Virus record (IMG/VR): IMGVR_UViG_3300020477_000990
Coordinates: 264,150-328,149 of that record
Reading direction: 5' to 3' (one strand)
DNA from: a virus
DNA length: 64,000 nucleotides
Position numbers and translations under genes: made by a program. The notes beneath the pieces were generated by a model. That model did no database searches. It was not told the origin of the DNA and saw nothing but the letters and a program-made list of their open reading frames with translations. Positions within the stretch are counted from its first letter, which is position 1, and each line of letters begins with the position of its first letter. Below are positions 1 through 64,000 of this stretch, piece after piece.

Positions 1-2
1 CA

Positions 3-434
3 ACTGAAGATGATAAGGCATGGGATTTAGCAAAGCATCAAGCCCAATATGTTATTAATGTTAAGAGAGAACATAAAGAGCAAGAAGAGATTCCAATAGT
101 TCAAGGGCTAATTCCAGTTTTAGATTCAGGAACAGGGTTTATGATGATTAAAAGGTCATGTATAGATAAAATGATAGAAAAATTTCCTGAAACAAAATAT
201 AATAATGATCTTAATACTAATCCTAAATACAATCCTTACTTTTATGCGTTATTCGATACAATGATAGAAGATGGAACAAAGAGATATTTGTCAGAAGATT
301 ACACATTTTGTAGACGTTGGCAGTCAATTGGTGGGGAAATTTGGATGGATCCTTCTATTGATTTAGATCATTATGGAAATTATTCATTTCAGGGTAATAT
401 CAGCGAACAATTTACATTAATCAGAAAAGACTAG
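3..434 (+). CDS. Glycosyltransferase-like protein, 3' part
   Basis: The frame is open from the window edge, so the gene starts upstream and only its C-terminal 143 residues are visible. The segment with GTGFMMIKR, followed by LSEDYTFCRRW and IWMDPSIDLDHYGN, resembles the C-terminal half of GT-A fold glycosyltransferases seen in marine phages, where an acidic ED pair precedes an aromatic/arginine patch. Such enzymes may glycosylate phage DNA, virion proteins or host surface sugars; the acceptor cannot be told here. It is followed by a new promoter, so it ends an operon. The family call is by motif resemblance only. Confidence 0.55.
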   Translation, partial: TEDDKAWDLAKHQAQYVINVKREHKEQEEIPIVQGLIPVLDSGTGFMMIKRSCIDKMIEKFPETKYNNDLNTNPKYNPYFYALFDTMIEDGTKRYLSEDYTFCRRWQSIGGEIWMDPSIDLDHYGNYSFQGNISEQFTLIRKD

Positions 435-437
435 TAA

Positions 438-466
438 TTGACTTTTGATACAAAATATAGTATTAT
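438..466 (+). promoter_or_regulatory. Sigma70-type promoter, leaderless configuration
   Basis: TTGACT at 438-443, a 17-nt spacer, TATTAT at 461-466. The -10 box ends 6 nt before the ATG at 473, so transcription should start at or next to the start codon. Confidence 0.65.
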
Positions 467-472
467 TAAGTA

Positions 473-964
473 ATGAGTCTACTTGAAAAAATAAAACAAT
501 TATTTCCAACAGCTTCAAAGCCTAATGATGTAAAAACAATTGGAGATGACCTTCTTCATAATAGTTTTTTACAACTTACGGAATATGTTGAGCTTGTAGT
601 TGCACAAATATATAAATTAACTAAAGATACTACATATAGAAGTCGTGAAGATGGGCTTAAAGGTATAGAATGGCTAAAGAAACAAAAAGAAAAAGATATC
701 AAATACCAGTCAGCATTGGATGAAATTAGAATTCTATATACATGGTGGAATGATTTAAGACCAAAAAGAAATGATCCGTGGAAAGGAATTGATCGATCAT
801 TTGGTGATTTTAGAGACGAATGGCTAAATACAACGGAAGATAAAAATCCAGAGTATAAAAGTTTTATGGATCAATGTCGTCATGCAGAGAAAATTCAAAA
901 AGTATATGGCATTGAGGATACCAAGATGCTAATAAGGTTGGTTAACATTAGAGAATATTTGTAA
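473..964 (+). CDS. Conserved hypothetical phage protein (163 aa)
   Basis: A soluble, charged protein of 163 residues with no signal peptide or membrane segment. The middle carries an aromatic patch (LYTWWNDLRPKR) followed by an acidic/aromatic stretch. I recognise it only as a type of hypothetical protein seen in marine T4-like phages. It opens a run of small genes separated by one base (next gene at 966), so they are co-transcribed from the promoter at 438-466. There is no Shine-Dalgarno sequence; the promoter geometry predicts a leaderless message. Confidence 0.7.
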   Translation: MSLLEKIKQLFPTASKPNDVKTIGDDLLHNSFLQLTEYVELVVAQIYKLTKDTTYRSREDGLKGIEWLKKQKEKDIKYQSALDEIRILYTWWNDLRPKRNDPWKGIDRSFGDFRDEWLNTTEDKNPEYKSFMDQCRHAEKIQKVYGIEDTKMLIRLVNIREYL

Positions 965-965
965 T

Positions 966-1217
966 ATGTCAGATAATAATAAAAAAGATGGTTCTAAAAC
1001 TTTTCATTTAACATATCAAGAAATAGTAGATGCATTTGCACAATATCTTTACGATAGACAGTTGCTTGATAATGAAGAATCTGAAGGTTCTTTAGTATTT
1101 GAGCTCAGTGAAGATAACGGTGCTAAAGTAATTGTTACTCCTAAAGTAACAGAAGATGATGAAAGTTCATCAGATTATACAGTTGAGCATATAGATTTAG
1201 AAAAGGAAGAAGAATAA
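966..1217 (+). CDS. Small acidic hypothetical protein (83 aa)
   Basis: The 83-residue protein is rich in Asp and Glu, especially the C-terminal third, with a short helical region near residues 15-35 (YQEIVDAFAQYLYD). No known domain recognised. It starts 1 nt after the upstream stop and ends 1 nt before the next gene, so expression is probably coupled. Acidic small proteins of T-even phages often bind host enzymes or mimic DNA, but nothing here identifies a target. Confidence 0.6.
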   Translation: MSDNNKKDGSKTFHLTYQEIVDAFAQYLYDRQLLDNEESEGSLVFELSEDNGAKVIVTPKVTEDDESSSDYTVEHIDLEKEEE

Positions 1218-1218
1218 T

Positions 1219-1404
1219 ATGGCATACGATGTAGAATTAGAACAATTAAAAGATGAACACGCGAGATTACACATAGCATTAGAAAAATTAGTAGCAGAAG
1301 GTGATGATGACGTTAGAATCGCTGTTATGAAAAAAAGAAAGCTATGGATTAAAGATAAAATTTCACATATTGAAACTAAAAATCAATTAGCACAAGCAAA
1401 TTAA
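1219..1404 (+). CDS. YdcH/DUF465-like small coiled-coil protein
   Basis: 61 residues forming an almost continuous amphipathic helix with the pattern ELEQLKDEHARLHIALEKL, then MKKRKLWIKDKISHIE. This matches the layout of bacterial YdcH/SlyX-like proteins (DUF465): a helix, a short acidic linker, then a KxxKLxxKDxI helix. Function of the family is unclear. Last of three tightly packed small genes. Confidence 0.55.
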   Translation: MAYDVELEQLKDEHARLHIALEKLVAEGDDDVRIAVMKKRKLWIKDKISHIETKNQLAQAN

Positions 1405-1420
1405 TATAATAAAAATAATC

Positions 1421-1831
1421 ATGTACGAATATAGATGTAAAATACTAAGAATAGTGGACGGTGATACAGTAGACGTTGACGTAGATTTAGGATTTGGTAC
1501 ATGGATGCACAAAGAACGTGTTAGATTATTAGGAATAGACACTCCAGAATCAAGAACACGTGATAAAGAAGAAAAGAAATTTGGAATATTATCAAAGAAT
1601 TATTTAAAAACCCACTATCCTGTGGGATCATCAGCAGTATTAAGAACCCATAAAGACAAAACAGGAAAGTTTGGTCGTATATTGGGAGAGTTTATATATG
1701 ATAAAACAACAATTAACCAGAAAATGGTTGACGAAGGCTATGCAGTAGTGTACAATGGACAAAGTAAAGATGATATACAAAAAATGCATTTAAATAACCG
1801 TATACGGCTAATTAACGAAGGTAAACTATAA
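1421..1831 (+). CDS. Thermonuclease-family nuclease (SNase-like)
   Basis: A 136-residue staphylococcal-nuclease domain without signal peptide. The N-terminal [15 protein letters not shown] strand-turn carries the calcium-binding aspartates, [12 protein letters not shown] has the catalytic Arg, and [12 protein letters not shown] has the second catalytic Arg region. Members cleave DNA and RNA phosphodiester bonds. In a phage it could degrade host DNA or act in nucleic-acid processing. The compact, signal-less form indicates a cytoplasmic role. Confidence 0.85.
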
Positions 1832-1834
1832 ATA
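1827..1834 (+). promoter_or_regulatory. T4-type late promoter upstream of EF-G
   Basis: TATAAATA, the T4 late consensus read by a gp55-like sigma factor, overlaps the stop codon of the thermonuclease gene and lies 23 nt before the EF-G start. Confidence 0.5.
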
Positions 1835-1857
1835 TAGGAAACTATAGACTTAATACA

Positions 1858-3927
1858 ATGAATACTAAAGACTTAACGCGATACAGAAATATAGGTATTA
1901 TTGCCCACGTTGATGCTGGTAAAACAACTACAACAGAAAGAATATTATACTATACCGGAAAATCCCATAAAATTGGTGAAGTTCACGATGGAGCCGCGAC
2001 AACGGACTACATGGAACAAGAACAAGAACGTGGTATAACAATTACATCAGCGGCAACTACAGTTTTTTGGAACGATCACAGAATTAACATTATTGATACA
2101 CCAGGACACATTGACTTTAACATTGAAGTAAACAGATCATTAAGAGTACTTGATGGTGCTGTAGTAGTATTTGATGGAGTTGCAGGTGTAGAACCACAAT
2201 CAGAAACAAACTGGCGTTTAGCAGATCAATACAGAGTTCCAAGACTTTGTTTTGTAAACAAATTAGATAGAACAGGTGCAGATTTTTTAAGATGTGTTGA
2301 AATGATTAAAGAAAGACTAGGTGCAAAACCAGTTATAATGACAATACCAATTGGTGCAGAATCTAATTTGCAAGGTATTGTAGATTTAGTTACAATGAAA
2401 GCAATAGTTTGGGATGGAGAGCAATTAGGTGCTTCATTTAATGAGCAAGAAATTCCAGAAGATATGAAAGCTGATGCTGAAAAATATAGAACAGAATTAA
2501 TTGATACTGTAGTTGAACAAGATGAAGCTGTAATGGAATCATATTTAGAAGGTGAAGAACCAACAGTAGAACAAATTAAGTCTTGTGTTAGAAAAGGTAC
2601 AGTTGCATTTGATTTTGTTCCTGTATTATGTGGTAGTGCATTTAAAAATAAAGGTGTACAACCTTTACTAGATGCAGTAGTTGATTACTTACCTGCACCA
2701 ACAGAAGTTGATGCAATATATTCTATAGATGAAAATGGTGAACAAAAAGATCCTATTAAATCTGACCCGTCATTACCATTTAGTGCGTTAGCATTTAAAA
2801 TTATTAATGACAAGTATGGTGCATTAACATTTGCTAGAGTATATAGTGGTAAGGCAAGTTCAGGACATACACTTTACAATTCAACAAGAGATGAAAAAGA
2901 ACGTATTGGTAGAATATATGAAATGCACGCCAATTCAAAAGAAGAAGTAAAAAATATACAAGCTGGTGATATTATTGCATTTGTAGGATTAAAAAATGTT
3001 ACTACAGGTGATACTTTAGTTGCAGAAGATAGTGAAGTAGTATTAGAAAGAATGGTGTTTCCAGAACCAGTTATTGATATTGCAGTAGAACCAAAAACAA
3101 AAGATGACCAAGAAAAAATGGGAGAAGCACTTGGTAAGTTTGTACAAGAAGATCCAAGTTTACGAGTTAAAACAGATCAAGAAACAGGTCAAACAATTTT
3201 AAGTGGAATGGGTGAATTGCATTTAGAAATTATTGTTGATAGAATGAAAAGAGAATTTAAAGTTGGCGCCAATATTGGTAAGCCACAAGTTGCTTATAGA
3301 GAAACAATAACAAAACCATATGAAGTAACATATACACATAAAAAACAATCAGGTGGTTCAGGACAATTTGCACATATTGTTTGTAATATTGAACCAGGAC
3401 AACGTGGTGATGGGTATACATTTGAAGATGAAATTAAAGGTGGTAATGTTCCTAAAGAATTTATACCATCAGTTGAAGATGGGTTTAAAACACAAGGCTA
3501 TTCAGGAGTATTAGCAGGATGGCCAACAGTAGATTATAAAGTTACATTGTTAGATGGAAAATATCACGAAGTAGATTCATCAGCAATAGCATTTGAAATT
3601 GCGGCAAAGGCCGCTTTTAGAGAAGGTATGAAACAAGCAGGACCAGTATTATTAGAACCTATGATGAAAGTTGAAGTTATTACACCTGAAGAATATTTAG
3701 GAGATGTAATAGGTGATTTAAGTTCACGTAGAGGACAAATTAGAGGGCAAGAACCAAGAGGTAATGGATTAGTGTTAGATGCATTAGTTCCTTTAGCCCA
3801 AATGTTTGGATATGTTGGTAATTTACGTTCTTTAACAAGCGGTAGAGCGTCATACAGCATGGAATTTAATAGTTATGAAATTGTACCAAGCAATGTACAA
3901 GAAGAAATAGTAGCAGGAAACCAATAA
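1858..3927 (+). CDS. fusA: Elongation factor G
   Basis: A complete 689-residue EF-G, the usual length. The G domain shows G1 [13 protein letters not shown], the switch I region ending [13 protein letters not shown]3 DTPGH and G4 NKLDR; domains II-V follow, including the G-G-S-G-Q-F-A-H segment of domain IV, which reaches into the decoding centre. EF-G drives GTP-dependent translocation and, with RRF, ribosome recycling. All GTPase motifs appear intact, so it should be active rather than a decoy. Full-length EF-G is rare in phages. It leads a block with Smr, two cold-shock proteins and uL11; uL11 forms part of the EF-G binding site, so the pair may act together. Confidence 0.97.
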
Positions 3928-3930
3928 TGT

Positions 3931-4170
3931 ATGGGGATACTAGATTTACATGGATATTATATACATGAAGCTTGGGAAGAGTTTAAAAAGTTTATTGATG
4001 ATAGTCAAGATATGAAATATGTAACAGTTATTACAGGCAAAGGTAAAATGCAAGAAGAATTCCAACATTGGGTTGATACAAATCCAAAGTTGAAATCCTG
4101 TGAGTTACTACCAACTGGTGGTGCTTACAAGGTATATTACAAGAAAGATAAGAGGAGTCAAAGTGAATAA
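3931..4170 (+). CDS. Stand-alone Smr-domain protein
   Basis: 79 residues comprising little more than an Smr domain: the [11 protein letters not shown] motif at the N-terminus and the VITGKGKM motif in the middle, then a C-terminal [10 protein letters not shown] strand matching the family pattern. Smr domains of bacterial SmrB and MutS2 act on collided ribosomes, SmrB by cleaving mRNA; others nick DNA. It starts 3 nt after EF-G and overlaps the cold-shock gene, so a role in mRNA or ribosome handling is a reasonable inference. The usual N-terminal ribosome-binding extension is missing. Confidence 0.85.
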
Positions 4171-4366
4171 AGGTAAAATTAAATGGTTTAATCCGACTAA
4201 AGGTTACGGATTTATTGAAGACAGCGAAGGTGGTAAAGATGTATTTTTACATATTTCTGCACTACACGAAGCTGGAATTGAGTCTATTACAGAAGGCGAA
4301 GAAGTTACTTTTGAAATAGGTGAAAATAGAGGCAAGCCTACCGCTATAAATATTAAAAAGGCATAA
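4163..4366 (+). CDS. Cold-shock protein (CspA family), copy 1
   Basis: A canonical 67-residue OB-fold cold-shock protein: [15 protein letters not shown] (RNP1-like) and [10 protein letters not shown] (RNP2-like). These bind single-stranded RNA and melt mRNA structure. I chose the GTG at 4163 because GAGGAG sits 5 nt upstream and the protein then starts VNKGKIKW as in the family; it overlaps the Smr gene by 8 nt. The neighbouring copy (4377) is a diverged paralogue. Confidence 0.93.
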
Positions 4367-4376
4367 AGGAGACCAA

Positions 4377-4676
4377 ATGAGTACAGGTAAACTAAAATGG
4401 TATAATGGAGCAAAAGGATTTGGCTTTATAGTACCCTCAGATGGTAGCAAAGATGTTTTTGTTCATGTTACTGCATTTAAAGAAGCAGGCATAACAAAAA
4501 TTGACCAAGGTCAAGCTCTTGAATTTGAGATTAAAGAGCATAACGGGAAACCGGTTGCTACTGCTTTGAAATTATTAGAATCACCTGGTGATGAGTCTGC
4601 AGAAGTTAGTACTGAAGCAAAAGTTGAAGATAAAGCTGAAGAAACACCTGCAGAATCTGAAACACCAGCACAGTAA
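4377..4676 (+). CDS. Cold-shock protein with acidic tail, copy 2
   Basis: 99 residues: a cold-shock OB fold (GKLKWYNGAKGFGFI, KDVFVHVTAF) over about residues 3-67, then a roughly 30-residue Glu/Ala/Thr-rich acidic tail. The tail is unusual for this family and could reduce nonspecific RNA binding or recruit a partner. A clear Shine-Dalgarno (AAAGGAGACC) precedes the ATG. It sits between copy 1 and uL11, consistent with a translation-remodelling operon. Confidence 0.92.
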   Translation: MSTGKLKWYNGAKGFGFIVPSDGSKDVFVHVTAFKEAGITKIDQGQALEFEIKEHNGKPVATALKLLESPGDESAEVSTEAKVEDKAEETPAESETPAQ

Positions 4677-4689
4677 TAAGGAGTAGCAA

Positions 4690-5112
4690 ATGGCTAAAGA
4701 AGTAGTCGGGCTGATTAAATTACAAATTCCAGCCGGACAAGCCAAACCAGCCCCGCCAGTAGGGCCAGCTCTTGGACAGAGAGGTGTGAATATCATGGAC
4801 TTCTGTAAGAAGTTTAATGATAAAACTAAAGCCATGGAAGGTCCAATACCTGTTACTATAACGGTCTATAAAGATAAGAGTTTCATTTTTGAGCTAAAAC
4901 AACCACCAGTATCGTTTTTTATATTAAAAGCGGTTGGTTTAAAAAAAGGTGGCAGAACGCCTGGTCGTTCAGTTATTAAAAGAATAACTAAAGCACAGGT
5001 AAGAGAGATAGCTGAGAAAAAAATGGTTGATATGAATGCCTTCACAGTTGAGCAGGCGATGAAGCAAGTTGAAGGCTCATGTCGTTCGATGAGTATCGAA
5101 GTTGTCAAATAA
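4690..5112 (+). CDS. rplK: Ribosomal protein uL11
   Basis: 140 residues, the normal bacterial length. The N-terminal domain has the proline-rich [20 protein letters not shown] signature, which contacts factors and stringent-response RelA; the C-terminal domain binds 23S rRNA helices 43/44. uL11 is part of the GTPase-associated centre where EF-G acts. A phage copy could replace the host protein and tune the response to the phage EF-G or blunt RelA activation. The Shine-Dalgarno AAGGAG precedes the ATG. It is the last gene of the EF-G block. Confidence 0.96.
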
Positions 5113-5160
5113 TTTTTGATTCATTTTTGATATATTATAGGTTTCTTTTAAATCATTTTT

Positions 5161-5168
5161 TATAAATA
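5161..5168 (+). promoter_or_regulatory. T4-type late promoter
   Basis: Exact TATAAATA; predicted start near 5175, which would give a leader of about 67 nt before the ATG at 5242. Confidence 0.6.
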
Positions 5169-5174
5169 TTTTTT

Positions 5175-5241
5175 GGTAGTAAGCCCAACGCCGGTAACGA
5201 CGGTAAGCTGATCCCCACAATAATTTAATCGGAGACAGTCT
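5175..5241 (+). promoter_or_regulatory. Structured 5' leader, shared motif copy A
   Basis: The leader holds GTAAGCCC (5179-5186) inside a small TTGG/CCAA hairpin, then GCTGA (5207-5211) and GGAGACA (5231-5237) shortly before the ATG. The same three blocks in the same order precede the fibre-like gene at 46835. It is GC-richer than the flanks, which suggests a selected RNA structure. Confidence 0.4.
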
Positions 5242-5430
5242 ATGGAAAAAATATTCAGATCCATGGGCGACGGACTCTTAATGGTTGGTGCCCTATTTTC
5301 TAAGAAGCATAGATCATTGGATGTTCCTGCCGACCAGTCGGATCAGGTTAAAAGGTTCAAAAGATGGTTATCCTACGAGCCATCTAAGCATTATTTAGGT
5401 GCTGGCCAAAAAAAGGACACGCATAAGTAA
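5242..5430 (+). CDS. Small basic hypothetical protein (62 aa)
   Basis: 62 residues with a hydrophobic N-terminal helix (MGDGLLMVGALF) followed by a basic stretch (SKKHRS) and an aromatic/basic C-terminal half. No family recognised. It has its own late promoter and a structured leader, is preceded by CGGAGACAG as ribosome-binding site, and is followed by a new promoter, so it is a single-gene late unit. A small virion or membrane-associated peptide is possible. Confidence 0.6.
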   Translation: MEKIFRSMGDGLLMVGALFSKKHRSLDVPADQSDQVKRFKRWLSYEPSKHYLGAGQKKDTHK

Positions 5431-5435
5431 TCTTC

Positions 5436-5464
5436 TTGACAAGATGCGTTGTTTCGTGTATTAT
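5436..5464 (+). promoter_or_regulatory. Strong sigma70-type promoter for queD
   Basis: TTGACA at 5436-5441, 17-nt spacer, TATTAT at 5459-5464. Predicted start near 5471, giving an 80-nt leader ending in the Shine-Dalgarno AGGAGG. Confidence 0.75.
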
Positions 5465-5488
5465 TATTAATATGCTAAAACAACGCAT
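5444..5488. repeat. Inverted repeat spanning the queD promoter
   Basis: ATGCGTTGTTT (5444-5454) and AAACAACGCAT (5478-5488) are perfect 11-bp inverted arms. The left arm lies in the -35/-10 spacer and the right arm just past the start site, so the two arms are not both in the RNA. This fits an operator for a dimeric repressor or a DNA loop better than an RNA hairpin. Confidence 0.6.
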
Positions 5489-5551
5489 TTTGCATATTGA
5501 GGTCTTAACGTCATCCCTCTTTAAAAATTCTGCCGTTTTATAGGAGGAAAT

Positions 5552-6004
5552 ATGGGTAAACATTTAAGTACAAAAACATACGGACATAACATTGGTTTAA
5601 GTTCAGTATTTAGACAGCCTAATGCAGACCATTCACATTGTCATTTATTACATGGTTATAGTTTAGCATTTAAGTTCACATTTGGTTGTAATGAGCTAGA
5701 TAATAAAAATTGGGCAGTAGATTTTGGTGGGCTAAAACCATTAAAAGCATGGTTAGAAGATAATTTTGATCATAAAGTTGCATTAGATAAAAACGATCCA
5801 CATCTAGAAAAATTTAAAGAACTTGAGCAATTAGATTTAGCAGAGTTAAGAATATTTGATGGAGTTGGTGCTGAAAAATTTGCGGAACACGCCTTTAACT
5901 TTGCAGATAAATTAATTAGAGAAAAAACAAATAATAGATGCTATTGTATAGAAGTTGAATGTGCGGAGCATGGAGCCAATTCAGCAATATATCGTAATGA
6001 ATGA
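5552..6004 (+). CDS. queD: QueD / 6-pyruvoyl-tetrahydropterin synthase family
   Basis: 150 residues with the zinc-binding histidines in the arrangement HSHCHLLHGYS near residues 28-38, followed by the FTFG strand and a C-terminal ECAEHGANSA segment holding the acid/His pair of the family. QueD makes 6-carboxytetrahydropterin from dihydroneopterin triphosphate on the route to 7-deazaguanines (tRNA queuosine or modified phage DNA). No other pathway gene is visible in this window. Start chosen by the AGGAGG 5 nt upstream. Confidence 0.85.
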   Translation: MGKHLSTKTYGHNIGLSSVFRQPNADHSHCHLLHGYSLAFKFTFGCNELDNKNWAVDFGGLKPLKAWLEDNFDHKVALDKNDPHLEKFKELEQLDLAELRIFDGVGAEKFAEHAFNFADKLIREKTNNRCYCIEVECAEHGANSAIYRNE

Positions 6005-6650
6005 TGATTATCAAAATTCAGGGTATCCTAATTGGGGTATGCTTGGAGAATTAATTAAAGAAACAAAACCTAAAATAGTTGTAGAAATAGGAACATACTA
6101 CGGAGGGTGGACAAAGTTTCTTTCTGAGAATACTAGTCCAGATACAAGAATTTTTACATTTCAAACACCTGAACGTAGAAGATTAAATCATTTAGCAGAT
6201 ACTACACAAGGAGAAAATAATATTCTTCCTGATTTTGTGGTAGAAGCTTTAACTCAAGATTATCCAGAAACTTGGGGAAATTTTACTGCACAAAATTGGA
6301 AGGATTTAGCAAAGCAAAGTCTAGACAAAAAATATCATGGAATGTATGATTTTAATTTACTTGCTGATGCAATTAGTAATGATAAAAAAATTACTTGTAT
6401 TTTAGCAACTTCTCCACTATCATATCCATGGCCAGTTAAGTATGATTTATGCACAATAAATCTTTCATATCATTTAGATGACAATTTAAAGCAAATAGAT
6501 TATTGGATAAAATATGCCAAAAAGAATGGAATTTTATGTATTAGTTCATATGGGTCTATAGATAAAATTCAAGAAATTTACGGAAAAGATCATAAAGTAA
6601 AACGATGGAGTAATGGTTACTTATGGATTTACGGCAAGTCAAAAATATAA
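5997..6650 (+). CDS. Class I SAM-dependent methyltransferase-like protein
   Basis: 217 residues. Motif I-like IVVEIGTYYGGWTKFL near residues 27-42 and the FTFQTP strand suggest a Rossmann methyltransferase of the type that lies beside sugar or lipid modification genes (class 24-like). The C-terminal part (YDLCTINLSYHLDD) fits the strand 4/5 region. Start taken at 5997, overlapping queD by 8 nt, because upstream in-frame residues are just queD in another frame. Substrate unknown. Confidence 0.6.
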   Translation: MNDDYQNSGYPNWGMLGELIKETKPKIVVEIGTYYGGWTKFLSENTSPDTRIFTFQTPERRRLNHLADTTQGENNILPDFVVEALTQDYPETWGNFTAQNWKDLAKQSLDKKYHGMYDFNLLADAISNDKKITCILATSPLSYPWPVKYDLCTINLSYHLDDNLKQIDYWIKYAKKNGILCISSYGSIDKIQEIYGKDHKVKRWSNGYLWIYGKSKI

Positions 6651-6668
6651 AATTTGTTCATGATTTTA

Positions 6669-6676
6669 TATAAATA
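6669..6676 (+). promoter_or_regulatory. T4-type late promoter, leaderless spacing
   Basis: TATAAATA ends 5 nt before the ATG at 6682, so the late transcript should begin at the start codon. Confidence 0.6.
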
Positions 6677-6681
6677 ATATT

Positions 6682-8064
6682 ATGTTTATGGCAATACTTA
6701 CATTGCTGACTGCATTAAGCATTTCAGCGGTAGCGATTTACTATTCAATTGCAGGTTTGGCGGCTATATTTGCCGCGGCGGCAATCCCTATTATGATTAT
6801 GGGTACTGTTCTTGAGGTTGGTAAGTTAGTAGCGGCCTCTTGGTTGTATCAAAACTGGAAGGCGGCTCCAGGGGCAATTAAAACATATCTATCAATTGCA
6901 GTTGTTGTATTAATGCTAATTACGTCAATGGGTATATTTGGATTTTTATCTAAAGCACACGTAGAGCAAACGTCATTAGGATCTACACAACAAGTTAAAT
7001 TAAACAACATAGAAGAAAAAATTATTAGATCAGAAAATAAAATTGAACGTTGGTCAGATGAAATTGCAAGACTTAATAGTGGGCAAAATGTTCGTGTTGA
7101 TATTTTAATTGATAAGCAAAATGAAGAACTAGCAGTATTGTATGAAAGAATTAAAGAAGAAAAGAACGAATTAAGAGCCCAAGCAGATAAAGATATTGAA
7201 TTACAAAATAATAGATTATTACAAGCAAAAGAACGTAAAGAATCAGATATTGCCGCGGCACAAGAAAGATTTAAAGGTTCTTTTAGTAAAAGAAAATTAG
7301 ATGAAGCTATAGCAGAAGCTAAAGCAAATGAACTTGCAGTTGCTTCGGCGGCACAAAGAATTATTGTAGAAATACAAAATAAGTTACAAGAAAATCTTGC
7401 TAAAATTGATGAAAAATATGCTCCACAAATAGAAAATATTAATGCAACAATTAACGGTTTAAGATCAGAAGCAAACGTTAAGACAGATAATATTGATACA
7501 AGAATTGATGAGTTAGAAATATTCATTGAAGAAGAACAAGATTCGTTAAACCAAGTAAATGAAGATAAAATTATTATTGTAATGGAACAGCAAAAACTTG
7601 AAGTAGAAGTTGGTCCATTAAAATATATTGCAGAATTTATATATGGGCAAGAAGCAGATAGAAATTTATTAGAACAAGCAGTACGTTGGGTTATTATTAC
7701 AATTATATTTGTATTTGATCCACTAGCAGTATGTTTATTAGTAGCGGCTAATATGTCACTTATTAGAAGATTTGGAAGAGGATTTGAAAAACAATATGAG
7801 TACGATCCTAATTTAATAAAAGAATATACTGGTAAGAAGCCAACAAGTGTAACACCAGAGCAAAAAAAAGACGAAAAAGAATTAGCACAGATAAAAGATA
7901 GTAATGCTGAATTAGAAAAAAAATTAAGTGAAGCTGAATCAAAATTAGCTGAACAATTAGATTATCAAAAATCTTTAGAAGATAAACCAGAAAAGTTGGT
8001 CATCAATATTGATGAAACAGCTACAATTGATGCAGAAGATGACACCGAGAAAAAAAAAGGATAA
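6682..8064 (+). CDS. Membrane-anchored coiled-coil protein
   Basis: 460 residues. Two or three hydrophobic helices at the N-terminus (about residues 2-40 and 65-95), a long Lys/Glu-rich coiled coil from about 100 to 325, another membrane segment near 335-360 (WVIITIIFVFDPLAVCLLVAANM), then a charged tail. No enzymatic motif. The layout suggests a membrane scaffold or sensor spanning the inner membrane. The gene ends right after a run of nine A residues; a -1 shift there would extend it by about 120 residues into the open frame that follows (see the slippery-site entry). Confidence 0.75.
   Translation: MFMAILTLLTALSISAVAIYYSIAGLAAIFAAAAIPIMIMGTVLEVGKLVAASWLYQNWKAAPGAIKTYLSIAVVVLMLITSMGIFGFLSKAHVEQTSLGSTQQVKLNNIEEKIIRSENKIERWSDEIARLNSGQNVRVDILIDKQNEELAVLYERIKEEKNELRAQADKDIELQNNRLLQAKERKESDIAAAQERFKGSFSKRKLDEAIAEAKANELAVASAAQRIIVEIQNKLQENLAKIDEKYAPQIENINATINGLRSEANVKTDNIDTRIDELEIFIEEEQDSLNQVNEDKIIIVMEQQKLEVEVGPLKYIAEFIYGQEADRNLLEQAVRWVIITIIFVFDPLAVCLLVAANMSLIRRFGRGFEKQYEYDPNLIKEYTGKKPTSVTPEQKKDEKELAQIKDSNAELEKKLSEAESKLAEQLDYQKSLEDKPEKLVINIDETATIDAEDDTEKKKG
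8050..8058 (+). promoter_or_regulatory. A9 slippery run, candidate -1 frameshift site
   Basis: Reads GAG AAA AAA AAA GGA TAA in the frame of the upstream gene. Slipping back one base enters a frame that stays open from 8043 to 8420, has no ATG before 8190, and encodes the same Glu/Lys/Ile-rich composition. Poly-A runs followed by G are efficient -1 sites in bacteria. An assembly error in the homopolymer is the alternative. Confidence 0.5.
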
Positions 8065-8189
8065 CCAAGTCCGAGGTAGTTAATCTTGTTATTGATGATA
8101 TTAATGAAATTAAAACACAAGAAATACTAAATGAACAGGCCAATGTTTCAACGGTCGAAGAGTATAAGGTTGAAAAGCCAGATGAAATT

Positions 8190-8420
8190 TTGGTTGAAAA
8201 TATTAAAATTGAACCAAAACCAGAAGTTGAAATGAAATTTAAAGAAGAAGTAAATGTTAGGATGAAGGAAATAGAAAAAAAGATTGACACAGAGCAAAAT
8301 CGTGTTATTATTAATAAAACTATGAAAAATGAAAGTTTAAAGAAAACAACAAATACTTCACAAGAAATTGGATGGCTAAAAGGCTATGTTGGCAAGATTG
8401 CTGGAGATAAAGAAGAATAA
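8190..8420 (+). CDS. C-terminal extension of the coiled-coil protein, or separate small protein
   Basis: The ATG at 8190 gives 76 residues, but there is no Shine-Dalgarno and the frame is open back to 8043 with protein-like content (roughly ITKSEVVNLVIDDINEIK onward). I therefore think this is mainly the tail of the gene ending at 8064, reached by -1 frameshifting at 8050-8058. It is Lys/Glu-rich and ends with a possible membrane-proximal segment (GWLKGYVGKIAGDKEE). The stop overlaps the next ATG. Confidence 0.5.
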   Translation: MVENIKIEPKPEVEMKFKEEVNVRMKEIEKKIDTEQNRVIINKTMKNESLKKTTNTSQEIGWLKGYVGKIAGDKEE

Positions 8421-9109
8421 TGGATTGGACAAATTTAGACAAAGTTGAGTTTGCTATTACAACACATTGTCAAGCTAAATGTCCGTTGTGTGCTAGAACC
8501 AATAAAGAAACTTTAGAAAAAGTAAATTGGTTGCCATTGCATCATTTATCTTTAGATGAATACAAAAATGCTGTTGATCAATTGTTACCTAATAGAGATA
8601 TAGATTTTTGTGGTGATTACGGTGATCCAATAATGCATCCACAAATTGAAGATTTTATTGATTATGCTATACAAAAAAATCACAATGTAAGTGTACACAC
8701 AAATGGTGGCTTACGTACAAAAGATTGGTATATTAAAGTTGCAAAGAAATATAATAAACTTTTAATGGTGTTTGCTATTGATGGAATAGACGAAGAAACA
8801 AATTCAAAATATAGAGTAGGAGTTAACTTTAATCGTGCTTGGGAAAATATGATAGCTCATGCAGAAAATAGTAATGGGCATACAGTTTGGAACTTTTTAG
8901 TATTTGATTTTAATTATGATCAATTAGATAGAGCAAAAGAATTGTGTCAGAAACATAATATTATATTTGTTCCACATATGAATACTAGAGTAACAGAATA
9001 CTATGATCATTTAATTAAAGATTTAACTTTAAAAGTGCAATTAGAACAAAAGTGTGATAATATGTATGATCCAAAATTAACAGAAAGAGTAGCTTTATAT
9101 GTCGATTAA
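8420..9109 (+). CDS. Radical SAM protein, N-terminal (catalytic) part
   Basis: 229 residues with the radical SAM cluster CxxxCxxC at C17, C21, C24 (THCQAKCPLC), then FCGDYGDP (the GGE-like SAM-binding strand) and HTNGG. These bind a 4Fe-4S cluster and split S-adenosylmethionine to a radical. The relative at 13151 is one continuous chain of 350 residues; here the equivalent C-terminal cysteine domain is in the next frame (9099-9383). Either two subunits are made by coupled translation or a +1 shift near 9099 joins them. Confidence 0.8.
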   Translation: MDWTNLDKVEFAITTHCQAKCPLCARTNKETLEKVNWLPLHHLSLDEYKNAVDQLLPNRDIDFCGDYGDPIMHPQIEDFIDYAIQKNHNVSVHTNGGLRTKDWYIKVAKKYNKLLMVFAIDGIDEETNSKYRVGVNFNRAWENMIAHAENSNGHTVWNFLVFDFNYDQLDRAKELCQKHNIIFVPHMNTRVTEYYDHLIKDLTLKVQLEQKCDNMYDPKLTERVALYVD

Positions 9110-9383
9110 TTGCAAATCAAAAGGTATCATTGTTGATTATAATAATAAAGTTTACCCTTGTTGCTATGTATTAACTAGAGAAATGTTTCCTGAAGAAAAA
9201 AGTAAATATTTAAGTAAGTTAGATAATGATTGGAATGATTTATCAAAGTATACATTAGAAAAAATATTAAGTAATAAAGCATTTACTGAACATTTCAATG
9301 AAAAACATTGGAATGATAAAAACAACTGCGATGAGATATGTACGTCTCAATGCTCAATAAAGAAAGAAAAAAATAATGCCTAA
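9099..9383 (+). CDS. SPASM-like C-terminal part of the split radical SAM protein
   Basis: 94 residues aligning by eye with the C-terminus of the 350-aa radical SAM protein at 13151: [20 protein letters not shown] parallels its IYCKMYHDKSVFVDWNYKVWPCC, and both end with a CxxxC-type cluster (here CDEICTSQC). These cysteines would bind the auxiliary Fe-S cluster. It overlaps the upstream gene by 11 nt and clpX by 8 nt. Confidence 0.7.
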
Positions 9384-10647
9384 GAAAAAAGACGAACAAT
9401 TTAGTTGTTCATTTTGTGGAAAAAATAGAGAGAAAGTAAAAAAACTTATTGCAGGACCAAAGGTTTATATTTGTAATGAGTGTATTGAACTTTGTCATTC
9501 AATTTTAGAAGAAAGTGATTTACGTCAAGTAGAAGAACGTAAGCAAGAATTAAAACAAATTATACCAGATGAATTAAAAGCACATTTAGATGAACACGTA
9601 ATTGGTCAAGAACAAGCTAAAAAAGTTTTAAGTGTAGCAGTATATAACCATTATAAAAGATTAGCTAATCCTATAGTAGATGGTGTTGAACTTGAAAAAT
9701 CAAATGTTTTATTAGTAGGACCAAGTGGCTGTGGTAAAACATTATTAGCAAAACGTATAGCAGATTATTTAGATGTTCCATTTGCTCAAGCAGATGCAAC
9801 TACATTAACTGAAAGTGGATATGTTGGCGATGATGTAGAAAATATTATATTAAGATTATTACAAAATTGTGATTTTGATGTAGCAAAAGCAGAAAAAGGT
9901 ATTGTTTATATTGATGAAATAGATAAAAAATCACGTAAGTCTGAGTCAACTTCTATTACTAGAGATGTATCAGGAGAAGGTGTGCAACAAGCATTATTAA
10001 AATTGCTTGAAGGTACTATAGTGAGAGTTCCACCAGCTGGTGGAAGAAAACACCCACAGCAAGAAATGATTACTGTTGACACTACAAATATTTTATTTGT
10101 TGTAGGTGGAGCATTTGTTGGGTTAGAGGAAATTATTCGTAAAAGACTTAATTTGAATACAACAATAGGATTTAATTCTTCATCACCATCAAAAGAAGAA
10201 ATTGAAAGAGTATTAGAAAGAGCTGAACCAGATGATATAGTTAAATTTGGATTAATTCCTGAAATGGTAGGTAGGTTGCCAGTTGTTGTTGCTTGTCATA
10301 AACTTGATAAACAACATTTAAATGATATTCTTGTTAAACCTAAAAGTGCCATATTAAAGCAATTCCAAAAAATGTTTAAGTTAGATGGAATTGAATTAGA
10401 GTTTAGTGATGAAGCAATTGAAGTTGTATGCACTTTAGCATTAAAAAAAGATATAGGTGCTAGAGGACTAAGATCTGTTTTAGAAAAGCATTTATTACAA
10501 TTACAATACGAGTTACCAATGCTTAAAGAACAAGGTGTTGAACGTATTGCAATTAATGAAACTTTTATAACAGAAGGAAAGCCACCAATGTTAATATATA
10601 AAGAAGTAAATAAAGATAAAGACGGAACGGATAACGGAGCGAAGTGA
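9376..10647 (+). CDS. clpX: ClpX, ATP-dependent protease unfoldase
   Basis: 423 residues, the full bacterial length. The N-terminal zinc finger has Cys 11, 14, 33 and 36; Walker A is GPSGCGKT, Walker [10 protein letters not shown], and the pore loop GYVGDD is present. The IGF loop that docks on ClpP is intact (TTIGF), so it should pair with a ClpP, either host or the phage's own at 22896. ClpX hexamers unfold tagged or regulatory proteins for ClpP. It overlaps infC by four bases. Confidence 0.97.
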
Positions 10648-11201
10648 AAAAGCATTTCATTAGAAGAAACAACAAACCAACGGTATTATTAAACTCTGCA
10701 ATTACCTTTCCAGAAATTAGGTTAATTGATCCAGATGGACAATTTATTGGAATAGTTCGAAATCAAGAAGCACATCAAAAAGCCAGAGATGCAGGATTAG
10801 ATTTAATTTGTATTGCCGATAAGGCAAGTCCTCCTGTTTGCCGTATTATGGACTTTGGTAAATGGAATTATGAAAAACAAAAAGCCGATAAGGAAAAGAA
10901 AAAGAAAGAACGAGCTAATCGAATTGAATTGCATGAAGTACAATTAAGACCAGGAACAGATGTTCATGATCTTAAAGTTAAATTAAAAAAAGTACAAGAA
11001 TTTATAGATGATGGAGATAAAGTAAAAATGGTAATGAAGTTACGAGGTAGAGAAATTGGGCAAGGAACTATGTTTGTAGATCAATTAAAAGTTATGGTTG
11101 CTGGCCAATTAGAATTAGGTAAATTTGATTCTCCACCAAAGCAGTTTGGTAATAAAATTATTGCAACAGTTTCTAAACAAAATGAGAAAAAAAATGCTTG
11201 A
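10644..11201 (+). CDS. infC: Translation initiation factor IF-3
   Basis: 185 residues. N-domain signature [15 protein letters not shown], linker, then the conserved [18 protein letters not shown] and a complete C-domain ([15 protein letters not shown]). IF-3 binds 30S, proofreads initiator tRNA and start codon, and in bacteria discriminates against some leaderless messages. Start is GTG, overlapping the clpX stop (GTGA). A phage IF-3 is uncommon; with bS21 next door it suggests altered start-site selection. Confidence 0.95.
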
Positions 11202-11225
11202 CAATAATCTAAATTATGTTATTAT
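11198..11225 (+). promoter_or_regulatory. Sigma70-type promoter, leaderless configuration
   Basis: TTGACA at 11198-11203, 16-nt spacer, TATTAT at 11220-11225, ending 6 nt before the bS21 ATG. Confidence 0.7.
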
Positions 11226-11231
11226 ATTATT

Positions 11232-11564
11232 ATGAAACACAGTTCTAAACCAAGAAAGACATTCGAAATAGGAAAGTTTCAAGGTGATCGTCCTAATTGG
11301 AAAGATCGTAAAGATAGAAAACCAAGATATGAAAAACTTCCTGGAATGGCAGTTGCAGTTCAAGATAATAATGTTGAAAAAGCAATAAGACGACTTAAAA
11401 AAATGTTACAAAAAGAAGGTATGTTTCAAGAATTACGTGATAGACGATATTATGTTAAACCTTCTGAAAAGAAAAGAGTTGCAAAAAAAGCCGCAATAAG
11501 AAGAGCCAAAAGAGATAGAAAATTAGAAGAACTTGGTTTACCCCCAAAAAGATCAAGATACTAG
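11232..11564 (+). CDS. rpsU: Ribosomal protein bS21-like, N-terminally extended
   Basis: 110 residues. The C-terminal 70 are a typical bS21: AVQDNNVEKAIRRLKK, then LRDRRYYVKPSEKK and a basic helix. The N-terminal 40 residues are an extra basic extension (KPRKTFEIGKF and following) not found in usual 70-residue bS21. bS21 sits at the 30S platform next to the anti-Shine-Dalgarno region. Phage bS21 is well known from viral surveys and is thought to compete for host ribosomes. Its own promoter predicts a leaderless mRNA. Confidence 0.92.
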   Translation: MKHSSKPRKTFEIGKFQGDRPNWKDRKDRKPRYEKLPGMAVAVQDNNVEKAIRRLKKMLQKEGMFQELRDRRYYVKPSEKKRVAKKAAIRRAKRDRKLEELGLPPKRSRY

Positions 11565-11568
11565 CATT

Positions 11569-12327
11569 ATGAAAGATAAGATTTCAAAATGGATCAAGGA
11601 TTATGCCTTGGACCATAATCGCAAAGCATTGGTTGTAGGAATATCAGGTGGAATAGATTCATCTGTAGTTAGTACTTTGTGTGCTATGACCGGACTACAA
11701 ACTTATGCAGTATCAATTCCAATTAATCAAATTGAATCACAACATGATTTAAGTATGGATCATGGATCATGGTTAGAAGAAAATTTTAAAAATGTTACAC
11801 ATCATAATATTGATTTAGATAGATTATATGAAAGATTTTATTTAGATATGATGTTTGATTTTAATAATGATATGGCTTTTGCAAATTCAAAATCAAGATT
11901 ACGAATGGTTACATTACATCAAATATCAGGAGCAACACAAGGTATAGTTGTAGGCACAGGTAATAAAGTTGAAGATTTTGGTGTAGGATTTTTTACAAAA
12001 TATGGTGATGGTGGAGTAGATATATCACCAATAGCAGATTTTTATAAAACTGAAATTTGGCAAATGGGCAAAGAATTAGGCATACTACAAGAAATTATTG
12101 ATGCTGAACCTACAGATGGATTATGGGAAGATGGAAGAACTGATGCAGATCAGTTACATGGATTATCATATGAGCAAATGGAACACGCGATGAAAAATGG
12201 ATCTGATAGTGAGTATTACGATAAATATTTAGAGATACGAAAACCAAACTTACATAAAATGAAAGAGATACCGGTATTTAAAAATGATAGAGCACAAACA
12301 TCTGATAGTAAGGGCAGAAGTAAATAA
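11569..12327 (+). CDS. nadE: NAD+ synthetase
   Basis: 252 residues. The ATP-pyrophosphatase P-loop is VVGISGGIDSSVVSTL near residues 22-37; GTGNKVEDFGVGFFTKYGDGGVDISP is the conserved NaAD/ATP-binding region (quoted in parts: GTGNK, FTKYGDGG). It converts nicotinic acid adenine dinucleotide plus ammonia to NAD+; there is no glutaminase domain, so ammonia is the nitrogen source. Start at 11569 excludes an upstream in-frame piece overlapping rpsU. Fits a phage strategy of restoring NAD+. Confidence 0.93.
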   Translation: MKDKISKWIKDYALDHNRKALVVGISGGIDSSVVSTLCAMTGLQTYAVSIPINQIESQHDLSMDHGSWLEENFKNVTHHNIDLDRLYERFYLDMMFDFNNDMAFANSKSRLRMVTLHQISGATQGIVVGTGNKVEDFGVGFFTKYGDGGVDISPIADFYKTEIWQMGKELGILQEIIDAEPTDGLWEDGRTDADQLHGLSYEQMEHAMKNGSDSEYYDKYLEIRKPNLHKMKEIPVFKNDRAQTSDSKGRSK

Positions 12328-12652
12328 CCCACCAACAGATCAAAAATGGGCCCATACTTGGCTAACAGAGTTAGTGTCTAAAATTGGCATGGAAATATGC
12401 CAAGGTCCTATTACAACGTATGTAAATGTACCAGGTAATAGAGGCTTAACCGGTCTAGTAATTATAGAAACATCACATATAGCATTGCATTGTTGGGATG
12501 AAACTGATCCTGGCTTATTACAATTAGATGTTTATACCTGTGGAAGTTTGCCAACTGATGTTATATTTGAAGAAATTAAACAATTTGATCCTGTTAAAGT
12601 TGAATACAAATACTTAAATAGAGAACGAGGTTTAACAGAGATTAATATATAG
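12284..12652 (+). CDS. speD: S-adenosylmethionine decarboxylase proenzyme
   Basis: 122 residues, the size of the small bacterial/archaeal class. The self-processing serine lies in IETSHIALHCWDE, the processing histidine follows, and the catalytic Cys is in DVYTCGS. The enzyme makes decarboxylated SAM for spermidine. The residue before the pyruvoyl serine is Thr where homologues usually have Glu-Ser, a small oddity. Overlaps nadE by 44 nt; its stop overlaps the first bases of tRNA-Ile. Known as an auxiliary gene in some marine phages. Confidence 0.88.
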   Translation: MIEHKHLIVRAEVNNPPTDQKWAHTWLTELVSKIGMEICQGPITTYVNVPGNRGLTGLVIIETSHIALHCWDETDPGLLQLDVYTCGSLPTDVIFEEIKQFDPVKVEYKYLNRERGLTEINI

Positions 12653-12727
12653 GCGATTAGCTCAGTTGGTTAGAGCATTCCCTTGATAAGGGAAAGGTCG
12701 TAAGTTCGAGTCTTACATCGCCTACCA
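12651..12727 (+). tRNA. tRNA-Ile (GAT)
   Basis: 77-nt cloverleaf: acceptor AGGCGAT/ATCGCCT, D-arm GCTC/GAGC, anticodon stem TTCCC/GGGAA with loop TTGATAA (anticodon GAT at 12685-12687), T-arm GTAAG/CTTAC, discriminator A, encoded CCA. Its first two bases lie inside the speD stop codon. Confidence 0.97.
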
Positions 12728-12728
12728 C

Positions 12729-12804
12729 GGGTGATTAGCTCAGTTGGTAGAGCACCTCGTTTACACCGAGGGGGTCGTTGGTTCGAGTCCAGCATTACCC
12801 ACCA
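12729..12804 (+). tRNA. tRNA-Val (TAC)
   Basis: 76-nt cloverleaf: acceptor GGGTGAT/ATTACCC, anticodon stem CCTCG/CGAGG with loop TTTACAC, T-arm GTTGG/CCAGC, CCA encoded. One base after tRNA-Ile, so co-transcribed. Confidence 0.97.
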
Positions 12805-12805
12805 T

Positions 12806-12882
12806 GGAGTGTTAGCTCAACTGGTTAGAGCACCCGCCTGTCACGCGGGAGGTTGAGGGTTCGAGTCCCTTACACTCCGCCA
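12806..12882 (+). tRNA. tRNA-Asp (GTC)
   Basis: 77-nt cloverleaf: acceptor GGAGTGT/ACACTCC, anticodon stem CCCGC/GCGGG with loop CTGTCAC, T-arm GAGGG/CCCTT (one wobble), discriminator G, CCA encoded. Third of a cluster with 1-nt spacers. Confidence 0.97.
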
Positions 12883-12890
12883 TATAAATA
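12883..12890 (+). promoter_or_regulatory. T4-type late promoter after the tRNA cluster
   Basis: TATAAATA begins at the base after the CCA of tRNA-Asp and lies 10 nt before the ATG at 12901. Confidence 0.5.
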
Positions 12891-12900
12891 TTATAAAGCT

Positions 12901-13146
12901 ATGAAAAAAAATATTAATAATATAGAAGATTTAGATTTACGAACTTTACAAAAAGAAGCCGCAAGAGCTTTAGCATCACATATTGATGGTACTAATAATG
13001 GATTAGCAGAAATTAATAAAAAATGCCATCATAATTCTACTATATTTTATAAAGAAGTTATTAAACTGTATATTGATAAATTTGGCGATTTACCAAGCAA
13101 AACAGGACCAGGAAAAGAAGTATCATTAGTGTCCGATAAATACTGA
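12901..13146 (+). CDS. Small hypothetical protein (81 aa)
   Basis: 81 residues, mostly helical, Lys/Asn-rich (NIEDLDLRTLQKEAARALASH), no motif recognised. An in-frame longer start at 12853 would lie inside tRNA-Asp and is discarded. The stop is 4 nt before the radical SAM gene that follows. Confidence 0.6.
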   Translation: MKKNINNIEDLDLRTLQKEAARALASHIDGTNNGLAEINKKCHHNSTIFYKEVIKLYIDKFGDLPSKTGPGKEVSLVSDKY

Positions 13147-13150
13147 TACT

Positions 13151-14203
13151 ATGCCATTAAGTCTTAATAATATAAAAAAGTTTGATATTGAAATTACAAA
13201 TAAATGTAATGCTAGATGTCCAGGATGTATTCGTACGGTAAATGGAGATACACACCCTTTGCTAAAACAAAATATTACTGAATGGTCAATGGAAGATTTT
13301 TCTAATTTAATTCCTAAAGATATTATTAATGGTAAAGAGTTTATATTTGGTGGCACAGTTGATGATCCTTTTATGAATAAAAATATCATACCAATTACAA
13401 AATATATTTTAGATAATGGTGGATCAATTGAAATACATACTAATACAGGAGCAAATACTGAAAAAACATTTAAAGAAATGGGAAGATTAAGTAAAGAGTC
13501 TGGAAGGCTATTAGTAATATTTTCTGTAGATGGATTTGAAAAAACAAATCATTTATATAGAGTAAATGTTAATTGGAATAAAGTTGTTGAAAATATGAAG
13601 GCATATACAATAGCAGAAGGCAACTGTGAATGGGAATATTTAGTTTTTGATCATAATTATGATGATATAGAGAAAGCAAGACGATTTGCAAATGATTTAG
13701 GAATAAAATTTATATTAAGACAAAATGTAAGAAACAATCATAGTTGGGTTAGTAAAAGCAAAGTAAAAGAAAAAGGTGAAATAGTAACTAAAGAGTTTGA
13801 AGTAAAAACAACCGATAAATTTAAACACCCTGAAACAGAAGAAGTAGTCAAATATAATGATAAATTAAAGGTTTCTAAAGAAGAAGGCCAAAGTATATAT
13901 TGTAAAATGTATCATGATAAAAGTGTATTTGTTGATTGGAACTATAAAGTATGGCCATGTTGTTGGTTTGCAACAGAAAATTTTGAACAGCATGAATATT
14001 TTCATATGTTGATTGATCAATTTGGAGAAACTTGGAATAGTTTAAGGTATCATACTTGGAATGAAATACTAGGCCATGATTATTATTCTAAATTATTATA
14101 TCAAAGTTGGAATGGTCAACAATCAGATTATTATAATCCTACTTGTTTTAAGCAATGTGGTGATAATGCATCTAGACAGAGTTATAAAAAAGAACAATTA
14201 TAG
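13151..14203 (+). CDS. Radical SAM protein with SPASM-like C-terminus
   Basis: 350 residues. Radical SAM cysteines C19, C23, C26 (NKCNARCPGC); FGGTVDDP as SAM-binding strand; then about 200 residues of TIM-barrel with FSVDGFEKTNHLYRVNVNW, a phrase repeated in the other radical SAM proteins of this phage. The C-terminal segment has CKMYHDKSVFVDWNYKVWPCC and a final CFKQC, likely auxiliary cluster ligands. It therefore belongs to the peptide/natural-product-modifying type. Substrate unknown. Confidence 0.88.
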   Translation: MPLSLNNIKKFDIEITNKCNARCPGCIRTVNGDTHPLLKQNITEWSMEDFSNLIPKDIINGKEFIFGGTVDDPFMNKNIIPITKYILDNGGSIEIHTNTGANTEKTFKEMGRLSKESGRLLVIFSVDGFEKTNHLYRVNVNWNKVVENMKAYTIAEGNCEWEYLVFDHNYDDIEKARRFANDLGIKFILRQNVRNNHSWVSKSKVKEKGEIVTKEFEVKTTDKFKHPETEEVVKYNDKLKVSKEEGQSIYCKMYHDKSVFVDWNYKVWPCCWFATENFEQHEYFHMLIDQFGETWNSLRYHTWNEILGHDYYSKLLYQSWNGQQSDYYNPTCFKQCGDNASRQSYKKEQL

Positions 14204-14205
14204 AC

Positions 14206-14233
14206 TTGACAAAAATATAATTGATGCTATTAT
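14206..14233 (+). promoter_or_regulatory. Sigma70-type promoter, leaderless configuration
   Basis: TTGACA at 14206-14211, 16-nt spacer, TATTAT at 14228-14233, ending 6 nt before the ATG at 14240. Confidence 0.7.
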
Positions 14234-14239
14234 TATATT

Positions 14240-14485
14240 ATGAACAATTTAGAAATACAAAATAAACAATTAGCTTATGCTTGTATAGATCGTTTAGGTG
14301 GAGAAGCAGAAGGATACGAAGTACGTAAACTTTCTGGAATAGAAGAAGATCCACGAATTAACTATAATGGCCTAAATACACAAATAGCCCTAAGAGGACT
14401 AGAAAAAGAAGGCATTATACATAGAACAAAACGAAATACAAGACAAGTTACTTGGCATATTACAAAGAAAAAAAGAATTATTTAA
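14240..14485 (+). CDS. Small winged-helix-like protein (81 aa)
   Basis: 81 residues with a helix-turn-helix-like pattern (GGEAEGYEVRKLSG, then LNTQIALRGLEKEGIIHRTKR and a beta wing RQVTWHITKK). This resembles winged-helix DNA-binding proteins, so a small transcription regulator is plausible. It has its own promoter in leaderless geometry and is followed by a hairpin, so it is an independent unit just before the heat-shock genes. Confidence 0.55.
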   Translation: MNNLEIQNKQLAYACIDRLGGEAEGYEVRKLSGIEEDPRINYNGLNTQIALRGLEKEGIIHRTKRNTRQVTWHITKKKRII

Positions 14486-14499
14486 GTAATTTTAAAAAA

Positions 14500-14525
14500 A
14501 AGAGCTTTTTGGCTCTTGACTTTTT
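14500..14525 (+). terminator. Stem-loop with interrupted T-run
   Basis: AAGAGC / GCTCTT (14500-14517) with a 6-nt loop, then GAC and five T. Its 3' arm overlaps the -35 box of the hsp20 promoter. Confidence 0.5.
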
Positions 14526-14545
14526 AAAAATAGTGCTTATATAAT
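14516..14545 (+). promoter_or_regulatory. Promoter for the hsp20-dnaK operon
   Basis: TTGACT at 14516-14521, 18-nt spacer, TATAAT at 14540-14545. An 80-nt leader follows, ending with AAAGGAGG. A further TATAAATA lies in this leader (about 14562-14569). Confidence 0.6.
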
Positions 14546-14631
14546 AATATACAACATTAGTTGTATAAATATATGTGTAGATTGCTATGATAGGATCTAC
14601 ATATTAAAACTTGCTTAAAGGAGGAGTTAAA

Positions 14632-15075
14632 ATGACTAGAAATCTATCTATTTTTAATCAGTTACGTCCAGTAACTGTAGGGTTCGATAATATATTTGAT
14701 CACTTTGAAAGAATGTTTGACGGAGACGTTATGAACATTCCACAGGTTAATTATCCACCATATAATATCGTAAAGACAGGTGAAAACACCTACGATATTG
14801 AATTAGCATTAGCAGGATTCAGCAAAAATGATATTGATGTTGAATACGAGAATAATGTATTAACTGTAAAATCAATCAAAAAAGCAGAAACCGTACAAGA
14901 AGGAAACAATGGAATGTTACATCAAGGTATTTCCAAAAGAATGTTTTCTAAATCTTTTACTGTTTCAGATGATGTTGAAGTTAAAGGTGCAGAACTTAAA
15001 GATGGTTTGCTTAAAGTTTCTTTGGAAAGAATTATTCCAGAATCTAAAAAGCCAAGAACTATCAAAATTAAGTAA
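14632..15075 (+). CDS. Small heat-shock protein Hsp20
   Basis: 147 residues. Alpha-crystallin domain from about residue 35 to 130 (YDIELALAGFSKNDIDVEYENN, quoted as YDIELALAGF and VLTVKS) and the C-terminal IxI-like motif RTIKIK. It holds unfolding proteins for refolding by DnaK. ATG at 14632 follows AAAGGAGGAGTTAAA. Hsp20 is a common gene of T4-like cyanophages; here it heads an operon with dnaK. Confidence 0.92.
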   Translation: MTRNLSIFNQLRPVTVGFDNIFDHFERMFDGDVMNIPQVNYPPYNIVKTGENTYDIELALAGFSKNDIDVEYENNVLTVKSIKKAETVQEGNNGMLHQGISKRMFSKSFTVSDDVEVKGAELKDGLLKVSLERIIPESKKPRTIKIK

Positions 15076-15103
15076 TTAACAGGAAAGGAGATATATTAGA
15101 ACC

Positions 15104-16996
15104 ATGAGTAAAATAATTGGTATTGACTTAGGTACAACAAACTCTTGCGTATCCATTATGGAAGGTAAGGGAGCCAAAGTTATAGAAAATGCAGAAGGTA
15201 CTAGAACAACACCATCTGTAGTATCGTTTGGAGATGAACGATTAGTAGGTACACCAGCAAAAAGACAGGCTGTTACAAATCCTACTAATACGGTTTTTGC
15301 TTCTAAACGTTTAATAGGAAGAAAATTTGATGGAGATTCTGTACAAAAAGACATACAGACATCACCATTTAAAATTGTAAAGGCGGAAAATGGAGATGCT
15401 TGGGTAGAAGCTAACAACGAAAAATACTCACCATCACAAATTTCGGCTTTCGTTCTTCAAAAAATGAAAGAAACAGCAGAAAAGTATTTAGGACAAGAAG
15501 TAACTAAAGCGGTTATTACTGTTCCTGCGTACTTTAACGATTCACAAAGACAAGCAACTAAAGATGCAGGTAAAATTGCAGGACTTGAAGTTGAAAGAAT
15601 TGTGAATGAACCAACTGCGGCGGCACTTGCCTACGGTTTAGATAAGAAAAAAACTGGTACGGTTGCTGTATATGACTTAGGTGGAGGTACTTTTGATATT
15701 TCTATTTTAGAAATAGGTGACGGAGTATTTGAAGTTAAGTCAACAAATGGTGATACATCATTGGGTGGTGAAGATTTTGACAATGCATTAGTAGATTATA
15801 TACTTGCAGAGTTCAAAAAAGACTCAGGTGTAGACTTAAGAAATGATAATCTTGCACTTCAACGTGTAAGAGAGGCGGCAGAAAAGGCAAAATGTGAATT
15901 ATCATCTGCAACACAAACAGATATTAGTTTACCATTTATTACTGCTGACAAATCTGGACCAAAACATTTAAATCTTAAATTAACAAGAGCTAAATTTGAA
16001 TCATTGGTTGATGATCTAGTTGATAGAACATTGCAACCATGTAAACAAGCTCTAAAAGATTCAGGATTTAGTGCTGGAGACATTAGTGAAGTTATTCTTG
16101 TAGGTGGTATGACAAGAATGCCTAAAGTTCAAAAAGCAGTTCAAGACTTTTTTGGTAAAGAACCAAATAAAAGTGTAAATCCAGATGAAGTAGTAGCAAT
16201 TGGAGCCGCAATTCAAGGTGGTGTATTACAAGGTGATGTTAAAGATGTGTTACTTTTAGATGTAACACCATTATCACTTGGTATTGAAACACTTGGAGGT
16301 GTATGCACGAAGCTAATTGAAAAGAATACAACTATTCCTACAAAGAAAAGTCAAGTATTCTCAACTGCTGATGATGGTCAAACGGCAGTTACTATTAGAG
16401 TAATGCAAGGTGAACGTGAAATGGCCGCTGATAATAAGTTACTAGGTAACTTTGACTTGGTAGGTATTGCATCTGCACCAAGAGGTGTACCTCAAATTGA
16501 AGTAACATTTGATATTGATGCTAATGGTATCGTAAATGTTAGTGCAAAAGACAAAGGTACTGGCAAAGAACAAAAGATACAAATACAAGCATCAGGTGGA
16601 TTAAGTGAAACTGAAATCGATAAGATGGTAAAAGACGCTGAAGCCAATAAAGAAGCAGATAAAAAGAAAAGAGAAGAAGTAGATGTTAAGAATCAAGCAG
16701 ATACAATGATTCATTCTACTGAAAAAACTCTTAAAGAACATGGCGATAAGTTATCAACAGAAGATAAAAAGAAAGTTGAAGACGACTTGACTGCATTAAA
16801 AGATGTAATATCTTCTGGAAATAGCGAAACAATTAAGGATAAAATTAAATCTTTAACTGAATCAGCTATGAAGTTAGGTGAAGCTGTATATAAAGATCAG
16901 CAACAACAAACATCTAATAATAATGAAAATGCTTCTAACGATGCAAAAAACAACGATAATGTTGTTGATGCAGACTTTGAAGAAGTTAAGAAATAA
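15104..16996 (+). CDS. dnaK: Chaperone DnaK (Hsp70)
   Basis: 630 residues, full length. Nucleotide-binding domain starts [34 protein letters not shown] and [11 protein letters not shown] are the other phosphate motifs; the linker [16 protein letters not shown] leads into the substrate-binding domain; the C-terminus is Lys/Glu-rich and ends in the EEVKK tail. No DnaJ or GrpE is present here, so it must use host co-chaperones. Shine-Dalgarno GGAAAGGAG upstream. A complete phage dnaK is unusual. Confidence 0.97.
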
Positions 16997-17008
16997 TTAG
17001 CTATACAA

Positions 17009-17038
17009 AATCCCCGGTAATTTTTTTTGCTGGGGATT
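17009..17038 (+). terminator. Stem-loop after dnaK
   Basis: AATCCCCGG / CTGGGGATT form a 9-bp stem (one wobble) with a T-rich loop. No T-run follows, so it may be an mRNA-stabilising 3' hairpin rather than a classic terminator. Confidence 0.5.
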
Positions 17039-17103
17039 CTCTTGAATAACGATAAATACTTTAGAATATAAGAATTAGTTTCCGAAAAGGGCTTTTAAGT
17101 AAA

Positions 17104-17667
17104 ATGGATTTTTTAAAAATAAAAAAACACGGGATATTTTTGAAATGGTGGTGGTTTTTCTGCTTATTATTTGCGGCAACCGTACTATTAATTAATTTTG
17201 AAGTACATGAATTACTATGGGATCAAGATAGAACCAAATTATCATTCTTTATTTTATCTATTTTCTATGCAATGACAGTACATTGTGGATATGAAAGTTG
17301 GAAATTAAGTAAATTAGCAAATGGAGATATAAAAAATCTTCCAAATTTAGATACAAGGCACGAACCAGGTTGGTTTGCATCTGACATTTTATTAACATTA
17401 GGTCTAATTGGAACAGTATCAGGATTTATTTTAATGTTAGCTGGGGCTTTTAGTGGAATTAATATTTCTGATGTATCATCAGTACAAACTGCATTAGCAA
17501 GAATGGCAGTAGGAATGTCAACAGCATTATATACAACGTTGACAGGTTTGATAACTAGTACAATTTTAAAATTTCAATATTTTAGATTAGATCAAGACTT
17601 AGAGAGGTATAGACAGAGACAGGCATCAAGCCTAATAGAACAGGTTGTTGAAAACCAAAAGGAATAG
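17104..17667 (+). CDS. MotA/TolQ/ExbB-like proton-channel protein
   Basis: 187 residues with four membrane segments (about 15-35, 48-68, 95-120, 140-165). The third and fourth, LLTLGLIGTVSGFILMLAGAF and ALARMAVGMSTALYTTLTGLI, follow the MotA/ExbB channel-helix pattern. These form proton-driven complexes with a MotB/ExbD partner, and the next gene provides one. In flagella, Ton/Tol systems and the Zorya defence system such pairs transmit force or sense the envelope. Role in a phage is unknown. Confidence 0.75.
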   Translation: MDFLKIKKHGIFLKWWWFFCLLFAATVLLINFEVHELLWDQDRTKLSFFILSIFYAMTVHCGYESWKLSKLANGDIKNLPNLDTRHEPGWFASDILLTLGLIGTVSGFILMLAGAFSGINISDVSSVQTALARMAVGMSTALYTTLTGLITSTILKFQYFRLDQDLERYRQRQASSLIEQVVENQKE

Positions 17668-17670
17668 TCA

Positions 17671-18378
17671 ATGTCAAATTTACGTCGCCATCGTAGTTAC
17701 GGATCACAAGTTGCTTTTATAGATTTATTATTCAACACTCTTGTTGGATTTGTATTTTTATTTGTAATGGCGTTCATATTAATTAATCCAGTTGCTAAAA
17801 AATCTAATGTTGAATTAAATGCAGAATTTATTATTACAATGAAATGGCCGAAAAAAGCAGAAGATGATGTAGACCTTTGGGTAAGAGATCCTTTAGGAAA
17901 TACAGCTGGATTTAAATCTAAAGATGTTGGACTTATGAGTTTAGATAGAGATGATTTAGGTGGTGCCAATGATACAGTTATTGGTGCAGATGGTAAAGCA
18001 ATTAAAGTATATAATAATGAAGAGCATATGACAATTAGAGGAATTATACCAGGAGAGTATATTGTTAACGTTCACTTGTATGCCAAAAAAGCAGAAAAAC
18101 AAGTTAAAAGTAAAAGTAAATACTATCCTAGTATACCGGTAACTGTTACAGTAGAAAAATTAAATCCATACGGAATTGTAACAGTTAGAGAAATTATATT
18201 AACGAAAAAAGGACAAGAAATTACGGCAGTTAGATTTACAGTAGATGATCAAGGTAAGATTACGAACATAAATCAATTGCCATATCAAATGATTATTAAT
18301 CCATATTCTGGCACAGATGATGGAATTGGAAGTAGTCATGGAGCCGCGGCAAACACAGAATATTTTGGAGCACCATAA
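17671..18378 (+). CDS. MotB/ExbD-like protein with periplasmic beta domain
   Basis: 235 residues. One N-terminal membrane helix preceded by basic residues, AFIDLLFNTLVGFVFLFVMA, with the Asp that carries protons in MotB/ExbD/ZorB. The periplasmic part (from about residue 45) contains DVDLWVRDPLGN, like DUF2135/YfaP beta-sandwich domains, instead of a peptidoglycan-binding OmpA domain. So the stator would grip something other than the usual cell wall motif. Three bases after its channel partner. Confidence 0.7.
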   Translation: MSNLRRHRSYGSQVAFIDLLFNTLVGFVFLFVMAFILINPVAKKSNVELNAEFIITMKWPKKAEDDVDLWVRDPLGNTAGFKSKDVGLMSLDRDDLGGANDTVIGADGKAIKVYNNEEHMTIRGIIPGEYIVNVHLYAKKAEKQVKSKSKYYPSIPVTVTVEKLNPYGIVTVREIILTKKGQEITAVRFTVDDQGKITNINQLPYQMIINPYSGTDDGIGSSHGAAANTEYFGAP

Positions 18379-18380
18379 TT

Positions 18381-18947
18381 ATGATACAAGGGCATATATT
18401 TTTAGTACTACTTTTAATGATCATAGGAGCAACAGTTCTATGGACATTTATATCTTCATCTGGAAGTAAATGGAGTATAAAAGCAGTAATGACATTATTG
18501 GTTATATTAGCAATTTTAAGTTCTTGGGTTGGATTAAAAACAATGTATGGATATCCATACGATTCATATCCAAATCATGGAAAGTATTTTTTAATAGGCC
18601 AACACGTTAAAGAGCCAAATATTAAAACTGGTGATCCTGGAGCAATTTATGTATGGTTAATTATTAGAGAGGCCAATGAAGAAAATTTAACTTGGGTAGA
18701 TAAGTTAAGTGATCTATTTAATGGTAGACAACCGCGTGTTTATGCTATACAATATAATAGACAAATGCATGAAGAATTACAAAAGATTGATGAGGAAAGA
18801 AGAGGGCAACCTTTTCCGATAACTATTGCATCTGAAGAAGCAAAAGAAAGAGGCGAAGCACATCAAGGTAATGATCGTGAAGAAAGGCAAAAATTTGTAC
18901 CGTATGTTTTACCAGATACGGTTCTAATTGAAAAAAATGTAAATTAA
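18381..18947 (+). CDS. Membrane protein of the MotA/MotB-like operon
   Basis: 188 residues. Two N-terminal membrane helices (about 3-22 and 32-52), then a soluble domain of mixed charge containing YVWLIIREANEENLTWVDKL. No known family recognised. It starts 2 nt after the MotB-like gene, so a third subunit of that complex is the natural inference. Confidence 0.6.
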   Translation: MIQGHIFLVLLLMIIGATVLWTFISSSGSKWSIKAVMTLLVILAILSSWVGLKTMYGYPYDSYPNHGKYFLIGQHVKEPNIKTGDPGAIYVWLIIREANEENLTWVDKLSDLFNGRQPRVYAIQYNRQMHEELQKIDEERRGQPFPITIASEEAKERGEAHQGNDREERQKFVPYVLPDTVLIEKNVN

Positions 18948-18958
18948 AAGGATAAAAT

Positions 18959-19282
18959 ATGACAGAATCAGGTAACGCAAACGCATCAGCAAATATACAA
19001 ACAACAACTAGTGTTCAAACAGATTTAAATGAACCTAGCAAGTATAATGTTATTTTATTAAATGATGATTATACGCCTATGGACTTTGTTACTGATATTT
19101 TAACTACAATCTTTAGAAAAACAAAAGAACAGGCTGAAGCAGTTATGTTAAAAATTCATGAGAATGGTAAAGGCGTTGCCGGCAGTTATGTATTTGAAAT
19201 AGCAGAACAAAAAGCAATTGAAACTACAGCAAAAGCGAGGTCGCAAGGACATCCGCTTAATTGTACAGTTGAAAAAGAATAA
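18959..19282 (+). CDS. clpS: ClpS adaptor
   Basis: 107 residues: a 25-residue Thr/Ala/Asn-rich N-terminal arm, then the ClpS core YNVILLNDDYTPMDFV with the acidic and hydrophobic N-degron pocket, and HENGKGVAGSYVFEIAE. ClpS delivers N-end-rule substrates to ClpAP and blocks other ClpA substrates. The window has ClpX and ClpP but no ClpA, so it would act on the host ClpA. Own Shine-Dalgarno (AAAAGGA). Confidence 0.93.
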   Translation: MTESGNANASANIQTTTSVQTDLNEPSKYNVILLNDDYTPMDFVTDILTTIFRKTKEQAEAVMLKIHENGKGVAGSYVFEIAEQKAIETTAKARSQGHPLNCTVEKE

Positions 19283-19297
19283 TAATAAGGAATAAAA

Positions 19298-20293
19298 ATG
19301 TTTAGATTTTTTACCACCAGAAAATGGTTACTATGGGCCTGGCTAGGTTCAGCAATTATTTTAGGATCACTTTGGGTTCAAGTAAAAATTGATGTTAAAA
19401 TAAATGAATGGTTTGGTGTGTTTTATGATATGATTCAAAAAGCACTTGCAACACCAAATGCAATTACACTACAAGAATATTTTGCAAGTTTATTATCATT
19501 TATAACACTTGCAGGTATGTATGTTGGATTATATGTTTTAATAAGTTATTTTACAGCTCACTTTTTATTTAGGTGGCGTACTGCTATGGTTGAATGGTAC
19601 CATAGTGTTTATGATAAAGCACGTTCTATAGAAGGTGCATCACAAAGGGTTCAAGAAGATACAATTAAGTTTTCACGTATTATGGAAGGACTTGGTACAA
19701 GTTTAATTGAATCAGTTATGATTTTAATTCAATTTATTCCTATACTATTTGGGTTATCACTTGGTATTCCAATATTCTTTTTTGGTGATTGGCAATATGG
19801 TTTAATTACTGGTGCATTGATTTGGACATTAGGTGGTACTGTATTTTTAATTGGGCTAGGTTGGATATTGAGACTAGTTGGTGTTGAATATGATTTACAA
19901 AAACAAGAAGCGGCTTATAGAAAAATTCTTGTAATTGCTGAAGATGATGGAAATGTAAGACCGAAAAAAATTGAAGAATTCTTTGATGATGTTCGTAAAA
20001 TACATTTTAAAAGTTATCTGCGTTATCTATATTTTAATATTGGACGTATGGCGTACTTACAAGCGAATGTATTATCAGCTTATGTATTTTTAGCACCAGC
20101 CATTGTAGCAGGTGTTGTTACACTTGGTGTAATGCAACAAATTATAAGGGCATTTGGAAGAGTTGAAGGTTCAATGCAGTATCTTTTAAAAGCATGGCCA
20201 ACAATCATTGAGTTAGCAAGTGTTTATAAACGTTTAAGAGAATTTGAAGCTAAATTACCTAAAGAAAAAGATGATACACAACGAGTACATTAA
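19298..20293 (+). CDS. SbmA/BacA-like inner-membrane transporter
   Basis: 331 residues, against about 400 for SbmA and BacA. Several membrane segments, the diagnostic EGASQRVQEDTIKFSRIMEG region in the middle, and the loop with RPKKIEEFFDDVRKIHFKSYLRYLYF. SbmA/BacA import peptides (proline-rich antimicrobial peptides, microcins) with the proton gradient. No ATPase domain. A phage copy could open the membrane to peptides or antibiotics, supply peptides, or serve as a receptor-like factor. Shortened ends compared with the bacterial proteins. Confidence 0.85.
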   Translation: MFRFFTTRKWLLWAWLGSAIILGSLWVQVKIDVKINEWFGVFYDMIQKALATPNAITLQEYFASLLSFITLAGMYVGLYVLISYFTAHFLFRWRTAMVEWYHSVYDKARSIEGASQRVQEDTIKFSRIMEGLGTSLIESVMILIQFIPILFGLSLGIPIFFFGDWQYGLITGALIWTLGGTVFLIGLGWILRLVGVEYDLQKQEAAYRKILVIAEDDGNVRPKKIEEFFDDVRKIHFKSYLRYLYFNIGRMAYLQANVLSAYVFLAPAIVAGVVTLGVMQQIIRAFGRVEGSMQYLLKAWPTIIELASVYKRLREFEAKLPKEKDDTQRVH

Positions 20294-20822
20294 AGAAATT
20301 AGTACAAGTATTGATGATAGTTATAGATTAAAGTTAGTTAACTATGCTACCGAATTAGTATATCATGAAGGTATATCGTCGACATATACGGCAATACATT
20401 TTAGTCAAGAATTAGATATTAATAATGAATTATTAAAACCAATAGTTGAAGATTTTAAAAAAGCAGTTCCTGATGCATATAACTTAAATATTAGGTTTTT
20501 TAAATTTCCACCTTTTGGGTCACAGTTCCCTCATTCAGATTTTAGTATTGCTACATCAGAAAATGGAAGATCATTTTTAGTACCACTATATCCTGATCCA
20601 TCTTCAGATTTATATGCTCCATTATTATTTTGGGGTGATGATATTAAAAAAGTACCATATGATTGGTATAATGAAAGTAAAGCAAAATATGTAGTTCCTA
20701 AAATTAAAAATGGATATATAGTTAATATTCATAAAATTCATAGTGTAATGAATCATATACCACTACATAGATATAATTTACAAATAAGATTTAATACTAA
20801 CAATAAGGATATTTTAATATAA
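20271..20822 (+). CDS. Putative 2OG-Fe(II) oxygenase-like protein
   Basis: 183 residues. The HxD pair in SQFPHSDFSIAT and a distal His/Arg in IPLHRYNLQIRF fit the double-stranded beta-helix of 2-oxoglutarate/Fe(II) dioxygenases. Start at 20271 overlaps the transporter by 23 nt; a longer start would overlap further. The same fold occurs in tandem at 32614. Substrate unknown; sequence is too diverged for certainty. Confidence 0.5.
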   Translation: MIHNEYIKEISTSIDDSYRLKLVNYATELVYHEGISSTYTAIHFSQELDINNELLKPIVEDFKKAVPDAYNLNIRFFKFPPFGSQFPHSDFSIATSENGRSFLVPLYPDPSSDLYAPLLFWGDDIKKVPYDWYNESKAKYVVPKIKNGYIVNIHKIHSVMNHIPLHRYNLQIRFNTNNKDILI

Positions 20823-21151
20823 TGGAAAATGAAATAGATAAACCAAAATTAACAATATATGCTAAAATTGTTGAAAACTTAAAACAGGTTTATGATCCTG
20901 AAATTTCAGTCAATATATATGATTTAGGATTAATATATAATATTGATTTAGAAAGTTTGCCAAAAGCGACAATAACACATACTCTTACAAGTGCATTTTG
21001 TCCAGCGGCAGACCAAATTGTGGCCGATATAAAAGGTGCGGCTGAAACTGTAGAAGGAGTAGATGCAGTTGAAGTCATTACAACATTTGATCCACCTTTT
21101 GGTCCAGATAAAATGTCAGAAGAGGTAAAATTAGCTCTTGGCATTTTCTAA
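20822..21151 (+). CDS. sufT: SufT/MIP18-family Fe-S assembly protein
   Basis: 109 residues, a DUF59 domain alone: QVYDPEISVNIYDLGLIY at residues 22-39, LTSAFCPAADQI with the conserved Cys, and FDPPFGPDKMSE at the end. Family members help mature Fe-S proteins. With at least six radical SAM genes in this window, a phage-encoded Fe-S factor makes sense. Overlaps the preceding stop by 1 base. Confidence 0.9.
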   Translation: MENEIDKPKLTIYAKIVENLKQVYDPEISVNIYDLGLIYNIDLESLPKATITHTLTSAFCPAADQIVADIKGAAETVEGVDAVEVITTFDPPFGPDKMSEEVKLALGIF

Positions 21152-21186
21152 TAAGTATAGTATAATATAGAGAAGGATTTAAAAAA

Positions 21187-21405
21187 ATGGATATTTCAAA
21201 AGGTTTATATAAAGCATTAGAAATAAAATATATGGCTGAAATTGAAGATGCAAAAGTGCGTTTAGTAATATATTTTGAAAAATCAGTTGCTATTGGAGAA
21301 CATCCACAGCATACTGAAGAAATGGATAAGTTATTATCACAAATATCTGGTGCTGAAGATAATTTAGAATCGTTAAAAAAATATTTCAATACTTATGACA
21401 ATTAA
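21187..21405 (+). CDS. Small coiled-coil hypothetical protein (72 aa)
   Basis: 72 residues, two helices with heptad-like hydrophobics (KYMAEIEDAKVRLVIYFE and MDKLLSQISGAEDNLESL). Preceded by TATAAT (21160s) and GAAGGA. Overlaps the aldehyde dehydrogenase start by 11 nt. No family recognised. Confidence 0.55.
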   Translation: MDISKGLYKALEIKYMAEIEDAKVRLVIYFEKSVAIGEHPQHTEEMDKLLSQISGAEDNLESLKKYFNTYDN

Positions 21406-22885
21406 AGAATTATTAGACGAAATAGGTGTAGATCAAAATTTATATACAGTACCAAATGGAGTACCTGTAATATCTCCAATTGATGCTAAAGAAATAGCTA
21501 AAGTAAAGCATACAACTCGACAAGAGTACGAAGCAAAATTATTAAATGTTAAACAAGCACAAATTGATTGGCGAACAGTACCAGCACCACAACGTGGTGA
21601 ATTAATAAGATTATTTGGCGAAGAGCTTCGCAAATATAAAAACGAACTTGGTAGATTAGTTACTATTGAAAATGGTAAAATATTTCAAGAAGGTTTAGGT
21701 GAAGTTCAAGAAATGATAGACATCTGCGATTTTGCAGTTGGGTTATCAAGACAATTATACGGGTTGACAATGCCAAGTGAAAGACCAGGTCACCGTATGC
21801 AAGAGATGTGGAATCCTTTAGGGGTGGTAGGAGTTGTTACAGCATTTAACTTTCCTGTAGCAGTATGGAGTTGGAACTTTGCACTTGCAACAGTATGTGG
21901 TAATGCAACACTTTGGAAACCATCACCTAAAACACCTCTAGTATCTTTTGCCTGTGAAGCAATATTTAAAAAAGCAGTTGAACGTTCAGGAATACCCCAA
22001 GCAAAAAGTATTTTAGAACTTGTAATTGGGGCTAATGAATCATCTGAATGGATTGCTAATGATAAACTTATTAATTTAGTTTCATTAACAGGATCAACAG
22101 CAATGGGACAAGCATTAGGTAAAAATGTTACAGAAAGATTTGGTAGAGTATTAATGGAACTTGGTGGTAATAATGCAATGATAGTTACACCAAATGCAGA
22201 TATGAAATTAGCAATAAGAGCCATATTGTTTAGTGCTGTAGGTACAGCAGGACAAAGATGTACAACTTTACGTAGAGTTATTGCACATAGATCAATTTAT
22301 GAACAATTAGCAAAATACTTAAAAAAATATTATGCAAAAATTACAATTGGTAATCCATTAGATGAAGGTGTACTAGTTGGTCCTTTAGTAAGTGAACAAG
22401 CATATGATAGTATGAAAGCTACAATAGATGAGTGTGAAAAATTAGGCGAAGTAACAGGTGGAACAAGATTAGATATGCCTGGAGTATATGTAAAACCAGC
22501 AATAGTAGAATTACAAAAAGCAGAAGAAATTACAAAAACAGAAACGTTTGCACCTTTATTATATATTATACCATATGATGAATTAGCAGAAGCAATAGCA
22601 ATTAATAATAATGTACCACAAGGTTTAAGTAGTTGTATCTTTACAAAAGATTTACAAGAAGCTGAATTGTTTATTGGAGCAAATGGATCTGATTGTGGTC
22701 TTGTAAATGTTAATATTGGCCCTAGTGGGGCTGAAATTGGCGGCGCCTTTGGTGGAGAAAAACATACAGGTGGCGGAAGAGAAAGTGGTTCAGATGCATG
22801 GAAACAATATATGCGTAGAAGCACGGTAACGGTAAACTACTCAACAGACTTGCCATTGGCACAAGGAGTTGAATTTAATGTCTAA
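21395..22885 (+). CDS. Aldehyde dehydrogenase, ALDH7 (antiquitin) type
   Basis: 496 residues, full length. NAD-binding part has [21 protein letters not shown]; general base Glu in [11 protein letters not shown]; catalytic Cys in [13 protein letters not shown]-terminal [20 protein letters not shown]. These features match the ALDH7/alpha-aminoadipic-semialdehyde group, which oxidises lysine-derived and betaine or lipid aldehydes with NAD+. Phage ALDHs are rare. It may detoxify aldehydes or feed host metabolism. A possible link to polyamine-derived aldehydes is speculation. Confidence 0.93.
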
Positions 22886-22895
22886 GGAGATGAAT

Positions 22896-23480
22896 ATGAA
22901 TTTAGTACCAATGGTTGTTGAACAATCATCAAGAGGTGAAAGAAGTTATGATATTTTTTCACGTTTATTAAAAGAGAGAATTATTTTTATAACAGGACCA
23001 ATTAACGATACTGTAGCAAGTTTAGTTTGTGCCCAGTTATTATTTTTAGAATCCGAGTCATCAGAAAAAGATATCTATATGTATATTAATTCACCAGGTG
23101 GATCAGTTACATCAGGTTTGGCTATGTATGACACTATGCAATATGTTAAACCAGATATTTCAACAGTAAGTATTGGATTATCAGCAAGTGCTGGTTCTTT
23201 ATTATTAATGGCAGGAACAAAAGGAAAAAGAATTTCGTTACCTCATAGTAAAATAATGATACACCAACCATCTGCAGGTTTTTCAGGACAAGCTACAGAT
23301 ATAGAAATTCATGCTAAAGATATATTAGACACTAAAAAACGTTTAAATGAATTATACGTAAAACATTGTGGTAAAGATCTTAAAACTGTAACTGATGCTA
23401 TGGAACGTGATAATTTTATGACACCAGAACAAGCATTAGAATTTGGGTTAATAGATAAAATCACTGATAAACGTGTTTAG
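22896..23480 (+). CDS. clpP: ClpP protease subunit
   Basis: 194 residues from the ATG at 22896, which has AAGGAG 7 nt upstream and gives the family-typical start [20 protein letters not shown]. Catalytic Ser in [11 protein letters not shown], His in [11 protein letters not shown], and an Asp near position 165. The N-terminal residues that form the axial gate are present. It may form chambers alone or mix with host ClpP, and should dock on ClpX through the IGF loop. Confidence 0.95.
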
Positions 23481-23673
23481 GCTAATTGGTTACGAAGATC
23501 CAGAAAAGCACGAAATAATATCTCAAGATGAAACATTAGACAGAACATGGCTTCCTAGTCATGCAGAAGATATTATTACAGTTACAGATAAGCAATTTGT
23601 TTTGGCCAAGTTAAAATATCCAGACGTAGAAATATTAGGTTTTTATTCATATCCACTTGATCTTTTGAAATAA
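23473..23673 (+). CDS. Small hypothetical protein (66 aa)
   Basis: 66 residues starting at a GTG that overlaps the clpP stop by 8 nt. Acidic and aromatic with no motif ([20 protein letters not shown] at the start). Coupled to clpP translation. Function unknown. Confidence 0.5.
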
Positions 23674-23685
23674 AACAAGTATAAT
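23657..23685 (+). promoter_or_regulatory. Sigma70-type promoter, leaderless configuration
   Basis: TTGATC at 23657-23662, 17-nt spacer, TATAAT at 23680-23685, 7 nt before the ATG at 23693. Confidence 0.6.
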
Positions 23686-23692
23686 AAACATT

Positions 23693-24412
23693 ATGGCGTT
23701 AGATATATTTCATTTAAGTTACCAAGAGCCTTATGCGGATAAAACTTGGAAATCACTTGTAAAAAGGTTTCCTTATGCTAGGCGTGTAAAAGGAATAAAA
23801 GGAATTTTTAATGCACACAAACGATGTGCAGAATTGGCTTATACAAAATCTTTTTATGTGGTTGATGCAGATGCTATATTAGAACCTGATTTTGATTTTA
23901 GCTTTAAGCCAAGTAAATGGGATGAACATTGCACTCATGTTTGGCGTTGTAAAAATCCAATAAATGATTTAGTATATGGTTATGGTGGTGTTAAATTATT
24001 TCCTACACAAACTTGTAGATCTGCAAATGAATGGCGAATAGATTTTACAACATCGGTATCAAATAAACCTGGAGAAAAAGGTGCATTTAAGGCAATGCCA
24101 ACTATTAGTAATGTTACGGCATTTAATACAGATCCTTTTAATACATTTAAATCAGCATTTAGAGAATGTACAAAACTAGCGGCAAAGGTAATTGACAAAC
24201 AAAAAGATCATGAAACCGAGCAAAGATTAAATGTTTGGTGTAGTGTAGGTTCAGATAAAGGGTTTGGTGAATATGCAATTGCCGGTGCTATTGCCGGTAG
24301 AGAATATGGTGAAGCAAATAAAAATAATATGGAGGCATTAAGTAAAATAAATGACTTTGGCTGGCTTGAGCAACAGTTCAACAAAATCCAAATCTCATCT
24401 AGAAGTACATGA
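23693..24412 (+). CDS. Glycosyltransferase-like protein
   Basis: 239 residues. The FYVVDADAIL segment near residues 54-63 has the DxD metal-binding pattern of GT-A glycosyltransferases, following FNAHKRCAEL. It resembles hypothetical proteins of T4-like cyanophages. The C-terminal half is not recognised. It leads an operon with a methyltransferase-like gene, so surface or sugar modification is plausible. Confidence 0.6.
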   Translation: MALDIFHLSYQEPYADKTWKSLVKRFPYARRVKGIKGIFNAHKRCAELAYTKSFYVVDADAILEPDFDFSFKPSKWDEHCTHVWRCKNPINDLVYGYGGVKLFPTQTCRSANEWRIDFTTSVSNKPGEKGAFKAMPTISNVTAFNTDPFNTFKSAFRECTKLAAKVIDKQKDHETEQRLNVWCSVGSDKGFGEYAIAGAIAGREYGEANKNNMEALSKINDFGWLEQQFNKIQISSRST

Positions 24413-25250
24413 GTTATTAGATAGATTTGAATTATTGTATGATGATGTAAGTGAATTAAAAGATCTTAGACGTGCTATTCTTGACAAAGATTTATCTAGC
24501 ATATTTCGTTTAAGTAAGAATTATGACGGATATTTAATTGATGAACTCCGTAAATCAGTTTTAGAAGAAAATCAATATTCTATACTTAGGTTATTAAAAA
24601 TTTATGTAAAGAACAAATCGTTAACAACACTAACAAAAACGATTAAAAATTTTCCTAAAAGTAATATTAAAGATGCATATTCTAGAGGGCAGTTACACAG
24701 TAAAAAATGGTTAGTATCTGAAGTTGAAAAAATAGGAATGCATTTAGGTACAGTATTTTTGTGTGCTGGCTGGTATGGAACGTTAGCAACAATGCTTTTT
24801 GAATCTGAAAAAATACATTTAGATAAAATAAGAAGTTTTGATATTGATCCTACGTGTTGGCAAATTGCAGAGTCAATTAATAAACCTTGGGTTATGACTG
24901 AATGGAAATTTAAAGCAACTACACAAGACATACATAGTATTAATTTTAACGAGTATACGTACAAAACATTAAGATCAGATAAAACAGAAAGAGAATTATT
25001 TGATAAGCCAAATACAGTTATTAATACAAGTTGTGAACATATTGAAAATTGGCAAGAATGGTGGAATAAAATTCCTAATGGAAAATTATGTATTTTACAA
25101 TCAAATGATTATTTTGAATTACCTGAACATATTAATTGTGTTAAAGATGTTAGCAATTTTAAATCTATAGCACCAATGGCAACTTACCTTTACACTGGCG
25201 AATTAATGTTAGGCAAATATACGAGGTATATGCTTATAGGTATTAAGTAA
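24351..25250 (+). CDS. Rossmann methyltransferase-like protein
   Basis: 299 residues. The N-terminal 110 are helical and unrecognised; from about residue 130 a methyltransferase-like fold begins: GTVFLCAGWYGTLATMLFES (motif I) and IRSFDIDPTCWQIAESIN (acidic SAM-ribose-binding strand). INTSCEHIENWQEWW may be motif IV. Overlaps the preceding gene by 62 nt, long for this genome, so the true start could be an in-frame TTG a few codons later. Substrate unknown. Confidence 0.6.
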   Translation: MTLAGLSNSSTKSKSHLEVHELLDRFELLYDDVSELKDLRRAILDKDLSSIFRLSKNYDGYLIDELRKSVLEENQYSILRLLKIYVKNKSLTTLTKTIKNFPKSNIKDAYSRGQLHSKKWLVSEVEKIGMHLGTVFLCAGWYGTLATMLFESEKIHLDKIRSFDIDPTCWQIAESINKPWVMTEWKFKATTQDIHSINFNEYTYKTLRSDKTERELFDKPNTVINTSCEHIENWQEWWNKIPNGKLCILQSNDYFELPEHINCVKDVSNFKSIAPMATYLYTGELMLGKYTRYMLIGIK

Positions 25251-25507
25251 TGCCAAAGTATGTATATAGATTAAAGTCTAAAGATCAACCAGTTCTTTTT
25301 CGTGAAACAGGAAAGTTCATGGAGATTCCAATGGTAGAAGACGAATTAGAAGTAGTACATCAAATTGAAGAATGGATAAAAGAAAATTGTTCTCAGTCTG
25401 CAAGTATAGAATCCTTTGATAATTATGATTATACAGGTAAGGACAAAATTACCATTTACTTTAAAAGTAAAGAAGATTTGCTACTTTTTAAGCTCAAGTT
25501 TGAGTAG
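25250..25507 (+). CDS. Small hypothetical protein (85 aa)
   Basis: 85 residues, alternating strands and one helix (LEVVHQIEEWIKENC), ending in TIYFKSKEDLLLFKLKFE. No family recognised. Overlaps the previous stop by 1 base. Confidence 0.55.
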   Translation: MPKYVYRLKSKDQPVLFRETGKFMEIPMVEDELEVVHQIEEWIKENCSQSASIESFDNYDYTGKDKITIYFKSKEDLLLFKLKFE

Positions 25508-25513
25508 TAAATA
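25506..25513 (+). promoter_or_regulatory. Late promoter variant before the radical SAM cluster
   Basis: AGTAAATA (one or two changes from TATAAATA) ends 5 nt before the ATG at 25519, the same spacing as at 6682, 50335 and 54566. Confidence 0.45.
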
Positions 25514-25518
25514 CATAT

Positions 25519-26628
25519 ATGTACAGATATGAAGATATACGAACAGTACATTTAGAAATCACAGCGAAATGTCAGGCCGCTTGTTTGCAATGTGATAGAA
25601 ATGTTAATGGTGGTGAAATAAATCCAAATATTTCACTTGATGAGTTATCTCTTGAAGATTGCAAAAAAATATTTCCACCTGAATTTGTAAAACAATTAGA
25701 TAGTTTGTTTATGTGTGGTAATTTAGGTGACCCAGTTATTGCACAAGATTCACTTGAAGTAATGGAATATTTACGTAGTCAAAATTCTAATATTTGGTTA
25801 AGCATGAATACAAATGCCGGCGCCAAAAAATCAGAGTGGTGGAAAGATTTAGCAAAAATACTTGGTAAGCAAGGCCATGTAATTTTTAGTTTTGATGGAT
25901 TAAAAGATACTAATCATTTATATAGGCAAAATGTTAATTGGGATATATGTATGGATTCGGCACAGGCGTTTATTGATGCAGGTGGTAGAGCAAGATGGGA
26001 TTATTTAATATTTGGACATAATCAGCATCAAGTTGAAGATGCAAAAGCATTATCAGAACGTATGGGATTTGAAAAATTTATGAGTAAAAAAACTGGTAGA
26101 TTTTTTAGTAATGTAAAAGCAAAAGGAAAAGAAGAACATCAAGGTGTAAATCGTAAAGGTAAACAAACACAAAAACTTACAAAGCCAGATGAAAAATATG
26201 TAAACAAAGCTCTTAAGAAAGAAGATTTACTTATAGAAAAATATGGATCTATGAATAATTATTATGATAAAGCACATATTAATTGTAAAGTATTAAAAGA
26301 TATGAATGTATATGTAAGTGCATCAGGACATTTGATGCCTTGTTGTTGGGTAGCAGGACAAATGTACAAGTGGTGGGAGAAGCCAGGAGAAAATCAAATT
26401 TATAGATTTATAGAGCAAGTAGGTGGACTTGATGAGCTATCAGTTTTACAACATGGTTTTAAAAAAGTTTTAGAAGGAGACTTTTTTAATAATATAAAAG
26501 CAAGTTGGAAAAAAACTTCTTGTAATGGCGGCGATGGAAAATTAAAAGTATGTTCTGTTAAATGTGGTACAGAGTTTGATCCATTTGGTGCACAATTTGA
26601 AGATAACTTCGTTACAACAGCAAGGTAA
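25519..26628 (+). CDS. Radical SAM protein, cluster gene 1
   Basis: 369 residues. Radical SAM Cys 18, 22, 25 (AKCQAACLQC), SAM-binding MCGNLGDP, and FSFDGLKDTNHLYRQNVNW, shared with the protein at 13151. C-terminal auxiliary-cluster cysteines: INCKVLKDMNVYVSASGHLMPCC and CSVKCG. A Lys-rich insertion sits at about residues 190-245. Same subgroup as 8420/9099, 13151 and the minus-strand 38440 gene. First of a run of genes that overlap or nearly touch. Confidence 0.88.
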   Translation: MYRYEDIRTVHLEITAKCQAACLQCDRNVNGGEINPNISLDELSLEDCKKIFPPEFVKQLDSLFMCGNLGDPVIAQDSLEVMEYLRSQNSNIWLSMNTNAGAKKSEWWKDLAKILGKQGHVIFSFDGLKDTNHLYRQNVNWDICMDSAQAFIDAGGRARWDYLIFGHNQHQVEDAKALSERMGFEKFMSKKTGRFFSNVKAKGKEEHQGVNRKGKQTQKLTKPDEKYVNKALKKEDLLIEKYGSMNNYYDKAHINCKVLKDMNVYVSASGHLMPCCWVAGQMYKWWEKPGENQIYRFIEQVGGLDELSVLQHGFKKVLEGDFFNNIKASWKKTSCNGGDGKLKVCSVKCGTEFDPFGAQFEDNFVTTAR

Positions 26629-26637
26629 ATATATAAA

Positions 26638-28107
26638 ATGAGCAATAATAAACTACCATCAAAAACGTTTTGTGCGTTACCGTGGATGCATTTATCAACT
26701 AGACCAGATGGAAATATGCGAGTATGTTGTACAGCTAACGCAAGTTCAGTAGGTGCAACTAATGATAAAAAGCATGGTGGACAAGTTGGTATTCTAAAAA
26801 AAGATAATGGTGTTCCTGCAAACTTAAATAATTCAGATTTAATGTCATCGTGGAATAATGATTATATGAAGAACGTTCGTTTACAAATGTTAAACGGAGA
26901 AAAACCACCAGCTTGTTTAAAATGTTTTAAAGAAGAAGATGCAGGTCATAATTCAAAACGTATGTGGGAAACTGAATATTGGATGAATAGATATTCTTTA
27001 GAAGATATGATTGGTGAAACAAAAGAAGACGGTTCTATTCCACCTAAAATTAGATATATTGATTTGCGTATGGGATCTAAATGTAATTTAAAATGTATTA
27101 TGTGTAGTCCACATGATTCTTCATTATGGGTCAAAGATTGGTTAGACGTATATCCTACAATTAAAAATCCACAGCTAAAGCAAACAATGGGTTGGGATAA
27201 TAAAGGTAAAGTACATGGCGCTGGTTATAACTGGCATAAAAATAACGAAGTATTTTGGAAGCAGTTATATGAGCAAATACCTCATATGTATCAATTATAT
27301 TTTGCAGGCGGTGAGTCTACAATTATAGAAGAACATTATACATTATTAGAAGAAGTTATTAGAAGAGGATATGCTCCTAAAATAGAATTACGTTATAATT
27401 CAAATGGTGTTGAAATGCCAGATAGATTATTTGAATTATGGAGTCATTTTAAAAGAGTGCGTTTTCATTATAGTGTAGATTCAATTGAAGAAATGAATCG
27501 TTATATACGTTTTCCTGCAGATTGGGATAATACAGTTAAACAATTTCATTTGTTAGATAATACAGAAGATAAAGTAGAAGTAACAATTGCCTGTGCAGTA
27601 CAGGCTTTGAATATACATTATATTCCAGATTTTATTAAATGGAAATGGAAACAAAATTTTAAAAAAATAAATGTATGGCCATTTGGAGCAGGTATGTTAA
27701 ATTATCACTTTGTATATTGGCCTGGGCAATTAAATGTAAAAGCATTGCCACAATGGATGAAAAATAAAACAAAAGAAAAATATGAAGCATTTTATCCTTG
27801 GTTATTAGAAAATTGGAAACTATCCGGTGCACCAAGTAAAGAAGCATTTATGGAAGCAAGTTACGGTATTAAAAGATTAAAAGGAATGATTCAATTTATG
27901 ATGTCAGAAGATTGGTCAAGACGTATGCCAGAATTTAGAGAATATATTACAAAATTTGATAAGCAACGTGGCACAGATTTTGCTAAAACTTTTCCGGATA
28001 TGGCTGATATGTTAGATGAGTCATTAGATTATAGTGTTAAACCAATAACCGGTGAAAGTATTGATGAAAAAACAGAGAAGGAATTAGAAGATGGCGGAAC
28101 AATCTGA
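26638..28107 (+). CDS. Radical SAM protein with N-terminal twitch/SPASM-like cysteines, cluster gene 2
   Basis: 489 residues. It starts with KTFCALPWMHLSTRPDGNMR and VCC, a cysteine module that normally lies at the C-terminus of SPASM proteins, then CLKCF. The radical SAM motif GSKCNLKCIMCSP is at about 145-157, followed by YFAGGESTI (SAM-binding GGE) and YNSNGVE. The long C-terminal part includes aromatic/basic helices. Architecture shared with 29739 and 31006. Probably modifies a peptide or small molecule; no precursor is evident. Confidence 0.88.
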   Translation: MSNNKLPSKTFCALPWMHLSTRPDGNMRVCCTANASSVGATNDKKHGGQVGILKKDNGVPANLNNSDLMSSWNNDYMKNVRLQMLNGEKPPACLKCFKEEDAGHNSKRMWETEYWMNRYSLEDMIGETKEDGSIPPKIRYIDLRMGSKCNLKCIMCSPHDSSLWVKDWLDVYPTIKNPQLKQTMGWDNKGKVHGAGYNWHKNNEVFWKQLYEQIPHMYQLYFAGGESTIIEEHYTLLEEVIRRGYAPKIELRYNSNGVEMPDRLFELWSHFKRVRFHYSVDSIEEMNRYIRFPADWDNTVKQFHLLDNTEDKVEVTIACAVQALNIHYIPDFIKWKWKQNFKKINVWPFGAGMLNYHFVYWPGQLNVKALPQWMKNKTKEKYEAFYPWLLENWKLSGAPSKEAFMEASYGIKRLKGMIQFMMSEDWSRRMPEFREYITKFDKQRGTDFAKTFPDMADMLDESLDYSVKPITGESIDEKTEKELEDGGTI

Positions 28108-28657
28108 TTTACATAAAAAGTGGGAAGAAATGAAAGACCACGTTACAAAGCCACGTAAAGAGTTAGATGGTATGGCTATTTGTCCATTTGCTAAAATGGG
28201 ATTCAAACGTAATGAAGTTGAAGTTAAATGGGTTAAAAAAGATATGTTTAAAATTGCCAATGAAGCAATTGAAAATTATCCTGAAGAAAAACAGTTAGTA
28301 TTATGTATTGGAGATCCAAAAGATTATTCATTAGAAGAATTAGAAAAATGGGAAAATGAAAACCAAGCAAAAGCAGTTGCAAATGATTTATACATTTATA
28401 CATCTTATAAGTCAGAAGAAAAACAAGGATCAGTAGGAGTTGAAAAAAATACAGATAAACTTATTCCTGGATTAGGTTCTGGTAATAAAGGTTTAGCAAT
28501 CATACAAATACAAGGGTTAAGTGATTTAAATGAAAAATCTGAATGGGTACATAGAAATACAAAGTATTATGATAAATGGAATAAAAAATATTATGATGCT
28601 ATTGTAAAAAGAAGATATAAAGATAGTAACTATGATAGTGAGGAGTTTGAAAAATAA
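28091..28657 (+). CDS. Hypothetical protein of the radical SAM/amidinotransferase cluster
   Basis: 188 residues, soluble, Lys/Glu-rich, with MAICPFAKMGF near residue 28 and LVLCIGDPKDYSLEELEKW in the middle. The CPFAK element recalls redox or DUF1415-type proteins but the match is weak. It overlaps the radical SAM gene before and the amidinotransferase after, so it is part of the pathway. Candidate substrate carrier or accessory protein. Confidence 0.55.
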   Translation: MAEQSDLHKKWEEMKDHVTKPRKELDGMAICPFAKMGFKRNEVEVKWVKKDMFKIANEAIENYPEEKQLVLCIGDPKDYSLEELEKWENENQAKAVANDLYIYTSYKSEEKQGSVGVEKNTDKLIPGLGSGNKGLAIIQIQGLSDLNEKSEWVHRNTKYYDKWNKKYYDAIVKRRYKDSNYDSEEFEK

Positions 28658-29739
28658 TGGTTAATAATTACAATAAATTTTTTAGTGATACGTCTCTAGT
28701 AAAGTGCTATTCAGAATTTCAACGATTAGAAGAAGTAATTGTTGGTAGTGCATATAAACCAGATTGCTTTGATAGTAGTGAGCAATTTAGCCAAGAAGCC
28801 AAAGACTTATTAAAAAGAGTGTTTACAGAAACAGCAGAAGATTTAGAAGTACTTGTTAGTATATTAAAAGCTGAAGGCATAATAGTACAACGTCCTAAAG
28901 TAATGCAAGATCCACTTGCAAAATATAATATGGGAGAATTTGATATTGAATATGCAAACCAACCTTTGCAACCAAGAGATATATTAGGATTTTATGGTAA
29001 TAAAATTATTGAAGCATACACAAAAGACAGAACAAGATATTTTGAAAATTGGTGTTCAAGAGATATATTAAAGCAATATTATTTGCGTGGTGCAGAGTGG
29101 ATAGCAATGCCACCACCACAATTAAATAAAAAAACATACCAAGATTATTATCAAAATAGTGAAGTACTTTTTCATAATGCTAACTTAATTAAATGTGGTA
29201 AAGATATATTCCATTCACAATCACATCAAAAAGATCCTGTAAAAGGTAAAGGTACAGAACAAGGTTTAGAATGGTATAAAAAGCAATTGCCAGAATTTAC
29301 ATTTAATGAAATACCTGTTGGAGGTCATGCTGATGGTAAAATTGCATTAATTAAACCAGGTTTATTAGTAACTTGGAAAAAAGAATGGATACCAGAAAAG
29401 TTAAAATCATGGGATTGTATTATAACAGAATCAGGAACAAAGTTTCCAGAAGATTTTAAAAAAACACGTAAAGAACATTTTTATAAAGATTATATTGAAA
29501 AATGGTTATCGCATTGGATTGGTTATGTTGATGAAACAGTATTTGATGTTAATATGTTGAGTATATCAGAAGATAAAGTTATTTGTACAGGAACAGATAA
29601 AGAAGTATTTGCAAAATTAGAACAACACGGAGTAACACCTATATATTGGAAATTTAGACATCAATATTTTTGGGATGGCGGAGTACATTGTTTAACAGCA
29701 GATGTAAGACGTAAAGGAGAACAGGAAAATTATTTCTAA
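28657..29739 (+). CDS. Amidinotransferase (AGAT-like, arginine-deiminase superfamily)
   Basis: 360 residues. Landmarks of glycine/inosamine amidinotransferases: the N-terminal LEEVIVGSAYKPD, the His element PVGGHADGKIALIKP, and the catalytic Cys in WDGGVHCLTADVRRKG at the C-terminus. They transfer the amidino group of arginine to an amine, giving ornithine. The product may be a guanidino compound used or modified by the flanking radical SAM enzymes. Single-base overlaps with both neighbours indicate one operon. Confidence 0.88.
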   Translation: MVNNYNKFFSDTSLVKCYSEFQRLEEVIVGSAYKPDCFDSSEQFSQEAKDLLKRVFTETAEDLEVLVSILKAEGIIVQRPKVMQDPLAKYNMGEFDIEYANQPLQPRDILGFYGNKIIEAYTKDRTRYFENWCSRDILKQYYLRGAEWIAMPPPQLNKKTYQDYYQNSEVLFHNANLIKCGKDIFHSQSHQKDPVKGKGTEQGLEWYKKQLPEFTFNEIPVGGHADGKIALIKPGLLVTWKKEWIPEKLKSWDCIITESGTKFPEDFKKTRKEHFYKDYIEKWLSHWIGYVDETVFDVNMLSISEDKVICTGTDKEVFAKLEQHGVTPIYWKFRHQYFWDGGVHCLTADVRRKGEQENYF

Positions 29740-31022
29740 TGGACAATCAAGCATGGAAGAAACGTGATTGGGATTGGCACAAAACAATCACTAAAAAATG
29801 TGTAGCACCTTGGCATAGTTTAACTATCGAATGGGATGGTGAAGTATATGCTGATGCTGTGGCGTTTAAACCATATGGAAGTATATATGAAAATACTTTA
29901 ACTGAATTATGGAATTCTCCAAAAGCAGTTAATCTTCGTAAATCATGGAGCAAAGGATTGCCAGATAATATAATATGTGCTAGTTGTATAAAGAAAGAAG
30001 AAACAGTAGGTAGTTCTAGACGACAATACTTTTATAGAAATTTGCCATCTGAATTATTAAAAACAGCAACATATGATCCAGAGCAAAAACCTAATATATG
30101 GTATTTAGAAATTAACTCATCAAATAAATGTAATTTAAAATGTAGAATGTGTAATGGGCAAGTTTCAAGTACTTGGATTAAAGAAGAAACACAATTAGCA
30201 AAAATATCTCCTAGTTGGATGCCAAAAAGAAAAAATGGAAAATACTCTAGAGTTGATTTTGATGTTATTAAAAATGTTTTAGAAAAAAGAGAATATTTTA
30301 AAGATTTGCAATTTTTAAAGTTAACAGGCGGTGAGCCATTAATGGAAGAACAAAATTATCAATTAATGGAACAATTTATTGAATGGGATATTGCAAAAAA
30401 TGTTATGCTTGATATTAACACTAACGGAACATTTATGAATGAAAGATTAATAAACATTGCTAAACATTTTAAATTAGTTAAGTTACATATAAGTTTAGAA
30501 GGAACAGGAGAGTTATATCAATATATACGTGGTGGAGAAAACTTTACTTTAGATCAATTAGAAACAAATATAATTGAATTCAACAAGTTACCAAATACAG
30601 TAATAATTTATACTGTTACAGTACAAATATATAATATTTTTAATTTATCAGATATATGGAATTGGTATTTAAAAATAAGAAAACCAACTAATGAAATTTA
30701 TTTTAAAAATGTTGTAGTTAATCCTCCACATTTAAATTTTCAAATATTACCTAATAGTTTAAAGTTAGAAGCATATGAAATAATGAAACAAGCAGATTTA
30801 CCACAAGGTGAGTATTGGGAATTAGATGATTTTAGTCAAGGTGATATAGGATTTAGCAATATTATGAAGAATTTACAGAATCTAAATACATATAACGAGC
30901 AACGTTTAAAAGAGTTTGTCCAGTTTACACGTGATATTGATACTATAAGAAAAACGGATATTAAAAAAATTGTCCCGCAATTAGCAGGATTATTTGAGGA
31001 AGTATATGAAGCAAGAGCCTAA
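29739..31022 (+). CDS. Radical SAM protein, cluster gene 3
   Basis: 427 residues. N-terminal cysteine module CVAPWHSLTIEWDGEVYADA and ICASC, then the radical SAM motif SNKCNLKCRMCNG at about 127-139, LKLTGGEPLM and DINTNGTF. Same twitch-type architecture as clusters gene 2 and 4, but the first module lacks the CC pair (YADA instead of a VCC), so an auxiliary ligand may be lost. Starts at the amidinotransferase stop. Confidence 0.86.
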   Translation: MDNQAWKKRDWDWHKTITKKCVAPWHSLTIEWDGEVYADAVAFKPYGSIYENTLTELWNSPKAVNLRKSWSKGLPDNIICASCIKKEETVGSSRRQYFYRNLPSELLKTATYDPEQKPNIWYLEINSSNKCNLKCRMCNGQVSSTWIKEETQLAKISPSWMPKRKNGKYSRVDFDVIKNVLEKREYFKDLQFLKLTGGEPLMEEQNYQLMEQFIEWDIAKNVMLDINTNGTFMNERLINIAKHFKLVKLHISLEGTGELYQYIRGGENFTLDQLETNIIEFNKLPNTVIIYTVTVQIYNIFNLSDIWNWYLKIRKPTNEIYFKNVVVNPPHLNFQILPNSLKLEAYEIMKQADLPQGEYWELDDFSQGDIGFSNIMKNLQNLNTYNEQRLKEFVQFTRDIDTIRKTDIKKIVPQLAGLFEEVYEARA

Positions 31023-32223
31023 AACATTTTGTATTTTGCCATGGATGCATTTAGCAACAAATTCTAGTGGAAATTATAGAGTATGTTGTAATTCAACTCC
31101 AGGTAAAAATTTTATTTTAGATAAAAATGGTGAGCCTTATAAAATTTATAAAGCTGATATTAAAGAAATGTGGAACTCTGAAACATATAGAAATTTACGT
31201 TTGCAACTACTTAAAGAAGAATATCCAGATATGTGTCAACGTTGCTGGAGAGAAGAAGCAAGTGATATTAAATCTGCTCGTCAAAGTTTTAACGAAGCAT
31301 ATTCACATTTTATTGATGGAGCATTATCAAATACAGATATAGAAGGTAAAGCACCATTAAAAGTAGGGTATGTTGATTTACGTTTAGGAAACTTATGTAA
31401 TTTAAAATGTCGTATGTGTAATCCATGGGCAAGTAACCAATGGACTAAAGAATGGAATAAAACAACATCATATGATGGTAAAGATATACCAGAAGATGAA
31501 CGTACGAGATTAGAGCATATGGATTGGCCCACAAATGAAAAAACGTGGGAAAACTTAATGCCAATTATAGATTCAGTAGAAGAAATTTACTTAACAGGTG
31601 GAGAACCTACATTAGCATTAGAACAATATAAGTTATTTGATAAATGTATTGAATTAGACAAAGCAAAAGATATTGTATTAAAGTATAATACTAATTTAAC
31701 TAATATACCACCTAAAATGATTGAGTATTGGAAAAACTTTAAAAAGATTAAGATTAATGCTTCAATAGATGGGTTTGATGAGCTTAATAGATATATTAGG
31801 TATCCAACAAATTGGAAGTCAGTTGATAAAAATCTTAAAATATTTCATGAAATAGAAAAAGAAGGTAAAATGAGAGTGCAGATTCATACTACTGTACAAT
31901 TATATAATATACTTGATATAACAGATTTATTTGAATATGTTGATCAGTTTGGTTATTTTCCGTATTTAAATATATTAGATCATCCAGATTACTTAAATGT
32001 AAGAGTGTTGCCATTGCACCTTAAAGAATGTGTAGCAGAAGAATTACAAAAGTATATTGATAAGCCAAAAGTAAAAGGGTTAATAACTTATATGATGGAC
32101 GAAGATTGGTCACAGCATACAGATAAATTTATTGAATATACTAATTGGCTAGATAAATCACGTAAGCAAAATGTTCTTGATATTGTTCCTGGATTAGAAG
32201 ACATAATAAATTTAAAAAAATAA
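31006..32223 (+). CDS. Radical SAM protein, cluster gene 4
   Basis: 405 residues from the ATG at 31006, which has GAGGAAG upstream; it overlaps gene 3 by 17 nt. N-terminal CILPWMHLATNSSGNYR with VCC, then CQRCW, radical SAM GNLCNLKCRMCNP, YLTGGEPTLA. Very like gene 2 in order of motifs, so the two may act on sequential or similar sites. Closes the cluster; a new promoter follows. Confidence 0.87.
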   Translation: MKQEPKTFCILPWMHLATNSSGNYRVCCNSTPGKNFILDKNGEPYKIYKADIKEMWNSETYRNLRLQLLKEEYPDMCQRCWREEASDIKSARQSFNEAYSHFIDGALSNTDIEGKAPLKVGYVDLRLGNLCNLKCRMCNPWASNQWTKEWNKTTSYDGKDIPEDERTRLEHMDWPTNEKTWENLMPIIDSVEEIYLTGGEPTLALEQYKLFDKCIELDKAKDIVLKYNTNLTNIPPKMIEYWKNFKKIKINASIDGFDELNRYIRYPTNWKSVDKNLKIFHEIEKEGKMRVQIHTTVQLYNILDITDLFEYVDQFGYFPYLNILDHPDYLNVRVLPLHLKECVAEELQKYIDKPKVKGLITYMMDEDWSQHTDKFIEYTNWLDKSRKQNVLDIVPGLEDIINLKK

Positions 32224-32224
32224 C

Positions 32225-32252
32225 TTGACAATATATAGTATCATGCTATTAT
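32225..32252 (+). promoter_or_regulatory. Sigma70-type promoter
   Basis: TTGACA at 32225-32230, 16-nt spacer, TATTAT at 32247-32252; a 27-nt leader with AGAGGT precedes the ATG at 32287. Confidence 0.7.
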
Positions 32253-32286
32253 AAAAACACATTAACAATTTAACAAGAGAGGTTAT

Positions 32287-32508
32287 ATGTTCAAATACTT
32301 TGTAAAACATTTTAGCCAAGCATTATTGTTTTTATTAGCAATAGTTGGCTTTGCATGGCTTGGAGTTGAAATTGGCAAATTTGTAGGTGGCCAATTACAA
32401 AACGAATCATATACACATATTGTTTCTATTGGATTTATATTTTTAGTAGGAATAGTATATTATGCATATGGTCAAGCAAAGATTGATATAAAATATCAAT
32501 CCAAATAA
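32287..32508 (+). CDS. Small two-helix membrane protein (73 aa)
   Basis: 73 residues with two membrane segments (about 12-32 and 45-63) joined by a short loop, charged ends. No lysis motif recognised; a holin-like role is possible from size only. Directly before tRNA-Glu. Confidence 0.6.
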   Translation: MFKYFVKHFSQALLFLLAIVGFAWLGVEIGKFVGGQLQNESYTHIVSIGFIFLVGIVYYAYGQAKIDIKYQSK

Positions 32509-32514
32509 GGCTTT

Positions 32515-32589
32515 GACCCCTTCGTCTATCGGTTAGGACATCAGGTTTTCATCCTGAAAAGAGGAGTTCGATTCTCCTAGGGGTCGCCA
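32515..32589 (+). tRNA. tRNA-Glu (TTC)
   Basis: 75-nt cloverleaf: acceptor GACCCCT/AGGGGTC, anticodon stem TCAGG/CCTGA with loop TTTTCAT, T-arm AGGAG/CTCCT, discriminator G, CCA encoded. Confidence 0.96.
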
Positions 32590-32613
32590 GATAAATAAAA
32601 TAAAAGGAAAAAA

Positions 32614-35208
32614 ATGTTTGATTATTTAATTGAAAAAATTAATAATAGTAAGAAATCTAAAGAACTAGATAGTGTAGTTGACGCATTTACATTTGATAAT
32701 TTTTTTACAAATCAACATTATAGTAAGTTATCAAAAGATGCTGATAGTTTTAAAGAATTTGTTCAGGAAGATTCTCCTATTGAAGGTAAAGACCCATCAG
32801 TAATATCACTAAATGATTTAACTAACTTAAACAAAGATGATACTTGGTTTTACGATCAATTAATTAAAACAGTTAAAAGTCAAAGTTTTAAACGTGCAAT
32901 TTTAACAAAAGCTGGATTTGATAATAGTGAAGCTGTAAAGTTATCACAATTAATTGAGTCTACAGCAACTTTTCATACTGATTATACACACCAATCTGAT
33001 AATAGGCATACTGATCAAAAAAATAATTTTATTAGTATAACATTACAAATATATTTGCCAGATAATAATAGTAATAAAAATTATGGAACAGAATTTTATA
33101 ATAGAAATAATGAAAAAATTTATCAGACTGACTTTTCCCCAAATACTGGATATCTTTTGGTATCAAATAATAATTCGTGGCATAAATCAATAAATGGAGT
33201 TTATAGGAAATCAATATTATTTAGATACTATGTTCCTTTTGATTTATATTTTTCTAGAGAGCATAGTTATCTAGAAAATGAAATGCCGTTGCCAGCTATT
33301 TTTAATAGAAATAAACAAAACAATACTTGTTGTATAGTTTGGAATAAAGATATGGGAGTGCCTACTAAAATTACTGATTGGTTTGCAAATATGACGTTTC
33401 GTAATTGTATAGATCTTAGGCTTCAAAATTTAATAGTATTAAATAATCCGTTTAAATATGATATAGAGGCGTTGTCTATATTAAAAGAAATACATAATTT
33501 TAAGAAAGCATTTATATTTTTTGGTGGCTTTGTATGGAAAAATAAAGACATATATGAATATGCTGTAAATTTAGATATGAAAGATAATGTTATAGCAGGA
33601 TTATTAGATGAAGATCAATTTTTGAGGCAATGTGTTATTATTAATTTAGATAAGTTAGATGAAATAAATGAAGATGATGCACATGGTGATGGTGGATTTT
33701 TTGAAAGGTTTATTGGAAAGCATATTAGTTTAGAAGATATGTGGTTGCCGAGAACATACTATCACCCAGAAGTTGAAGAAAATCAGATAGTTATAAAATG
33801 CTTGTATAATTCAAATGAAATTTCTAATTTTCCTAAATTAGAATATATTAAAAAATATCAAACTAAAACAACAATACAAGAATATAAAAATGCATTGCAA
33901 AAGATAAGTTATGAGGGATACCCCGACGATTTTTCTTATATTGATAATCAAATAGATAATGCTAAACCAATAAATGAGTTACAAGGAACAACTAAAGCAT
34001 TCACATTAGATAATTTTTTTAATGATATTGATTATAAGAAAATATCACAAGATGTTATTGATTATATACATTATACTAAAGAAGATGCTCCTATTGAAGG
34101 TGAAGAACCGTCAATTATTACTTTTGACAGGTTAGAAAAACAAGATTCATTTTATAAAAATCTTTGGGCATATTTTAATACACGAAAAATGAAAAGAAAA
34201 ATTTTAGAAAAATTTGGTTATGGATCTGATATAGAAGAGCTTTTACAATGTATGCACCATTCAATATGTTTTCATACAGAATATCCACATCAAATTGATA
34301 ATGTGCATTCTGATCAGAAATTTACATTATCAACTTTTACATTACAAGTATATTTGCCACAAGATGATAGTATTAAAGAATATGGAACACAATTTGTAAA
34401 CAATAATGATGATATTATTTTTCATAAACAATTTGTGCCAAATCAAGGGTACATGATGGAGTCGAATAATAATTCTTGGCATAAACCAAAAATGGGGGCT
34501 GAACGAAAGTCTTTAATAGTTAGGTATCTTATTGAAATTGATTATGAAAAGGTAAAAAGAGTCTTTAATTATAATAAAGATAATGATACTTGTTATATTA
34601 TATGGAATAAATCATATAATAAAGTTCATACTAAAATTACTGATTGGTTTACAATAGCATCATTGCAGAATGCACAAGAACAAAATATTGAAAATATAGT
34701 AGCTACATCAAACATTACTAACACATTGAAGTATTTGCAAAAGCAAGGGTATAAAAATGTTGTAGTATGTTATGGTGGGCATATTTTTAGTGATAATAAG
34801 ATACAACAATATGCTATTTCAATAGAAAATGTTATTGTACAAGATTTAGGAAAAATTATTGGTAGTAACGTAAGTTATTATGAACCAAAAGCAAGTGCTT
34901 CTGCAGAATTGCTTGGGTATATACAACGTAATAAAAGTGTAGAGTATGTGCAGAGTGAATACCCTGAATTAGCTAAACAGCTACAATACATTAAATCTTA
35001 TAGAAATAATTACAGTTCTTTTAACAAAATATCAAAATCTATTATTCCTAAAACTTTTCTTTATTGCAATGATTGTCAAAAACAAACAATTCATCTTGAT
35101 ACATATCCTAGTGGATTTTATTGTAATAGTTGTAAATGTTATAAACAAGAAGATCCAGGGGCATATCTTAGTCCAACTGATTATGTAGAGTCTGATTTTA
35201 AAGATTAA
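32614..35208 (+). CDS. Tandem 2OG-Fe(II) oxygenase-like protein with zinc ribbon
   Basis: 864 residues built from a duplicated unit. Unit 1 (about 20-430): HxD in NRHTDQ, distal His and Arg in NNSWHKSINGVYRKS, then a second domain starting CCIVWNKDMGVPTKITDWF. Unit 2 (about 455-800): VHSDQ, NNSWHKPKMGAERKS, then CYIIWNKSYNKVHTKITDWF. The C-terminus has a CxxC...CxxC zinc ribbon (YCNDCQKQ, YCNSCKCY). Both oxygenase sites look complete, so it could hydroxylate protein, nucleic acid or a small metabolite. Its site next to the radical SAM cluster suggests a shared pathway, though it has its own ribosome-binding site (AAAAGGA). Confidence 0.75.
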   Translation: MFDYLIEKINNSKKSKELDSVVDAFTFDNFFTNQHYSKLSKDADSFKEFVQEDSPIEGKDPSVISLNDLTNLNKDDTWFYDQLIKTVKSQSFKRAILTKAGFDNSEAVKLSQLIESTATFHTDYTHQSDNRHTDQKNNFISITLQIYLPDNNSNKNYGTEFYNRNNEKIYQTDFSPNTGYLLVSNNNSWHKSINGVYRKSILFRYYVPFDLYFSREHSYLENEMPLPAIFNRNKQNNTCCIVWNKDMGVPTKITDWFANMTFRNCIDLRLQNLIVLNNPFKYDIEALSILKEIHNFKKAFIFFGGFVWKNKDIYEYAVNLDMKDNVIAGLLDEDQFLRQCVIINLDKLDEINEDDAHGDGGFFERFIGKHISLEDMWLPRTYYHPEVEENQIVIKCLYNSNEISNFPKLEYIKKYQTKTTIQEYKNALQKISYEGYPDDFSYIDNQIDNAKPINELQGTTKAFTLDNFFNDIDYKKISQDVIDYIHYTKEDAPIEGEEPSIITFDRLEKQDSFYKNLWAYFNTRKMKRKILEKFGYGSDIEELLQCMHHSICFHTEYPHQIDNVHSDQKFTLSTFTLQVYLPQDDSIKEYGTQFVNNNDDIIFHKQFVPNQGYMMESNNNSWHKPKMGAERKSLIVRYLIEIDYEKVKRVFNYNKDNDTCYIIWNKSYNKVHTKITDWFTIASLQNAQEQNIENIVATSNITNTLKYLQKQGYKNVVVCYGGHIFSDNKIQQYAISIENVIVQDLGKIIGSNVSYYEPKASASAELLGYIQRNKSVEYVQSEYPELAKQLQYIKSYRNNYSSFNKISKSIIPKTFLYCNDCQKQTIHLDTYPSGFYCNSCKCYKQEDPGAYLSPTDYVESDFKD

Positions 35209-35295
35209 TCTAGTTTTACTACTATAAAATACATACTTAATTTTTTACAAAAAAATTGTAAATAATAGTAGCAGAGAATAAGGTAGAACTAGTTC

Positions 35296-36246
35296 ATGAA
35301 ATTTCTAAAAATTATTATATTAATGGTACTCTTAGGTGTGGCTCCAATAGCACTTGCAGACACAACTAATTCAGGTTCTACTACAAACTCTCAAACAAAT
35401 GCATCAGGGTCCAACACTACAATTTCAGGCGGATATTCTGCTGAAACTACCAATACATATCAGTCTGGATCGTCAAATAACACTACTACCAACAATGATA
35501 CCACTAATACAACTAATAATAAAAATACAATTCCGGTTCCATCAGCTGGTGCACCGTCAATGAGTGCATATTCACAAGATGTTTGTGCTGTTGGAAAATC
35601 AGGTGGTATCCAACTACCGGGTGTTGGAGTCTCTGGTGGTGCTACATCACGTGATATGAATTGTGAACGTATGAAACTTTCTAAATTATTAAATGATTAT
35701 GGTATGAAGGTTGCCGCGGTAGCAATACTATGTCAAGATCCAAGAGTATTTGAAGCAATGGAACAAGCTGGTACTCCATGTCCATTTGAAGGTAAAATTG
35801 GTAAAGAAGCAATGGATCAATGGAACAAATATGATATTGAAAGACCAGATTATAAAAAATATGTAGATAAAATGGATGATCGTTTAGAAATTGATGAACG
35901 TATTATGAAAGAAGAAGGTATTTTAGAAGAAAACGAATCATTAAAAACTGATATCAAACAAATTGCAAAAGATAATAAGAAGTTGCAAAAAGAAATTTTA
36001 AAGTTACAAAAAATGCAGGTTGAGTTACTTAAAGCGGCAGAAGAAGAAGCTAAAGCGGCAGAAGAAGCTCTAAAAGAACAAATGGTTAAAGAAAGAGATC
36101 CAGTAGAAGTACATACTGGTGATAATGTAACTGACCCAGCAGAACTTCCTAATATAGAAGTAGTAGATGAAGAAGAAATAATTATTATTCCTTTACCAAA
36201 ACCAGAACAAACAAATAGCGAAGAATTTAACGCCGCTGGGAAATAA
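35296..36246 (+). CDS. Exported Ser/Thr/Asn-rich protein with C-terminal coiled coil
   Basis: 316 residues. A Sec signal peptide (KFLKIIILMVLLGVAPIALA, cleaved about residue 21), an 80-residue Thr/Ser/Asn low-complexity region, a Cys-containing middle (VCAVGKSGG, MNCERMK, ILCQDP, TPCPFEG) and a coiled coil from about 190 to 260. Likely acts in the periplasm or at the host surface. Four cysteines could form disulfides. Three bases before another exported protein. Confidence 0.7.
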   Translation: MKFLKIIILMVLLGVAPIALADTTNSGSTTNSQTNASGSNTTISGGYSAETTNTYQSGSSNNTTTNNDTTNTTNNKNTIPVPSAGAPSMSAYSQDVCAVGKSGGIQLPGVGVSGGATSRDMNCERMKLSKLLNDYGMKVAAVAILCQDPRVFEAMEQAGTPCPFEGKIGKEAMDQWNKYDIERPDYKKYVDKMDDRLEIDERIMKEEGILEENESLKTDIKQIAKDNKKLQKEILKLQKMQVELLKAAEEEAKAAEEALKEQMVKERDPVEVHTGDNVTDPAELPNIEVVDEEEIIIIPLPKPEQTNSEEFNAAGK

Positions 36247-36249
36247 TAT

Positions 36250-38076
36250 ATGAGAGTGTTTATTTCAACACTCCTGCTAACATTGGCATTGGTGTTATTT
36301 TCTACAAACGTAGGTGGCGAAACTGCTACATCAGGAAACTTGCTACCAAACAGCACAGGTTGTAATCAAGTTTATGATGATAATAGTGCAGGTGTGCCAG
36401 GAGTAGGTTGTTCAGGTACCGCCAATAGTGGTTTAGAATCAGGTGACACAACCGGTCAAGGTTTTGATGTAAGATCAGGTACAGGTCATGATTGGGGTAC
36501 AGCAGGAACTCAAGACATAGAAGCAGATGGTAATATCACAATAGGTGATTCAGGATCTCTAGAAAATATCACAGTAACAAAACAAAACGGTGGAACTACT
36601 ACAACAGATACAGATATGCTAGATGGTGGTGTTACACTAAAGTCAACCACAGAAACGCAAAACTGTGAATGGACAGGATCAAGTTATCAATGTGGACAAG
36701 CACGTTCAGGCAGAGACACATTCACAGTCAGAGTACAGATCAAAGATGCTAGTGGTAACGTGTTGGCCACAGTAGAACAACAAAGGAACACAGATGCTGG
36801 TTATTATGGTAATACAGCCGTACACGAAGACACAGTAATTTATACAGGAGAAGGCTCAAGAAGTTTTGACTGGCAATGGACAGGTACAGACGGTAACAGT
36901 CCGAATGCTACTAGTAATCTTAGAGGACCAAACTTGATAGGTGCGGCATTAGAAATGACACTAGCAGATATAGATTATTCTCCACAACCACCCATATCAG
37001 AAGAAACACAAGAAGAAATTGAAGAAGCAGAAGAAACTGTAGAAGAAGTAGAGCAAATAATTGAAACGTTACCAATTGAGGAAGTAATAAATGAAGTAGA
37101 AGAAGTTAATGTGGAAGAACCAACAGTAGAAATTACAGAACCTACAATTGAAGAACCAACAGTAGAAATTACAGAAGAAGTATTTCAAGAATCGTTTGAA
37201 GAAAACTTTACGGCAGTACTTGAAGAAGAAGGTTTAACAGAAGAATTTGAACAAGCATTAGAAGAAGAAGGTATTACTGAAGAACAGTTTTTTGAATCTG
37301 TAACAGAAATGATAACAGAAGAATTTGCAACACCTACAGAAGAAGAGCCAACAGTAGAAGAGCCAACAGTAGAAGAAGAGCCAACAGTAGAAGAAGAAAC
37401 AGTAAATACTACTGAAGAAACAGTAGAAACAGAAACTACTACAGAAACAGAAACTACTACAGAAACAGAAACTACTGAAAATGAAACTAATACTGAGACA
37501 TCAACAGAATCAGAGCAAACTGAAACGGAAACAGAAAGCACAGAGAGTGAGACCGAGTCTAGCGAAACTGAAGAAACTGAAAATACTGAACAAGAAGAGT
37601 CCACTAGTAATGAAGAAGAGTCGGTGGACGAAAGTAATGAAGAAGCATCCACTGATGAACAAGATGGTGCAGATGCAAGTGTTGATGGAACTGACGTAGA
37701 TTCTGGTGTTAGTGAATTAAGCAAAAAAGTTGCAAACATAATTAAAAAATTAGAATCAAAATTAAAAACTCTTGATCAAAAATTAAAAGTTATATCAATG
37801 GTAACAGCACAGGCAATGGTTGAAGATCAGCCAGATATGTCTGAGTATACTGAACAACAATTTTATGATACAAGAAAATTAGCTGATAATCCTGATTGGT
37901 ATGCAGAAGATACAATTTTAGCGGCATATGGTAGATCAATATATCAAGATAAAACATTATCAGCTTATCAAATTAATGATCCGGTGTTTCAACACCAGGA
38001 AGAGGTAAATAGAGTAAATGAGAATATTAGTAGGCTGGAAGCCGAACTAGAGGTATTAAGAAATGAACGTAATTAA
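36250..38076 (+). CDS. Exported protein with beta domain and Thr/Glu-rich repeats
   Basis: 608 residues with a signal peptide (RVFISTLLLTLALVLFSTNVGG). Residues 25-240 are Gly/Thr-rich and look like a beta-sandwich or lectin-like module (NPLP-type Cys pairs CNQVY and GCSGT). From about 245 to 480 the chain is EEPTVE, TETTTE and SETEE repeats, strongly acidic, then a coiled coil near 495-530 and a helical tail. The repeats look like a spacer holding the N-terminal module away from a membrane or virion. A 184-residue reading frame on the other strand is only its shadow. Confidence 0.7.
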   Translation: MRVFISTLLLTLALVLFSTNVGGETATSGNLLPNSTGCNQVYDDNSAGVPGVGCSGTANSGLESGDTTGQGFDVRSGTGHDWGTAGTQDIEADGNITIGDSGSLENITVTKQNGGTTTTDTDMLDGGVTLKSTTETQNCEWTGSSYQCGQARSGRDTFTVRVQIKDASGNVLATVEQQRNTDAGYYGNTAVHEDTVIYTGEGSRSFDWQWTGTDGNSPNATSNLRGPNLIGAALEMTLADIDYSPQPPISEETQEEIEEAEETVEEVEQIIETLPIEEVINEVEEVNVEEPTVEITEPTIEEPTVEITEEVFQESFEENFTAVLEEEGLTEEFEQALEEEGITEEQFFESVTEMITEEFATPTEEEPTVEEPTVEEEPTVEEETVNTTEETVETETTTETETTTETETTENETNTETSTESEQTETETESTESETESSETEETENTEQEESTSNEEESVDESNEEASTDEQDGADASVDGTDVDSGVSELSKKVANIIKKLESKLKTLDQKLKVISMVTAQAMVEDQPDMSEYTEQQFYDTRKLADNPDWYAEDTILAAYGRSIYQDKTLSAYQINDPVFQHQEEVNRVNENISRLEAELEVLRNERN

Positions 38077-38443
38077 TAAACTTACACAATGGGGATCTTT
38101 AATCGGTGTTATTTGTGCTATCGGTGGTGGATTTTATGCTTGGGGTGAATTTAATACAAGATTAGCAAATATTGAAAGTAGACCAGTTGCTGACATGACA
38201 TCTATAACTGAAGATGTAGCAAATTTAAAAGTAGATATGGTTGATAGAATTACTGCTATTGAAGATAAACTTGAAGCACAATCAGATACAGAATTAGGTA
38301 CAATCCAAGCCGACATTAGTGAAATAAAAGACTCACTAGTTAAAGCATTAAAAGATATCGAGATTCAAAGTAAAGTAAATGAATTGCAAGATCAAAAAAT
38401 TGAACAAGTAAGATTAAAAGCAACAAATCCATTAGCAAATTAA
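38063..38443 (+). CDS. Small membrane-anchored coiled-coil protein (126 aa)
   Basis: 126 residues: a membrane helix at about 10-28 (WGSLIGVICAIGGGFYAW), then a coiled coil (VANLKVDMVDRITAIEDKLEAQ and LVKALKDIEIQSK). Overlaps the exported repeat protein by 14 nt, suggesting a three-gene envelope unit. Similar in layout to spanin or membrane-tethering proteins but without a lipobox. Converges with the minus-strand gene. Confidence 0.6.
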   Translation: MNVINKLTQWGSLIGVICAIGGGFYAWGEFNTRLANIESRPVADMTSITEDVANLKVDMVDRITAIEDKLEAQSDTELGTIQADISEIKDSLVKALKDIEIQSKVNELQDQKIEQVRLKATNPLAN

Positions 38444-39435
38444 ATTTCAGCGAATGTATGTTGTTTTTTTCCAAAGTGAGAACAACTCTTTTGACATCTT
38501 GACAAGAACATAGGATGGTTTTCATTCCAACTATCTTTTAGTATTTGTGAGAACCATTCATGATCTAATATATCTTGAATATCATGTTCAAGTGAATTAT
38601 TCCAATTAGAACTATATTTAGAAAATTTTTCAGACATATCATCACGTTTGTACCAATTATTATCATACAAATAACAACAAGGCCAAATTTGATAATTAGC
38701 ACCAAAGTAAATTTCACCTTCATGTATTAGTTTACATTTTATATTTAAATTTTTAGTTTCGTTTTTAATTTCAGGATGTTGATATTTTTTATTTGTTAAA
38801 GATACTTTGTTTATAACTTCTTTAGTTTTTTTATTAACTACAGTATGCGTACTTTCTTGTTTCATAGAATAACGTAGTGAAAATTTAAATCCAAGTTTAG
38901 TAGATAGTTGTTGTGCTTTTTCTATATCATCGATATTATGATCAAATGGATTATAAACCCATTGTCCTTTGCCACCAGCATCAGAATATGCAGTCATATT
39001 TTCTACAAGTTTATTCCAATTAACACCAACTCTATAAATGTGATTTGTATTTTCAAAGCCATCTACACAAAAACGCATATCTAATTTTGGATTGTCTTTG
39101 CTAATTGCTCCTAGTTCTGCCCAATATTCTTTTGAACGCAATCCACCGTTAGTAGAAACAATTATAACCTTTGGATTCATAGATAATGTGTATTCACATA
39201 TTTCTATAAATTCTTGATTTACTAATGGATCGCCTAAAACACCACAATAAAAAATTTCTTTGTTTTCTATATATTCTTTTGAGTGTAATACTTTTTTATA
39301 GTTTTCTAGAGTAATATCAGCTAATTCTACATCTGGGTTAGTTTCCCCTTTTAATGTTCTAGCACACCCAGGACATCTAGCATTACATCTAGTGGTTAAT
39401 TCTACTTCTATTTTCTTAAGATTTTGTACGAGCAT
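38440..39435 (-). CDS. Radical SAM protein on the minus strand
   Basis: 331 residues. Radical SAM Cys 17, 21, 24 (TRCNARCPGC), FYCGVLGDP, STNGGLR, FCVDGFENTNHIYRVGVNW and C-terminal IKCKLIHEGEIYFGANYQIW, then CC. Clearly a paralogue of 13151, 25519 and the split 8420/9099 gene. The only minus-strand gene in 64 kb; its 3' end overlaps the plus-strand gene by 4 nt. It has its own late promoter. Confidence 0.87.
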   Translation of the reverse strand: MLVQNLKKIEVELTTRCNARCPGCARTLKGETNPDVELADITLENYKKVLHSKEYIENKEIFYCGVLGDPLVNQEFIEICEYTLSMNPKVIIVSTNGGLRSKEYWAELGAISKDNPKLDMRFCVDGFENTNHIYRVGVNWNKLVENMTAYSDAGGKGQWVYNPFDHNIDDIEKAQQLSTKLGFKFSLRYSMKQESTHTVVNKKTKEVINKVSLTNKKYQHPEIKNETKNLNIKCKLIHEGEIYFGANYQIWPCCYLYDNNWYKRDDMSEKFSKYSSNWNNSLEHDIQDILDHEWFSQILKDSWNENHPMFLSRCQKSCSHFGKKQHTFAEI

Positions 39436-39440
39436 AGTAA

Positions 39441-39448
39441 TATTTATA
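39441..39448 (-). promoter_or_regulatory. T4-type late promoter on the minus strand
   Basis: TATAAATA read on the minus strand, ending 5 nt before the ATG at 39435. The exact same geometry as on the plus strand is good evidence that the motif is real. Confidence 0.65.
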
Positions 39449-39506
39449 GTGCTTATTTTACTAGGAAATACTATATATAGTGGCCTATTTTTTTGGCATT
39501 TTTTGG

Positions 39507-39534
39507 TTGACAGATCTCTAATATATGCTATATT
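39507..39534 (+). promoter_or_regulatory. Sigma70-type promoter
   Basis: TTGACA at 39507-39512, 16-nt spacer, TATATT at 39529-39534, with AAAGGAG upstream of the start at 39568. Confidence 0.6.
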
Positions 39535-39567
39535 AAATTATAAACTATTTTAAAGGAGAAGATGCAA

Positions 39568-39759
39568 ATGTCATCAAAAGTAATATTTAAAAATGTAAGC
39601 CTATCAAAAAAACCAGAAGAGGCTTTATACAAAGTAGTAAAAACGGCTAATGTAACAGATACAACTATTAATGGCCAACTTTACAATACACAAGAATTAA
39701 ACGGCTTTTTAAAGTCATTATCAACTAGACATATTAACTGGGAGATTATAAGTGAGTAA
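39568..39759 (+). CDS. Small hypothetical protein (63 aa)
   Basis: 63 residues (MSSKVIFKNVSLSKKPEEAL at the start), mixed alpha/beta, no motif. ATG at 39568 has AAAGGAG 9 nt upstream, while the ATG at 39562 is too close to it. Starts the replication-type gene block; overlaps the next gene by 8 nt. Confidence 0.6.
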   Translation: MSSKVIFKNVSLSKKPEEALYKVVKTANVTDTTINGQLYNTQELNGFLKSLSTRHINWEIISE

Positions 39760-40438
39760 TCAAATGAAAAAAATTGTTCCTACTTACGATACTAAAATTG
39801 CTCTAGCAGTTGCTAATAATGTTTATGTTAAGCACGGTTACGTTAGAACTACTGAAGCAACATTTGGTGAACGTCAATCTAATAAGCAAAGAGTTACTGA
39901 AGCTCTTGCTAAAGAGAATCCAAAATATACTAAAAAAGATATGGCAATGGCTGAAGAAATTATTGATCATTATCAAGGATTGTTATTATTTAAATTAGGT
40001 GATAAGCAAAGCGATTTTCAAGAATCTGTATTATCTTGTATTGCACAAGATACAGTTCAATATAAAATGTTAGGTGTGTTGGCTTCTTTACCACACACTT
40101 ATAAATGTACTATTGAAAGAGAAAAAAGGCAAGAACACGAAAAGAAAATGGCAAAAGAAAGTTCATTTGTAGGCGAAGCAAAGAAAAGAAATATATTTGA
40201 TATTGTAGTTGAAATGGTTAAACCATTACCACATAAAGGTTTGAACATTATTACATTTTTAGATTCTAACAAAAACATTATTAAGTATTTTACACCTAAT
40301 GATCCTGCTGTAGATGGAATTGTAATAGGTGCTAATTTACAAATTAGTGGATATGTTAAAGATCATCAAATTAACAAATATAATAATGGTAAAGAAACTA
40401 TTGTTAATAGAATTAAAGTATTAAGGATTGAAAAATAA
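39752..40438 (+). CDS. Hypothetical phage protein with OB-fold-like C-terminus
   Basis: 228 residues. The N-terminal half is helical with an exposed basic region (EREKRQEHEKKMAKESS); the C-terminal 70 residues alternate strands (LNIITFLDSN, VIGANLQISGYV, IVNRIKVLRI) like an OB fold. Its position before the DNA ligase suggests a nucleic-acid role. Not identified with a T4 gene. Confidence 0.6.
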   Translation: MSNQMKKIVPTYDTKIALAVANNVYVKHGYVRTTEATFGERQSNKQRVTEALAKENPKYTKKDMAMAEEIIDHYQGLLLFKLGDKQSDFQESVLSCIAQDTVQYKMLGVLASLPHTYKCTIEREKRQEHEKKMAKESSFVGEAKKRNIFDIVVEMVKPLPHKGLNIITFLDSNKNIIKYFTPNDPAVDGIVIGANLQISGYVKDHQINKYNNGKETIVNRIKVLRIEK

Positions 40439-40725
40439 TGTCAGGATGGATATTAGCTATATGGATTACCTTTGTTCCTTTGGAAGCAGGTAAAGAACCA
40501 CAAGAATTACAATTAAGTATTCCACATGATTCATACAAATCATGTCAAGAAGAAGTTAGTAAGATAGATAAATTTATGTTTACTATGCCAGGATTAACTT
40601 TAAAAGTTGATGCAGAATGCCAACCAAATGAAAATTATTGCACAGATGATGGTTGCCCAGATTTTTATAAAGAAGATATAATAGAGGAAAATAATGTACA
40701 AAGTCATACAAGAACTAGAATCTAA
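40438..40725 (+). CDS. Small hypothetical protein with signal-like start (95 aa)
   Basis: 95 residues. Short hydrophobic N-terminus (GWILAIWITFVPLEAG), then a Cys-containing C-terminus (SCQEEVS, ECQPNENYCTDDGCPD) that could form disulfides in the periplasm. Weak signal prediction because the N-terminus lacks positive charge. Overlaps the ligase start by 32 nt. Confidence 0.5.
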   Translation: MSGWILAIWITFVPLEAGKEPQELQLSIPHDSYKSCQEEVSKIDKFMFTMPGLTLKVDAECQPNENYCTDDGCPDFYKEDIIEENNVQSHTRTRI

Positions 40726-42004
40726 TAATTCTAGATTATTTAAAGAAGATGTTATTAAGAGAGAAGCAGAATCTAATAACATTGAATTTTTTAGTGGTGC
40801 CAAATTAGCATTAGATCCGTTGGCTACATTTGGAGTTAAACAAGTTCCAACAACAGATACAAATGGAGCAGGATTATCATTTGACGAGTTTACTGAAGTT
40901 GTAGATAAATTAATGGCACGTGAATTAACAGGACACGCCGCAAGAGATGCCATACAAGATTTAGCCAACCAAGCAACAAAAGAGCAATGGAATGATTGGT
41001 ATAGAAGAATACTAATTAAAGATTTAAGATGTGGTGTTAGTGAAAAGACTGTAAACAATGTTGTTAAGAAAGCAAATAAAGATTATACTATACCGGTTTT
41101 TAAATGTATGTTAGCACACGATTCAGCTAATCATGAAAAGAAATTAGTAGGTGAAAAACTTTTAGATTATAAATTAGATGGTGTTAGAGTATTGGCTATC
41201 TATGATGCTAAAGCAGATTCAGTTACAATGTATTCAAGAAATGGTAAGCAGTTTATTAACTTTGGGCATATAGAAGAAGAAATACTTAATACAATTGCAA
41301 GTAAGTTTTCAGAGTCTATGGTATTAGATGGTGAAATGGTTAGTAGTTCGTTTCAAGCATTAATGAAACAAGTGCATAGAAAAGATAATGTTCAAGCCAA
41401 AGATGCTCAATATGCCTTATTTGATGTATTAACATTAAAAGAGTTTATGTCGGGTGGAACTAAAAAAGGTTGTTGGGACAGGCATTTACAATTACAAGAT
41501 TTACTTAAAGATGCTAAAGAAGATAGCAATATGTTTGTAGTAGATAAAGTAGAATGTAATTTTGATACAAAAGAAGGTCAAAAAATATTTAAAGATTATA
41601 ATGCAATGGCAATTGAAAAAGGTTTTGAAGGTATAATGATTAAAGATAGAGATGCTCCATATGAGTGTAAAAGAAGTCATTATATGTTAAAAGCAAAACC
41701 ATTTATTGAAGTAAGTTTAGAAGTTAAATCAACAGAAGAAGGTACAGGTAGAAACAAAGGTAAACTTGGTGCATTAATTTGTGAAGGCACAGATGATGGA
41801 AAGTTTATTAGAGTTAATGTTGGTAGCGGATTAAGTGATGCTAATAGAGATGAATTTTGGGCTAGTAAGGATAAACTTATTGGACAAATTGTAGAAGTAA
41901 GGGCAGATGCTATAACTAAAAACCAAGAAGCTGATAATGAATGGAGTTTAAGATTTCCTAGATTCCTAAGATTTAGAGGCTTTGAAATAGGAGAAAAAAT
42001 ATAA
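40694..42004 (+). CDS. ATP-dependent DNA ligase, T4 gp30 type
   Basis: 436 residues. The adenylated lysine is in LLDYKLDGVRVLAI near residue 162; the other nucleotidyltransferase motifs are MVLDGEMVS, FEGIMIKD and MLKAKPFIEV, followed by an OB domain (FIRVNVGSGLSD). The N-terminal 120 residues form the helical DNA-binding part. It seals nicks using ATP and would join Okazaki fragments. Shorter than T4 ligase (487), but all motifs are present. Confidence 0.93.
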   Translation: MYKVIQELESNNSRLFKEDVIKREAESNNIEFFSGAKLALDPLATFGVKQVPTTDTNGAGLSFDEFTEVVDKLMARELTGHAARDAIQDLANQATKEQWNDWYRRILIKDLRCGVSEKTVNNVVKKANKDYTIPVFKCMLAHDSANHEKKLVGEKLLDYKLDGVRVLAIYDAKADSVTMYSRNGKQFINFGHIEEEILNTIASKFSESMVLDGEMVSSSFQALMKQVHRKDNVQAKDAQYALFDVLTLKEFMSGGTKKGCWDRHLQLQDLLKDAKEDSNMFVVDKVECNFDTKEGQKIFKDYNAMAIEKGFEGIMIKDRDAPYECKRSHYMLKAKPFIEVSLEVKSTEEGTGRNKGKLGALICEGTDDGKFIRVNVGSGLSDANRDEFWASKDKLIGQIVEVRADAITKNQEADNEWSLRFPRFLRFRGFEIGEKI

Positions 42005-42249
42005 TGGACATTTGGGTTAATCCTGTACAGGAAAATAAAATAAGAAAGTTAGGATTTACTATTCCTGAAAGACCAGGAAGAGGTAAAGTTTTTTATGAAA
42101 ATGAAGAAGTAGGTTTTATTGATGACTTTATTGGAATAAGAATAGAAGATAATAAAACAGACGCAATTATAAAGTTATTGGACAATGAAGAAGCATTGAA
42201 ATTATGTATATGGAATCCACCGTCAATAGAAAGAACTAACCATGGATAA
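42004..42249 (+). CDS. Small hypothetical protein (81 aa)
   Basis: 81 residues of alternating strands (KLGFTIPERPGRGKVFYENE), no motif recognised. Start shares a base with the ligase stop; overlaps the next gene by 8 nt. Confidence 0.55.
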   Translation: MDIWVNPVQENKIRKLGFTIPERPGRGKVFYENEEVGFIDDFIGIRIEDNKTDAIIKLLDNEEALKLCIWNPPSIERTNHG

Positions 42250-42505
42250 TATTATAAACATAAAAGAATTAAGAACTAAAAAGAATAAACAAGCAAGTAA
42301 TAGTGCTGAAGAAATATGTCAGCATGGATTTAAAGGATTGCTATCTCATATGTATGCAAGTGGCTTTCCTATCATGGAGCCAGAATTCCAAAAAGATTTA
42401 TCAATAGCATTTAAATTTATTCATGCCGCAGTTTCTAGGCAATATGGTTTAGAAAGTCCTTTTATAGAAGCAATAGACGAGTTTAAGAAGAACCAAAAGT
42501 TCTAA
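42242..42505 (+). CDS. Small helical hypothetical protein (87 aa)
   Basis: 87 residues, mainly helical (ICQHGFKGLLSHMYASGFPI, then FKFIHAAVSRQYG). No known family recognised with confidence. Resembles small conserved proteins beside replication genes in T4-like phages. Start and stop overlap its neighbours. Confidence 0.55.
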   Translation: MDNIINIKELRTKKNKQASNSAEEICQHGFKGLLSHMYASGFPIMEPEFQKDLSIAFKFIHAAVSRQYGLESPFIEAIDEFKKNQKF

Positions 42506-42759
42506 TGATAACTAAAGAGCAGTATAAAAACTTAAAGGCCTATTACGATTATCAAAGATTAAAAGAATATAATAAAGAAAAGTTAAGAGAAAAGATATTT
42601 CATTTAGTAAAGCAATTTGACGATGAAGATGGAGATGATTTCAATATTGATACAATATTTGAAAGAATGTGGGCAGATATGAAAGAAGAAGATTATGATA
42701 GGCCTATTCCATGGAGTTGGGTTCCTAAAGATCCTAAATGGAGATTGTGGAATGAATAA
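42505..42759 (+). CDS. Small hypothetical protein (84 aa)
   Basis: 84 residues with a Tyr/Lys-rich helical N-terminus (YKNLKAYYDYQRLKEYNKEK) and an acidic middle (DDEDGDDFN), ending in a Trp-rich tail. Function unknown. Last gene before a new promoter. Confidence 0.55.
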   Translation: MITKEQYKNLKAYYDYQRLKEYNKEKLREKIFHLVKQFDDEDGDDFNIDTIFERMWADMKEEDYDRPIPWSWVPKDPKWRLWNE

Positions 42760-42769
42760 TAAAAAAGTA

Positions 42770-42798
42770 TTGATTTTTTAATTAAACTATTGTATTAT
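42770..42798 (+). promoter_or_regulatory. Sigma70-type promoter, leaderless configuration
   Basis: TTGATT at 42770-42775, 17-nt spacer, TATTAT at 42793-42798, 6 nt before the ATG at 42805. Confidence 0.65.
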
Positions 42799-42804
42799 AA
42801 ACAT

Positions 42805-43053
42805 ATGGTCGACAGCAAAATAGTAAATTTAGATAAAATCCGGAAAACAAGAAAAAGAAAAAGTCCAAGTAAAACTTCAAAAGCATTTGATCTTGGTGAT
42901 TTATTAAAATGTGATCTCGAGAAAGCTAGAAAAATGCTAGAAAGTGTTTTTCCAGGACACAATATATTAGAAGTTATAGATGATGGTAAGAAGAGATTAT
43001 TAATTAGAGGTCCAAAGTTAAATTGTGTGTTGACAGCGAGGGAAGATTTATGA
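42805..43053 (+). CDS. Small basic hypothetical protein (82 aa)
   Basis: 82 residues: a basic N-terminal segment (KIRKTRKRKSPSKTSK) followed by a compact alpha/beta part (LEKARKMLESVFPGHNILEV). The basic arm suggests nucleic-acid binding. The ATG is preferred to an in-frame TTG at 42790 because the promoter -10 box lies between them. Overlaps the next gene by 4 nt. Confidence 0.6.
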   Translation: MVDSKIVNLDKIRKTRKRKSPSKTSKAFDLGDLLKCDLEKARKMLESVFPGHNILEVIDDGKKRLLIRGPKLNCVLTAREDL

Positions 43054-44060
43054 AAAAAATAGTATGTTTAGGGACTAGTCATACTTATGGTGGAGCAAAT
43101 GAACGAAACTATACATTTGATGAAGCATGGCCAGGACAGTTAAGTAAGTATCTTAAAGACAATGGTGTTGATAATTATGTTTATAACGGAGGTGAAAGTT
43201 CTTTTTCATCTTTCTTCTATCCAACTAAAATTATAAATTTTTATAATGAATATAAACCAGATATGTTTGTTATTGAAGTACCTGATACAGATAAAGTTGA
43301 TATTGAAATATCAAGTGCTATTACAGGGCATTATATTAAAAAGCATGGCGGAAGAGATAGTAAGCCGTATCATCCAATTTATGCAAGGCAAAGAGTACTA
43401 ACACAAGATTGGGAACGTGGAGAACAATATAATTGGCCCAATAGAAAAAGTATATCTAAAGGTGAAGCAGTAGATTTTTATCATGGAGCAGACACTACAG
43501 TAAAAATTAAAGAATTTTTTAAAGGTGAAACAGGAAGAGCAGTAAAAGAATTTTATGAAAGTGCTAGTTTAGGTGATCATGAAAGAGATAATGTTAAAAG
43601 AAAATTTAATGAGTTATACACAGCCTTAGGAAGAAATGATGAAAATTTTAAAGCAATGCTGGCTTATTGTTATTTTCATTCAGTATTCATAGATATGAGT
43701 GACTTTGAAGTATCTTGTTATCTTGCAAATTTAATGAATATAATTAATACTTTAAAAATGTTGAATGTTAAATTTTCGTTGCATTCACACGTAAACAGAC
43801 AGCATTGGTTAGATCATTTTATATATAAAGAAACATATGAGCCAATTATTAATAAACCAGACTATTGGATGACAGGTGATATGGATTGGTCTGTAAAAAA
43901 ATGGGCAATAGATAAATGCACGTCAAATAATCGTAGTGATAAAGAAGCACAAGAAGAATGGGAGAAAATGAAATCAGATAAAGTTCATTTTCATCCATGG
44001 GTTTATACAATGCTTATTGATGAAGTGTTTGGACCAGAAATATTAAGAAAGTTAAAATAA
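43050..44060 (+). CDS. SGNH/GDSL-like hypothetical protein
   Basis: 336 residues. It begins KKIVCLGTSHTYGGANERNY, where the GDSL serine block of SGNH hydrolases would read as G-T-S-H, and then VYNGGESSFSSFFYPTKI. The C-terminal HFHPW may supply a late His. Looks like an SGNH-fold protein, possibly an esterase acting on surface sugars, but the catalytic set is not proven. Ends on the guaC start. Confidence 0.55.
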   Translation: MKKIVCLGTSHTYGGANERNYTFDEAWPGQLSKYLKDNGVDNYVYNGGESSFSSFFYPTKIINFYNEYKPDMFVIEVPDTDKVDIEISSAITGHYIKKHGGRDSKPYHPIYARQRVLTQDWERGEQYNWPNRKSISKGEAVDFYHGADTTVKIKEFFKGETGRAVKEFYESASLGDHERDNVKRKFNELYTALGRNDENFKAMLAYCYFHSVFIDMSDFEVSCYLANLMNIINTLKMLNVKFSLHSHVNRQHWLDHFIYKETYEPIINKPDYWMTGDMDWSVKKWAIDKCTSNNRSDKEAQEEWEKMKSDKVHFHPWVYTMLIDEVFGPEILRKLK

Positions 44061-45112
44061 TGAGAATTAATAACGAACCAAAATTAAATTTTGAAGACGT
44101 TTTATTACAGCCAAAACGTTCTACACTACAATCACGTAAAGATGTTGATATGATGCGTAAATTTACTTTTCGAAATTCAAAAAAAGTATTAAGTTTTTTA
44201 CCTATTTTTGCAAGTAATATGGATGGTGTTGGTACATTTAGTATGGCAAAAGTATTACAAGAATATAAAATGATGACAGTAATAACAAAAACTACTACTC
44301 CAGATCAATGGAAAGAAGCAGTAGGGTCAGGATTAAGATTACAATCAGTTGCAGTATGTACTGGTACAAATAAAATGTTTGATGATGAAGCAGAAGATTA
44401 TACTAGTATGCAACGAGTATTAGATAGTTTTCCTGATATTAAATTTATTTGTATTGATGTTGCCAATGCTTATCATCAAAATATGGTTGGGTTTGTAAAA
44501 AAAGTAAGAGAAGAATATCCAGATAAAGTTATTATAGCAGGTAACGTAGTTACACCTGAAATGACAGAAGAATTAATTATTAGTGGTGCTGATGTAGTTA
44601 AAATTGGAATAGGACCAGGTAGTGTTTGTACAACAAGAACAATGGCTGGTGTAGGAGTTCCACAATTTTCAGCAATACTAGAATGTGCAGATGCGGCCAA
44701 TGGTGTTGATGGACACATAATGGCAGATGGCGGATGTACAACACCTGGTGATATTGCAAAAGCATTAGGTGGAGGTGCCCATATGGTAATGATCGGCGGT
44801 ATGTTAGCAGGGCATGATGAATCAGAAATCCCATCTACTGATGGGAAACGAGAATTCTACGGTATGAGTTCAGATCGTGCAAGAGAAGTACACGGTAAAA
44901 GAAAAGATGGCTATAGAGGTAATGAAGGAAGATTAATTCATTTACCTGATAGAGGTCCAGTTAAAGATACAGTAGAAGATATACTTGGGGGTGTAAGAAG
45001 TGCTTGTACATATATTGGAGCAAGAAGATTAAAAGATATGCCTAAATGTGCTACCTTTGTTACAACTCAAAATATAATTAACAGGGTATACGAAAACTAT
45101 ACTCAAAAATAA
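44060..45112 (+). CDS. guaC: GMP reductase
   Basis: 350 residues that follow E. coli GuaC closely: LNFEDVLLQPKRSTLQSR, FICIDVANAYHQN, the Cys loop GIGPGSVCTTRTMAGVGVPQ, DGGCTTPGDIAKALGGG, and RGPVKDTVEDILGGVRSACT. It turns GMP into IMP with NADPH. The short N-terminus with no CBS insertion rules out normal IMP dehydrogenase. In a phage it would rebalance purines released from host RNA or DNA. Confidence 0.93.
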   Translation: MRINNEPKLNFEDVLLQPKRSTLQSRKDVDMMRKFTFRNSKKVLSFLPIFASNMDGVGTFSMAKVLQEYKMMTVITKTTTPDQWKEAVGSGLRLQSVAVCTGTNKMFDDEAEDYTSMQRVLDSFPDIKFICIDVANAYHQNMVGFVKKVREEYPDKVIIAGNVVTPEMTEELIISGADVVKIGIGPGSVCTTRTMAGVGVPQFSAILECADAANGVDGHIMADGGCTTPGDIAKALGGGAHMVMIGGMLAGHDESEIPSTDGKREFYGMSSDRAREVHGKRKDGYRGNEGRLIHLPDRGPVKDTVEDILGGVRSACTYIGARRLKDMPKCATFVTTQNIINRVYENYTQK

Positions 45113-45124
45113 TTAGGGGGGTGT

Positions 45125-46060
45125 ATGAAAATAATCGCCGGGCAAAGTAATAGAAATTTAGCAGAATCTATTGCAGAGCATTGTTTTACTAGTTTAGTTC
45201 CTGCTAACATTGGAACATTTGCAGACGGCGAATGTTCAGTTGAATTATTAGAGAATGTTCGAGGAGAAGATTGTTTTATAATTCAATCAACAAGTTCACC
45301 AGTTAATGATAATTTAATGGAATTGTTAATTATGATTGACACACTTAAAAGAGCATCAGCGAAACGTATTACAGCAGTTATGCCATATTTTGGTTATGCA
45401 AGGCAAGATAGAAAGAGTGCATCACGTACTCCTATTACGGCAAGATTAGTTGCTAACTTATTAACTGAAGCAGGTGCAAATAGAATTTTAACAATGGATC
45501 TTCATGCTGGGCAGATACAAGGATTTTTTAATATACCTGTTGATGATTTAACATCTAGATTATTGTTTGTAAAAGATATTAAAAGGAAATTGCAAGATGA
45601 AGCAACTAAAACAGTTTTTGTATCACCAGATGCAGGAGGAGTTGTAAGGGCAAGAAAATTTGCAGATGCATTTAGTGGCATGATTGCAATTGTTGATAAA
45701 AGAAGATCAAGACCAGGTGTTAGTGAAGCTATGCACGTTATTGGTAATGTAAGAGATAAACACGCAATATTAGTTGATGATATGGTAGACTCAGGCGGCA
45801 CACTTTGTAATGCGGCAAAAATATTATTGGCCAAAGGTGCGTTAAGTGTAAGAGCATATATTACTCATGGAGTATTAACAAATGATTCTTGTAAAAAAAT
45901 TCAGGATAGTGATTTAAAAGAATTGGTTATAACAGATTCTATAAAATATAATTGTCCTCCAGAAATTACAAAAATTAAAATAGTATCAATTGATAAATTG
46001 TTTGGAGAAGCTCTTAGAAGAGTAACAAATGAGGAATCAGTAAGTACCTTATTTTCTTAA
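45125..46060 (+). CDS. prs: Ribose-phosphate pyrophosphokinase (PRPP synthetase)
   Basis: 311 residues, normal length. [18 protein letters not shown], the flexible loop [17 protein letters not shown], the divalent-cation His [11 protein letters not shown], and the PRPP loop [17 protein letters not shown]. It makes PRPP from ribose-5-phosphate and ATP; RpiB (60732) would supply the sugar. A related family in phage NAD+-restoring systems makes ADP-ribose pyrophosphate; the canonical motifs favour a true Prs. Strong AGGGGGG Shine-Dalgarno. Confidence 0.94.
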
Positions 46061-46100
46061 ATTATAGACTAAATAGTTGTATACTTTCAAAGGTACAACT

Positions 46101-46367
46101 ATGTCTATTAAAAACAAAGCAAAAGAGGATCTTGAAATAATTGATATTACCTTATTGTTAAGGCAAAGGCGATGTCGAGATTCGATAGATGAAGAATTAC
46201 AAAAAATGCAGATGTATGATTCCTATTATGGAGATGCGGACATTATATTAGAAGGTAAGATATATCGTTTACAGCCATTTGTAATTCATAGAAGAACAGG
46301 TAAAAGAATAGATGTATTGTATAATGAAGATACACACAAAGTCGAAGCTCATATTATTCCGCAGTAG
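46101..46367 (+). CDS. Small hypothetical protein (88 aa)
   Basis: 88 residues, two parts: a basic helix (ITLLLRQRRCRDSIDEELQ) and a strand-rich C-terminus (YRLQPFVIHRRTGKRIDVLY). Function unknown. The last ten bases form the first ten bases of tRNA-Asn, so coding and tRNA sequences overlap. Confidence 0.55.
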   Translation: MSIKNKAKEDLEIIDITLLLRQRRCRDSIDEELQKMQMYDSYYGDADIILEGKIYRLQPFVIHRRTGKRIDVLYNEDTHKVEAHIIPQ

Positions 46368-46433
46368 CTCAGTTGGTAGAGCAGTTGACTGTTAATCAAT
46401 TGGTCGCAGGTTCGAGTCCTGCCTGCGGAGCCA
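46358..46433 (+). tRNA. tRNA-Asn (GTT)
   Basis: 76-nt cloverleaf: acceptor TCCGCAG/CTGCGGA, anticodon stem GTTGA/TCAAT with loop CTGTTAA, T-arm GCAGG/CCTGC, discriminator G, CCA encoded. The first 10 nt overlap the end of the preceding coding sequence. Confidence 0.97.
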
Positions 46434-46450
46434 GTTAAGATATTATTAAA

Positions 46451-46717
46451 ATGTATAGAAGAAAGCAGTTTAAAAAACATAAGAAACATCCTAGTGAATT
46501 TAAAAAAACTAGTTACAATCGTACTGGCGATTTTAAGCATAATAATAATGGTTATAATAAAGTACGTAGTTTATCAAAAAATTCAAAATATCAAAGACTA
46601 TCACAGATAGATAAAGAGTTAGCAGATATTGTATTTGAACCAGAATATAGAGCTGGTGACAGATATGATAAATTATTGCTAGAACGTTGGCGATTACGTT
46701 ACGAATTAGGCCTCTAA
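46451..46717 (+). CDS. Small strongly basic protein (88 aa)
   Basis: 88 residues, Lys/Arg/Asn-rich N-terminal half (RRKQFKKHKKHPSEFKK) and a helical C-terminus (RYDKLLLERWRLRYELGL). Likely binds nucleic acid. Just after tRNA-Asn with no clear Shine-Dalgarno. Confidence 0.55.
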   Translation: MYRRKQFKKHKKHPSEFKKTSYNRTGDFKHNNNGYNKVRSLSKNSKYQRLSQIDKELADIVFEPEYRAGDRYDKLLLERWRLRYELGL

Positions 46718-46742
46718 AAACTATATATATAATAGAAAAAGC

Positions 46743-46750
46743 ATAAATAT
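46743..46750 (+). promoter_or_regulatory. Late promoter variant before the fibre-like gene
   Basis: ATAAATAT within CATAAATATT, close to the TATAAATA consensus; the predicted transcript would begin near 46756 and carry the structured leader downstream. Confidence 0.4.
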
Positions 46751-46775
46751 TAAAAAGTACATATATTTCTATGAC

Positions 46776-46834
46776 TTGGGCGTAAGCCCGGACAGTCCAA
46801 TTAGTTGGATACGAAGGGCTGACATGGAGACAAA
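46776..46834 (+). promoter_or_regulatory. Structured 5' leader, shared motif copy B
   Basis: GGGC-GTAA-GCCC hairpin with a GNRA loop (46778-46789), TCCAA-TTAG-TTGGA hairpin (46796-46809), then GCTGA (46818-46822) and GGAGACA (46826-46832) just before the ATG. GTAAGCCC, GCTGA and GGAGACA occur in the same order before the gene at 5242. Confidence 0.5.
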
Positions 46835-48031
46835 ATGGCAGTAGTTTATAATTTAAAAGGGACATCAAATCCTTATTTTAAAATCGGTAAAAGTGGGTCT
46901 ACCCTATTTCAGGGTACGTCAGATCCTTCAGGTTCATATACTGTAGCAAATGGTGACGTTTGGTTTGATACATCAAATGGTACATTAAAATTTAGATCTT
47001 CAGGTTCATGGTCAGGTATTACAACAGCATCAGATTTAAATGTAACTGGTAATTTAACAGTTAGTGGTACTACAACTACAGTAAATTCTACAACAATTGA
47101 TGTACAAAATTCTATAAGATTTGAAGGTGCTTCAGCAGATGAATACGAAACTATATTAACAGTTGAAGATCCAACAGCAGACAGAACAGTTACGATACCA
47201 AATGCTACAACAACACTAGTAGGTACGGATACTACACAAACACTTACAAATAAAACATTTACAAATCCAACGATCAACAGCAGAAGTCTTACTGGTACTG
47301 TAGTTGGAACAACAACAGCAGACACATTAACAAATAAAACTTTATCAGCTGGAATATTAACAGGAAATACAGTTTTAAGTGGTACAAATGATTTAATTGG
47401 TCTTAGTGGATATACTGGAAACTATTTCTTGCAATTCCAATCAGGAATAACAGTATTATCTGGAGGAGTTGGTACAAGTCAAGGTGTAGATCTTAGAGGA
47501 TCAGGAGTAGTAAGATTGCTAACTGGTGGATCAGTTAGAGTTCATATTGATGATAGTGGTAATGTTGGTATTGGTACTGTTTCTCCAGATCATCCATTAG
47601 ATGTAGCTGGTAATATAGGAACAACAGGTAGTATAGTATTTGAAGGTGCTACAGCAGATGCACATGAAACAACTTTATCAGTAACTGACCCAACACAAGA
47701 TAATACAATTACATTACCAGATGAAACTGGTACAGTTGTAACTAAATCTTCTACTACAGGTGCTATTACAATGCCAGTTGGAACTACAGCACAAAGACCT
47801 GGAACTCCAGCAACAGGCATGATTAGGTTTAATACTGATATAGATTATTTTGAAGGCTACAATGGAGTAAGTTGGGTTAAACTTGGACACTCTACTCCAA
47901 CTGGTGACACACGTGATTATGGTGCTATTACAGATACATCGAAAGTATCTGAAGTTGATTATGGTGCTATTACAGATACAGATGCTACAGAAACAGAATA
48001 TGGTTCTGTAACTGATGACGATGAAGTGTAG
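46835..48031 (+). CDS. Virion fibre-like structural protein
   Basis: 398 residues rich in Thr, Gly, Ser and Val, made of short repeated strands typical of phage fibres: GNLTVSGTTTTVNSTTIDVQ, TLTNKTFTNPTINS with TLTNKTLSAG, and GNVGIGTVSPDHPLDVAGNI. The C-terminal third (MIRFNTDIDYFEGYNGVSWV) is the short-tail-fibre or base-attached type seen in T4-like cyanophages, and ends in a repeated DYGAITDT segment (twice, diverged third). Starts after a structured leader. Confidence 0.85.
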   Translation: MAVVYNLKGTSNPYFKIGKSGSTLFQGTSDPSGSYTVANGDVWFDTSNGTLKFRSSGSWSGITTASDLNVTGNLTVSGTTTTVNSTTIDVQNSIRFEGASADEYETILTVEDPTADRTVTIPNATTTLVGTDTTQTLTNKTFTNPTINSRSLTGTVVGTTTADTLTNKTLSAGILTGNTVLSGTNDLIGLSGYTGNYFLQFQSGITVLSGGVGTSQGVDLRGSGVVRLLTGGSVRVHIDDSGNVGIGTVSPDHPLDVAGNIGTTGSIVFEGATADAHETTLSVTDPTQDNTITLPDETGTVVTKSSTTGAITMPVGTTAQRPGTPATGMIRFNTDIDYFEGYNGVSWVKLGHSTPTGDTRDYGAITDTSKVSEVDYGAITDTDATETEYGSVTDDDEV

Positions 48032-48091
48032 TCAACTTTAGTTAATTTTGGCCAAATTTCACTAATTTTAAGTTATAATATAAACACATAT

Positions 48092-48154
48092 ATTGCGTCT
48101 AATTGCGCCGTTAATCCTATTTTAAGGCGTCTTGTAGCTTGATTAACACGCAAT
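48092..48154 (+). ncRNA. Structured intergenic element, unassigned
   Basis: ATTGCGT (48092-48098) pairs perfectly with ACGCAAT (48148-48154), enclosing an inner hairpin GCGCC/GGCGT (48105-48109 with 48126-48130). It sits in a 240-nt gap without genes. TATAAT at 48176-48181 follows, so this may be the end of the fibre transcript or a small RNA. No known RNA family recognised. Confidence 0.4.
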
Positions 48155-48270
48155 TTATCCAAATACTGCACTTGATATAATAGTTTTTAATGGTTTAAAC
48201 ACATGGCCTTAAATATAAAGGAGTTGCATAGACTCACACATACGCGAGGACTTTTAAAAGGAGATTACTT

Positions 48271-48495
48271 ATGTGGGATAAAGTTATTAATGGCGTTAAG
48301 AAATTAACTGAAGTAGGAATTACGTTAATTTCATTTGGCGTTGTATTACAGGTGTTATTTGGTGACAAACTAATTGGGTTTTATGACCTTGATGTAGTTG
48401 CTAATATCATTAATATCGTAAATCAAATCGGTAGCCAAGGTCTTGTAGGCCTTGTAGCTTTATGGATCCTTTGGTGGATTTTTACTAAGAGATAA
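48271..48495 (+). CDS. Small membrane protein, paralogue 1 (74 aa)
   Basis: 74 residues with two hydrophobic helices (about 12-30 and 52-70) joined by a short loop. Same start pattern as the protein at 58937 (W/L-D-K, KKLTEVGITLISFGVVLQVLFG against SSLTEVALTFLLLGIVLQVVFG), so the two are paralogues. A strong AAAAGGAGA ribosome-binding site and a strong terminator suggest high expression. Candidate membrane effector or virion membrane protein. Confidence 0.75.
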   Translation: MWDKVINGVKKLTEVGITLISFGVVLQVLFGDKLIGFYDLDVVANIINIVNQIGSQGLVGLVALWILWWIFTKR

Positions 48496-48522
48496 ATTCC
48501 GTAGAATTAAACTGTAAATGAT

Positions 48523-48559
48523 AAAAGGTGCTCCGGGCTTACTTCTGGGCACCTTTTTT
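48523..48559 (+). terminator. Rho-independent terminator
   Basis: AAAAGGTGC (48523-48531) pairs with GCACCTTTT (from 48549), with a GC-rich inner stem and a T6 run. The strongest intrinsic terminator in the window. Confidence 0.85.
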
Positions 48560-48606
48560 CTTGATAGATAAATACAATTATATTAACGTTAATAGGAGAT
48601 TCTACT

Positions 48607-48870
48607 ATGTGGGATTTAATAAAATATGAAATACCTGAAATGCTAGACAACTGGAGAGTAATTCCAAGATTGTTAATTTTCTTATATGCAGTAGTATTTT
48701 ACCAAACAATGAGTTGGTTTATGTTGCTAGAGAATCCAAACAATGCACAGGCAGGATTTGTATCAGTAATAGTTGGTGCAGGTGCGGCATGGTTTGGTTT
48801 ATATGTAAATTCAGGAACAGGTAAAAAAGTAAGATTTGAAACAACAAATAGAGGTAGTAAAAGTAGCTAA
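48607..48870 (+). CDS. Small membrane protein (87 aa), holin-like size
   Basis: 87 residues with two membrane segments (about 22-40 and 48-68) and a polar C-terminus (KKVRFETTNRGSKSS). This layout is found in small T4-like cyanophage membrane proteins. The Shine-Dalgarno AGGAG lies 8 nt upstream. It overlaps the next gene by 1 base. Confidence 0.65.
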   Translation: MWDLIKYEIPEMLDNWRVIPRLLIFLYAVVFYQTMSWFMLLENPNNAQAGFVSVIVGAGAAWFGLYVNSGTGKKVRFETTNRGSKSS

Positions 48871-49307
48871 TGTCACCAGATCTTAACACATTATCGATGG
48901 ATTTAACAGGTATGCTATTACCTTGGATTATAGTATTAATATCTTTGGTGATAGCTGTTTGGTTTAAAGATTTTGCTACAGGTTTAGCAAAAGGTTTAGC
49001 ATTTAAATATGATCCGGCATTTAAAGAAGGCGATGAGGTTATATTAGATGGATGTACAGCAATGATTGTTAAGATTGGGTCAAGGCAAACTGTATTTGGA
49101 TTATATTCGGAAAGAGGTTATACTTGGAGATATGTTCCAAATGAAAGAATACCATATTTAAAACTTGAAAAAGTTGTTAAAAAAGATTTACATATAGACT
49201 CAGAAGAAGAAAAAGCAGAAAAGCTAAAAACAATTATTGATAAAATACAAGATAAGCAAATTCAAGAAAATAAAGATGCAATTGAAAGAATAAAGGTTAA
49301 AAAGTAA
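48870..49307 (+). CDS. MscS-like membrane protein
   Basis: 145 residues: one membrane helix (about 12-32), then the small beta domain YDPAFKEGDEVILDGCTAMIVKIGSRQ in parts, similar to the beta domain of MscS channels, and TWRYVPNERIPYLKLEK, ending in a charged coiled tail. It lacks the full set of channel helices, so it is a short MscS-like protein. Similar small proteins occur in cyanophages next to holin-like genes. Confidence 0.65.
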   Translation: MSPDLNTLSMDLTGMLLPWIIVLISLVIAVWFKDFATGLAKGLAFKYDPAFKEGDEVILDGCTAMIVKIGSRQTVFGLYSERGYTWRYVPNERIPYLKLEKVVKKDLHIDSEEEKAEKLKTIIDKIQDKQIQENKDAIERIKVKK

Positions 49308-49678
49308 TGAGACCATACCAACATCATATTAGATTGTATGTAAATGAAGAATTGCCAAGAGAAGCAATTGTTGTAGTTTATAAAACAGTTGAGTTAGTTG
49401 TTCCTGAAGGAGTATTAAGAGCTCACGTAAGATTTAATAAAGAACCAACTGATGTGTTATATCATATTAAAGATGGACGTCATGCATATGATATGCCTAC
49501 AACAAGAGATTTAACACCAGAAGAAACAGAAACATTGTTTATTGCTTTAGATATGGTTATGAGCATTGACTTTGATATAGAATCTACCACACCTGTAGTT
49601 GGAAAATTAGGTGATCCAGAAAAAGATGCTATTGAAGTTGGCATCGACGCTTATAATAAAGCATTACAATCTAACTAA
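49307..49678 (+). CDS. Conserved hypothetical phage protein (123 aa)
   Basis: 123 residues of mixed alpha/beta, starting HHIRLYVNEELPREAIVVVYK. No catalytic motif seen. Ends with an acidic/Asn-rich tail. Shares a base with the preceding stop. Confidence 0.6.
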   Translation: MRPYQHHIRLYVNEELPREAIVVVYKTVELVVPEGVLRAHVRFNKEPTDVLYHIKDGRHAYDMPTTRDLTPEETETLFIALDMVMSIDFDIESTTPVVGKLGDPEKDAIEVGIDAYNKALQSN

Positions 49679-49689
49679 AAATAATCCTC

Positions 49690-49717
49690 TTTACAAATAA
49701 TTTATTTGTGCTATAAT
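49690..49717 (+). promoter_or_regulatory. Sigma70-type promoter, leaderless configuration
   Basis: TTTACA at 49690-49695, 16-nt spacer, TATAAT at 49712-49717, 6 nt before the dexA ATG at 49724. Confidence 0.7.
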
Positions 49718-49723
49718 ACAATT

Positions 49724-50302
49724 ATGGATTTAATGATCGATTTAGAAACCCTGTCTACATCAAACAATGCCGCTATTGTAACAATGGCCGCTATTAAGTT
49801 TGATCCACACGCAAACTATAGTGGAATTAAAGTAGAACAATTGCCACCAAATCAAGTTTTTTATAGAAGAATTGATTTAGATTCTTGTATAAAAATTGGT
49901 TTAGTTACTAACGAGCAAACTATTCAATGGTGGGGAACACAACCAAAAGAAGCACAAGACGAAGCATTTGGTGAAGGTAATAGAATTAGTATAGAAGAAG
50001 CCATGCGTGAATTAAACAAGTTTACATTTGGAATGAAAAAGCCTTGGAGTCATGGATCATGTTTTGATTTAATGATTATTGAAGAAGTTTGTAAACGGTT
50101 AGAGCTAGGAGTACGTTGGAAGTTTTATGACATACGTGATACTAGAACATTATTTGACCTAGGAATTGATCCTAAAATGCCAAAAGCAGATAAGCACCAT
50201 GCGTTGCACGATGCATTTAGACAAGTAGTTGGCGTACAAAATGTTATGCGTGAATTAGTCAAAAATGGTGTACCAGTTAAAAATACAGTAAAATTATTTT
50301 AA
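49724..50302 (+). CDS. dexA: Exonuclease A (DexA), DnaQ-like 3'-5' exonuclease
   Basis: 192 residues. DEDD motifs: DLMIDLETLSTSNNAAIVTM (Exo I), HGSCFDLMIIEEVCKRL (Exo II) and HHALHDAFRQVVGVQ (Exo III). T4 DexA degrades single-stranded DNA. The ATG at 49724 fits the promoter and gives the family-typical DLMIDLETLS start; an upstream ATG would sit inside the -10 region. Confidence 0.88.
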   Translation: MDLMIDLETLSTSNNAAIVTMAAIKFDPHANYSGIKVEQLPPNQVFYRRIDLDSCIKIGLVTNEQTIQWWGTQPKEAQDEAFGEGNRISIEEAMRELNKFTFGMKKPWSHGSCFDLMIIEEVCKRLELGVRWKFYDIRDTRTLFDLGIDPKMPKADKHHALHDAFRQVVGVQNVMRELVKNGVPVKNTVKLF

Positions 50303-50321
50303 ATTTAGTTGCTGTTTGTCA

Positions 50322-50329
50322 TATAAATA
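50322..50329 (+). promoter_or_regulatory. T4-type late promoter, leaderless spacing
   Basis: Exact TATAAATA, ending 5 nt before the ATG at 50335. Confidence 0.6.
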
Positions 50330-50334
50330 TTATT

Positions 50335-50904
50335 ATGGATTGGCAACAAATACTTAAAAATAAAAAGCAGACATTCAATTGGTCTGATAAAGTTCCAGAA
50401 CGAAAAATAATTGATCAAATATTAGATGAAGTACATACATATTGTCCAAGTAAGCAAAATAATGTTCCGTACTCAATTGAAGTATTAGATTGGTCTAATC
50501 CAGCAGAACGAAATGAGATATTTAAAAATACATGGTGTGATTCAAATACACCTGAAGATAGACGGAATCCACAAGTATTGGCACCTTATTTGTTTATTTG
50601 GCGTTCTAGAGATGTAGGAAATTCTACAGATAACAGCTATTCGCAACTAGAAATTGGGTTAGCATCAATGTTTGTAGTAGCATCAGCAGTAAATTATGGA
50701 CTCGATATAGGATTTTGTGGATGTCATAATCAAGATGATATTATATTATCTGTAGGTGTTGGATATGCTGGAGTTAAAGATGGTGGAAAGTTTTGGAATC
50801 CAATATCACAAAAAGAAGAGTGGTCTCCTGGAATAGTGCCTGGAAATGATACAAATGATGGGCAAGTAAAGCCAAATAAAAGCGATTATATTAAATTTCA
50901 TTAG
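50335..50904 (+). CDS. Nitroreductase-family-like protein
   Basis: 189 residues. The start resembles the FMN-binding NR motif (LKNKKQTFNWSDKVPERKII), and LEIGLASMFVVASAVNYGLDIGFCGC fits the FMN/dimer helix. Such enzymes use NAD(P)H to reduce nitro or quinone compounds. The C-terminal half is Asn/Asp-rich and not typical, and the FMN contacts are incomplete by eye, so this is a fold-level call. Confidence 0.55.
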   Translation: MDWQQILKNKKQTFNWSDKVPERKIIDQILDEVHTYCPSKQNNVPYSIEVLDWSNPAERNEIFKNTWCDSNTPEDRRNPQVLAPYLFIWRSRDVGNSTDNSYSQLEIGLASMFVVASAVNYGLDIGFCGCHNQDDIILSVGVGYAGVKDGGKFWNPISQKEEWSPGIVPGNDTNDGQVKPNKSDYIKFH

Positions 50905-50965
50905 GTTTTTAATTTTCTCTTGACAGTATAAATATGTATGTATATACATAGATTAAGGAATTGTC

Positions 50966-51352
50966 ATGACAGATAAAACATTTAAAGATTATTTGAAGCT
51001 AGTTGAAGACGGTACTCCAGAGCCAAGTGTAACACCACATGATGATCTTGGTTTAGCAGACGAGTTAGTTAATATAGCACAAAATGATCCAGATTTATAT
51101 AATAGACAGTATTTTCCAATAATCAAGAACTTATTGCGTAAAAGAGTAAAAGGAGTATATGATCATAATTTAGCTATTAAATTATGGCGTTACTTAATTG
51201 ACAATGTTGCTAAACATGATGCAGGGCATATGGCTAGACATAAATGGTCAGGTGTAGTTAGAAATTTAGCCGCAAAAGAACTTGCAGATGAAGAACTTGG
51301 TAATATGGAAAATGGTGAATATGATCATATTGATTTAAAACGAGGAGCATAA
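50966..51352 (+). CDS. Conserved hypothetical phage protein (128 aa)
   Basis: 128 residues, helical, with LYNRQYFPIIKNLLRKRVKGVYDHNLAIKLW in parts (VYDHNLAIKLW) and HDAGHMARHKWSG. Shape and position match small conserved proteins of T4-like cyanophages. AAGGAA ribosome-binding site; TTGACA at 50923-50928 may be its -35. Confidence 0.6.
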   Translation: MTDKTFKDYLKLVEDGTPEPSVTPHDDLGLADELVNIAQNDPDLYNRQYFPIIKNLLRKRVKGVYDHNLAIKLWRYLIDNVAKHDAGHMARHKWSGVVRNLAAKELADEELGNMENGEYDHIDLKRGA

Positions 51353-51354
51353 TA

Positions 51355-51498
51355 ATGGCGATAAAGAGTGTAGAATCAATTATCGATCATAAGCCTAAAC
51401 GCACTAGTCAAGGTGGCAAAAAACCAAAGATGTCATCAATGAATAAAGATAAAAGAAGAACATATAAGAAATATAGAGGGCAAGGTAGAGGTAAATGA
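51355..51498 (+). CDS. Small basic peptide (47 aa)
   Basis: 47 residues, Lys/Arg/Gly-rich (SVESIIDHKPKRTSQGG, then KDKRRTYKKYRGQGRGK). It lies in the gap between two genes, preceded by GAGGAG, and its stop overlaps the next ATG (ATGA). Probably binds nucleic acid; small basic peptides of this kind occur in T4-like cyanophages. Confidence 0.65.
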   Translation: MAIKSVESIIDHKPKRTSQGGKKPKMSSMNKDKRRTYKKYRGQGRGK

Positions 51499-54400
51499 AA
51501 TTAAACGAACTTATACAACCTAAAGGGACAAAAGCGTCATTTACATTTGGTAGATTTAATCCACCAACTAAAGGTCATTCTCATCTTTTAAATGTAGTTA
51601 AGAAAGCGGCAGGAACAGGTGATCATTATGTTTTCACAGGAAGAACAAATGATAAAGATCGTAATCCATTAAGATATGAAGATAAAATTACATTAATGAG
51701 AGCAATGTTCCCAACAATTAATATTGTAGATGATCCAAATGTAAAAAATCCTTGGCAGGCACTTGAAGAGTTAGGTAAGCATTATGATGATGTTACTTTA
51801 GTTGTTGGTTCGGATAGGCAACAAGATTTCCAATCTCAAATGAGACCATATATGAAAGAGTTTGGTATTAAAAATTTTCAAGTAATTAGTTCAGGAGAAC
51901 GTGATGCAGACTCAACTGATGTGCAAGGTATTTCGGCAACTAAAGCTAGAGCATTTGCTAGAGTAGGAGACTTTAAATCATTTTCACAAACAGTAGATGG
52001 TGGCGAAACACTTAAAAAAGAATTATATAATAAAGTAAGACAAGGTATGGGAGTTACTGAAAGTAAAAAGCCAGTACCACCTAAAAAACCAAATCCAGTT
52101 GCAAAACAATTAACAGATCCAAAATTTAGACCACAAACAGTTAAAGATAAGAAAAAAGAAATTGATAAAGGATATGTTAAGCACAAAGGCAAGGCGTATG
52201 ATATTAATGAAGCATATATTATGGATTTAAATCAAAACCAAGATTTACTTGTATTAAGAGTTAAAGACACAGATAAAAAAGGACATATAGAAGTTAGAGG
52301 TAAAAAGAATTATGAAACAGATGGGTATGATCCAAAAGATCCATTGCACAGAGTTTTAGATCAATTAGATGGAGCAACAGTTTCAAGATTATATTCAGAT
52401 GAAAAAGTAGTTTTAAATCCAAAAAATCCTAGAACAGCACCAACAATAAAAAAAGCACAAGAACTTATGAAAGAACAAGAGCCAAGTAAGCCAATTGTTT
52501 ATGTTGACATGGACGGCGTATTAGCAAACTTCTTTGAAGAGTATGCTAAATTGGCAGGAGTTAAATCAGGAAACTATAAAGATATTCCACCAGCTAAAAC
52601 AGACCCTACATTAAATAAAATGGTAGGTACAGATTTTTTTAATAGATTACCAAAGTTTCCAACAGCAGATAAATTATTGCAATTAGTTACATCGATGTTT
52701 GGTAGCTATTCAATTTTATCAGCACCATTAAGAGGTGATCATCAAAATAGTACAGCACAAAAACATAAATGGATACAACGTGAACTTGCTATTAAGCCAG
52801 ATAATGTTATTATAGTTGGAAGAAAAGATTCTTATGCTACACAGGCAGATGGCACACCTAATATATTAATTGATGATAGAGGAAGAAATGTTGAAGCATG
52901 GAGAAATAGAGGTGGGCTTGGAGTTAAGTATCAAGCTGATGAAGATCCTTTATCTAAAGTAGAACAAGCACTTACACAATTTAAAGGACAGTTTACTTTG
53001 AAAGAATGGGGCGGGCTAATTGTTAAGGGCATAAATACCACAGCAGATGTAGGTATGGATGCAATTAAAAAGCAGTCAGGAAAATTAGGATTTAAAGTTG
53101 ATAAACAAGGAAAGCCACCAATAATGAATACAAAAGGTCAAGCAGTAGTTAAACGTATGCAAGAGCAGTTAATTAAAATTAACGGTTCAAATAAAGATTT
53201 AACATTACAGCAACAAATAGATTTATTAGAAATTACTAAAGGTATTAAAAATATCGTTAAAGAAAGAAAAGCAAAAAGAGTTAAAAAAGCATCATCTAAT
53301 GCATCAGAAGTTCCATATCAAAATGATGCAGGAACAATGAGTTTACTTACACATCCTGGTACAGAGCTTTGGCAAAAAATGAAAGCAACATCTAAGCCAG
53401 GAACAGAAGAATGGTTTAAAACTTGGAGAACATTATCATACTTAACTAAAGGTAGAAAGAATCATTATATGTTACCTATTAAAGAAGAATTAGAAAAACT
53501 TTTAGTTAAGTATAAAATTATTAAAGAAAGTGATGTAGTTGATTTACAACAAGCAATTGCTAAAAGAGTTTCATCAGTAACTGATCCAGCACTTTTAAAT
53601 AAAATAGCAAGTATGTTACGTAGAAGTAATATTGGTAACATTTCAAGAATGGCATTTAAGCAAGACGAAGATGCGGCAAAATTTATTAATAGGTTATCAG
53701 AAATAATTGTAGGAATTGAAGTTCCAATAAATGATAAAATTGCGTTCCTTAGAAAATTTGGAAGATCTAATTTTATTAAACCTGAAGTACTATTTGATAA
53801 TAGTGGTGCAGTACATTCAATGGATGATTGGTGGGAAGGAACTGGATTTGCAACAACTATGTTTAAGTTAATGATAAACGATCCACAGCTTCAAGGAAAA
53901 TCAGCAGGTGAATCTGGACCAGGTGAAGTTGCAATAGCTTGTTTCCATAAAAAGATTTCAGTAGGTTCTGATCCATCAGCAGGATACGATTTAAAATGGG
54001 GTAATCAAGAAATTGAAGTTAAAACAAAAGCATCAGAAAAATCTAGTTCAGGTGGCGGACGTTGGACAGCATATGATGGTGCTCCATTAGAAACTTATTT
54101 ACAAAGTGGTCAAAGTTTATTAGATCCAGAAAAAGTTCCTGCAGGTGTTAGAGCAACAAAATCATCACGTGCTGGAACACAAATAAGTTTTGCAGAAGTT
54201 TTAAATAATCCACAATACTTAAAAGATCCTAATACACCGTTAACTCAACAACAACAAAAAGAAATTTTTGCAAAAGTATTAAAACAAGCATATCAAAGTG
54301 CACCTAATGAAATTATTAATACAGCATTAGCAAATTATCCTAACGTAACAGATAAAGATATTGCACAGGCGGCATTTGCTAGTTATAGAGTTAAGCAAGG

Positions 54401-54557
54401 ATTTCAGTCAATGCTATTAATGAAGGCATCAGGTGGCGGAATTAGTACAATACACTTTAGTGAATTAGATAAAGGAATTGATAATTTTAAAGTTAATGGT
54501 CCGTATGTACGTGGACAAAAGCAACGTGGAATGGATGTTCAAGCAACATTAAGGTAA
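51495..54557 (+). CDS. NMNAT-like / HAD / nuclease-like fusion protein
   Basis: 1020 residues. Residues 14-175: nucleotidyltransferase of the NMNAT/FMN-adenylyl type, FGRFNPPTKGHSH at 18-30 (TxGH variant of HxGH) and GISATKARAF (ISSTxxR). Residues 330-500: HAD phosphatase-like, VDMDGVLAN with D338 and D340. Residues about 790-930: GYDLKWGNQEIEVKTK gives D832, E841 and K843, a PD-(D/E)xK nuclease-like set. The first residues (MKLNELIQPKG) match the capsid-targeting-like start found on its neighbours. NMNAT activity would fit NadE and Prs. An injected multi-enzyme head protein is the working model. Confidence 0.8.
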   Translation: MKLNELIQPKGTKASFTFGRFNPPTKGHSHLLNVVKKAAGTGDHYVFTGRTNDKDRNPLRYEDKITLMRAMFPTINIVDDPNVKNPWQALEELGKHYDDVTLVVGSDRQQDFQSQMRPYMKEFGIKNFQVISSGERDADSTDVQGISATKARAFARVGDFKSFSQTVDGGETLKKELYNKVRQGMGVTESKKPVPPKKPNPVAKQLTDPKFRPQTVKDKKKEIDKGYVKHKGKAYDINEAYIMDLNQNQDLLVLRVKDTDKKGHIEVRGKKNYETDGYDPKDPLHRVLDQLDGATVSRLYSDEKVVLNPKNPRTAPTIKKAQELMKEQEPSKPIVYVDMDGVLANFFEEYAKLAGVKSGNYKDIPPAKTDPTLNKMVGTDFFNRLPKFPTADKLLQLVTSMFGSYSILSAPLRGDHQNSTAQKHKWIQRELAIKPDNVIIVGRKDSYATQADGTPNILIDDRGRNVEAWRNRGGLGVKYQADEDPLSKVEQALTQFKGQFTLKEWGGLIVKGINTTADVGMDAIKKQSGKLGFKVDKQGKPPIMNTKGQAVVKRMQEQLIKINGSNKDLTLQQQIDLLEITKGIKNIVKERKAKRVKKASSNASEVPYQNDAGTMSLLTHPGTELWQKMKATSKPGTEEWFKTWRTLSYLTKGRKNHYMLPIKEELEKLLVKYKIIKESDVVDLQQAIAKRVSSVTDPALLNKIASMLRRSNIGNISRMAFKQDEDAAKFINRLSEIIVGIEVPINDKIAFLRKFGRSNFIKPEVLFDNSGAVHSMDDWWEGTGFATTMFKLMINDPQLQGKSAGESGPGEVAIACFHKKISVGSDPSAGYDLKWGNQEIEVKTKASEKSSSGGGRWTAYDGAPLETYLQSGQSLLDPEKVPAGVRATKSSRAGTQISFAEVLNNPQYLKDPNTPLTQQQQKEIFAKVLKQAYQSAPNEIINTALANYPNVTDKDIAQAAFASYRVKQGFQSMLLMKASGGGISTIHFSELDKGIDNFKVNGPYVRGQKQRGMDVQATLR

Positions 54558-54560
54558 ATA
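54553..54560 (+). promoter_or_regulatory. Late promoter variant, leaderless spacing
   Basis: GGTAAATA ends 5 nt before the ATG at 54566, overlapping the stop of the preceding gene. Confidence 0.4.
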
Positions 54561-54565
54561 TTATT

Positions 54566-54862
54566 ATGCGTATATTAGAAATTATAAGTGAAAATGACAG
54601 ACGTGATTTTATGAAACGTTTGGGTAAAACAGCGGCGGCTACAGCTGGTGCTTTAGCTTTAGGATCATTTGCACTTCCATCAAAAGCATGGCCTAGTGAA
54701 TTACCTGATAATTTTAACTTTATGGATGAGTTTTTAAGTGATAAAGTTTTAAATGATCCAAAATATAAAGAATTTAAATTAAATGGTGAAAAGCTTCTTG
54801 ATATGTTAAAGAATATAGAAAAAAATAAGTTAAAAAAACAGGATAAAGGCATAGACGTTTAA
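54566..54862 (+). CDS. Small protein with CTS-like start and Tat-like signal
   Basis: 98 residues. MRILEIISE (I-S-E suits gp21 cleavage) is followed by DRRDFMKRLGKTAAATAGAL and an Ala-rich hydrophobic stretch ending PSKAWP: a twin-arginine motif RRxFxK with signal-peptide features. The rest is a small helical domain. If the head protease cut after IISE, the Tat-like segment would be exposed at the new N-terminus. Function unknown. Confidence 0.65.
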   Translation: MRILEIISENDRRDFMKRLGKTAAATAGALALGSFALPSKAWPSELPDNFNFMDEFLSDKVLNDPKYKEFKLNGEKLLDMLKNIEKNKLKKQDKGIDV

Positions 54863-55114
54863 ATGAAAATTGGTGATATTATTACTGAAGAAGCTACAGT
54901 AGGATCTACTATGGCTGGTAATTTTGCGGCATTGGCATTTCCTATGACTCCTGGTACTACACATGATCAGGCTATTAAAGCAGTAGATCCATTCGGTAAA
55001 ATATTCAAAAATGCTAAAAAGAAACGTAAAGATATATGGAAAATGGGTTACAGCCCAGATGCTTTAGCATATAGGACTAAAGTGAAAGATATCTATCCTA
55101 TTTTAAAACGTTAA
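54863..55114 (+). CDS. Small CTS-like-start protein (83 aa)
   Basis: 83 residues starting MKIGDIITEEATVGSTMAGN, again with an I-T-E near residues 7-9. The rest has a basic middle (KNAKKKRKDIWKMG). Starts one base after the stop of the gene before. Likely another packaged small protein. Confidence 0.6.
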   Translation: MKIGDIITEEATVGSTMAGNFAALAFPMTPGTTHDQAIKAVDPFGKIFKNAKKKRKDIWKMGYSPDALAYRTKVKDIYPILKR

Positions 55115-55145
55115 AAAAGATAAATATTTGTAAGGTACACATATT

Positions 55146-55655
55146 ATGAAATTAAACGAGCTATTTAAACCAGAACAATCATCGTCATTACAAGATTTTA
55201 AAGATTATTATGACAATGCTACTCAATCTATGATTACTAGAGTAAAAGCTGGTGAAAATTATCATGAAGTAATTAATCAATTAGCACGAGAGTTTGCATC
55301 ACAACATAGTGATAGTTACGAAATGTTTGATTTAATGGCTGACGGTTTAAAAAAGCGACATTGGGAAATGTTTTGGGATGAAAAAGAAGAAAAATCAGAA
55401 CCAGAAACACCTGTTGCAATAGTAGTACAACCAGATGAAAAAGAAGTTAAAGAATATGATGGTCCAGATGAAACCCAAGATAATCAAGGATATACAGATA
55501 AGGAAATTAAAATGGCATTTGGTATTTTAAATGATCCTAGATATAAGCAAGGTAATTATTCAGGAGCATACGCGGCCATTGAAAAAATTGCTAAAGGTTT
55601 AGCAAGTCATCCAAGTGTAGCAAACGCATTAAGACGAGCAAACGAGTCGGAGTAA
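55146..55655 (+). CDS. Hypothetical CTS-like-start protein (169 aa)
   Basis: 169 residues starting MKLNELFKPEQSSSLQDFKD, like the 1020-aa protein. The middle carries a helical domain (YHEVINQLAREFASQHSDSY) and an acidic linker (EEKSEPETPVA), then a C-terminal helical pair (KMAFGILNDPRYKQGNYSGAYAAI in parts). GATAAATA upstream may be a late promoter. Function unknown. Confidence 0.65.
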   Translation: MKLNELFKPEQSSSLQDFKDYYDNATQSMITRVKAGENYHEVINQLAREFASQHSDSYEMFDLMADGLKKRHWEMFWDEKEEKSEPETPVAIVVQPDEKEVKEYDGPDETQDNQGYTDKEIKMAFGILNDPRYKQGNYSGAYAAIEKIAKGLASHPSVANALRRANESE

Positions 55656-55659
55656 CGCC

Positions 55660-58134
55660 ATGCGTATCCACGAAGTTGCACCCCCAGGAAGAGAAAAGCA
55701 AGTAAAGAAACTTAAAAAGAAGTTTGATGATCCATCGGCGGCTTACGCCATTGCTTGGGCTCAACATAACAAACATGGTAAGCCTAAAAAAGAAACAAAG
55801 TATGCAAACGTTCCAGGAAGAGAATACGATGCAGATGATAGAGCAGAAGCAAAATTATGGTCTTTGCAAGATCGTAAATCAGCACTTTTAAAAAAATTAG
55901 ATAGAGTTGCAGGCGAAGGTGGCAAAGTTAATATTAATGATCCAATATATAAAGAATTACAAGCAGTTAAAAAAGCAATAGGAAATTTCAAAAAGCAAGG
56001 AATTGGCGAAGATAAAATTCCAAACGATATGCCTGGTATGGTTGGTGATAGTGCTTGGTATAAAAAAACAGGTCAATTAGTTAGAATAGTCGATTACACT
56101 CAAGATGGTAAAGATGGAATTTACACAATTTCATTTGGTGATGGCAGAGGTGAAATGGATGTATTGGTGCATGATTTAGAATTTATAGATGATACAACAT
56201 ATCAAGATTTACCAGACTATGGTGATACAGAAGATAATATGTCTGATATAGAAGCAGATGCAGATACACTAGCATCAGCTGGAATGGGTAGCGATGAAGA
56301 TTATGGCTACTATGGTGATAATGAATCAGTTGATCCTATTAGAAGTGATAGAGGTGCTAAAGAAGAATTAGCAAAAGAAATTTATTACAATGGATCTAGT
56401 GCAAAACATTATCAAAAAATGTATCCTACTTGGGAAGACTTTATGAACTCAGAAGACTTCGAAGAAGAAAATATGAGATTATGGAATAAGTTTGGTGAAA
56501 GTAAAAATGTTGAAATGTGTCCAGAAGCTTGTTGCGGTGTACCAGTAACAGAGTGTTCATGTGGTTCAGATTGTAAACATTGTGATTGTAATGCAAAAAA
56601 TAATGAAGTAAAAGAAGATTTAAAAAAATCATTAAATGAAAGAATGCCTGCTTCAGTTATTAAACATAAACAAAAACTTTCTTTTATGACTGATAAAGAA
56701 TTAGCAGATAGATTTAAAGATTTTGATGAAACAAGATTACGTCAAATGGCATGGAGACATGGCTATGGCAAAATGAGTTCACACTATTGGGATAGAGTAC
56801 AAGCTGGTAAAAACGAATCAGTAACTAATGAAGACCAAACAACAGTTGACGTTAAAGCAATATTAGACAAGCACGGTATTAAAAGTACATACGATATTGA
56901 ATATGGTTCAGATGCCTTTAGTGATTTATTTGATTATTTTTCAAGTGATCCTGATGAAATGCCATACGGTGTTCAAAAAGCAAGAACAGGAATGCCAGAT
57001 GAATGGATTGCAAATAGACTTATAGACTTAGGTTTACTTAAAGAAGCACCATTCCGAAGAAGATTTGCAACAAAAAGTAAAAATCCATTTAGCGGAACAC
57101 AAAAAGCATTAAACACATTAGGGTCAATGTTTGGTTCAAGAAAAGCACAAGGTAGATTAAACACAGGCGTTGAAGCAAATAAAATTGCAAAAGATTGGGA
57201 AGATTATACTTCAGGAGATACAGCAAGACAAATAAATAAAAACTTTAATGGATTTTTAGGTAGCATTGGAGGTAGTGGCAATCCTGAAACATCAGCAAAA
57301 TGGTTTCAAAAAAATCATAAAATAACAATTCCACCAGCTGACTATCAAAAAACTTTTAAACAAGATGGTACTCCACAAGAAAGAGATACAGTATTCAATA
57401 TTATAAAAAAGAGTTCATTAGACTCAGATAGTATTCAGACTTGGTTTAAAAATAATCATGGTATGGTACTTACGCAACCTGATGTAAATCAATTATTAGC
57501 AAATCCAAAAACAGCAATTATAGATTTTGTAAAAAGAAAAGAAGCAGGACAAATGGGTCCAAAAGCTGATGCAACAAAGCCAGAAACTAAACCAGATGCA
57601 CAAGGAGATTTATTTACAGGTGATGATCAAGCTGATCCAACATTAGCACAAATTAAAAAATTAAATCCAGATGCTTCACAAAAATCTGTGAAAGCATTAG
57701 ATAAACTTAAACCAGATGCACAAGGAAAAATGGCACCGTTAAATCCAGAAGAAGAAAAAGAATTAGCACCAATATTACAAAAGATAGGTGCGGCATTAAC
57801 TGATCCTGCTAAAAGAGCCAAGTTAGTAAATATGATGACGTCAGGTAAGTATAGTGATTTTAAAGATTTTACATCAATATTGAGTGAATCAATTAGTAGA
57901 GAAGAATTATCTAAATTGGATTATTTGGCTAGACAAGGACTAGTTCCAAGTTCTAAAGTATCAAGATTTAAGACAGCCATGCGTACACTTGCTAAAGGTA
58001 AAGACTTATCAATAACATATAAAAATGATGTAGTAGATGTAGTTGTTAAATTAGCTGGTATTATTACTAAACCTGGTGTAATGCAAATGGTTAGAAGGGG
58101 ACTAAATAAAGATAAGGGTAAAGGTAAAAAGTAA
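55660..58134 (+). CDS. Large CTS-like-start protein (824 aa)
   Basis: 824 residues starting MRIHEVAPPGREKQVKKLKK, then DDPSAAYAIAWAQHNKHGKP, a phrase found in cyanophage proteins. A Cys cluster sits near residues 286-310 (CPEACCGVPVTECSCGSDC, CKHCDC), which could bind zinc. The C-terminal half is helical with PKADATKPETKPDAQGD repeats and a final KDKGKGKK tail. Probably a head-associated or injected protein; no enzymatic domain recognised. Confidence 0.65.
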   Translation: MRIHEVAPPGREKQVKKLKKKFDDPSAAYAIAWAQHNKHGKPKKETKYANVPGREYDADDRAEAKLWSLQDRKSALLKKLDRVAGEGGKVNINDPIYKELQAVKKAIGNFKKQGIGEDKIPNDMPGMVGDSAWYKKTGQLVRIVDYTQDGKDGIYTISFGDGRGEMDVLVHDLEFIDDTTYQDLPDYGDTEDNMSDIEADADTLASAGMGSDEDYGYYGDNESVDPIRSDRGAKEELAKEIYYNGSSAKHYQKMYPTWEDFMNSEDFEEENMRLWNKFGESKNVEMCPEACCGVPVTECSCGSDCKHCDCNAKNNEVKEDLKKSLNERMPASVIKHKQKLSFMTDKELADRFKDFDETRLRQMAWRHGYGKMSSHYWDRVQAGKNESVTNEDQTTVDVKAILDKHGIKSTYDIEYGSDAFSDLFDYFSSDPDEMPYGVQKARTGMPDEWIANRLIDLGLLKEAPFRRRFATKSKNPFSGTQKALNTLGSMFGSRKAQGRLNTGVEANKIAKDWEDYTSGDTARQINKNFNGFLGSIGGSGNPETSAKWFQKNHKITIPPADYQKTFKQDGTPQERDTVFNIIKKSSLDSDSIQTWFKNNHGMVLTQPDVNQLLANPKTAIIDFVKRKEAGQMGPKADATKPETKPDAQGDLFTGDDQADPTLAQIKKLNPDASQKSVKALDKLKPDAQGKMAPLNPEEEKELAPILQKIGAALTDPAKRAKLVNMMTSGKYSDFKDFTSILSESISREELSKLDYLARQGLVPSSKVSRFKTAMRTLAKGKDLSITYKNDVVDVVVKLAGIITKPGVMQMVRRGLNKDKGKGKK

Positions 58135-58394
58135 TGAAAGATCAAATTATAATGTTACTAATAGGTATTTTAATTGCGTTAGGCGGTTGGAACCTTACCC
58201 AAACTTTTAGTTTATCAACTACTCAAGCAGTTATTGATGATAAAGTTGATAAATTAGAAAGAAGCGTCGAGAAATTGCAAGATCAAATGGATGATATGCA
58301 AAAAATGGATGAAGAGATTGTTGAACAACATGAAGATTTGTTTAGACAATTACAAGAAGGCAATACAGCACCATCAACAGGATATAATTACTAA
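58134..58394 (+). CDS. Small membrane-anchored coiled-coil protein (86 aa)
   Basis: 86 residues: a membrane helix at about 4-21 (IIMLLIGILIALGGWNL) then a coiled coil (VDKLERSVEKLQDQMDDMQ). Overlaps the previous stop by 1 base and shares a base with the next start. Similar layout to 38063. Confidence 0.6.
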   Translation: MKDQIIMLLIGILIALGGWNLTQTFSLSTTQAVIDDKVDKLERSVEKLQDQMDDMQKMDEEIVEQHEDLFRQLQEGNTAPSTGYNY

Positions 58395-58783
58395 TGAAAA
58401 TACATGATATTATAAATGAAGACAATGTTATTGATCTTAAAGGCCCACAAGGTAATGCTTATTTCCTTTTAGGCACAGCTAAAAAATTAGCAAAAGATTT
58501 AAATCTTGATTACGACAAAATTCAAAAAGAAATGACTGCTTGTAATTACGATAATTTAGTAGATGTTTTTAAAAAATACTTTGGTGAATATGTTGATGTT
58601 AGAGAAAATGAACTTGGTGTGCCACGTATGAACAAGTATAACATTTATACAACAAAAAGCAAAGATGGTGATTTTCAGGCCTGGCAAGGTGAAAAACATC
58701 TTGGAACTTTTAAAACGATTCAAGATTTAAATAAATTTTGGGATCACGCAATAAACAGCGGAAAAATTAAACCTCAAGAGTAA
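58394..58783 (+). CDS. Hypothetical CTS-like-start protein (129 aa)
   Basis: 129 residues starting MKIHDIINEDNVIDLKGPQGN, another capsid-targeting-like start with I-N-E. The middle (NYDNLVDVFKKYFGEYVDV) is helical; the C-terminal DFQAWQGEKHLGTFKTIQDL resembles small alpha/beta domains. Function unknown. Confidence 0.6.
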   Translation: MKIHDIINEDNVIDLKGPQGNAYFLLGTAKKLAKDLNLDYDKIQKEMTACNYDNLVDVFKKYFGEYVDVRENELGVPRMNKYNIYTTKSKDGDFQAWQGEKHLGTFKTIQDLNKFWDHAINSGKIKPQE

Positions 58784-58853
58784 TTTTACAATTATAAGTT
58801 TAAAATATTTTGGATATTTTAGGCCTATAATTCATTATGACGTTATTATTCTA

Positions 58854-58882
58854 TTGACAGGAAAGCATTTATAACGTATTAT
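58854..58882 (+). promoter_or_regulatory. Sigma70-type promoter
   Basis: TTGACA at 58854-58859, 17-nt spacer, TATTAT at 58877-58882; a 50-nt leader ends with AAGGAGGA. Confidence 0.75.
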
Positions 58883-58936
58883 GTAATATGATCAAGAATA
58901 AGAAAGTTCTTAACCAAATATCAAGGAGGATAAATT

Positions 58937-59161
58937 ATGCTTGATAAAATTAAATCGGTACTGTCAAGTCTTACAGAAGTGGCATTAACGTTTTTACTAC
59001 TTGGCATCGTGTTGCAAGTGGTGTTCGGATCAGTTCCGTTCTTCCCTGCAGATGTCGTAGGTAATCTTGTTGCACTAGTTGGGTCACTTGGTGACGCAGG
59101 TGTAGTAGGACTTATTGCAATTGGTGTTATTTATTGGCTCGCTAACAGAGGCAAGAAGTAA
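58937..59161 (+). CDS. Small membrane protein, paralogue 2 (74 aa)
   Basis: 74 residues, paralogue of 48271 (LTEV..LLGIVLQVVFG then VVGLIAIGVIYWLANRGKK). Two hydrophobic helices. A perfect-strength promoter, an AAGGAGGA site and a following hairpin predict a strongly expressed, independent unit. Two copies imply related but distinct jobs or gene dosage. Confidence 0.75.
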   Translation: MLDKIKSVLSSLTEVALTFLLLGIVLQVVFGSVPFFPADVVGNLVALVGSLGDAGVVGLIAIGVIYWLANRGKK

Positions 59162-59192
59162 TCTCTCTTTACAAATAACAAGTATTGCACTT

Positions 59193-59220
59193 TATAGGGC
59201 GTCTCTAGGGTCGCCCTATA
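59193..59220 (+). terminator. Perfect 9-bp hairpin after paralogue 2
   Basis: TATAGGGCG (59193-59201) pairs with CGCCCTATA (59212-59220), 10-nt loop. Lacks a T-run, and its 3' arm overlaps a TATAAATA (59217-59224) placed 7 nt before tRNA-Thr. Confidence 0.5.
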
Positions 59221-59224
59221 AATA
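59217..59224 (+). promoter_or_regulatory. Late promoter for tRNA-Thr
   Basis: TATAAATA, predicted start near 59230, two nt before the mature tRNA-Thr 5' end at 59232. Confidence 0.5.
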
Positions 59225-59231
59225 TATATAG

Positions 59232-59307
59232 GCCCTCTTAGCTCAGTTGGTAGAGCAACTGATTTGTAATCAGTAGGTCCGCAGTTCGAATCTGTGAGGG
59301 GGCACCA
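59232..59307 (+). tRNA. tRNA-Thr (TGT)
   Basis: 76-nt cloverleaf: acceptor GCCCTCT/AGGGGGC (one wobble), anticodon stem ACTGA/TCAGT with loop TTTGTAA, T-arm CGCAG/CTGTG, discriminator A, CCA encoded. Confidence 0.96.
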
Positions 59308-59337
59308 TTCTAAAATATAAACATAAATAAAAGTACA

Positions 59338-59580
59338 ATGGCAAAGTTAAGAATTTTCCCTCAAGAAGTAATGGAAGTCGTAGATGTTTCACAAATGGAA
59401 CTACCTATTATTGCCGCTAAAATGTTTAGAATGAAATTACGTCCTACATTAGTAGATTGTTTAATTGCATTAAAAAATAAAGAAGTAGACCCAGCAACAA
59501 TTATAGAAGCAATTAAAGAAGATGCTCGTCCTAAAAAAATTGAAAAAGATTTAGATCAATCACAAGATCAAGTAGAATAA
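59338..59580 (+). CDS. Small hypothetical protein (80 aa)
   Basis: 80 residues starting AKLRIFPQEVMEVVDVSQME, helical C-terminus and acidic tail. No family recognised. Located between tRNA-Thr and the porin promoter. Confidence 0.55.
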   Translation: MAKLRIFPQEVMEVVDVSQMELPIIAAKMFRMKLRPTLVDCLIALKNKEVDPATIIEAIKEDARPKKIEKDLDQSQDQVE

Positions 59581-59602
59581 TTCAAATAATCCACATTATA
59601 TA

Positions 59603-59631
59603 TTGACAAAATACAACTTTTACGTTATACT
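59603..59631 (+). promoter_or_regulatory. Promoter for the porin gene
   Basis: TTGACA at 59603-59608, 17-nt spacer, TATACT at 59626-59631. A leader of about 65 nt follows, ending in AAAGAGGAGAAAAG. Confidence 0.75.
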
Positions 59632-59701
59632 AACTTTGAATATACAATAGTATATTCGAGTTCTTCCCTTTGGAGGAAATTTATAAAGAGGAGAAAAGAA
59701 G

Positions 59702-60634
59702 ATGAGAATATTTCCAAGCAAGGCTTTAATAGGCTTTTTAGCAGTAATATTTGCGTTTGTATTAGTCAGTTGTAGTGAAGCTGAAGCTGTAGAGACAAAA
59801 ATCTACGGTACGTTTAACTACAAATTGAGTAATGACGAGAATAGTTCTGGTACAAGTCATTTAAAGGCTGAAAACAACTCATCGTTGGTAGGCATTGACG
59901 CCGCTGAAGATATTGGCGAAGGCATAACTGGCTTTGCTAAATTAGAAGTAGGTGTTGATACTGATGATGGCAATAACAATCCTTTTGATTCACGTTTAGC
60001 TTATGTAGGCTTAAACTTTGGTCAACTAGGATCGATATCTGCAGGACGTCAGTCATCTCCATTTACTGATAATGTAAGTGGAATAACAAATGTATTTGAA
60101 GTTTATGGTTCAGGTGCAGATCAAAATTTGTTCACACGTGATGCAAATACGATCGCATACTCGAATCAAATGGCGGGAATTACATTTGATGGTCTAGCAA
60201 AGATAGACGGTTCTACAGGTAAGAATGGGATAGATGTTTCAGAAGCAACAGCTACCTATTCTACATTTGGAGTAACTGTAAGTGGTGGTGTATCAAATGA
60301 TCATGTAAATGATATTGATTACTACGGCGCTGGAGTATCTTATGATGCTTCGTCAATGGGTGTACCTGTAAGTGTAGGTTATACTTACACATATAAGGAT
60401 GCCGCAACTGATGTTACAGGCAATGAAATCATTGGATCTTATTCTGTTAGTAATGATTTAAAAGTTACTGGTGGATACGGTAAAATCGAAGATTCAACTG
60501 CATTTTATACAGCAGGAGCATCATATGGAATAACTGGTTCATTATCAACGTATGTTGAATATGAGCATCAAAACAAAACTGGATCAAATAACGATACAGA
60601 CAGTTATTCTACCGGTCTTAAATTTACATTCTAA
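59702..60634 (+). CDS. Phage-encoded outer-membrane porin
   Basis: 310 residues, a Gram-negative trimeric-porin type. Signal peptide (residues 1-30) with a lipobox-like LVSC and an AEA-type cleavage site, mature start VETKIYGTFNYKLSN, repeated beta strands with the loop-3-like stretch GRQSSPFTDNVSGI, and a C-terminal aromatic strand ending in Phe (YSTGLKFTF) needed for assembly by BAM. Expressed strongly (promoter, Shine-Dalgarno). It may exclude further phages, replace a receptor, or aid nutrient uptake. Confidence 0.9.
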   Translation: MRIFPSKALIGFLAVIFAFVLVSCSEAEAVETKIYGTFNYKLSNDENSSGTSHLKAENNSSLVGIDAAEDIGEGITGFAKLEVGVDTDDGNNNPFDSRLAYVGLNFGQLGSISAGRQSSPFTDNVSGITNVFEVYGSGADQNLFTRDANTIAYSNQMAGITFDGLAKIDGSTGKNGIDVSEATATYSTFGVTVSGGVSNDHVNDIDYYGAGVSYDASSMGVPVSVGYTYTYKDAATDVTGNEIIGSYSVSNDLKVTGGYGKIEDSTAFYTAGASYGITGSLSTYVEYEHQNKTGSNNDTDSYSTGLKFTF

Positions 60635-60646
60635 TTTAAGGCTCTT

Positions 60647-60696
60647 TCAAGAACGTCTTGATCAAAGGGGAGGTTGGTATTTTACCAGCTTTCCTC
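60647..60696 (+). terminator. Two stem-loops after the porin gene
   Basis: TCAAGA-ACG-TCTTGA (60647-60661) and a longer imperfect hairpin with TGGTA/TACCA core (60663-60696). No T-run. The second hairpin runs into the rpiB -35 box. Probable 3' end or stabiliser of the porin mRNA. Confidence 0.45.
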
Positions 60697-60725
60697 TTGA
60701 CAAATTGCATATCGGTAAATATAAT
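60697..60725 (+). promoter_or_regulatory. Sigma70-type promoter, leaderless configuration
   Basis: TTGACA at 60697-60702, 17-nt spacer, TATAAT at 60720-60725, 6 nt before the rpiB ATG at 60732. Confidence 0.7.
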
Positions 60726-60731
60726 ATACAT

Positions 60732-61196
60732 ATGAAAACTATTGATCTTATTCTAGGTTCTGATCATAGAGGCCTAGAATTAAAACATGAATTGCTAGAT
60801 TGGATATCACCGGACGATATCGAAAACGAAACAAAGTTTGATGTGGCGGTAATACAAAATTTAAAACCACATGATAATAAAAAACCTGTTGACTATCCAG
60901 ATGTATTAAAAGAGTTTGGACATTATTTTGATATATACAATCATGGTATATTAATATGTGGATCTGGATTTGGTATGTGTATTGGTGCAAATAGATTTAA
61001 AAATGTTAGAGCAGTAGTTTGTAGAGATGTATTTGATGTTGAACAGGCTAGACAACATAACAATATGAATGTATTATGTATGGGTGCAGATTATACAGAT
61101 TTTGATACAGCAAAATATATGGTTGAAGCTTTCTTTACAGAAAAGTTTGAAGGTGGTAGACATTTGCGTAGAGTTAAAAAGTTAGGTAAGTTATGA
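60732..61196 (+). CDS. rpiB: Ribose-5-phosphate isomerase B
   Basis: 154 residues, full RpiB/LacAB length. ILGSDHRGLELKHELLDWI, VDYPDVLKEFG, GILICGSGFGMCIGANRFKN (catalytic Cys and anion hole), FDVEQARQHNNMNVLCMGA, and FEGGRHLRRVKKL. It interconverts ribulose-5-P and ribose-5-P. The product is the substrate of the phage PRPP synthetase at 45125. The ATG at 60732 is chosen over longer in-frame starts because of the promoter and homology. Confidence 0.93.
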   Translation: MKTIDLILGSDHRGLELKHELLDWISPDDIENETKFDVAVIQNLKPHDNKKPVDYPDVLKEFGHYFDIYNHGILICGSGFGMCIGANRFKNVRAVVCRDVFDVEQARQHNNMNVLCMGADYTDFDTAKYMVEAFFTEKFEGGRHLRRVKKLGKL

Positions 61197-61528
61197 GTGA
61201 TTTAGTAGTACTTCATATAATTGATCGTAAAGGTGAGAAACGCACAATAGAAGCAGAAGTTGGTAAAACTTTAAAAGATGTTATAGCAAAAGAAATTGAA
61301 ATGGATCATTTTGGTGACTGTGGAGGTTGTTGTGCCTGTGCAACTTGTCATTTGTATATTGAATCAAGTATGGCATGGTCATTAAATGGTCATCATGAAT
61401 TAGGTGAAGAAGAAAAAGATATGCTTGAAATGACAGACAACGTTACTACAGAATCTAGATTAGGTTGCCAAGTAGAAATAAATCCTCAAATGGATGGAAT
61501 GACAATAACAGTAGCACAAGATATTTAA
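61193..61528 (+). CDS. fdx: 2Fe-2S ferredoxin (adrenodoxin/Isc type)
   Basis: 111 residues. Cluster ligands GDCGGCCACATCHLYI (CxxxxCxxC pattern) with the fourth Cys in SRLGCQVEI. The family carries electrons in Fe-S assembly and to monooxygenases or radical enzymes. It could feed the phage radical SAM or 2OG-type enzymes. Overlaps rpiB by 4 nt and DenV by 1 nt. Confidence 0.93.
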   Translation: MSDLVVLHIIDRKGEKRTIEAEVGKTLKDVIAKEIEMDHFGDCGGCCACATCHLYIESSMAWSLNGHHELGEEEKDMLEMTDNVTTESRLGCQVEINPQMDGMTITVAQDI

Positions 61529-61929
61529 TGACAAGAATTAATTTAATAGAGCCTAATAAATTAACTAATCAACATTTAGTTGCAGAATATAGAGAAATTT
61601 TTATGGTTGGATCATCTTTACAAAGATCATTAAAATCACCTAGTTGGGAAAAAACAAAAAATACACTTCCTACTGAATTTACATTAAATGGTGGTCATGT
61701 TAAATTTTTTTATAACAAAGGAAAATATTTAAGTAAAAGATATTTAAAACTTATTAAAGAAATGAAACGTAGAGGTATGAATCCTGATCCAAATCGCAAA
61801 TTTAAAAAAGAACAATGGCCTAATGAATTATATAAAGATTGGCATCCAACAAGTAAAGATATAAAAATAATTAAAAAACGAATAGAAGAAAAAATAAATT
61901 TAAAACCTGATTGGTATAGATATGGTTGA
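61528..61929 (+). CDS. denV: Pyrimidine-dimer DNA glycosylase (T4 endonuclease V)
   Basis: 133 residues (T4 DenV: 138). After the initiator Met comes TRINLIEPNKLTNQHLVAEY, carrying the catalytic Thr 2, Arg 3 and the Glu 23 region; then GGHVKFFYNKGKYLSKRY and the C-terminal KPDWYRYG. It removes UV-made pyrimidine dimers and nicks the backbone. Start at 61528 overlaps the ferredoxin stop. A diagnostic T4-type gene. Confidence 0.93.
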   Translation: MTRINLIEPNKLTNQHLVAEYREIFMVGSSLQRSLKSPSWEKTKNTLPTEFTLNGGHVKFFYNKGKYLSKRYLKLIKEMKRRGMNPDPNRKFKKEQWPNELYKDWHPTSKDIKIIKKRIEEKINLKPDWYRYG

Positions 61930-62863
61930 AAAATCACAATACACAGAATCAAATACAGAGTTTAAGCGAAATGGAAACTCAATTTATAATGGTGAGTTTT
62001 TATCATACTTACTTGATAAAGATTTTTTTAATACAGCATTAAAAGAAGATGTAATGTGTCAACAGAAGTTTGTTGATTACTATCCAGACTGGGTGTGTAG
62101 TAGTACATTAAATTGTATTCGCGGTTTATCTACGTTCAACTATCGTTTTCCATCAGTTGGAGTTACACAATCATTAGACGAATTTCATTATACAATATTA
62201 GAAGAACATAGAACGTTAAGAATGTTTAGGGGTGAATATCCTTACAACAGAGATGTACATAAATTTTTTAATGATGTACAATCTAATTTTATAGATGATA
62301 GACCTTTACAAAAAAATGATGCAGTTATTATAAGTTGTCCATTTAGTGGTACAGGATCCACGCATGAAAAAATGAATGAAATGCTTGATCAAGCATTAGA
62401 ACTTAAAGTTCCAGTTTTTGTTGATATGGCCTGGTTTGGAACGTGTGCTAATATTGATATAGATTTATCACATTTAGCAATACAAGAAGTTGCGTTCTCT
62501 ACAACTAAAGGATTGTGTACCGGTGATTACAGGGCTGGTATAAGGTTTAGTAGGCATGGAAAAGTAGATTATACATCAGGAGAACGTAAAGATAGATTAG
62601 CCTTACAGGCTGATTGGACTCATGGCTGTCATCTTAATACTAGAATTAGTTTAGAATTAATGGCACATTTTGGTCCAGATCATCAATGGAATAAATATAG
62701 CAAAGCACAAAAGCAAGTTTGTGAAACATATAATTTAACACCAAGTAATTGTGTCCATATAGCATTAGGTGATGAAAATTGGTTGCAATTCAATAGAGAT
62801 AAATTGTATAATAGAGTAAATATAGGTAAAGTTGTAAAAAGAACACATGGGCAAAGTAATTGA
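61922..62863 (+). CDS. PLP-dependent aminotransferase-like protein
   Basis: 313 residues, shorter than a normal aminotransferase (about 380-400). VFVDMAWFGTCANID fits the Asp/aromatic PLP-contact strand, and EVAFSTTKGLCTGDYRAG has a Ser-Thr-Lys like the PLP lysine of fold type I. The N- and C-terminal parts are unusual. It is probably a degenerate or specialised member. Overlaps DenV by 8 nt. Confidence 0.6.
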   Translation: MVEKSQYTESNTEFKRNGNSIYNGEFLSYLLDKDFFNTALKEDVMCQQKFVDYYPDWVCSSTLNCIRGLSTFNYRFPSVGVTQSLDEFHYTILEEHRTLRMFRGEYPYNRDVHKFFNDVQSNFIDDRPLQKNDAVIISCPFSGTGSTHEKMNEMLDQALELKVPVFVDMAWFGTCANIDIDLSHLAIQEVAFSTTKGLCTGDYRAGIRFSRHGKVDYTSGERKDRLALQADWTHGCHLNTRISLELMAHFGPDHQWNKYSKAQKQVCETYNLTPSNCVHIALGDENWLQFNRDKLYNRVNIGKVVKRTHGQSN

Positions 62864-63065
62864 TTTAATAAAGCATCCAAAATATATTAAAAAGATGATG
62901 CATGAAAAAGAGCTAAAGCAACGTATAATTAGTTTAGAAGAATTTTATAAGCATTTTGCTCATTTAGAAAAATTAAATAAAGAAGTACATAAGTTAAACA
63001 AAAGAGTTGAAAAGAAATTAGATAAGCTACTTTCTAAAAAAGATAAACCAGATGGCAAAAAATAA
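62847..63065 (+). CDS. Small coiled-coil protein (72 aa)
   Basis: 72 residues, Lys-rich helix with heptad pattern (LEEFYKHFAHLEKLNKEVHK). No family recognised. Overlaps both neighbours (17 and 14 nt). Confidence 0.55.
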   Translation: MGKVIDLIKHPKYIKKMMHEKELKQRIISLEEFYKHFAHLEKLNKEVHKLNKRVEKKLDKLLSKKDKPDGKK

Positions 63066-63267
63066 ACCTAAAACTAAAAAACCATATTTAAAAGTTAGAC
63101 TAGTACCAGAAGATTCTAAAATGAAAGACCATGCGTTTTATTATTACGCAATGAAGCCAACTAAAGGCGAAAAGAAAAATCAAAAATTAAGAGTAAGAAA
63201 ATACGATCCAATAACAAGAGAGCACATTTGGTGGGTTGAAAAAAAATTACCTCCGCATAGTAAATAA
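63052..63267 (+). CDS. rpmG: Ribosomal protein bL33-like
   Basis: 71 residues. The C-terminal 45 match bL33 by eye: HAFYYYAMKPTKGEKKNQKL then RVRKYDPITREHIWWVEKKL, against the bacterial FYTT-KN-R ... L-LKKYDP-R-HV-YKE pattern. It has no Cys, so it is the zinc-free form. The N-terminus is longer and basic. Located before the SET methyltransferase. bL33 lies near the E site of the 50S. Call is by pattern only. Confidence 0.65.
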   Translation: MAKNKPKTKKPYLKVRLVPEDSKMKDHAFYYYAMKPTKGEKKNQKLRVRKYDPITREHIWWVEKKLPPHSK

Positions 63268-63278
63268 AAATTCCACAT

Positions 63279-63746
63279 ATGAAAAAACTTTGGTATCAGA
63301 AACGATCATCTGTTGAAGGAAATGGACTTTTTGCTAATCGATATATTGGTAAAGGTAAAAGAGTTATTCAATATACCGGTGATAAAGTTAAAAAGAAAAT
63401 TGGGTATAAACGAGCAGAAAAACATTTACCAAAAATTTTTATATTTGAATTGAATCATCATTATCTTATTGATGGTAAAGTTAGATGGAATCCTGCTAGA
63501 TTTATAAATCATTCATGTAATCCAAATTGTGATATAGAAATAGAAAATAATGAAATTTGGGTAATATCTAAAAAAAATATCAGAAAGCATCAAGAGTTAA
63601 ATTATAATTATGGTTATGCATTTGATACTGTTGACGTTAAAGATCATCCTTGTAAGTGTGGAGCCAAAAATTGTGTAGGATATATTTTAGATGAAGATGA
63701 TTGGCCAAAGTTAAAGAAATTCAAGAAAAAATTGACAAAAGTATAG
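63279..63746 (+). CDS. SET-domain protein lysine methyltransferase
   Basis: 155 residues, a compact SET domain: VEGNGLFANRYIGKGKRVI, IQYTGD, the knot RFINHSCNPNCDIEI, and LNYNYGYAF, then a post-SET cysteine set CKCGAKNC. All SAM-binding and substrate-channel motifs are present. SET enzymes methylate lysines of proteins, including ribosomal proteins. Adjacent to bL33-like and, in the same genome, uL11. The target is unknown. Confidence 0.9.
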   Translation: MKKLWYQKRSSVEGNGLFANRYIGKGKRVIQYTGDKVKKKIGYKRAEKHLPKIFIFELNHHYLIDGKVRWNPARFINHSCNPNCDIEIENNEIWVISKKNIRKHQELNYNYGYAFDTVDVKDHPCKCGAKNCVGYILDEDDWPKLKKFKKKLTKV

Positions 63747-63761
63747 AAATGTATTATAGTA
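63732..63761 (+). promoter_or_regulatory. Promoter for RNase P RNA and tRNA-Ala
   Basis: TTGACA at 63732-63737 and TATAGT at 63756-63761 (18-nt spacer), or the overlapping TATTAT at 63752. A late-type AGTAAATA lies at 63758-63765. Both predict a start at 63768-63771, at the 5' base of helix P1. Confidence 0.6.
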
Positions 63762-63768
63762 AATACAT

Positions 63769-63922
63769 TAGCATAATCGGGCTATCGCTGGTAACAGAGG
63801 AAAGTCAGGACACAGGCAGATATGTGCAAGTCCAAATAGATTGTCAACGACTGCCAGGACAACGGGTAGGACGCAAAGATAAATGGTAGCAATGAACAGA
63901 ATCCTGCTTATGAATTATGCTA
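63769..63922 (+). ncRNA. rnpB: RNase P RNA, minimal form lacking the specificity domain
   Basis: P1: TAGCATAAT (63769-63777) pairs perfectly with ATTATGCTA (63914-63922). P2: GCTATC (63781-63786) with GGTAGC (63885-63890). P3: CTG-GTAA-CAG (63788-63797). Conserved region I is GAGGAAAGTC. P4: 63802-63810 (AAGTCAGGA) pairs with TCCTGCTT (63902-63909) leaving the universal bulged U, with compensating changes from the usual CCGGG/CCCGG. P5 CACA/TGTG encloses only an 8-nt loop where the S domain (P7-P14) should be. The conserved CAAGTCCAAATAG, P15 TTGTC/GACAA, CGGGTAGG, GATAAATGG and AACAGAATCCTGCTTAT follow. P6, P16, P17 and P18 are absent. 154 nt against about 375. Confidence 0.88.
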
Positions 63923-63925
63923 TGT

Positions 63926-64000
63926 GGGGGATTAGCTCAGCTGGGAGAGCGCCTGATTTGCATTCAGGAGGTCAGCGGTTCGATCCCGCTATCCTCCACC
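63926..64000 (+). tRNA. tRNA-Ala (TGC), last base beyond the window
   Basis: Cloverleaf: acceptor GGGGGAT/ATCCTCC, anticodon stem CCTGA/TCAGG with loop TTTGCAT, T-arm AGCGG/CCGCT, discriminator A, then CC; the final A of CCA is outside the window. It starts 3 nt after P1 of the RNase P RNA, so they share a transcript. Confidence 0.96.

Follow-up and report, generated by a model that had tools for sequence, protein, structure and literature searches.

The window (the whole stretch of DNA analysed, 64,000 nucleotides of IMG/VR virus record IMGVR_UViG_3300020477_000990) contains a row of plus-strand genes, six of whose products open with the same short N-terminal segment, the tag. The genes and their associated features are these (window coordinates; a slash within a protein motif marks a predicted cut):

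50927..50934, + strand: T4-late-promoter-like box TATAAATA, weak, 31 nt upstream of the row-opening gene
50966..51352, + strand: 128-aa protein, start MTDKTFKDYLKLVE, T4-type targeting-like N-terminus
51355..51498, + strand: 47-aa basic protein, untagged; phrog_516 (3.8e-7) and phrog_17967 (8.5e-8), both of unknown function
51495..54557, + strand: 1020-aa tagged protein (MKLNELI) with Pfam and PHROG matches
52059..52061, + strand: codon of E189, predicted joint VTE/SKK, ahead of a DUF7230-like module
53004..53006, + strand: codon of E504, predicted joint LKE/WGG, ahead of the GG..VKGI module
54566..54862, + strand: tagged 98-aa protein, MRILEIISE/NDRRDFMKRLGK..., with a twin-arginine signal spanning residues 11-42
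54863..55114, + strand: 83-aa tagged protein, MKIGDIITE/EATVGSTMAGNFAAL
55146..55655, + strand: 169-aa tagged protein (MKLNELF), searched against Pfam and PHROG, no function assigned
55660..58134, + strand: 824-aa tagged multi-module protein (MRIHEVA), searched against Pfam and PHROG, no function assigned
56638..56640, + strand: codon of E327, predicted joint LNE/RMPAS, with counterparts in contigs L019 and L020
58134..58394, + strand: 86-aa membrane-anchored coiled-coil protein, i-spanin-like (phrog_739, Rz-like spanin, 6e-7)
58394..58783, + strand: 129-aa tagged protein, MKIHDIINE/DN; phrog_1933 (9e-8), unknown function

The six tagged starts that had been proposed from the letters of the window were borne out at 51495, 54566, 54863, 55146, 55660 and 58394. 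In its strict form (^M[KR][LI].[ED][ILV]) the motif opens 6 of 7 consecutive genes of the row and 9 of the 439 genes predicted on the 328-kb record (by our own heuristic, combining a codon model with start scoring, and not by a published gene caller); the suggested search of the rest of the genome for the same start added three genes, at record positions 157550 (minus strand), 203534 and 254094. Among internal methionines, used as a control, 1 of 2014 is followed by the strict motif. Shuffling the nine flags gave a six-within-seven cluster in 0 of 100,000 trials, the maximum seen being five (the motif was read off these same six genes, so that the test covers clustering and not motif discovery). 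The 86-aa i-spanin-like protein lies inside the row yet lacks the tag and stands outside the tagged set. The 128-aa protein is possibly the first member of the row, judging from its N-terminus; its counterpart in contig L030 begins MRAKEFILE/A (by eye). The box ahead of it, which we take to be T4-late-promoter-like, recurs at a comparable distance ahead of the portal gene (L011 11735), and enrichment of such boxes was not found in the window (10 seen, 17.6 expected). The body of the 83-aa protein starts (EATVGSTMAGNFAAL) much like the N-arm of the major capsid protein after its predicted cleavage site, and residues 12-67 of the 129-aa protein are matched in Melnitz phages. For the six tagged row proteins, PHROG matching to an E limit of 1 gave no head family. 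Elsewhere on the record, a protein at 226795 matches phrog_2667 ('internal head protein') with E 0.0014 over residues 1-36.

Relatives were sought with the row's own proteins. The 1020-aa protein found no relative in IMG/VR; the 824-aa protein found no match among named phages and three useful contigs in IMG/VR. The counts given below for tagged families, E-versus-D sites, terminal LKxLAG boxes and joints refer to contigs L019, L020, L027, L030, L031, L032, L039 and L040 together with the focal record. (L021, L026 and L029 were set aside as L020-like, L038 and L041 as like L039 and L040, L024, L025, L028 and L033-L037 as repeat copies of the same contigs, and L022 and L023 as having no clear row.) A broad form of the tag is common to 37 protein families in this set (tagged proteins grouped at 50% mutual coverage), and by this grouping it recurs ahead of different protein bodies. 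Some related contigs have longer tagged rows, with ten members in L020 by the broad pattern. As with the T4-type capsid-targeting sequence, one short N-terminus recurs on proteins that are otherwise unrelated, both in the row and across the 37 families.

Directly behind the tag there is a candidate protease site. A glutamate-ending [LIVF]xE with its E at residues 7-16 occurs in 50 of 66 tagged and 122 of 616 untagged proteins, and replacing E by D abolishes the enrichment (5/66 and 95/616, respectively); 25 residues further into the tagged proteins the count falls to 4/64. With one representative per family the site is present in 25 of 37 tagged and 88 of 463 untagged proteins (p 1.3e-9; related sequences are not independent, so that the p-values given here are only guides), and the D version in 4/37 and 72/463. 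Because the eight contigs were found by way of row proteins, their tag frequency cannot be read as that of randomly sampled contigs; the way they were found does not affect the E-versus-D comparison or the shifted control. The site stays adjacent to the protein body despite varying spacer length: in 5 of 5 cases in alignment A6, in 9 of 9 ATAG-type proteins and, for the 66-aa head protein, at 21 of 21 loci (one contig counted twice). Within the focal row, the proteins at 51495, 55146 and 55660 (3 of 6) lack an [LIVF]xE whose E falls within residues 7-16.

Each of the six proteins has, as had been claimed, at least one [LI]xE at residues 3-5 or 7-9: four have it at 3-5 (LNE, ILE, LNE and IHE) and three at 7-9 (ISE, ITE and INE). 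Of the 37 family representatives, 27 have E and 10 have D at residue 5 (the pattern demands one or the other), whereas E is strongly favored over D behind the tag; position 5 is therefore better read as part of the tag. The cut is probably made behind the tag, and residues 3-5 are probably not where the protease mainly cuts. A gp21-family prohead protease is encoded by the same genome (PF03420, 1.7e-26), Gp23 and the T4 portal are also matched by Pfam, so that T4-type head genes are present on the record, and a tagged gene lies in the head block between portal and protease. Cleavage behind the tag by this protease is predicted.

Similar sites lie inside the multi-module row proteins. At 19 of 27 joints (which by a hand tally come from ~12 modules) an [LIVFM]xE is aligned, against 10% expected; it is there in every instance of eight modules, in 1 of 5 instances of the ENFADG module, and in none of the rest. 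The joint at E189 aligns with LFE/NKK behind the tag of L020 7403. E504 has counterparts in five relatives (VNE, LME, VNE, LTE and MVE), and the GG..VKGI module that follows it opens a separate tagged gene in L039. The counterparts of E327 are VNE/RMPAS in L019 and LGE/RMPGS in L020, the latter following the tag of a gene of its own (the automatic joint test scored this boundary at VKE, eight residues earlier). Modules are shuffled among row proteins. The joint sites suggest that the row may encode head polyproteins. No embedded peptidase domain was found by Pfam at E up to 1 in the 1020- and 824-aa proteins; excerpts of PMC5512222 describe such domains in part of the polyvalent protein class.

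The largest row protein, of 1020 residues, combines an NMNAT/cytidylyltransferase-like domain (residues 17-153; PF01467, 3.4e-7), a DUF7230-like segment (198-237; 23.0 bits, under the cut-off of 27), a 5'-nucleotidase NT5C domain (332-473; PF06941, 8.7e-9) and, from residue 505, the shared GG..VKGI module; it also matches phrog_3041 (6.1e-46). Its role as cargo would be in NAD/nucleotide metabolism. The C-terminal part has an E..D..ExK pattern that is nuclease-like by eye. Reading it as a PD-(D/E)xK nuclease was rejected: no phage relative was found, the sole solved-structure match is weak (E 0.02) and lies off the E..D..ExK, and the AlphaFold model (pLDDT 34, two sequences) is uninformative. 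In excerpts of PMC9602691 and PMC10665884 an NMNAT-like enzyme is reported from cyanophage virion preparations and its delivery proposed; the PMC9602691 authors consider possible carry-over, and the excerpted account of S-CREM1 (PMC9964418) names no NMNAT among 14 proteins detected. The S-SCSM1 enzyme begins MKSFLQFLKE/A, a T4-type targeting start, with further starts of this type in Sf-FS3 (VKSFLEFITE/A) and S-SSM7 (VKSFGQFLTE/A). The T4-type start occurs on two annotated S-SCSM1 genes, one marked as a virion protein and one unmarked; the jumbo-type start occurs on one, not so marked.

The 98-aa protein carries its twin-arginine signal (TIGR01409) directly behind the tag. Three proteins scanned score 24.7 (the window protein), 19.3 and 25.9 bits, above the curated cut-off of 16.7, and alignment A5 has six rows. 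In L019 the signal begins at residue 186 of 272, buried within a longer protein behind an IAE site, and would need prior cleavage. The 98-aa protein may be exported to the periplasm. A host origin was considered and rejected: a pattern-based scan of 84,980 genomes gave only two loci, in one Rickettsiales MAG, and by their gene order both are the same phage as L030.

PA5oct, a distant relative, provides a view of tagged proteins beside mass-spectrometry data, its record marking 93 proteins as detected and leaving 352 others. Five of the 93 carry the strict motif, against two of the 352 (p 0.0053), and a slightly wider one is on 7 and 2, respectively (p 3.6e-4; this pattern was narrowed after sight of the first list, the first and broader version having given 7/93 and 8/352, p 0.021). 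Control patterns with other charges are rare and not enriched, and the generic [LIVF]xE at 7-16 shows no enrichment among detected proteins (18/93 and 68/352, p 1.0). Among the detected proteins is MKINDIITE/GYY, encoded between portal and protease, the counterpart of the focal phage's tagged gene in that position. Ribonucleotide reductase, FtsH and ClpP, enzymes that are likely carry-over, were detected as well, and detection therefore does not prove packaging.

A second shared element, the LKxLAG box, closes the scaffold protein and opens other proteins of the row. It is terminal in 11 of 13 matches (nine sources); a strictly terminal location was rejected, 5 of 6 looser-pattern matches in PA5oct being internal. 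The model of the MSFxAG family is moderate (pLDDT 64.6), and comparison with solved structures gave no match within an E limit of 0.001. In the model of one family, of very low confidence, tag residues 3-11 are helical.

We consider it likely (probability about 0.8) that the row genes of this giant ocean phage, a jumbo phage of the T4 superfamily, specify head cargo, which is packaged by means of the tag, cut by the head protease and delivered with the DNA. The capsid-targeting sequence that opens each tagged protein would work as in T4 internal proteins: it would bind the scaffold core, the protein would be drawn into the prohead, and the gp21-family protease would cut after [LIV]xE just behind the tag. 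In the large proteins it would also cut the module joints, freeing mature parts inside the head to leave with the DNA at infection. Head packaging, the first element of the original prediction, is well supported, though by indirect evidence: the shared tag, the site enrichment, the protease, the PA5oct detection and the cyanophage virion homologues all point to targeting of tagged proteins to the phage head. For the focal phage itself we infer core binding, actual cleavage, packaging, injection and the cargo roles; the row proteins may, as also predicted, be injected and act as effectors. A fuller version, which we offer tentatively and with the odds somewhat against it, joins head polyproteins cut apart at [LIVM]xE joints to a delivered Tat export substrate and an LKxLAG address. 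One tag would then pack a multi-module cargo whose joints are cut in the prohead, and the particle would deliver a set of separate enzymes. The same processing would unmask the twin-arginine signal of the 98-aa protein for periplasmic export as soon as it has been injected into the next host, where it might exclude competing phages, and the LKxLAG box, as a second address, would recruit further cargo.

That tagged proteins reach the head as structural or core proteins, to be retained or destroyed and never injected, is unlikely, and is the alternative to be taken most seriously. One of them is encoded between portal and protease, the interval that core proteins occupy in the T4 gene order. Most T4 core protein leaves the head after being cut, according to excerpts of PMC9026906. 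Against this, the row includes enzymes without obvious structural role and an export signal, and delivery of the NMNAT-like enzyme has been proposed (excerpts of PMC9602691 and PMC10665884). Distinctly improbable is a tag that serves as address to somewhere else (membrane or replication compartment), the acidic site being incidental: the tag is short, its charged and aliphatic residues alternate, and the very-low-confidence model makes residues 3-11 of one family a helix, but the preference of the site for E over D, the enrichment of the tag among detected PA5oct proteins, the tagged genes of the head block and the T4-type start of the homologous cyanophage enzyme all speak against it.

Common descent of the row genes from a single ancestor, with the start inherited, would fit the shuffling of modules among them; the tag standing before different bodies, in 37 families at 50% mutual coverage, makes this very improbable. 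AT-rich phages readily yield ATGAAA starts, and the shared start might in principle be accidental or stem from AT richness around start codons or from signals for translation. The single instance among 2014 internal methionines, the clustering (0 in 100,000), the enrichment of sites with E and not D, and the rare, unenriched control patterns in PA5oct leave this reading scarcely credible.

If cargo packaging and delivery is the correct reading, the tag lists the cargo of marine and jumbo T4-superfamily phages from sequence alone (most such carried proteins are of unknown function), and the joint sites predict the released pieces. The combination of tag and export signal would give a phage a new means of acting on the envelope of its host within minutes of infecting it.

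T4 internal head proteins (IPI-III; Alt) are the nearest precedent, with a short N-terminal tag on unrelated bodies, an [LI]xE site around residue ten, and a gp21-family protease from the same genome. Excerpts of PMC9026906 give the gp21 motif as L/I-x-E, assign residues 4 and 7 to targeting and 8 and 10 to processing, and report that D at position 10 blocks processing and not targeting. The focal tags differ from those of T4 in their letters and are mostly one residue shorter; the tagged runs are longer, the cargo is larger and multi-domain, sites are predicted at internal joints, and one cargo has a twin-arginine signal, with cleavage and injection in the focal phage being predictions from sequence. 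PA5oct (Arenbergviridae) resembles the focal phage in its related scaffold (44% identity), the tag on 7 of 93 detected proteins and the short tagged protein encoded in the portal-protease interval; on the other hand, tblastn of the 824- and 129-aa row proteins listed no PA5oct match, and PA5oct is absent from the best 40 of 563 records listed for the 1020-aa protein. The cyanophage virion NMNAT-like enzyme (S-SCSM1, S-CREM2) shares a homologous domain and, in S-SCSM1, has a T4-type start; its tag type is unlike that of the focal enzyme, in which a nucleotidase and other modules follow in one polypeptide. The ejection proteins of phiKZ and SPN3US are comparable in that, according to excerpts of PMC5694885 and PMC9026906, a gp21 homologue cuts cargo after glutamate and head proteins are many, and differ in that most propeptides are far longer (>100 residues in several) and the phiKZ motif is S/A-x-E. 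The polyvalent proteins of Iyer et al. 2017 (PMC5512222, in excerpt) are likewise multi-domain, proposed to be packaged and injected, and likened to polyproteins; their release is proposed to proceed via embedded peptidases, whereas the focal phage would rely on cleavage in trans by its head protease.

The IMG/VR record is 328,149 bases in length, the window being its bases 264150-328149, and carries a T4-type head block recognizable by Pfam as portal (PF07230, 2.3e-108), prohead protease (PF03420 Peptidase_S77, 1.7e-26) and major capsid protein (PF07068, 1.5e-97). The protein in the scaffold position is a member of phrog_10922, with matches in 59 phage records, including PA5oct (44% identity), Atu_ph07, 121Q and RaK2. 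This head block and these scaffold relatives place the focal phage among the jumbo myoviruses of the T4 superfamily. (Elsewhere in the window, genes that by eye are elongation factor G-, L11-, ClpX-, IF-3-, L20-, DnaK-, ClpS- and ClpP-like lie at 1858-3927, 4690-5112, 9376-10647, 10644-11564, 15104-16996, 18959-19282 and 22869-23480, and related cysteine-motif proteins, radical-SAM-like by eye, are encoded at 8420-9383, 13151-14203, 25519-28107, 29739-32223 and 38440-39435.)

The row of genes at window 51495-58783 had been proposed to encode injected proteins with a shared capsid-targeting-like N-terminus, and the six tagged starts of that original prediction are all confirmed in the sequence. 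Extended to the rest of the genome, as was then suggested, the search places the strict motif (M[KR][LI]x[ED][ILV]) on 9 of the record's 439 predicted genes, six of them within seven consecutive genes, a clustering attained in none of 100,000 shuffles; internal methionines of the record, serving as control, bear the motif in 1 of 2014 instances. The sole untagged gene of the row is spanin-like (PHROG). Just behind the portal gene, between portal and protease, lie two further tagged genes, at record positions 203534, with the strict motif, and 203938, whose start MRYRELIKE fits a wider one. In related IMG/VR contigs, obtained with the 824-, 98- and 83-residue proteins as probes, the rows are longer than in the focal phage. 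A broad form of the tag, which includes some likely false positives (for example, a 496-residue protein at record 285544), is found on 66 of 682 proteins of eight contigs and the focal record, falling into 37 families. That the tag sends proteins to the head is the favored reading, at a probability of about 0.8. (One tagged row protein of a relative, L019 5999-6697, is PAP2-type phosphatase-like by eye. Two contigs of the Rickettsiales MAG MED657, L085 and L086, bear a row of the focal kind, so this MAG seems to contain phage contigs.)

A gp21-type [LIVF]xE site whose E falls within residues 7-16 follows the start of 50/66 tagged and 122/616 untagged proteins in this set (9 of 15 tagged proteins in the focal record only), whereas the same frame with D in place of E gives 5/66 and 95/616; moving the frame 25 residues inward in the tagged proteins leaves 4/64 E sites and 7/64 D sites. 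With one protein per family the E site is found in 25/37 tagged versus 88/463 untagged (p 1.3e-9) and the D variant in 4/37 versus 72/463. In this position the gp21-type E site is present in most tagged families but in only three of the six window proteins. At tag position 5, E and D stand 27 to 10 among family representatives. Since D replacing E at the T4 cut stops processing and not targeting (available text of PMC9026906), this exchange beside the preference for E at the site fits a T4-like division of labor between targeting and processing.

The spacer of the MSFxAG family varies by up to four residues, and IQE, INE, LLE, LTE or IKE stands immediately before SMSF in 5/5. ATAG-type proteins have [ILV]xE before the body in 9/9, and the 66-residue head protein has [LIV]xE before the body in 21/21 loci (20 contigs), with the tag shorter by one or two residues in some. 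The ATAG body EATAGATxSGNIA resembles the arm behind LxE in the focal phage's major capsid protein and in those of PA5oct, 121Q and Atu_ph07; this LxE site is placed like that of T4 gp23. (The small tagged protein at window 54863-55114, like its relatives, has a body start similar to the major capsid protein's mature arm.) Cleavage of tagged proteins at the predicted site is graded a little below delivery to the head, as probable.

Row proteins also swap modules. Where the opening module of a tagged protein is also present within another protein, [LIVFM]xE stands aligned at the joint in 19/27 cases against 10% at random places in the same proteins (the 27 instances are mutually related, so a binomial p should not be read literally). 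The GG..VKGI module is preceded by VNE, LME, VNE, LTE, MVE and LKE and the WSKKYK-type module by LQE, VRE and LLE; before the ENFADG module E is kept and the hydrophobic residue is absent in 4/5. Because the residues around E vary while the pattern persists, the joints are in keeping with selection for cutting. (Different tagged proteins share a basic DUF7230-like module: residues 198-237 of window 51495-54557, L020 7403-9514 and L032 6961-9327.)

Virion evidence comes from PA5oct, a distant relative: of its 445 genes, 93 are annotated in its record as detected by ESI-MS/MS, among them enzymes possibly present as carry-over. The strict motif is carried by 5/93 detected and 2/352 other proteins (one-sided p 0.0053), a slightly wider motif by 7/93 and 2/352 (p 3.6e-4), and the first, broadest pattern by 7/93 and 8/352 (p 0.021); restricted to genes of at least 60 residues in the 44-264 kb region, the wider motif gives 7/89 versus 1/162 (p 0.0034). 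[LIVF]xE alone is not enriched in PA5oct (18/93 versus 68/352), so the signal resides in the tag and not in the site itself. The detected MKINDIITE/GYYNPADD (slash, predicted cut) is the counterpart of MRYRELIKE/NYFPADD of the focal phage. Among cyanophages, the available text on S-SCSM1 lists 45 virion proteins including NMNAT, with a caution on carry-over (PMC9602691), that on S-CREM2 reports a cytidylyltransferase in virions and cites S-CBWM1 and S-SZBM1 (PMC10665884), and that on S-CREM1, with 14 proteins detected, names neither NMNAT nor cytidylyltransferase (PMC9964418).

The S-SCSM1 enzyme starts with the T4-type MKSFLQFLKE/A and relatives with VKSFLEFITE/A and VKSFGQFLTE/A; two annotated S-SCSM1 genes carry this start, and one of them is marked as encoding a virion protein. 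The 1020-residue window protein, homologous to this enzyme over ~190 residues, has the other tag type, and the focal phage has a T4-type start as well:

Record 226795-227406 (L012, a focal-phage locus, 17795-18406): protein starting MKTFKDYLAE/A, T4-type spelling, whose PHROG matches are phrog_2667 (annotated 'internal head protein') and phrog_14802.

With homologous enzymes carrying different tag types, jumbo-type and T4-type starts read as one putative address in two spellings. (By eye, the PA5oct counterpart of the record 226795 protein is MKSFRDYYDA, detected by mass spectrometry.)

A possible second head address, offered as a lead, is the LKxLAG box. [LIVM][KR]xLAG is seen 13 times in nine sources, where 1.07 are expected and 200 shuffles reached at most 4: eight at or near row-protein starts, three at the very ends of proteins and two internal. 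The scaffold C-terminus is such a box in the focal phage (L011 15980-17092), in PA5oct and Atu_ph07 and at 14 related loci that were examined, with a variant in 121Q; PA5oct matches to a looser pattern lie mostly within proteins. (Row proteins without the main tag open with the box at L019 11645, L020 9515, L027 9354, L030 9106, L032 9330, L032 10424 and L039 8381, several of them running on into I/V-x-E.)

Immediately behind MRILEIISE, the 98-residue protein (window 54566-54862) matches TAT_signal_seq at 24.7 bits (cut-off 16.7), with 19.3 bits for L020; in L019 (12280-13098) the same segment scores 25.9 bits at residues 186-211 of a 272-residue tagged protein, immediately behind KIAE. Across an alignment of six rows, the twin arginines, F, K, the A/WP step and the pre-signal E9 are invariant; two residues before E9 stands I in four rows and T in L020 and L026 (TTE), a weak spot of the site. 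A head-protease cut would expose an export signal usable only in the next host. (A twin-arginine signal also lies directly behind the head tag at L030 10001-10285, and the L019 signal is buried in a longer protein behind its IAE site.) Injection of the tagged proteins, as originally proposed, is judged somewhat better than an even chance.

Within open-access literature (titles and abstract openings; subscription papers fall outside this scope), we found no description of the tag for cyanophages or PA5oct-like jumbo phages, of head polyproteins cut by prohead protease at module joints, or of a targeting sequence followed by a Tat signal. Because two defining features of a capsid-targeting sequence, a common short start on unrelated proteins and a gp21-family protease gene in the genome, are found in the focal phage, with the site in most families and half of the window's six, the start may be designated, within the T4 superfamily, a tag of the capsid-targeting type that would work like the capsid-targeting sequence of T4, which the available text of PMC9026906 already proposes as a possible general means of protein loading in T4-like phages.

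Follow-up and report, generated by a model that had tools for sequence, protein, structure and literature searches.

RNase P RNA is among the few universal ribozymes, and it is viewed as a cellular (or organellar) gene. In bacteria, its type A form (Rfam family RF00010) has a length of about 350–400 nt. A naturally reduced form is the archaeal RNase P RNA of Pyrobaculum (type T/P), which retains the catalytic domain but lacks almost all of the specificity domain (PMC4919922). Bacterial C-domains of types A and B, from which the S-domain was removed by laboratory deletion, cleave pre-tRNA with and without protein, with lower affinity; deletion of residues 94–204 of the E. coli RNA abolished cleavage of one pre-tRNA, the S-domain-deleted E. 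coli RNA with protein still cut pre-4.5S RNA, and deletion of P18 lowered the rate of the E. coli RNA more than 3000-fold (PMC11143913). The diverged RNase P RNAs of CPR bacteria, which are cellular, are missed by normal score cut-offs and lack several helices, the described examples being without some S-domain helices (for instance P12–P14), P18 or P15 and not without the entire specificity domain (PMC8172020). In phages, the nearest functional parallel is the theta ribozymes of gut phages, which are phage-encoded, linked to tRNA genes and connected with tRNA end processing; these are HDV-like self-cleavers whose proposed targets are tRNA 3′ trailers, and their fold and chemistry are unrelated to those of the RNA described here (PMC10879173). 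For phage-encoded RNase P RNA itself, no report was found in searches of 5.39 million open-access papers.

The DNA analysed here, which we call the window, is a stretch of 64,000 nt that forms the final 64 kb of a 328,149-nt virus record. A portal and a DNA polymerase of T4 type, a terminase large subunit, ribonucleotide reductase and virion proteins are all encoded in the record, which is thus a jumbo phage. Window positions 63769–63922 on the plus strand, on which all RNA features, the promoter and the tRNA given below lie, hold an RNA of 154 nt, counted from P1 to P1, which judging from homology is almost certainly a bacterial type-A RNase P RNA cut to its catalytic domain; the assignment is based on RF00010, on our own covariance model R1 and on covariation. 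The preliminary description of this DNA had proposed a search with the Rfam bacterial RNase P covariance models, and this search gave a match to RNaseP_bact_a (RF00010) over the whole model (1–367) with 73.6 bits and E = 1.6e-22 in 501 nt; record-wide the value is E = 2.4e-23, and the match is the sole one in the 328-kb record at E ≤ 10. RF00010 is the best-scoring family for the window RNA, and neither bacterial type B (RF00011) nor, at E ≤ 10, archaeal type T (RF02357) gave a match at the locus. The likeness to archaeal type T pointed out previously therefore stands in the functional sense only, the RNA being of bacterial class A; the reduced specificity domain is common to the Pyrobaculum RNA and ours, and because ours belongs to the bacterial class, its loss of this domain is most simply taken as independent of that in Pyrobaculum. 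The gathering score of RF00010 is 100 and the window RNA falls under this cut-off, as the CPR RNAs fall under theirs, so that a routine Rfam scan with default settings misses it and lists only tRNAs. R1 scores the window RNA at 175 bits, a value to be read with the fact that R1 was built partly from the window sequence. The z-score from energy folding is only −1.5, but the P4 and P6 pseudoknots are beyond what the programme can model, which makes single-sequence folding uninformative here.

Following the RNA from its 5′ end, P1 (63769–63777, pairing with 63914–63922; UAGCAUAAU/AUUAUGCUA) and P2 (63781–63786 with 63885–63890; GCUAUC/GGUAGC) are followed by P3, a 3-bp stem with a GUAA tetraloop (63788–63797; CUG-GUAA-CAG), and by conserved region I, CRI, GAGGAAAGUC (63797–63806), which was located from the RF00010 alignment. 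The 5′ strand of P4 with its bulged U (63802–63810) pairs with 63902–63909 (AAG-U-CAGGA/UCCUG-CUU), and this helix and CRI, both active-site parts of type A, are thus present. P5 (63811–63826; CACA/UGUG) is closed by an 8-nt loop in place of the entire specificity domain: P7–P14, which take up 158 model positions of RF00010, correspond to 8 nt in the window RNA. The conserved region ACAGAA together with the P4 3′ strand, ACAGAAUCCUGCUUA (63896–63910), and the conserved J18/2 segment AAAGAUAAAUG (63875–63885), here without P18, were again placed by the RF00010 alignment. Up to this point our model agrees with the preliminary description, which had P1, P2, P3, P4 with the bulged U and P5 forming, had recognised CRI, and had found the whole specificity domain and P18 to be missing, both of which losses the RF00010 alignment confirms; the sequence ACAGAA..CUUA is confirmed too.

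The two accounts differ for the middle of the RNA. P6 had been called absent, but the P5 loop carries GGCAG (63815–63819), which forms a pseudoknot with CUGCC (63851–63855) of the next loop and changes in step with it in relatives; the P6 pseudoknot between the P5 end and L17 is accordingly present. P16 and P17 had also been called absent; a stem UUGUC/GACAA (63841–63845/63858–63862, within 63841–63862), whose loop carries the P6 3′ strand, occupies the P16/P17 position, and the true P15 is GUCC/GGAC. The 5′ strand of P15 and the conserved AAAUAG of L15 lie at 63830–63839, as shown by the RF00010 alignment. The earlier statement that L15 lacks the GGU for the tRNA CCA end does not hold either, since the 3′ side of L15, CGGGUAGG, falls on the conserved CGGGU in the RF00010 alignment; the GGU that binds CCA (CGGGUAGGAC) and the P15 3′ strand GGAC lie at 63863–63872. 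With the CCA-binding site and the P6 pseudoknot retained, the window RNA is less stripped than was first claimed. What it shares with type A is P1–P6, P15 with GGU, the P16/17 position, CRI, the bulged U of P4, J18/2, ACAGAA and the P4 3′ strand, whereas it differs in its length, in lacking P7–P14 and P18, in being phage-encoded beside a tRNA and in scoring below the Rfam cut-off. The specificity domain with its T-loop binding site being absent, we file the RNA as a reduced variant and not as an ordinary type-A member. A separately encoded specificity domain, sought via RF00010, gave no second match in the record at E ≤ 10. The engineered bacterial C-domains are likewise without the S-domain, but they are laboratory deletions (PMC11143913), whereas the window RNA is a natural evolving gene that has lost P18 too.

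An important check was the presence of the same RNA in related phages, in which the preliminary description had proposed to look for covariation. DNA-pattern scans of IMG/VR gave six close homologues, namely L005, L014 (a 242-kb contig) and L030, and a second lineage consisting of L038, L039 and L040; they sit in phages related to that of the window, with proteins up to 86% identical. The seven contigs, which come from several metagenomes, have the same architecture, with compensatory changes in all helices except the invariant P4. In the MAFFT alignment of the seven close RNAs, 95.8% of helix cells are paired and 15 pairs show double changes, a result reached in 0 of 500 shuffles, and sliding of the partners lowers pairing to 27–39%. 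When all 20 phage RNAs, including those of the wider class described below, are taken together, 97.5% of helix cells are paired, 30 of 37 pairs have changes on both sides, and 194 cells show double changes against a shuffled mean of 52 (0 of 500 shuffles; covariation score 0.668 versus 0.153); the helices other than P4 were fitted to the R1 structure in this alignment, so these counts lean towards R1, a bias from which the seven-RNA MAFFT alignment is free. Double changes occur in all seven modelled pairs of P1. For P4, which R1 modelled as plain sequence, the eight pairs are 100% paired in the 20 RNAs and five of them show double changes, the variants being CAGGA/UCCUG, CGGGA/UCCCG, CCCGA/UCGGG, CAGGG/CCCUG, CGGCC/GGCCG and CGCGA/UCGCG. 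P6 also changes in step, as GGUAG/CUACC (L005), GGUGG/CCACC (L014, L030), GUUGAG/CUCAAC (L038–L040) and ACGAGC/GCUCGU (L100), and its loop-loop pairing lies above 20,000 loop shuffles (permutation p about 5e-5). Most of the TerL relatives examined, which are fragments, gave no RNase P RNA match.

Scans with a longer core recovered more reduced RNAs (L100, L245–L250, L252, L254 and L257), mostly in tRNA-rich phage contigs; about a dozen larger yet still reduced RNAs are found in unrelated tRNA-rich phages. RF00010 confirms these longer-core RNAs in whole records, L100 with 106.8 bits even exceeding the gathering score, and R1, when built from the seven minimal RNAs only, recovers 13 others. Cores in this wider class are 108–192 nt, and the place of the specificity domain is taken, as read from the sequence, by a single hairpin (L100) or a short P7–P8-like remnant. 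A final scan yielded 17 loci whose cores measure 178–208 nt; P4 pairs fully in 15 and with four of five pairs in one. L251 and L256 have core matches without recovery by R1 or RF00010 and were left out of the confirmed count. The first scan pattern, in which a 25-nt gap was required, missed the family, and most matches of the loose motif patterns look like coding sequence and are without P4 pairing. In a scan of 84,980 species, the RNase P-like candidates L127, L137 and L132 were set aside with lengths of 344–424 nt, and so was L150, in which the P15 region is missing too and which may be an assembly collapse. A 177-nt reduced RNase P-like RNA was also observed amid several tRNAs on a contig of an Elusimicrobia MAG (L143:3931–4107); because a different contig of the same MAG carries a full-length RNase P RNA, the contig with the reduced RNA is probably phage.

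The wider class includes cultured phages. BLAST with L040 led to Stenotrophomonas phage DLP6 (KU682439.2, 105774–106022; L258:3807–4052; RF00010 54.7 bits, E = 3.3e-17), and BLAST with concatenated RNAs led to Microbacterium phages A3Wally (MZ150783.1, 93852–94072; L285; 72 bits, E = 5.1e-23) and Big4 (ON637770.1, 91779–91999; L286; 51.3 bits, E = 5.0e-16), with Microbacterium phage Zooman also listed; when the window RNA and L100 were compared by BLAST with phages and plasmids, the matches were at chance level only. In DLP6, A3Wally and Big4, the RNA occupies an unannotated gap immediately before a tRNA, and reduced phage RNase P RNAs have apparently never been annotated before. On the evidence of these sequences, reduced bacterial RNase P RNAs in phages are real and conserved.

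Linkage to tRNA genes is a further characteristic of the family. In the window, tRNA-Ala(UGC) starts 3 nt downstream of P1 (63926–64000), with 75 of its 76 nt inside the window. These 75 nt are common to both record ends, beginning exactly at the tRNA 5′ end (window 63926–64000; L151:1–76), which means that the genome is circular or that the assembly was broken at a shared tRNA. The gene after the RNA and tRNA in L005 is a homologue of the gene after the tRNA-Ala with which the record of the window begins, so the RNA locus is syntenic across the record ends, the tRNA being Asp in L005 and Ala in the window. Among 20 loci, 14 have a same-strand tRNA beginning at most 13 nt downstream of the RNA, and the adjacency is kept while the identity of the tRNA varies (Ala, Asp, Ser, Gln, Arg, Thr, Leu, Lys). 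The earlier reading of the locus as a catalytic-core RNase P RNA adjoining a tRNA is thus strongly supported by covariance-model scores, covariation and the conserved tRNA-gene linkage. CCA is encoded in 15 of 15 phage tRNAs; the previous statement that all seven tRNAs encode CCA also holds, the CCA of tRNA-Ala being completable only from the opposite record end since the window stops at tRNA base 75. Upstream, a sigma-70-like promoter (TTGACA-17 nt-TATAGT, 63732–63760; 11 of 12 consensus matches) ends 8 nt before P1, and TTGACT/TTGACA and TATAAT hexamers occupy the same place in L014, L030, L039 and L040. L246, which has no downstream tRNA, shows after the RNA what reads as a terminator-like hairpin and a T-rich stretch. 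The simplest reading would be that the 3′ end of the RNA is made by an RNase P cut at the tRNA, or by a terminator where the tRNA is absent. Given the 3-nt spacing to the tRNA, and the retention of a tRNA downstream whatever its identity, it is plausible that the RNA frees its own 3′ end by cleaving at tRNA-Ala, a cut that host RNase P could make likewise.

We consider it probable that the window RNA, a phage-encoded type-A RNase P RNA, acts on phage tRNAs together with the RnpA of the host. Its function as a tRNA-processing ribozyme is likely, and it is from sequence that we infer its catalysis, expression, partner protein and substrates. RnpA (PF00825) gave no match in any of 20 carrier records, that of the window among them, the same search giving matches in 10 of 14 control genomes, and use of the host protein fits this result. 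The RNA's own sigma-70-like promoter would drive transcription of the RNA and the following tRNA, and the RNA would then join, most likely, host RnpA. The complex may cleave the 5′ leaders of the CCA-encoding tRNAs of the phage and possibly tmRNA too; because the T-loop docking site is gone, recognition would be mainly via the CCA end and acceptor stem. Whether made by the phage or the host enzyme, a cut where the downstream tRNA begins would also create the 3′ end of the RNA itself.

Other explanations should be weighed against this reading. That the RNA is the functionless, decaying remnant of an RNase P gene captured from a host, or arose in assembly, might be suggested by the missing half of a normal RNase P RNA and by the score below the Rfam cut-off, but the same architecture with compensatory changes in seven contigs, the related reduced RNAs in isolated phages and the kept promoter and tRNA linkage all stand against it; covariation contradicts it, and we regard it as extremely improbable. 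RnpA binds the catalytic domain of bacterial RNase P RNA, and phage mimics of host machinery are common. A non-catalytic mimic, binding pre-tRNAs or the RnpA of the host so that host RNase P is blocked or redirected in infected cells, would accordingly suit an RNA that retains the catalytic domain without the T-loop docking domain. A pure decoy, however, need not retain an active site, whereas P4 with the bulged U, CRI, the J18/2 segment and GGU are all kept and P4 is fully compensated in the 20 RNAs; as the tRNA-gene linkage also points to tRNA processing, such a mimic seems unlikely to us.

In view of the effects of the 94–204 and P18 deletions in E. coli, ordinary pre-tRNAs might be poor substrates for the window RNA. 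An active ribozyme directed mainly at other phage RNAs, such as permuted tmRNA, mRNAs or unusual tRNAs, would be in line with the E. coli S-domain deletion that lost one pre-tRNA and kept pre-4.5S RNA with protein (PMC11143913), and the phage of the window, L014 and L030 do encode a permuted tmRNA. No such tmRNA is present, however, in the seen parts of the other carriers, where tRNA adjacency is general, and CCA is encoded in all tRNAs with GGU kept in the RNA; a main role on these other substrates is therefore doubtful.

Returning to tRNA processing with host RnpA, we incline, with some reserve, to a broader proposal: many phage lineages may carry their own RNase P RNA, reduced stepwise from a short P7–P8 remnant to none, which would re-programme host RnpA into a phage RNase P. 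Such an enzyme would mature the tRNA arrays of the phage without need of the host's RNase P RNA, and it would recognise its substrates less strictly, by their CCA end. If this is true, tRNA-rich phages bring their own tRNA-processing ribozyme, and the view of how phage tRNA arrays mature will change. A natural bacterial-type RNA without the whole specificity domain shows the minimum that evolution keeps, namely P4, P6 and P15 with GGU and no T-loop docking, and it offers a small natural ribozyme for studies of structure and mechanism. The cultured carriers DLP6, A3Wally, Big4 and Zooman make the reading directly testable.

Several other genes of this phage can be mentioned. Just upstream of the RNA, the window encodes a small protein resembling ribosomal protein L33 (63052–63267; Pfam 29.7 bits, above its cut-off) and a SET-domain protein whose gene (63279–63746) extends into the promoter region of the RNA. 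Farther away are a full-length gene for elongation factor G (1858–3927; NCBIfam EF-G 1074 bits) and homologues of a Gram-negative porin (59702–60634) and ribose-5-phosphate isomerase B (60552–61196). The permuted tmRNA, with the tag ADENLALAA, is located at L155:14952–15270 (record 94952–95270), with copies in two related phages at L014:10573–10892 and L030:2675–2992; the alphaproteobacterial tmRNA model matches the L030 copy, which gives a hint at the host.
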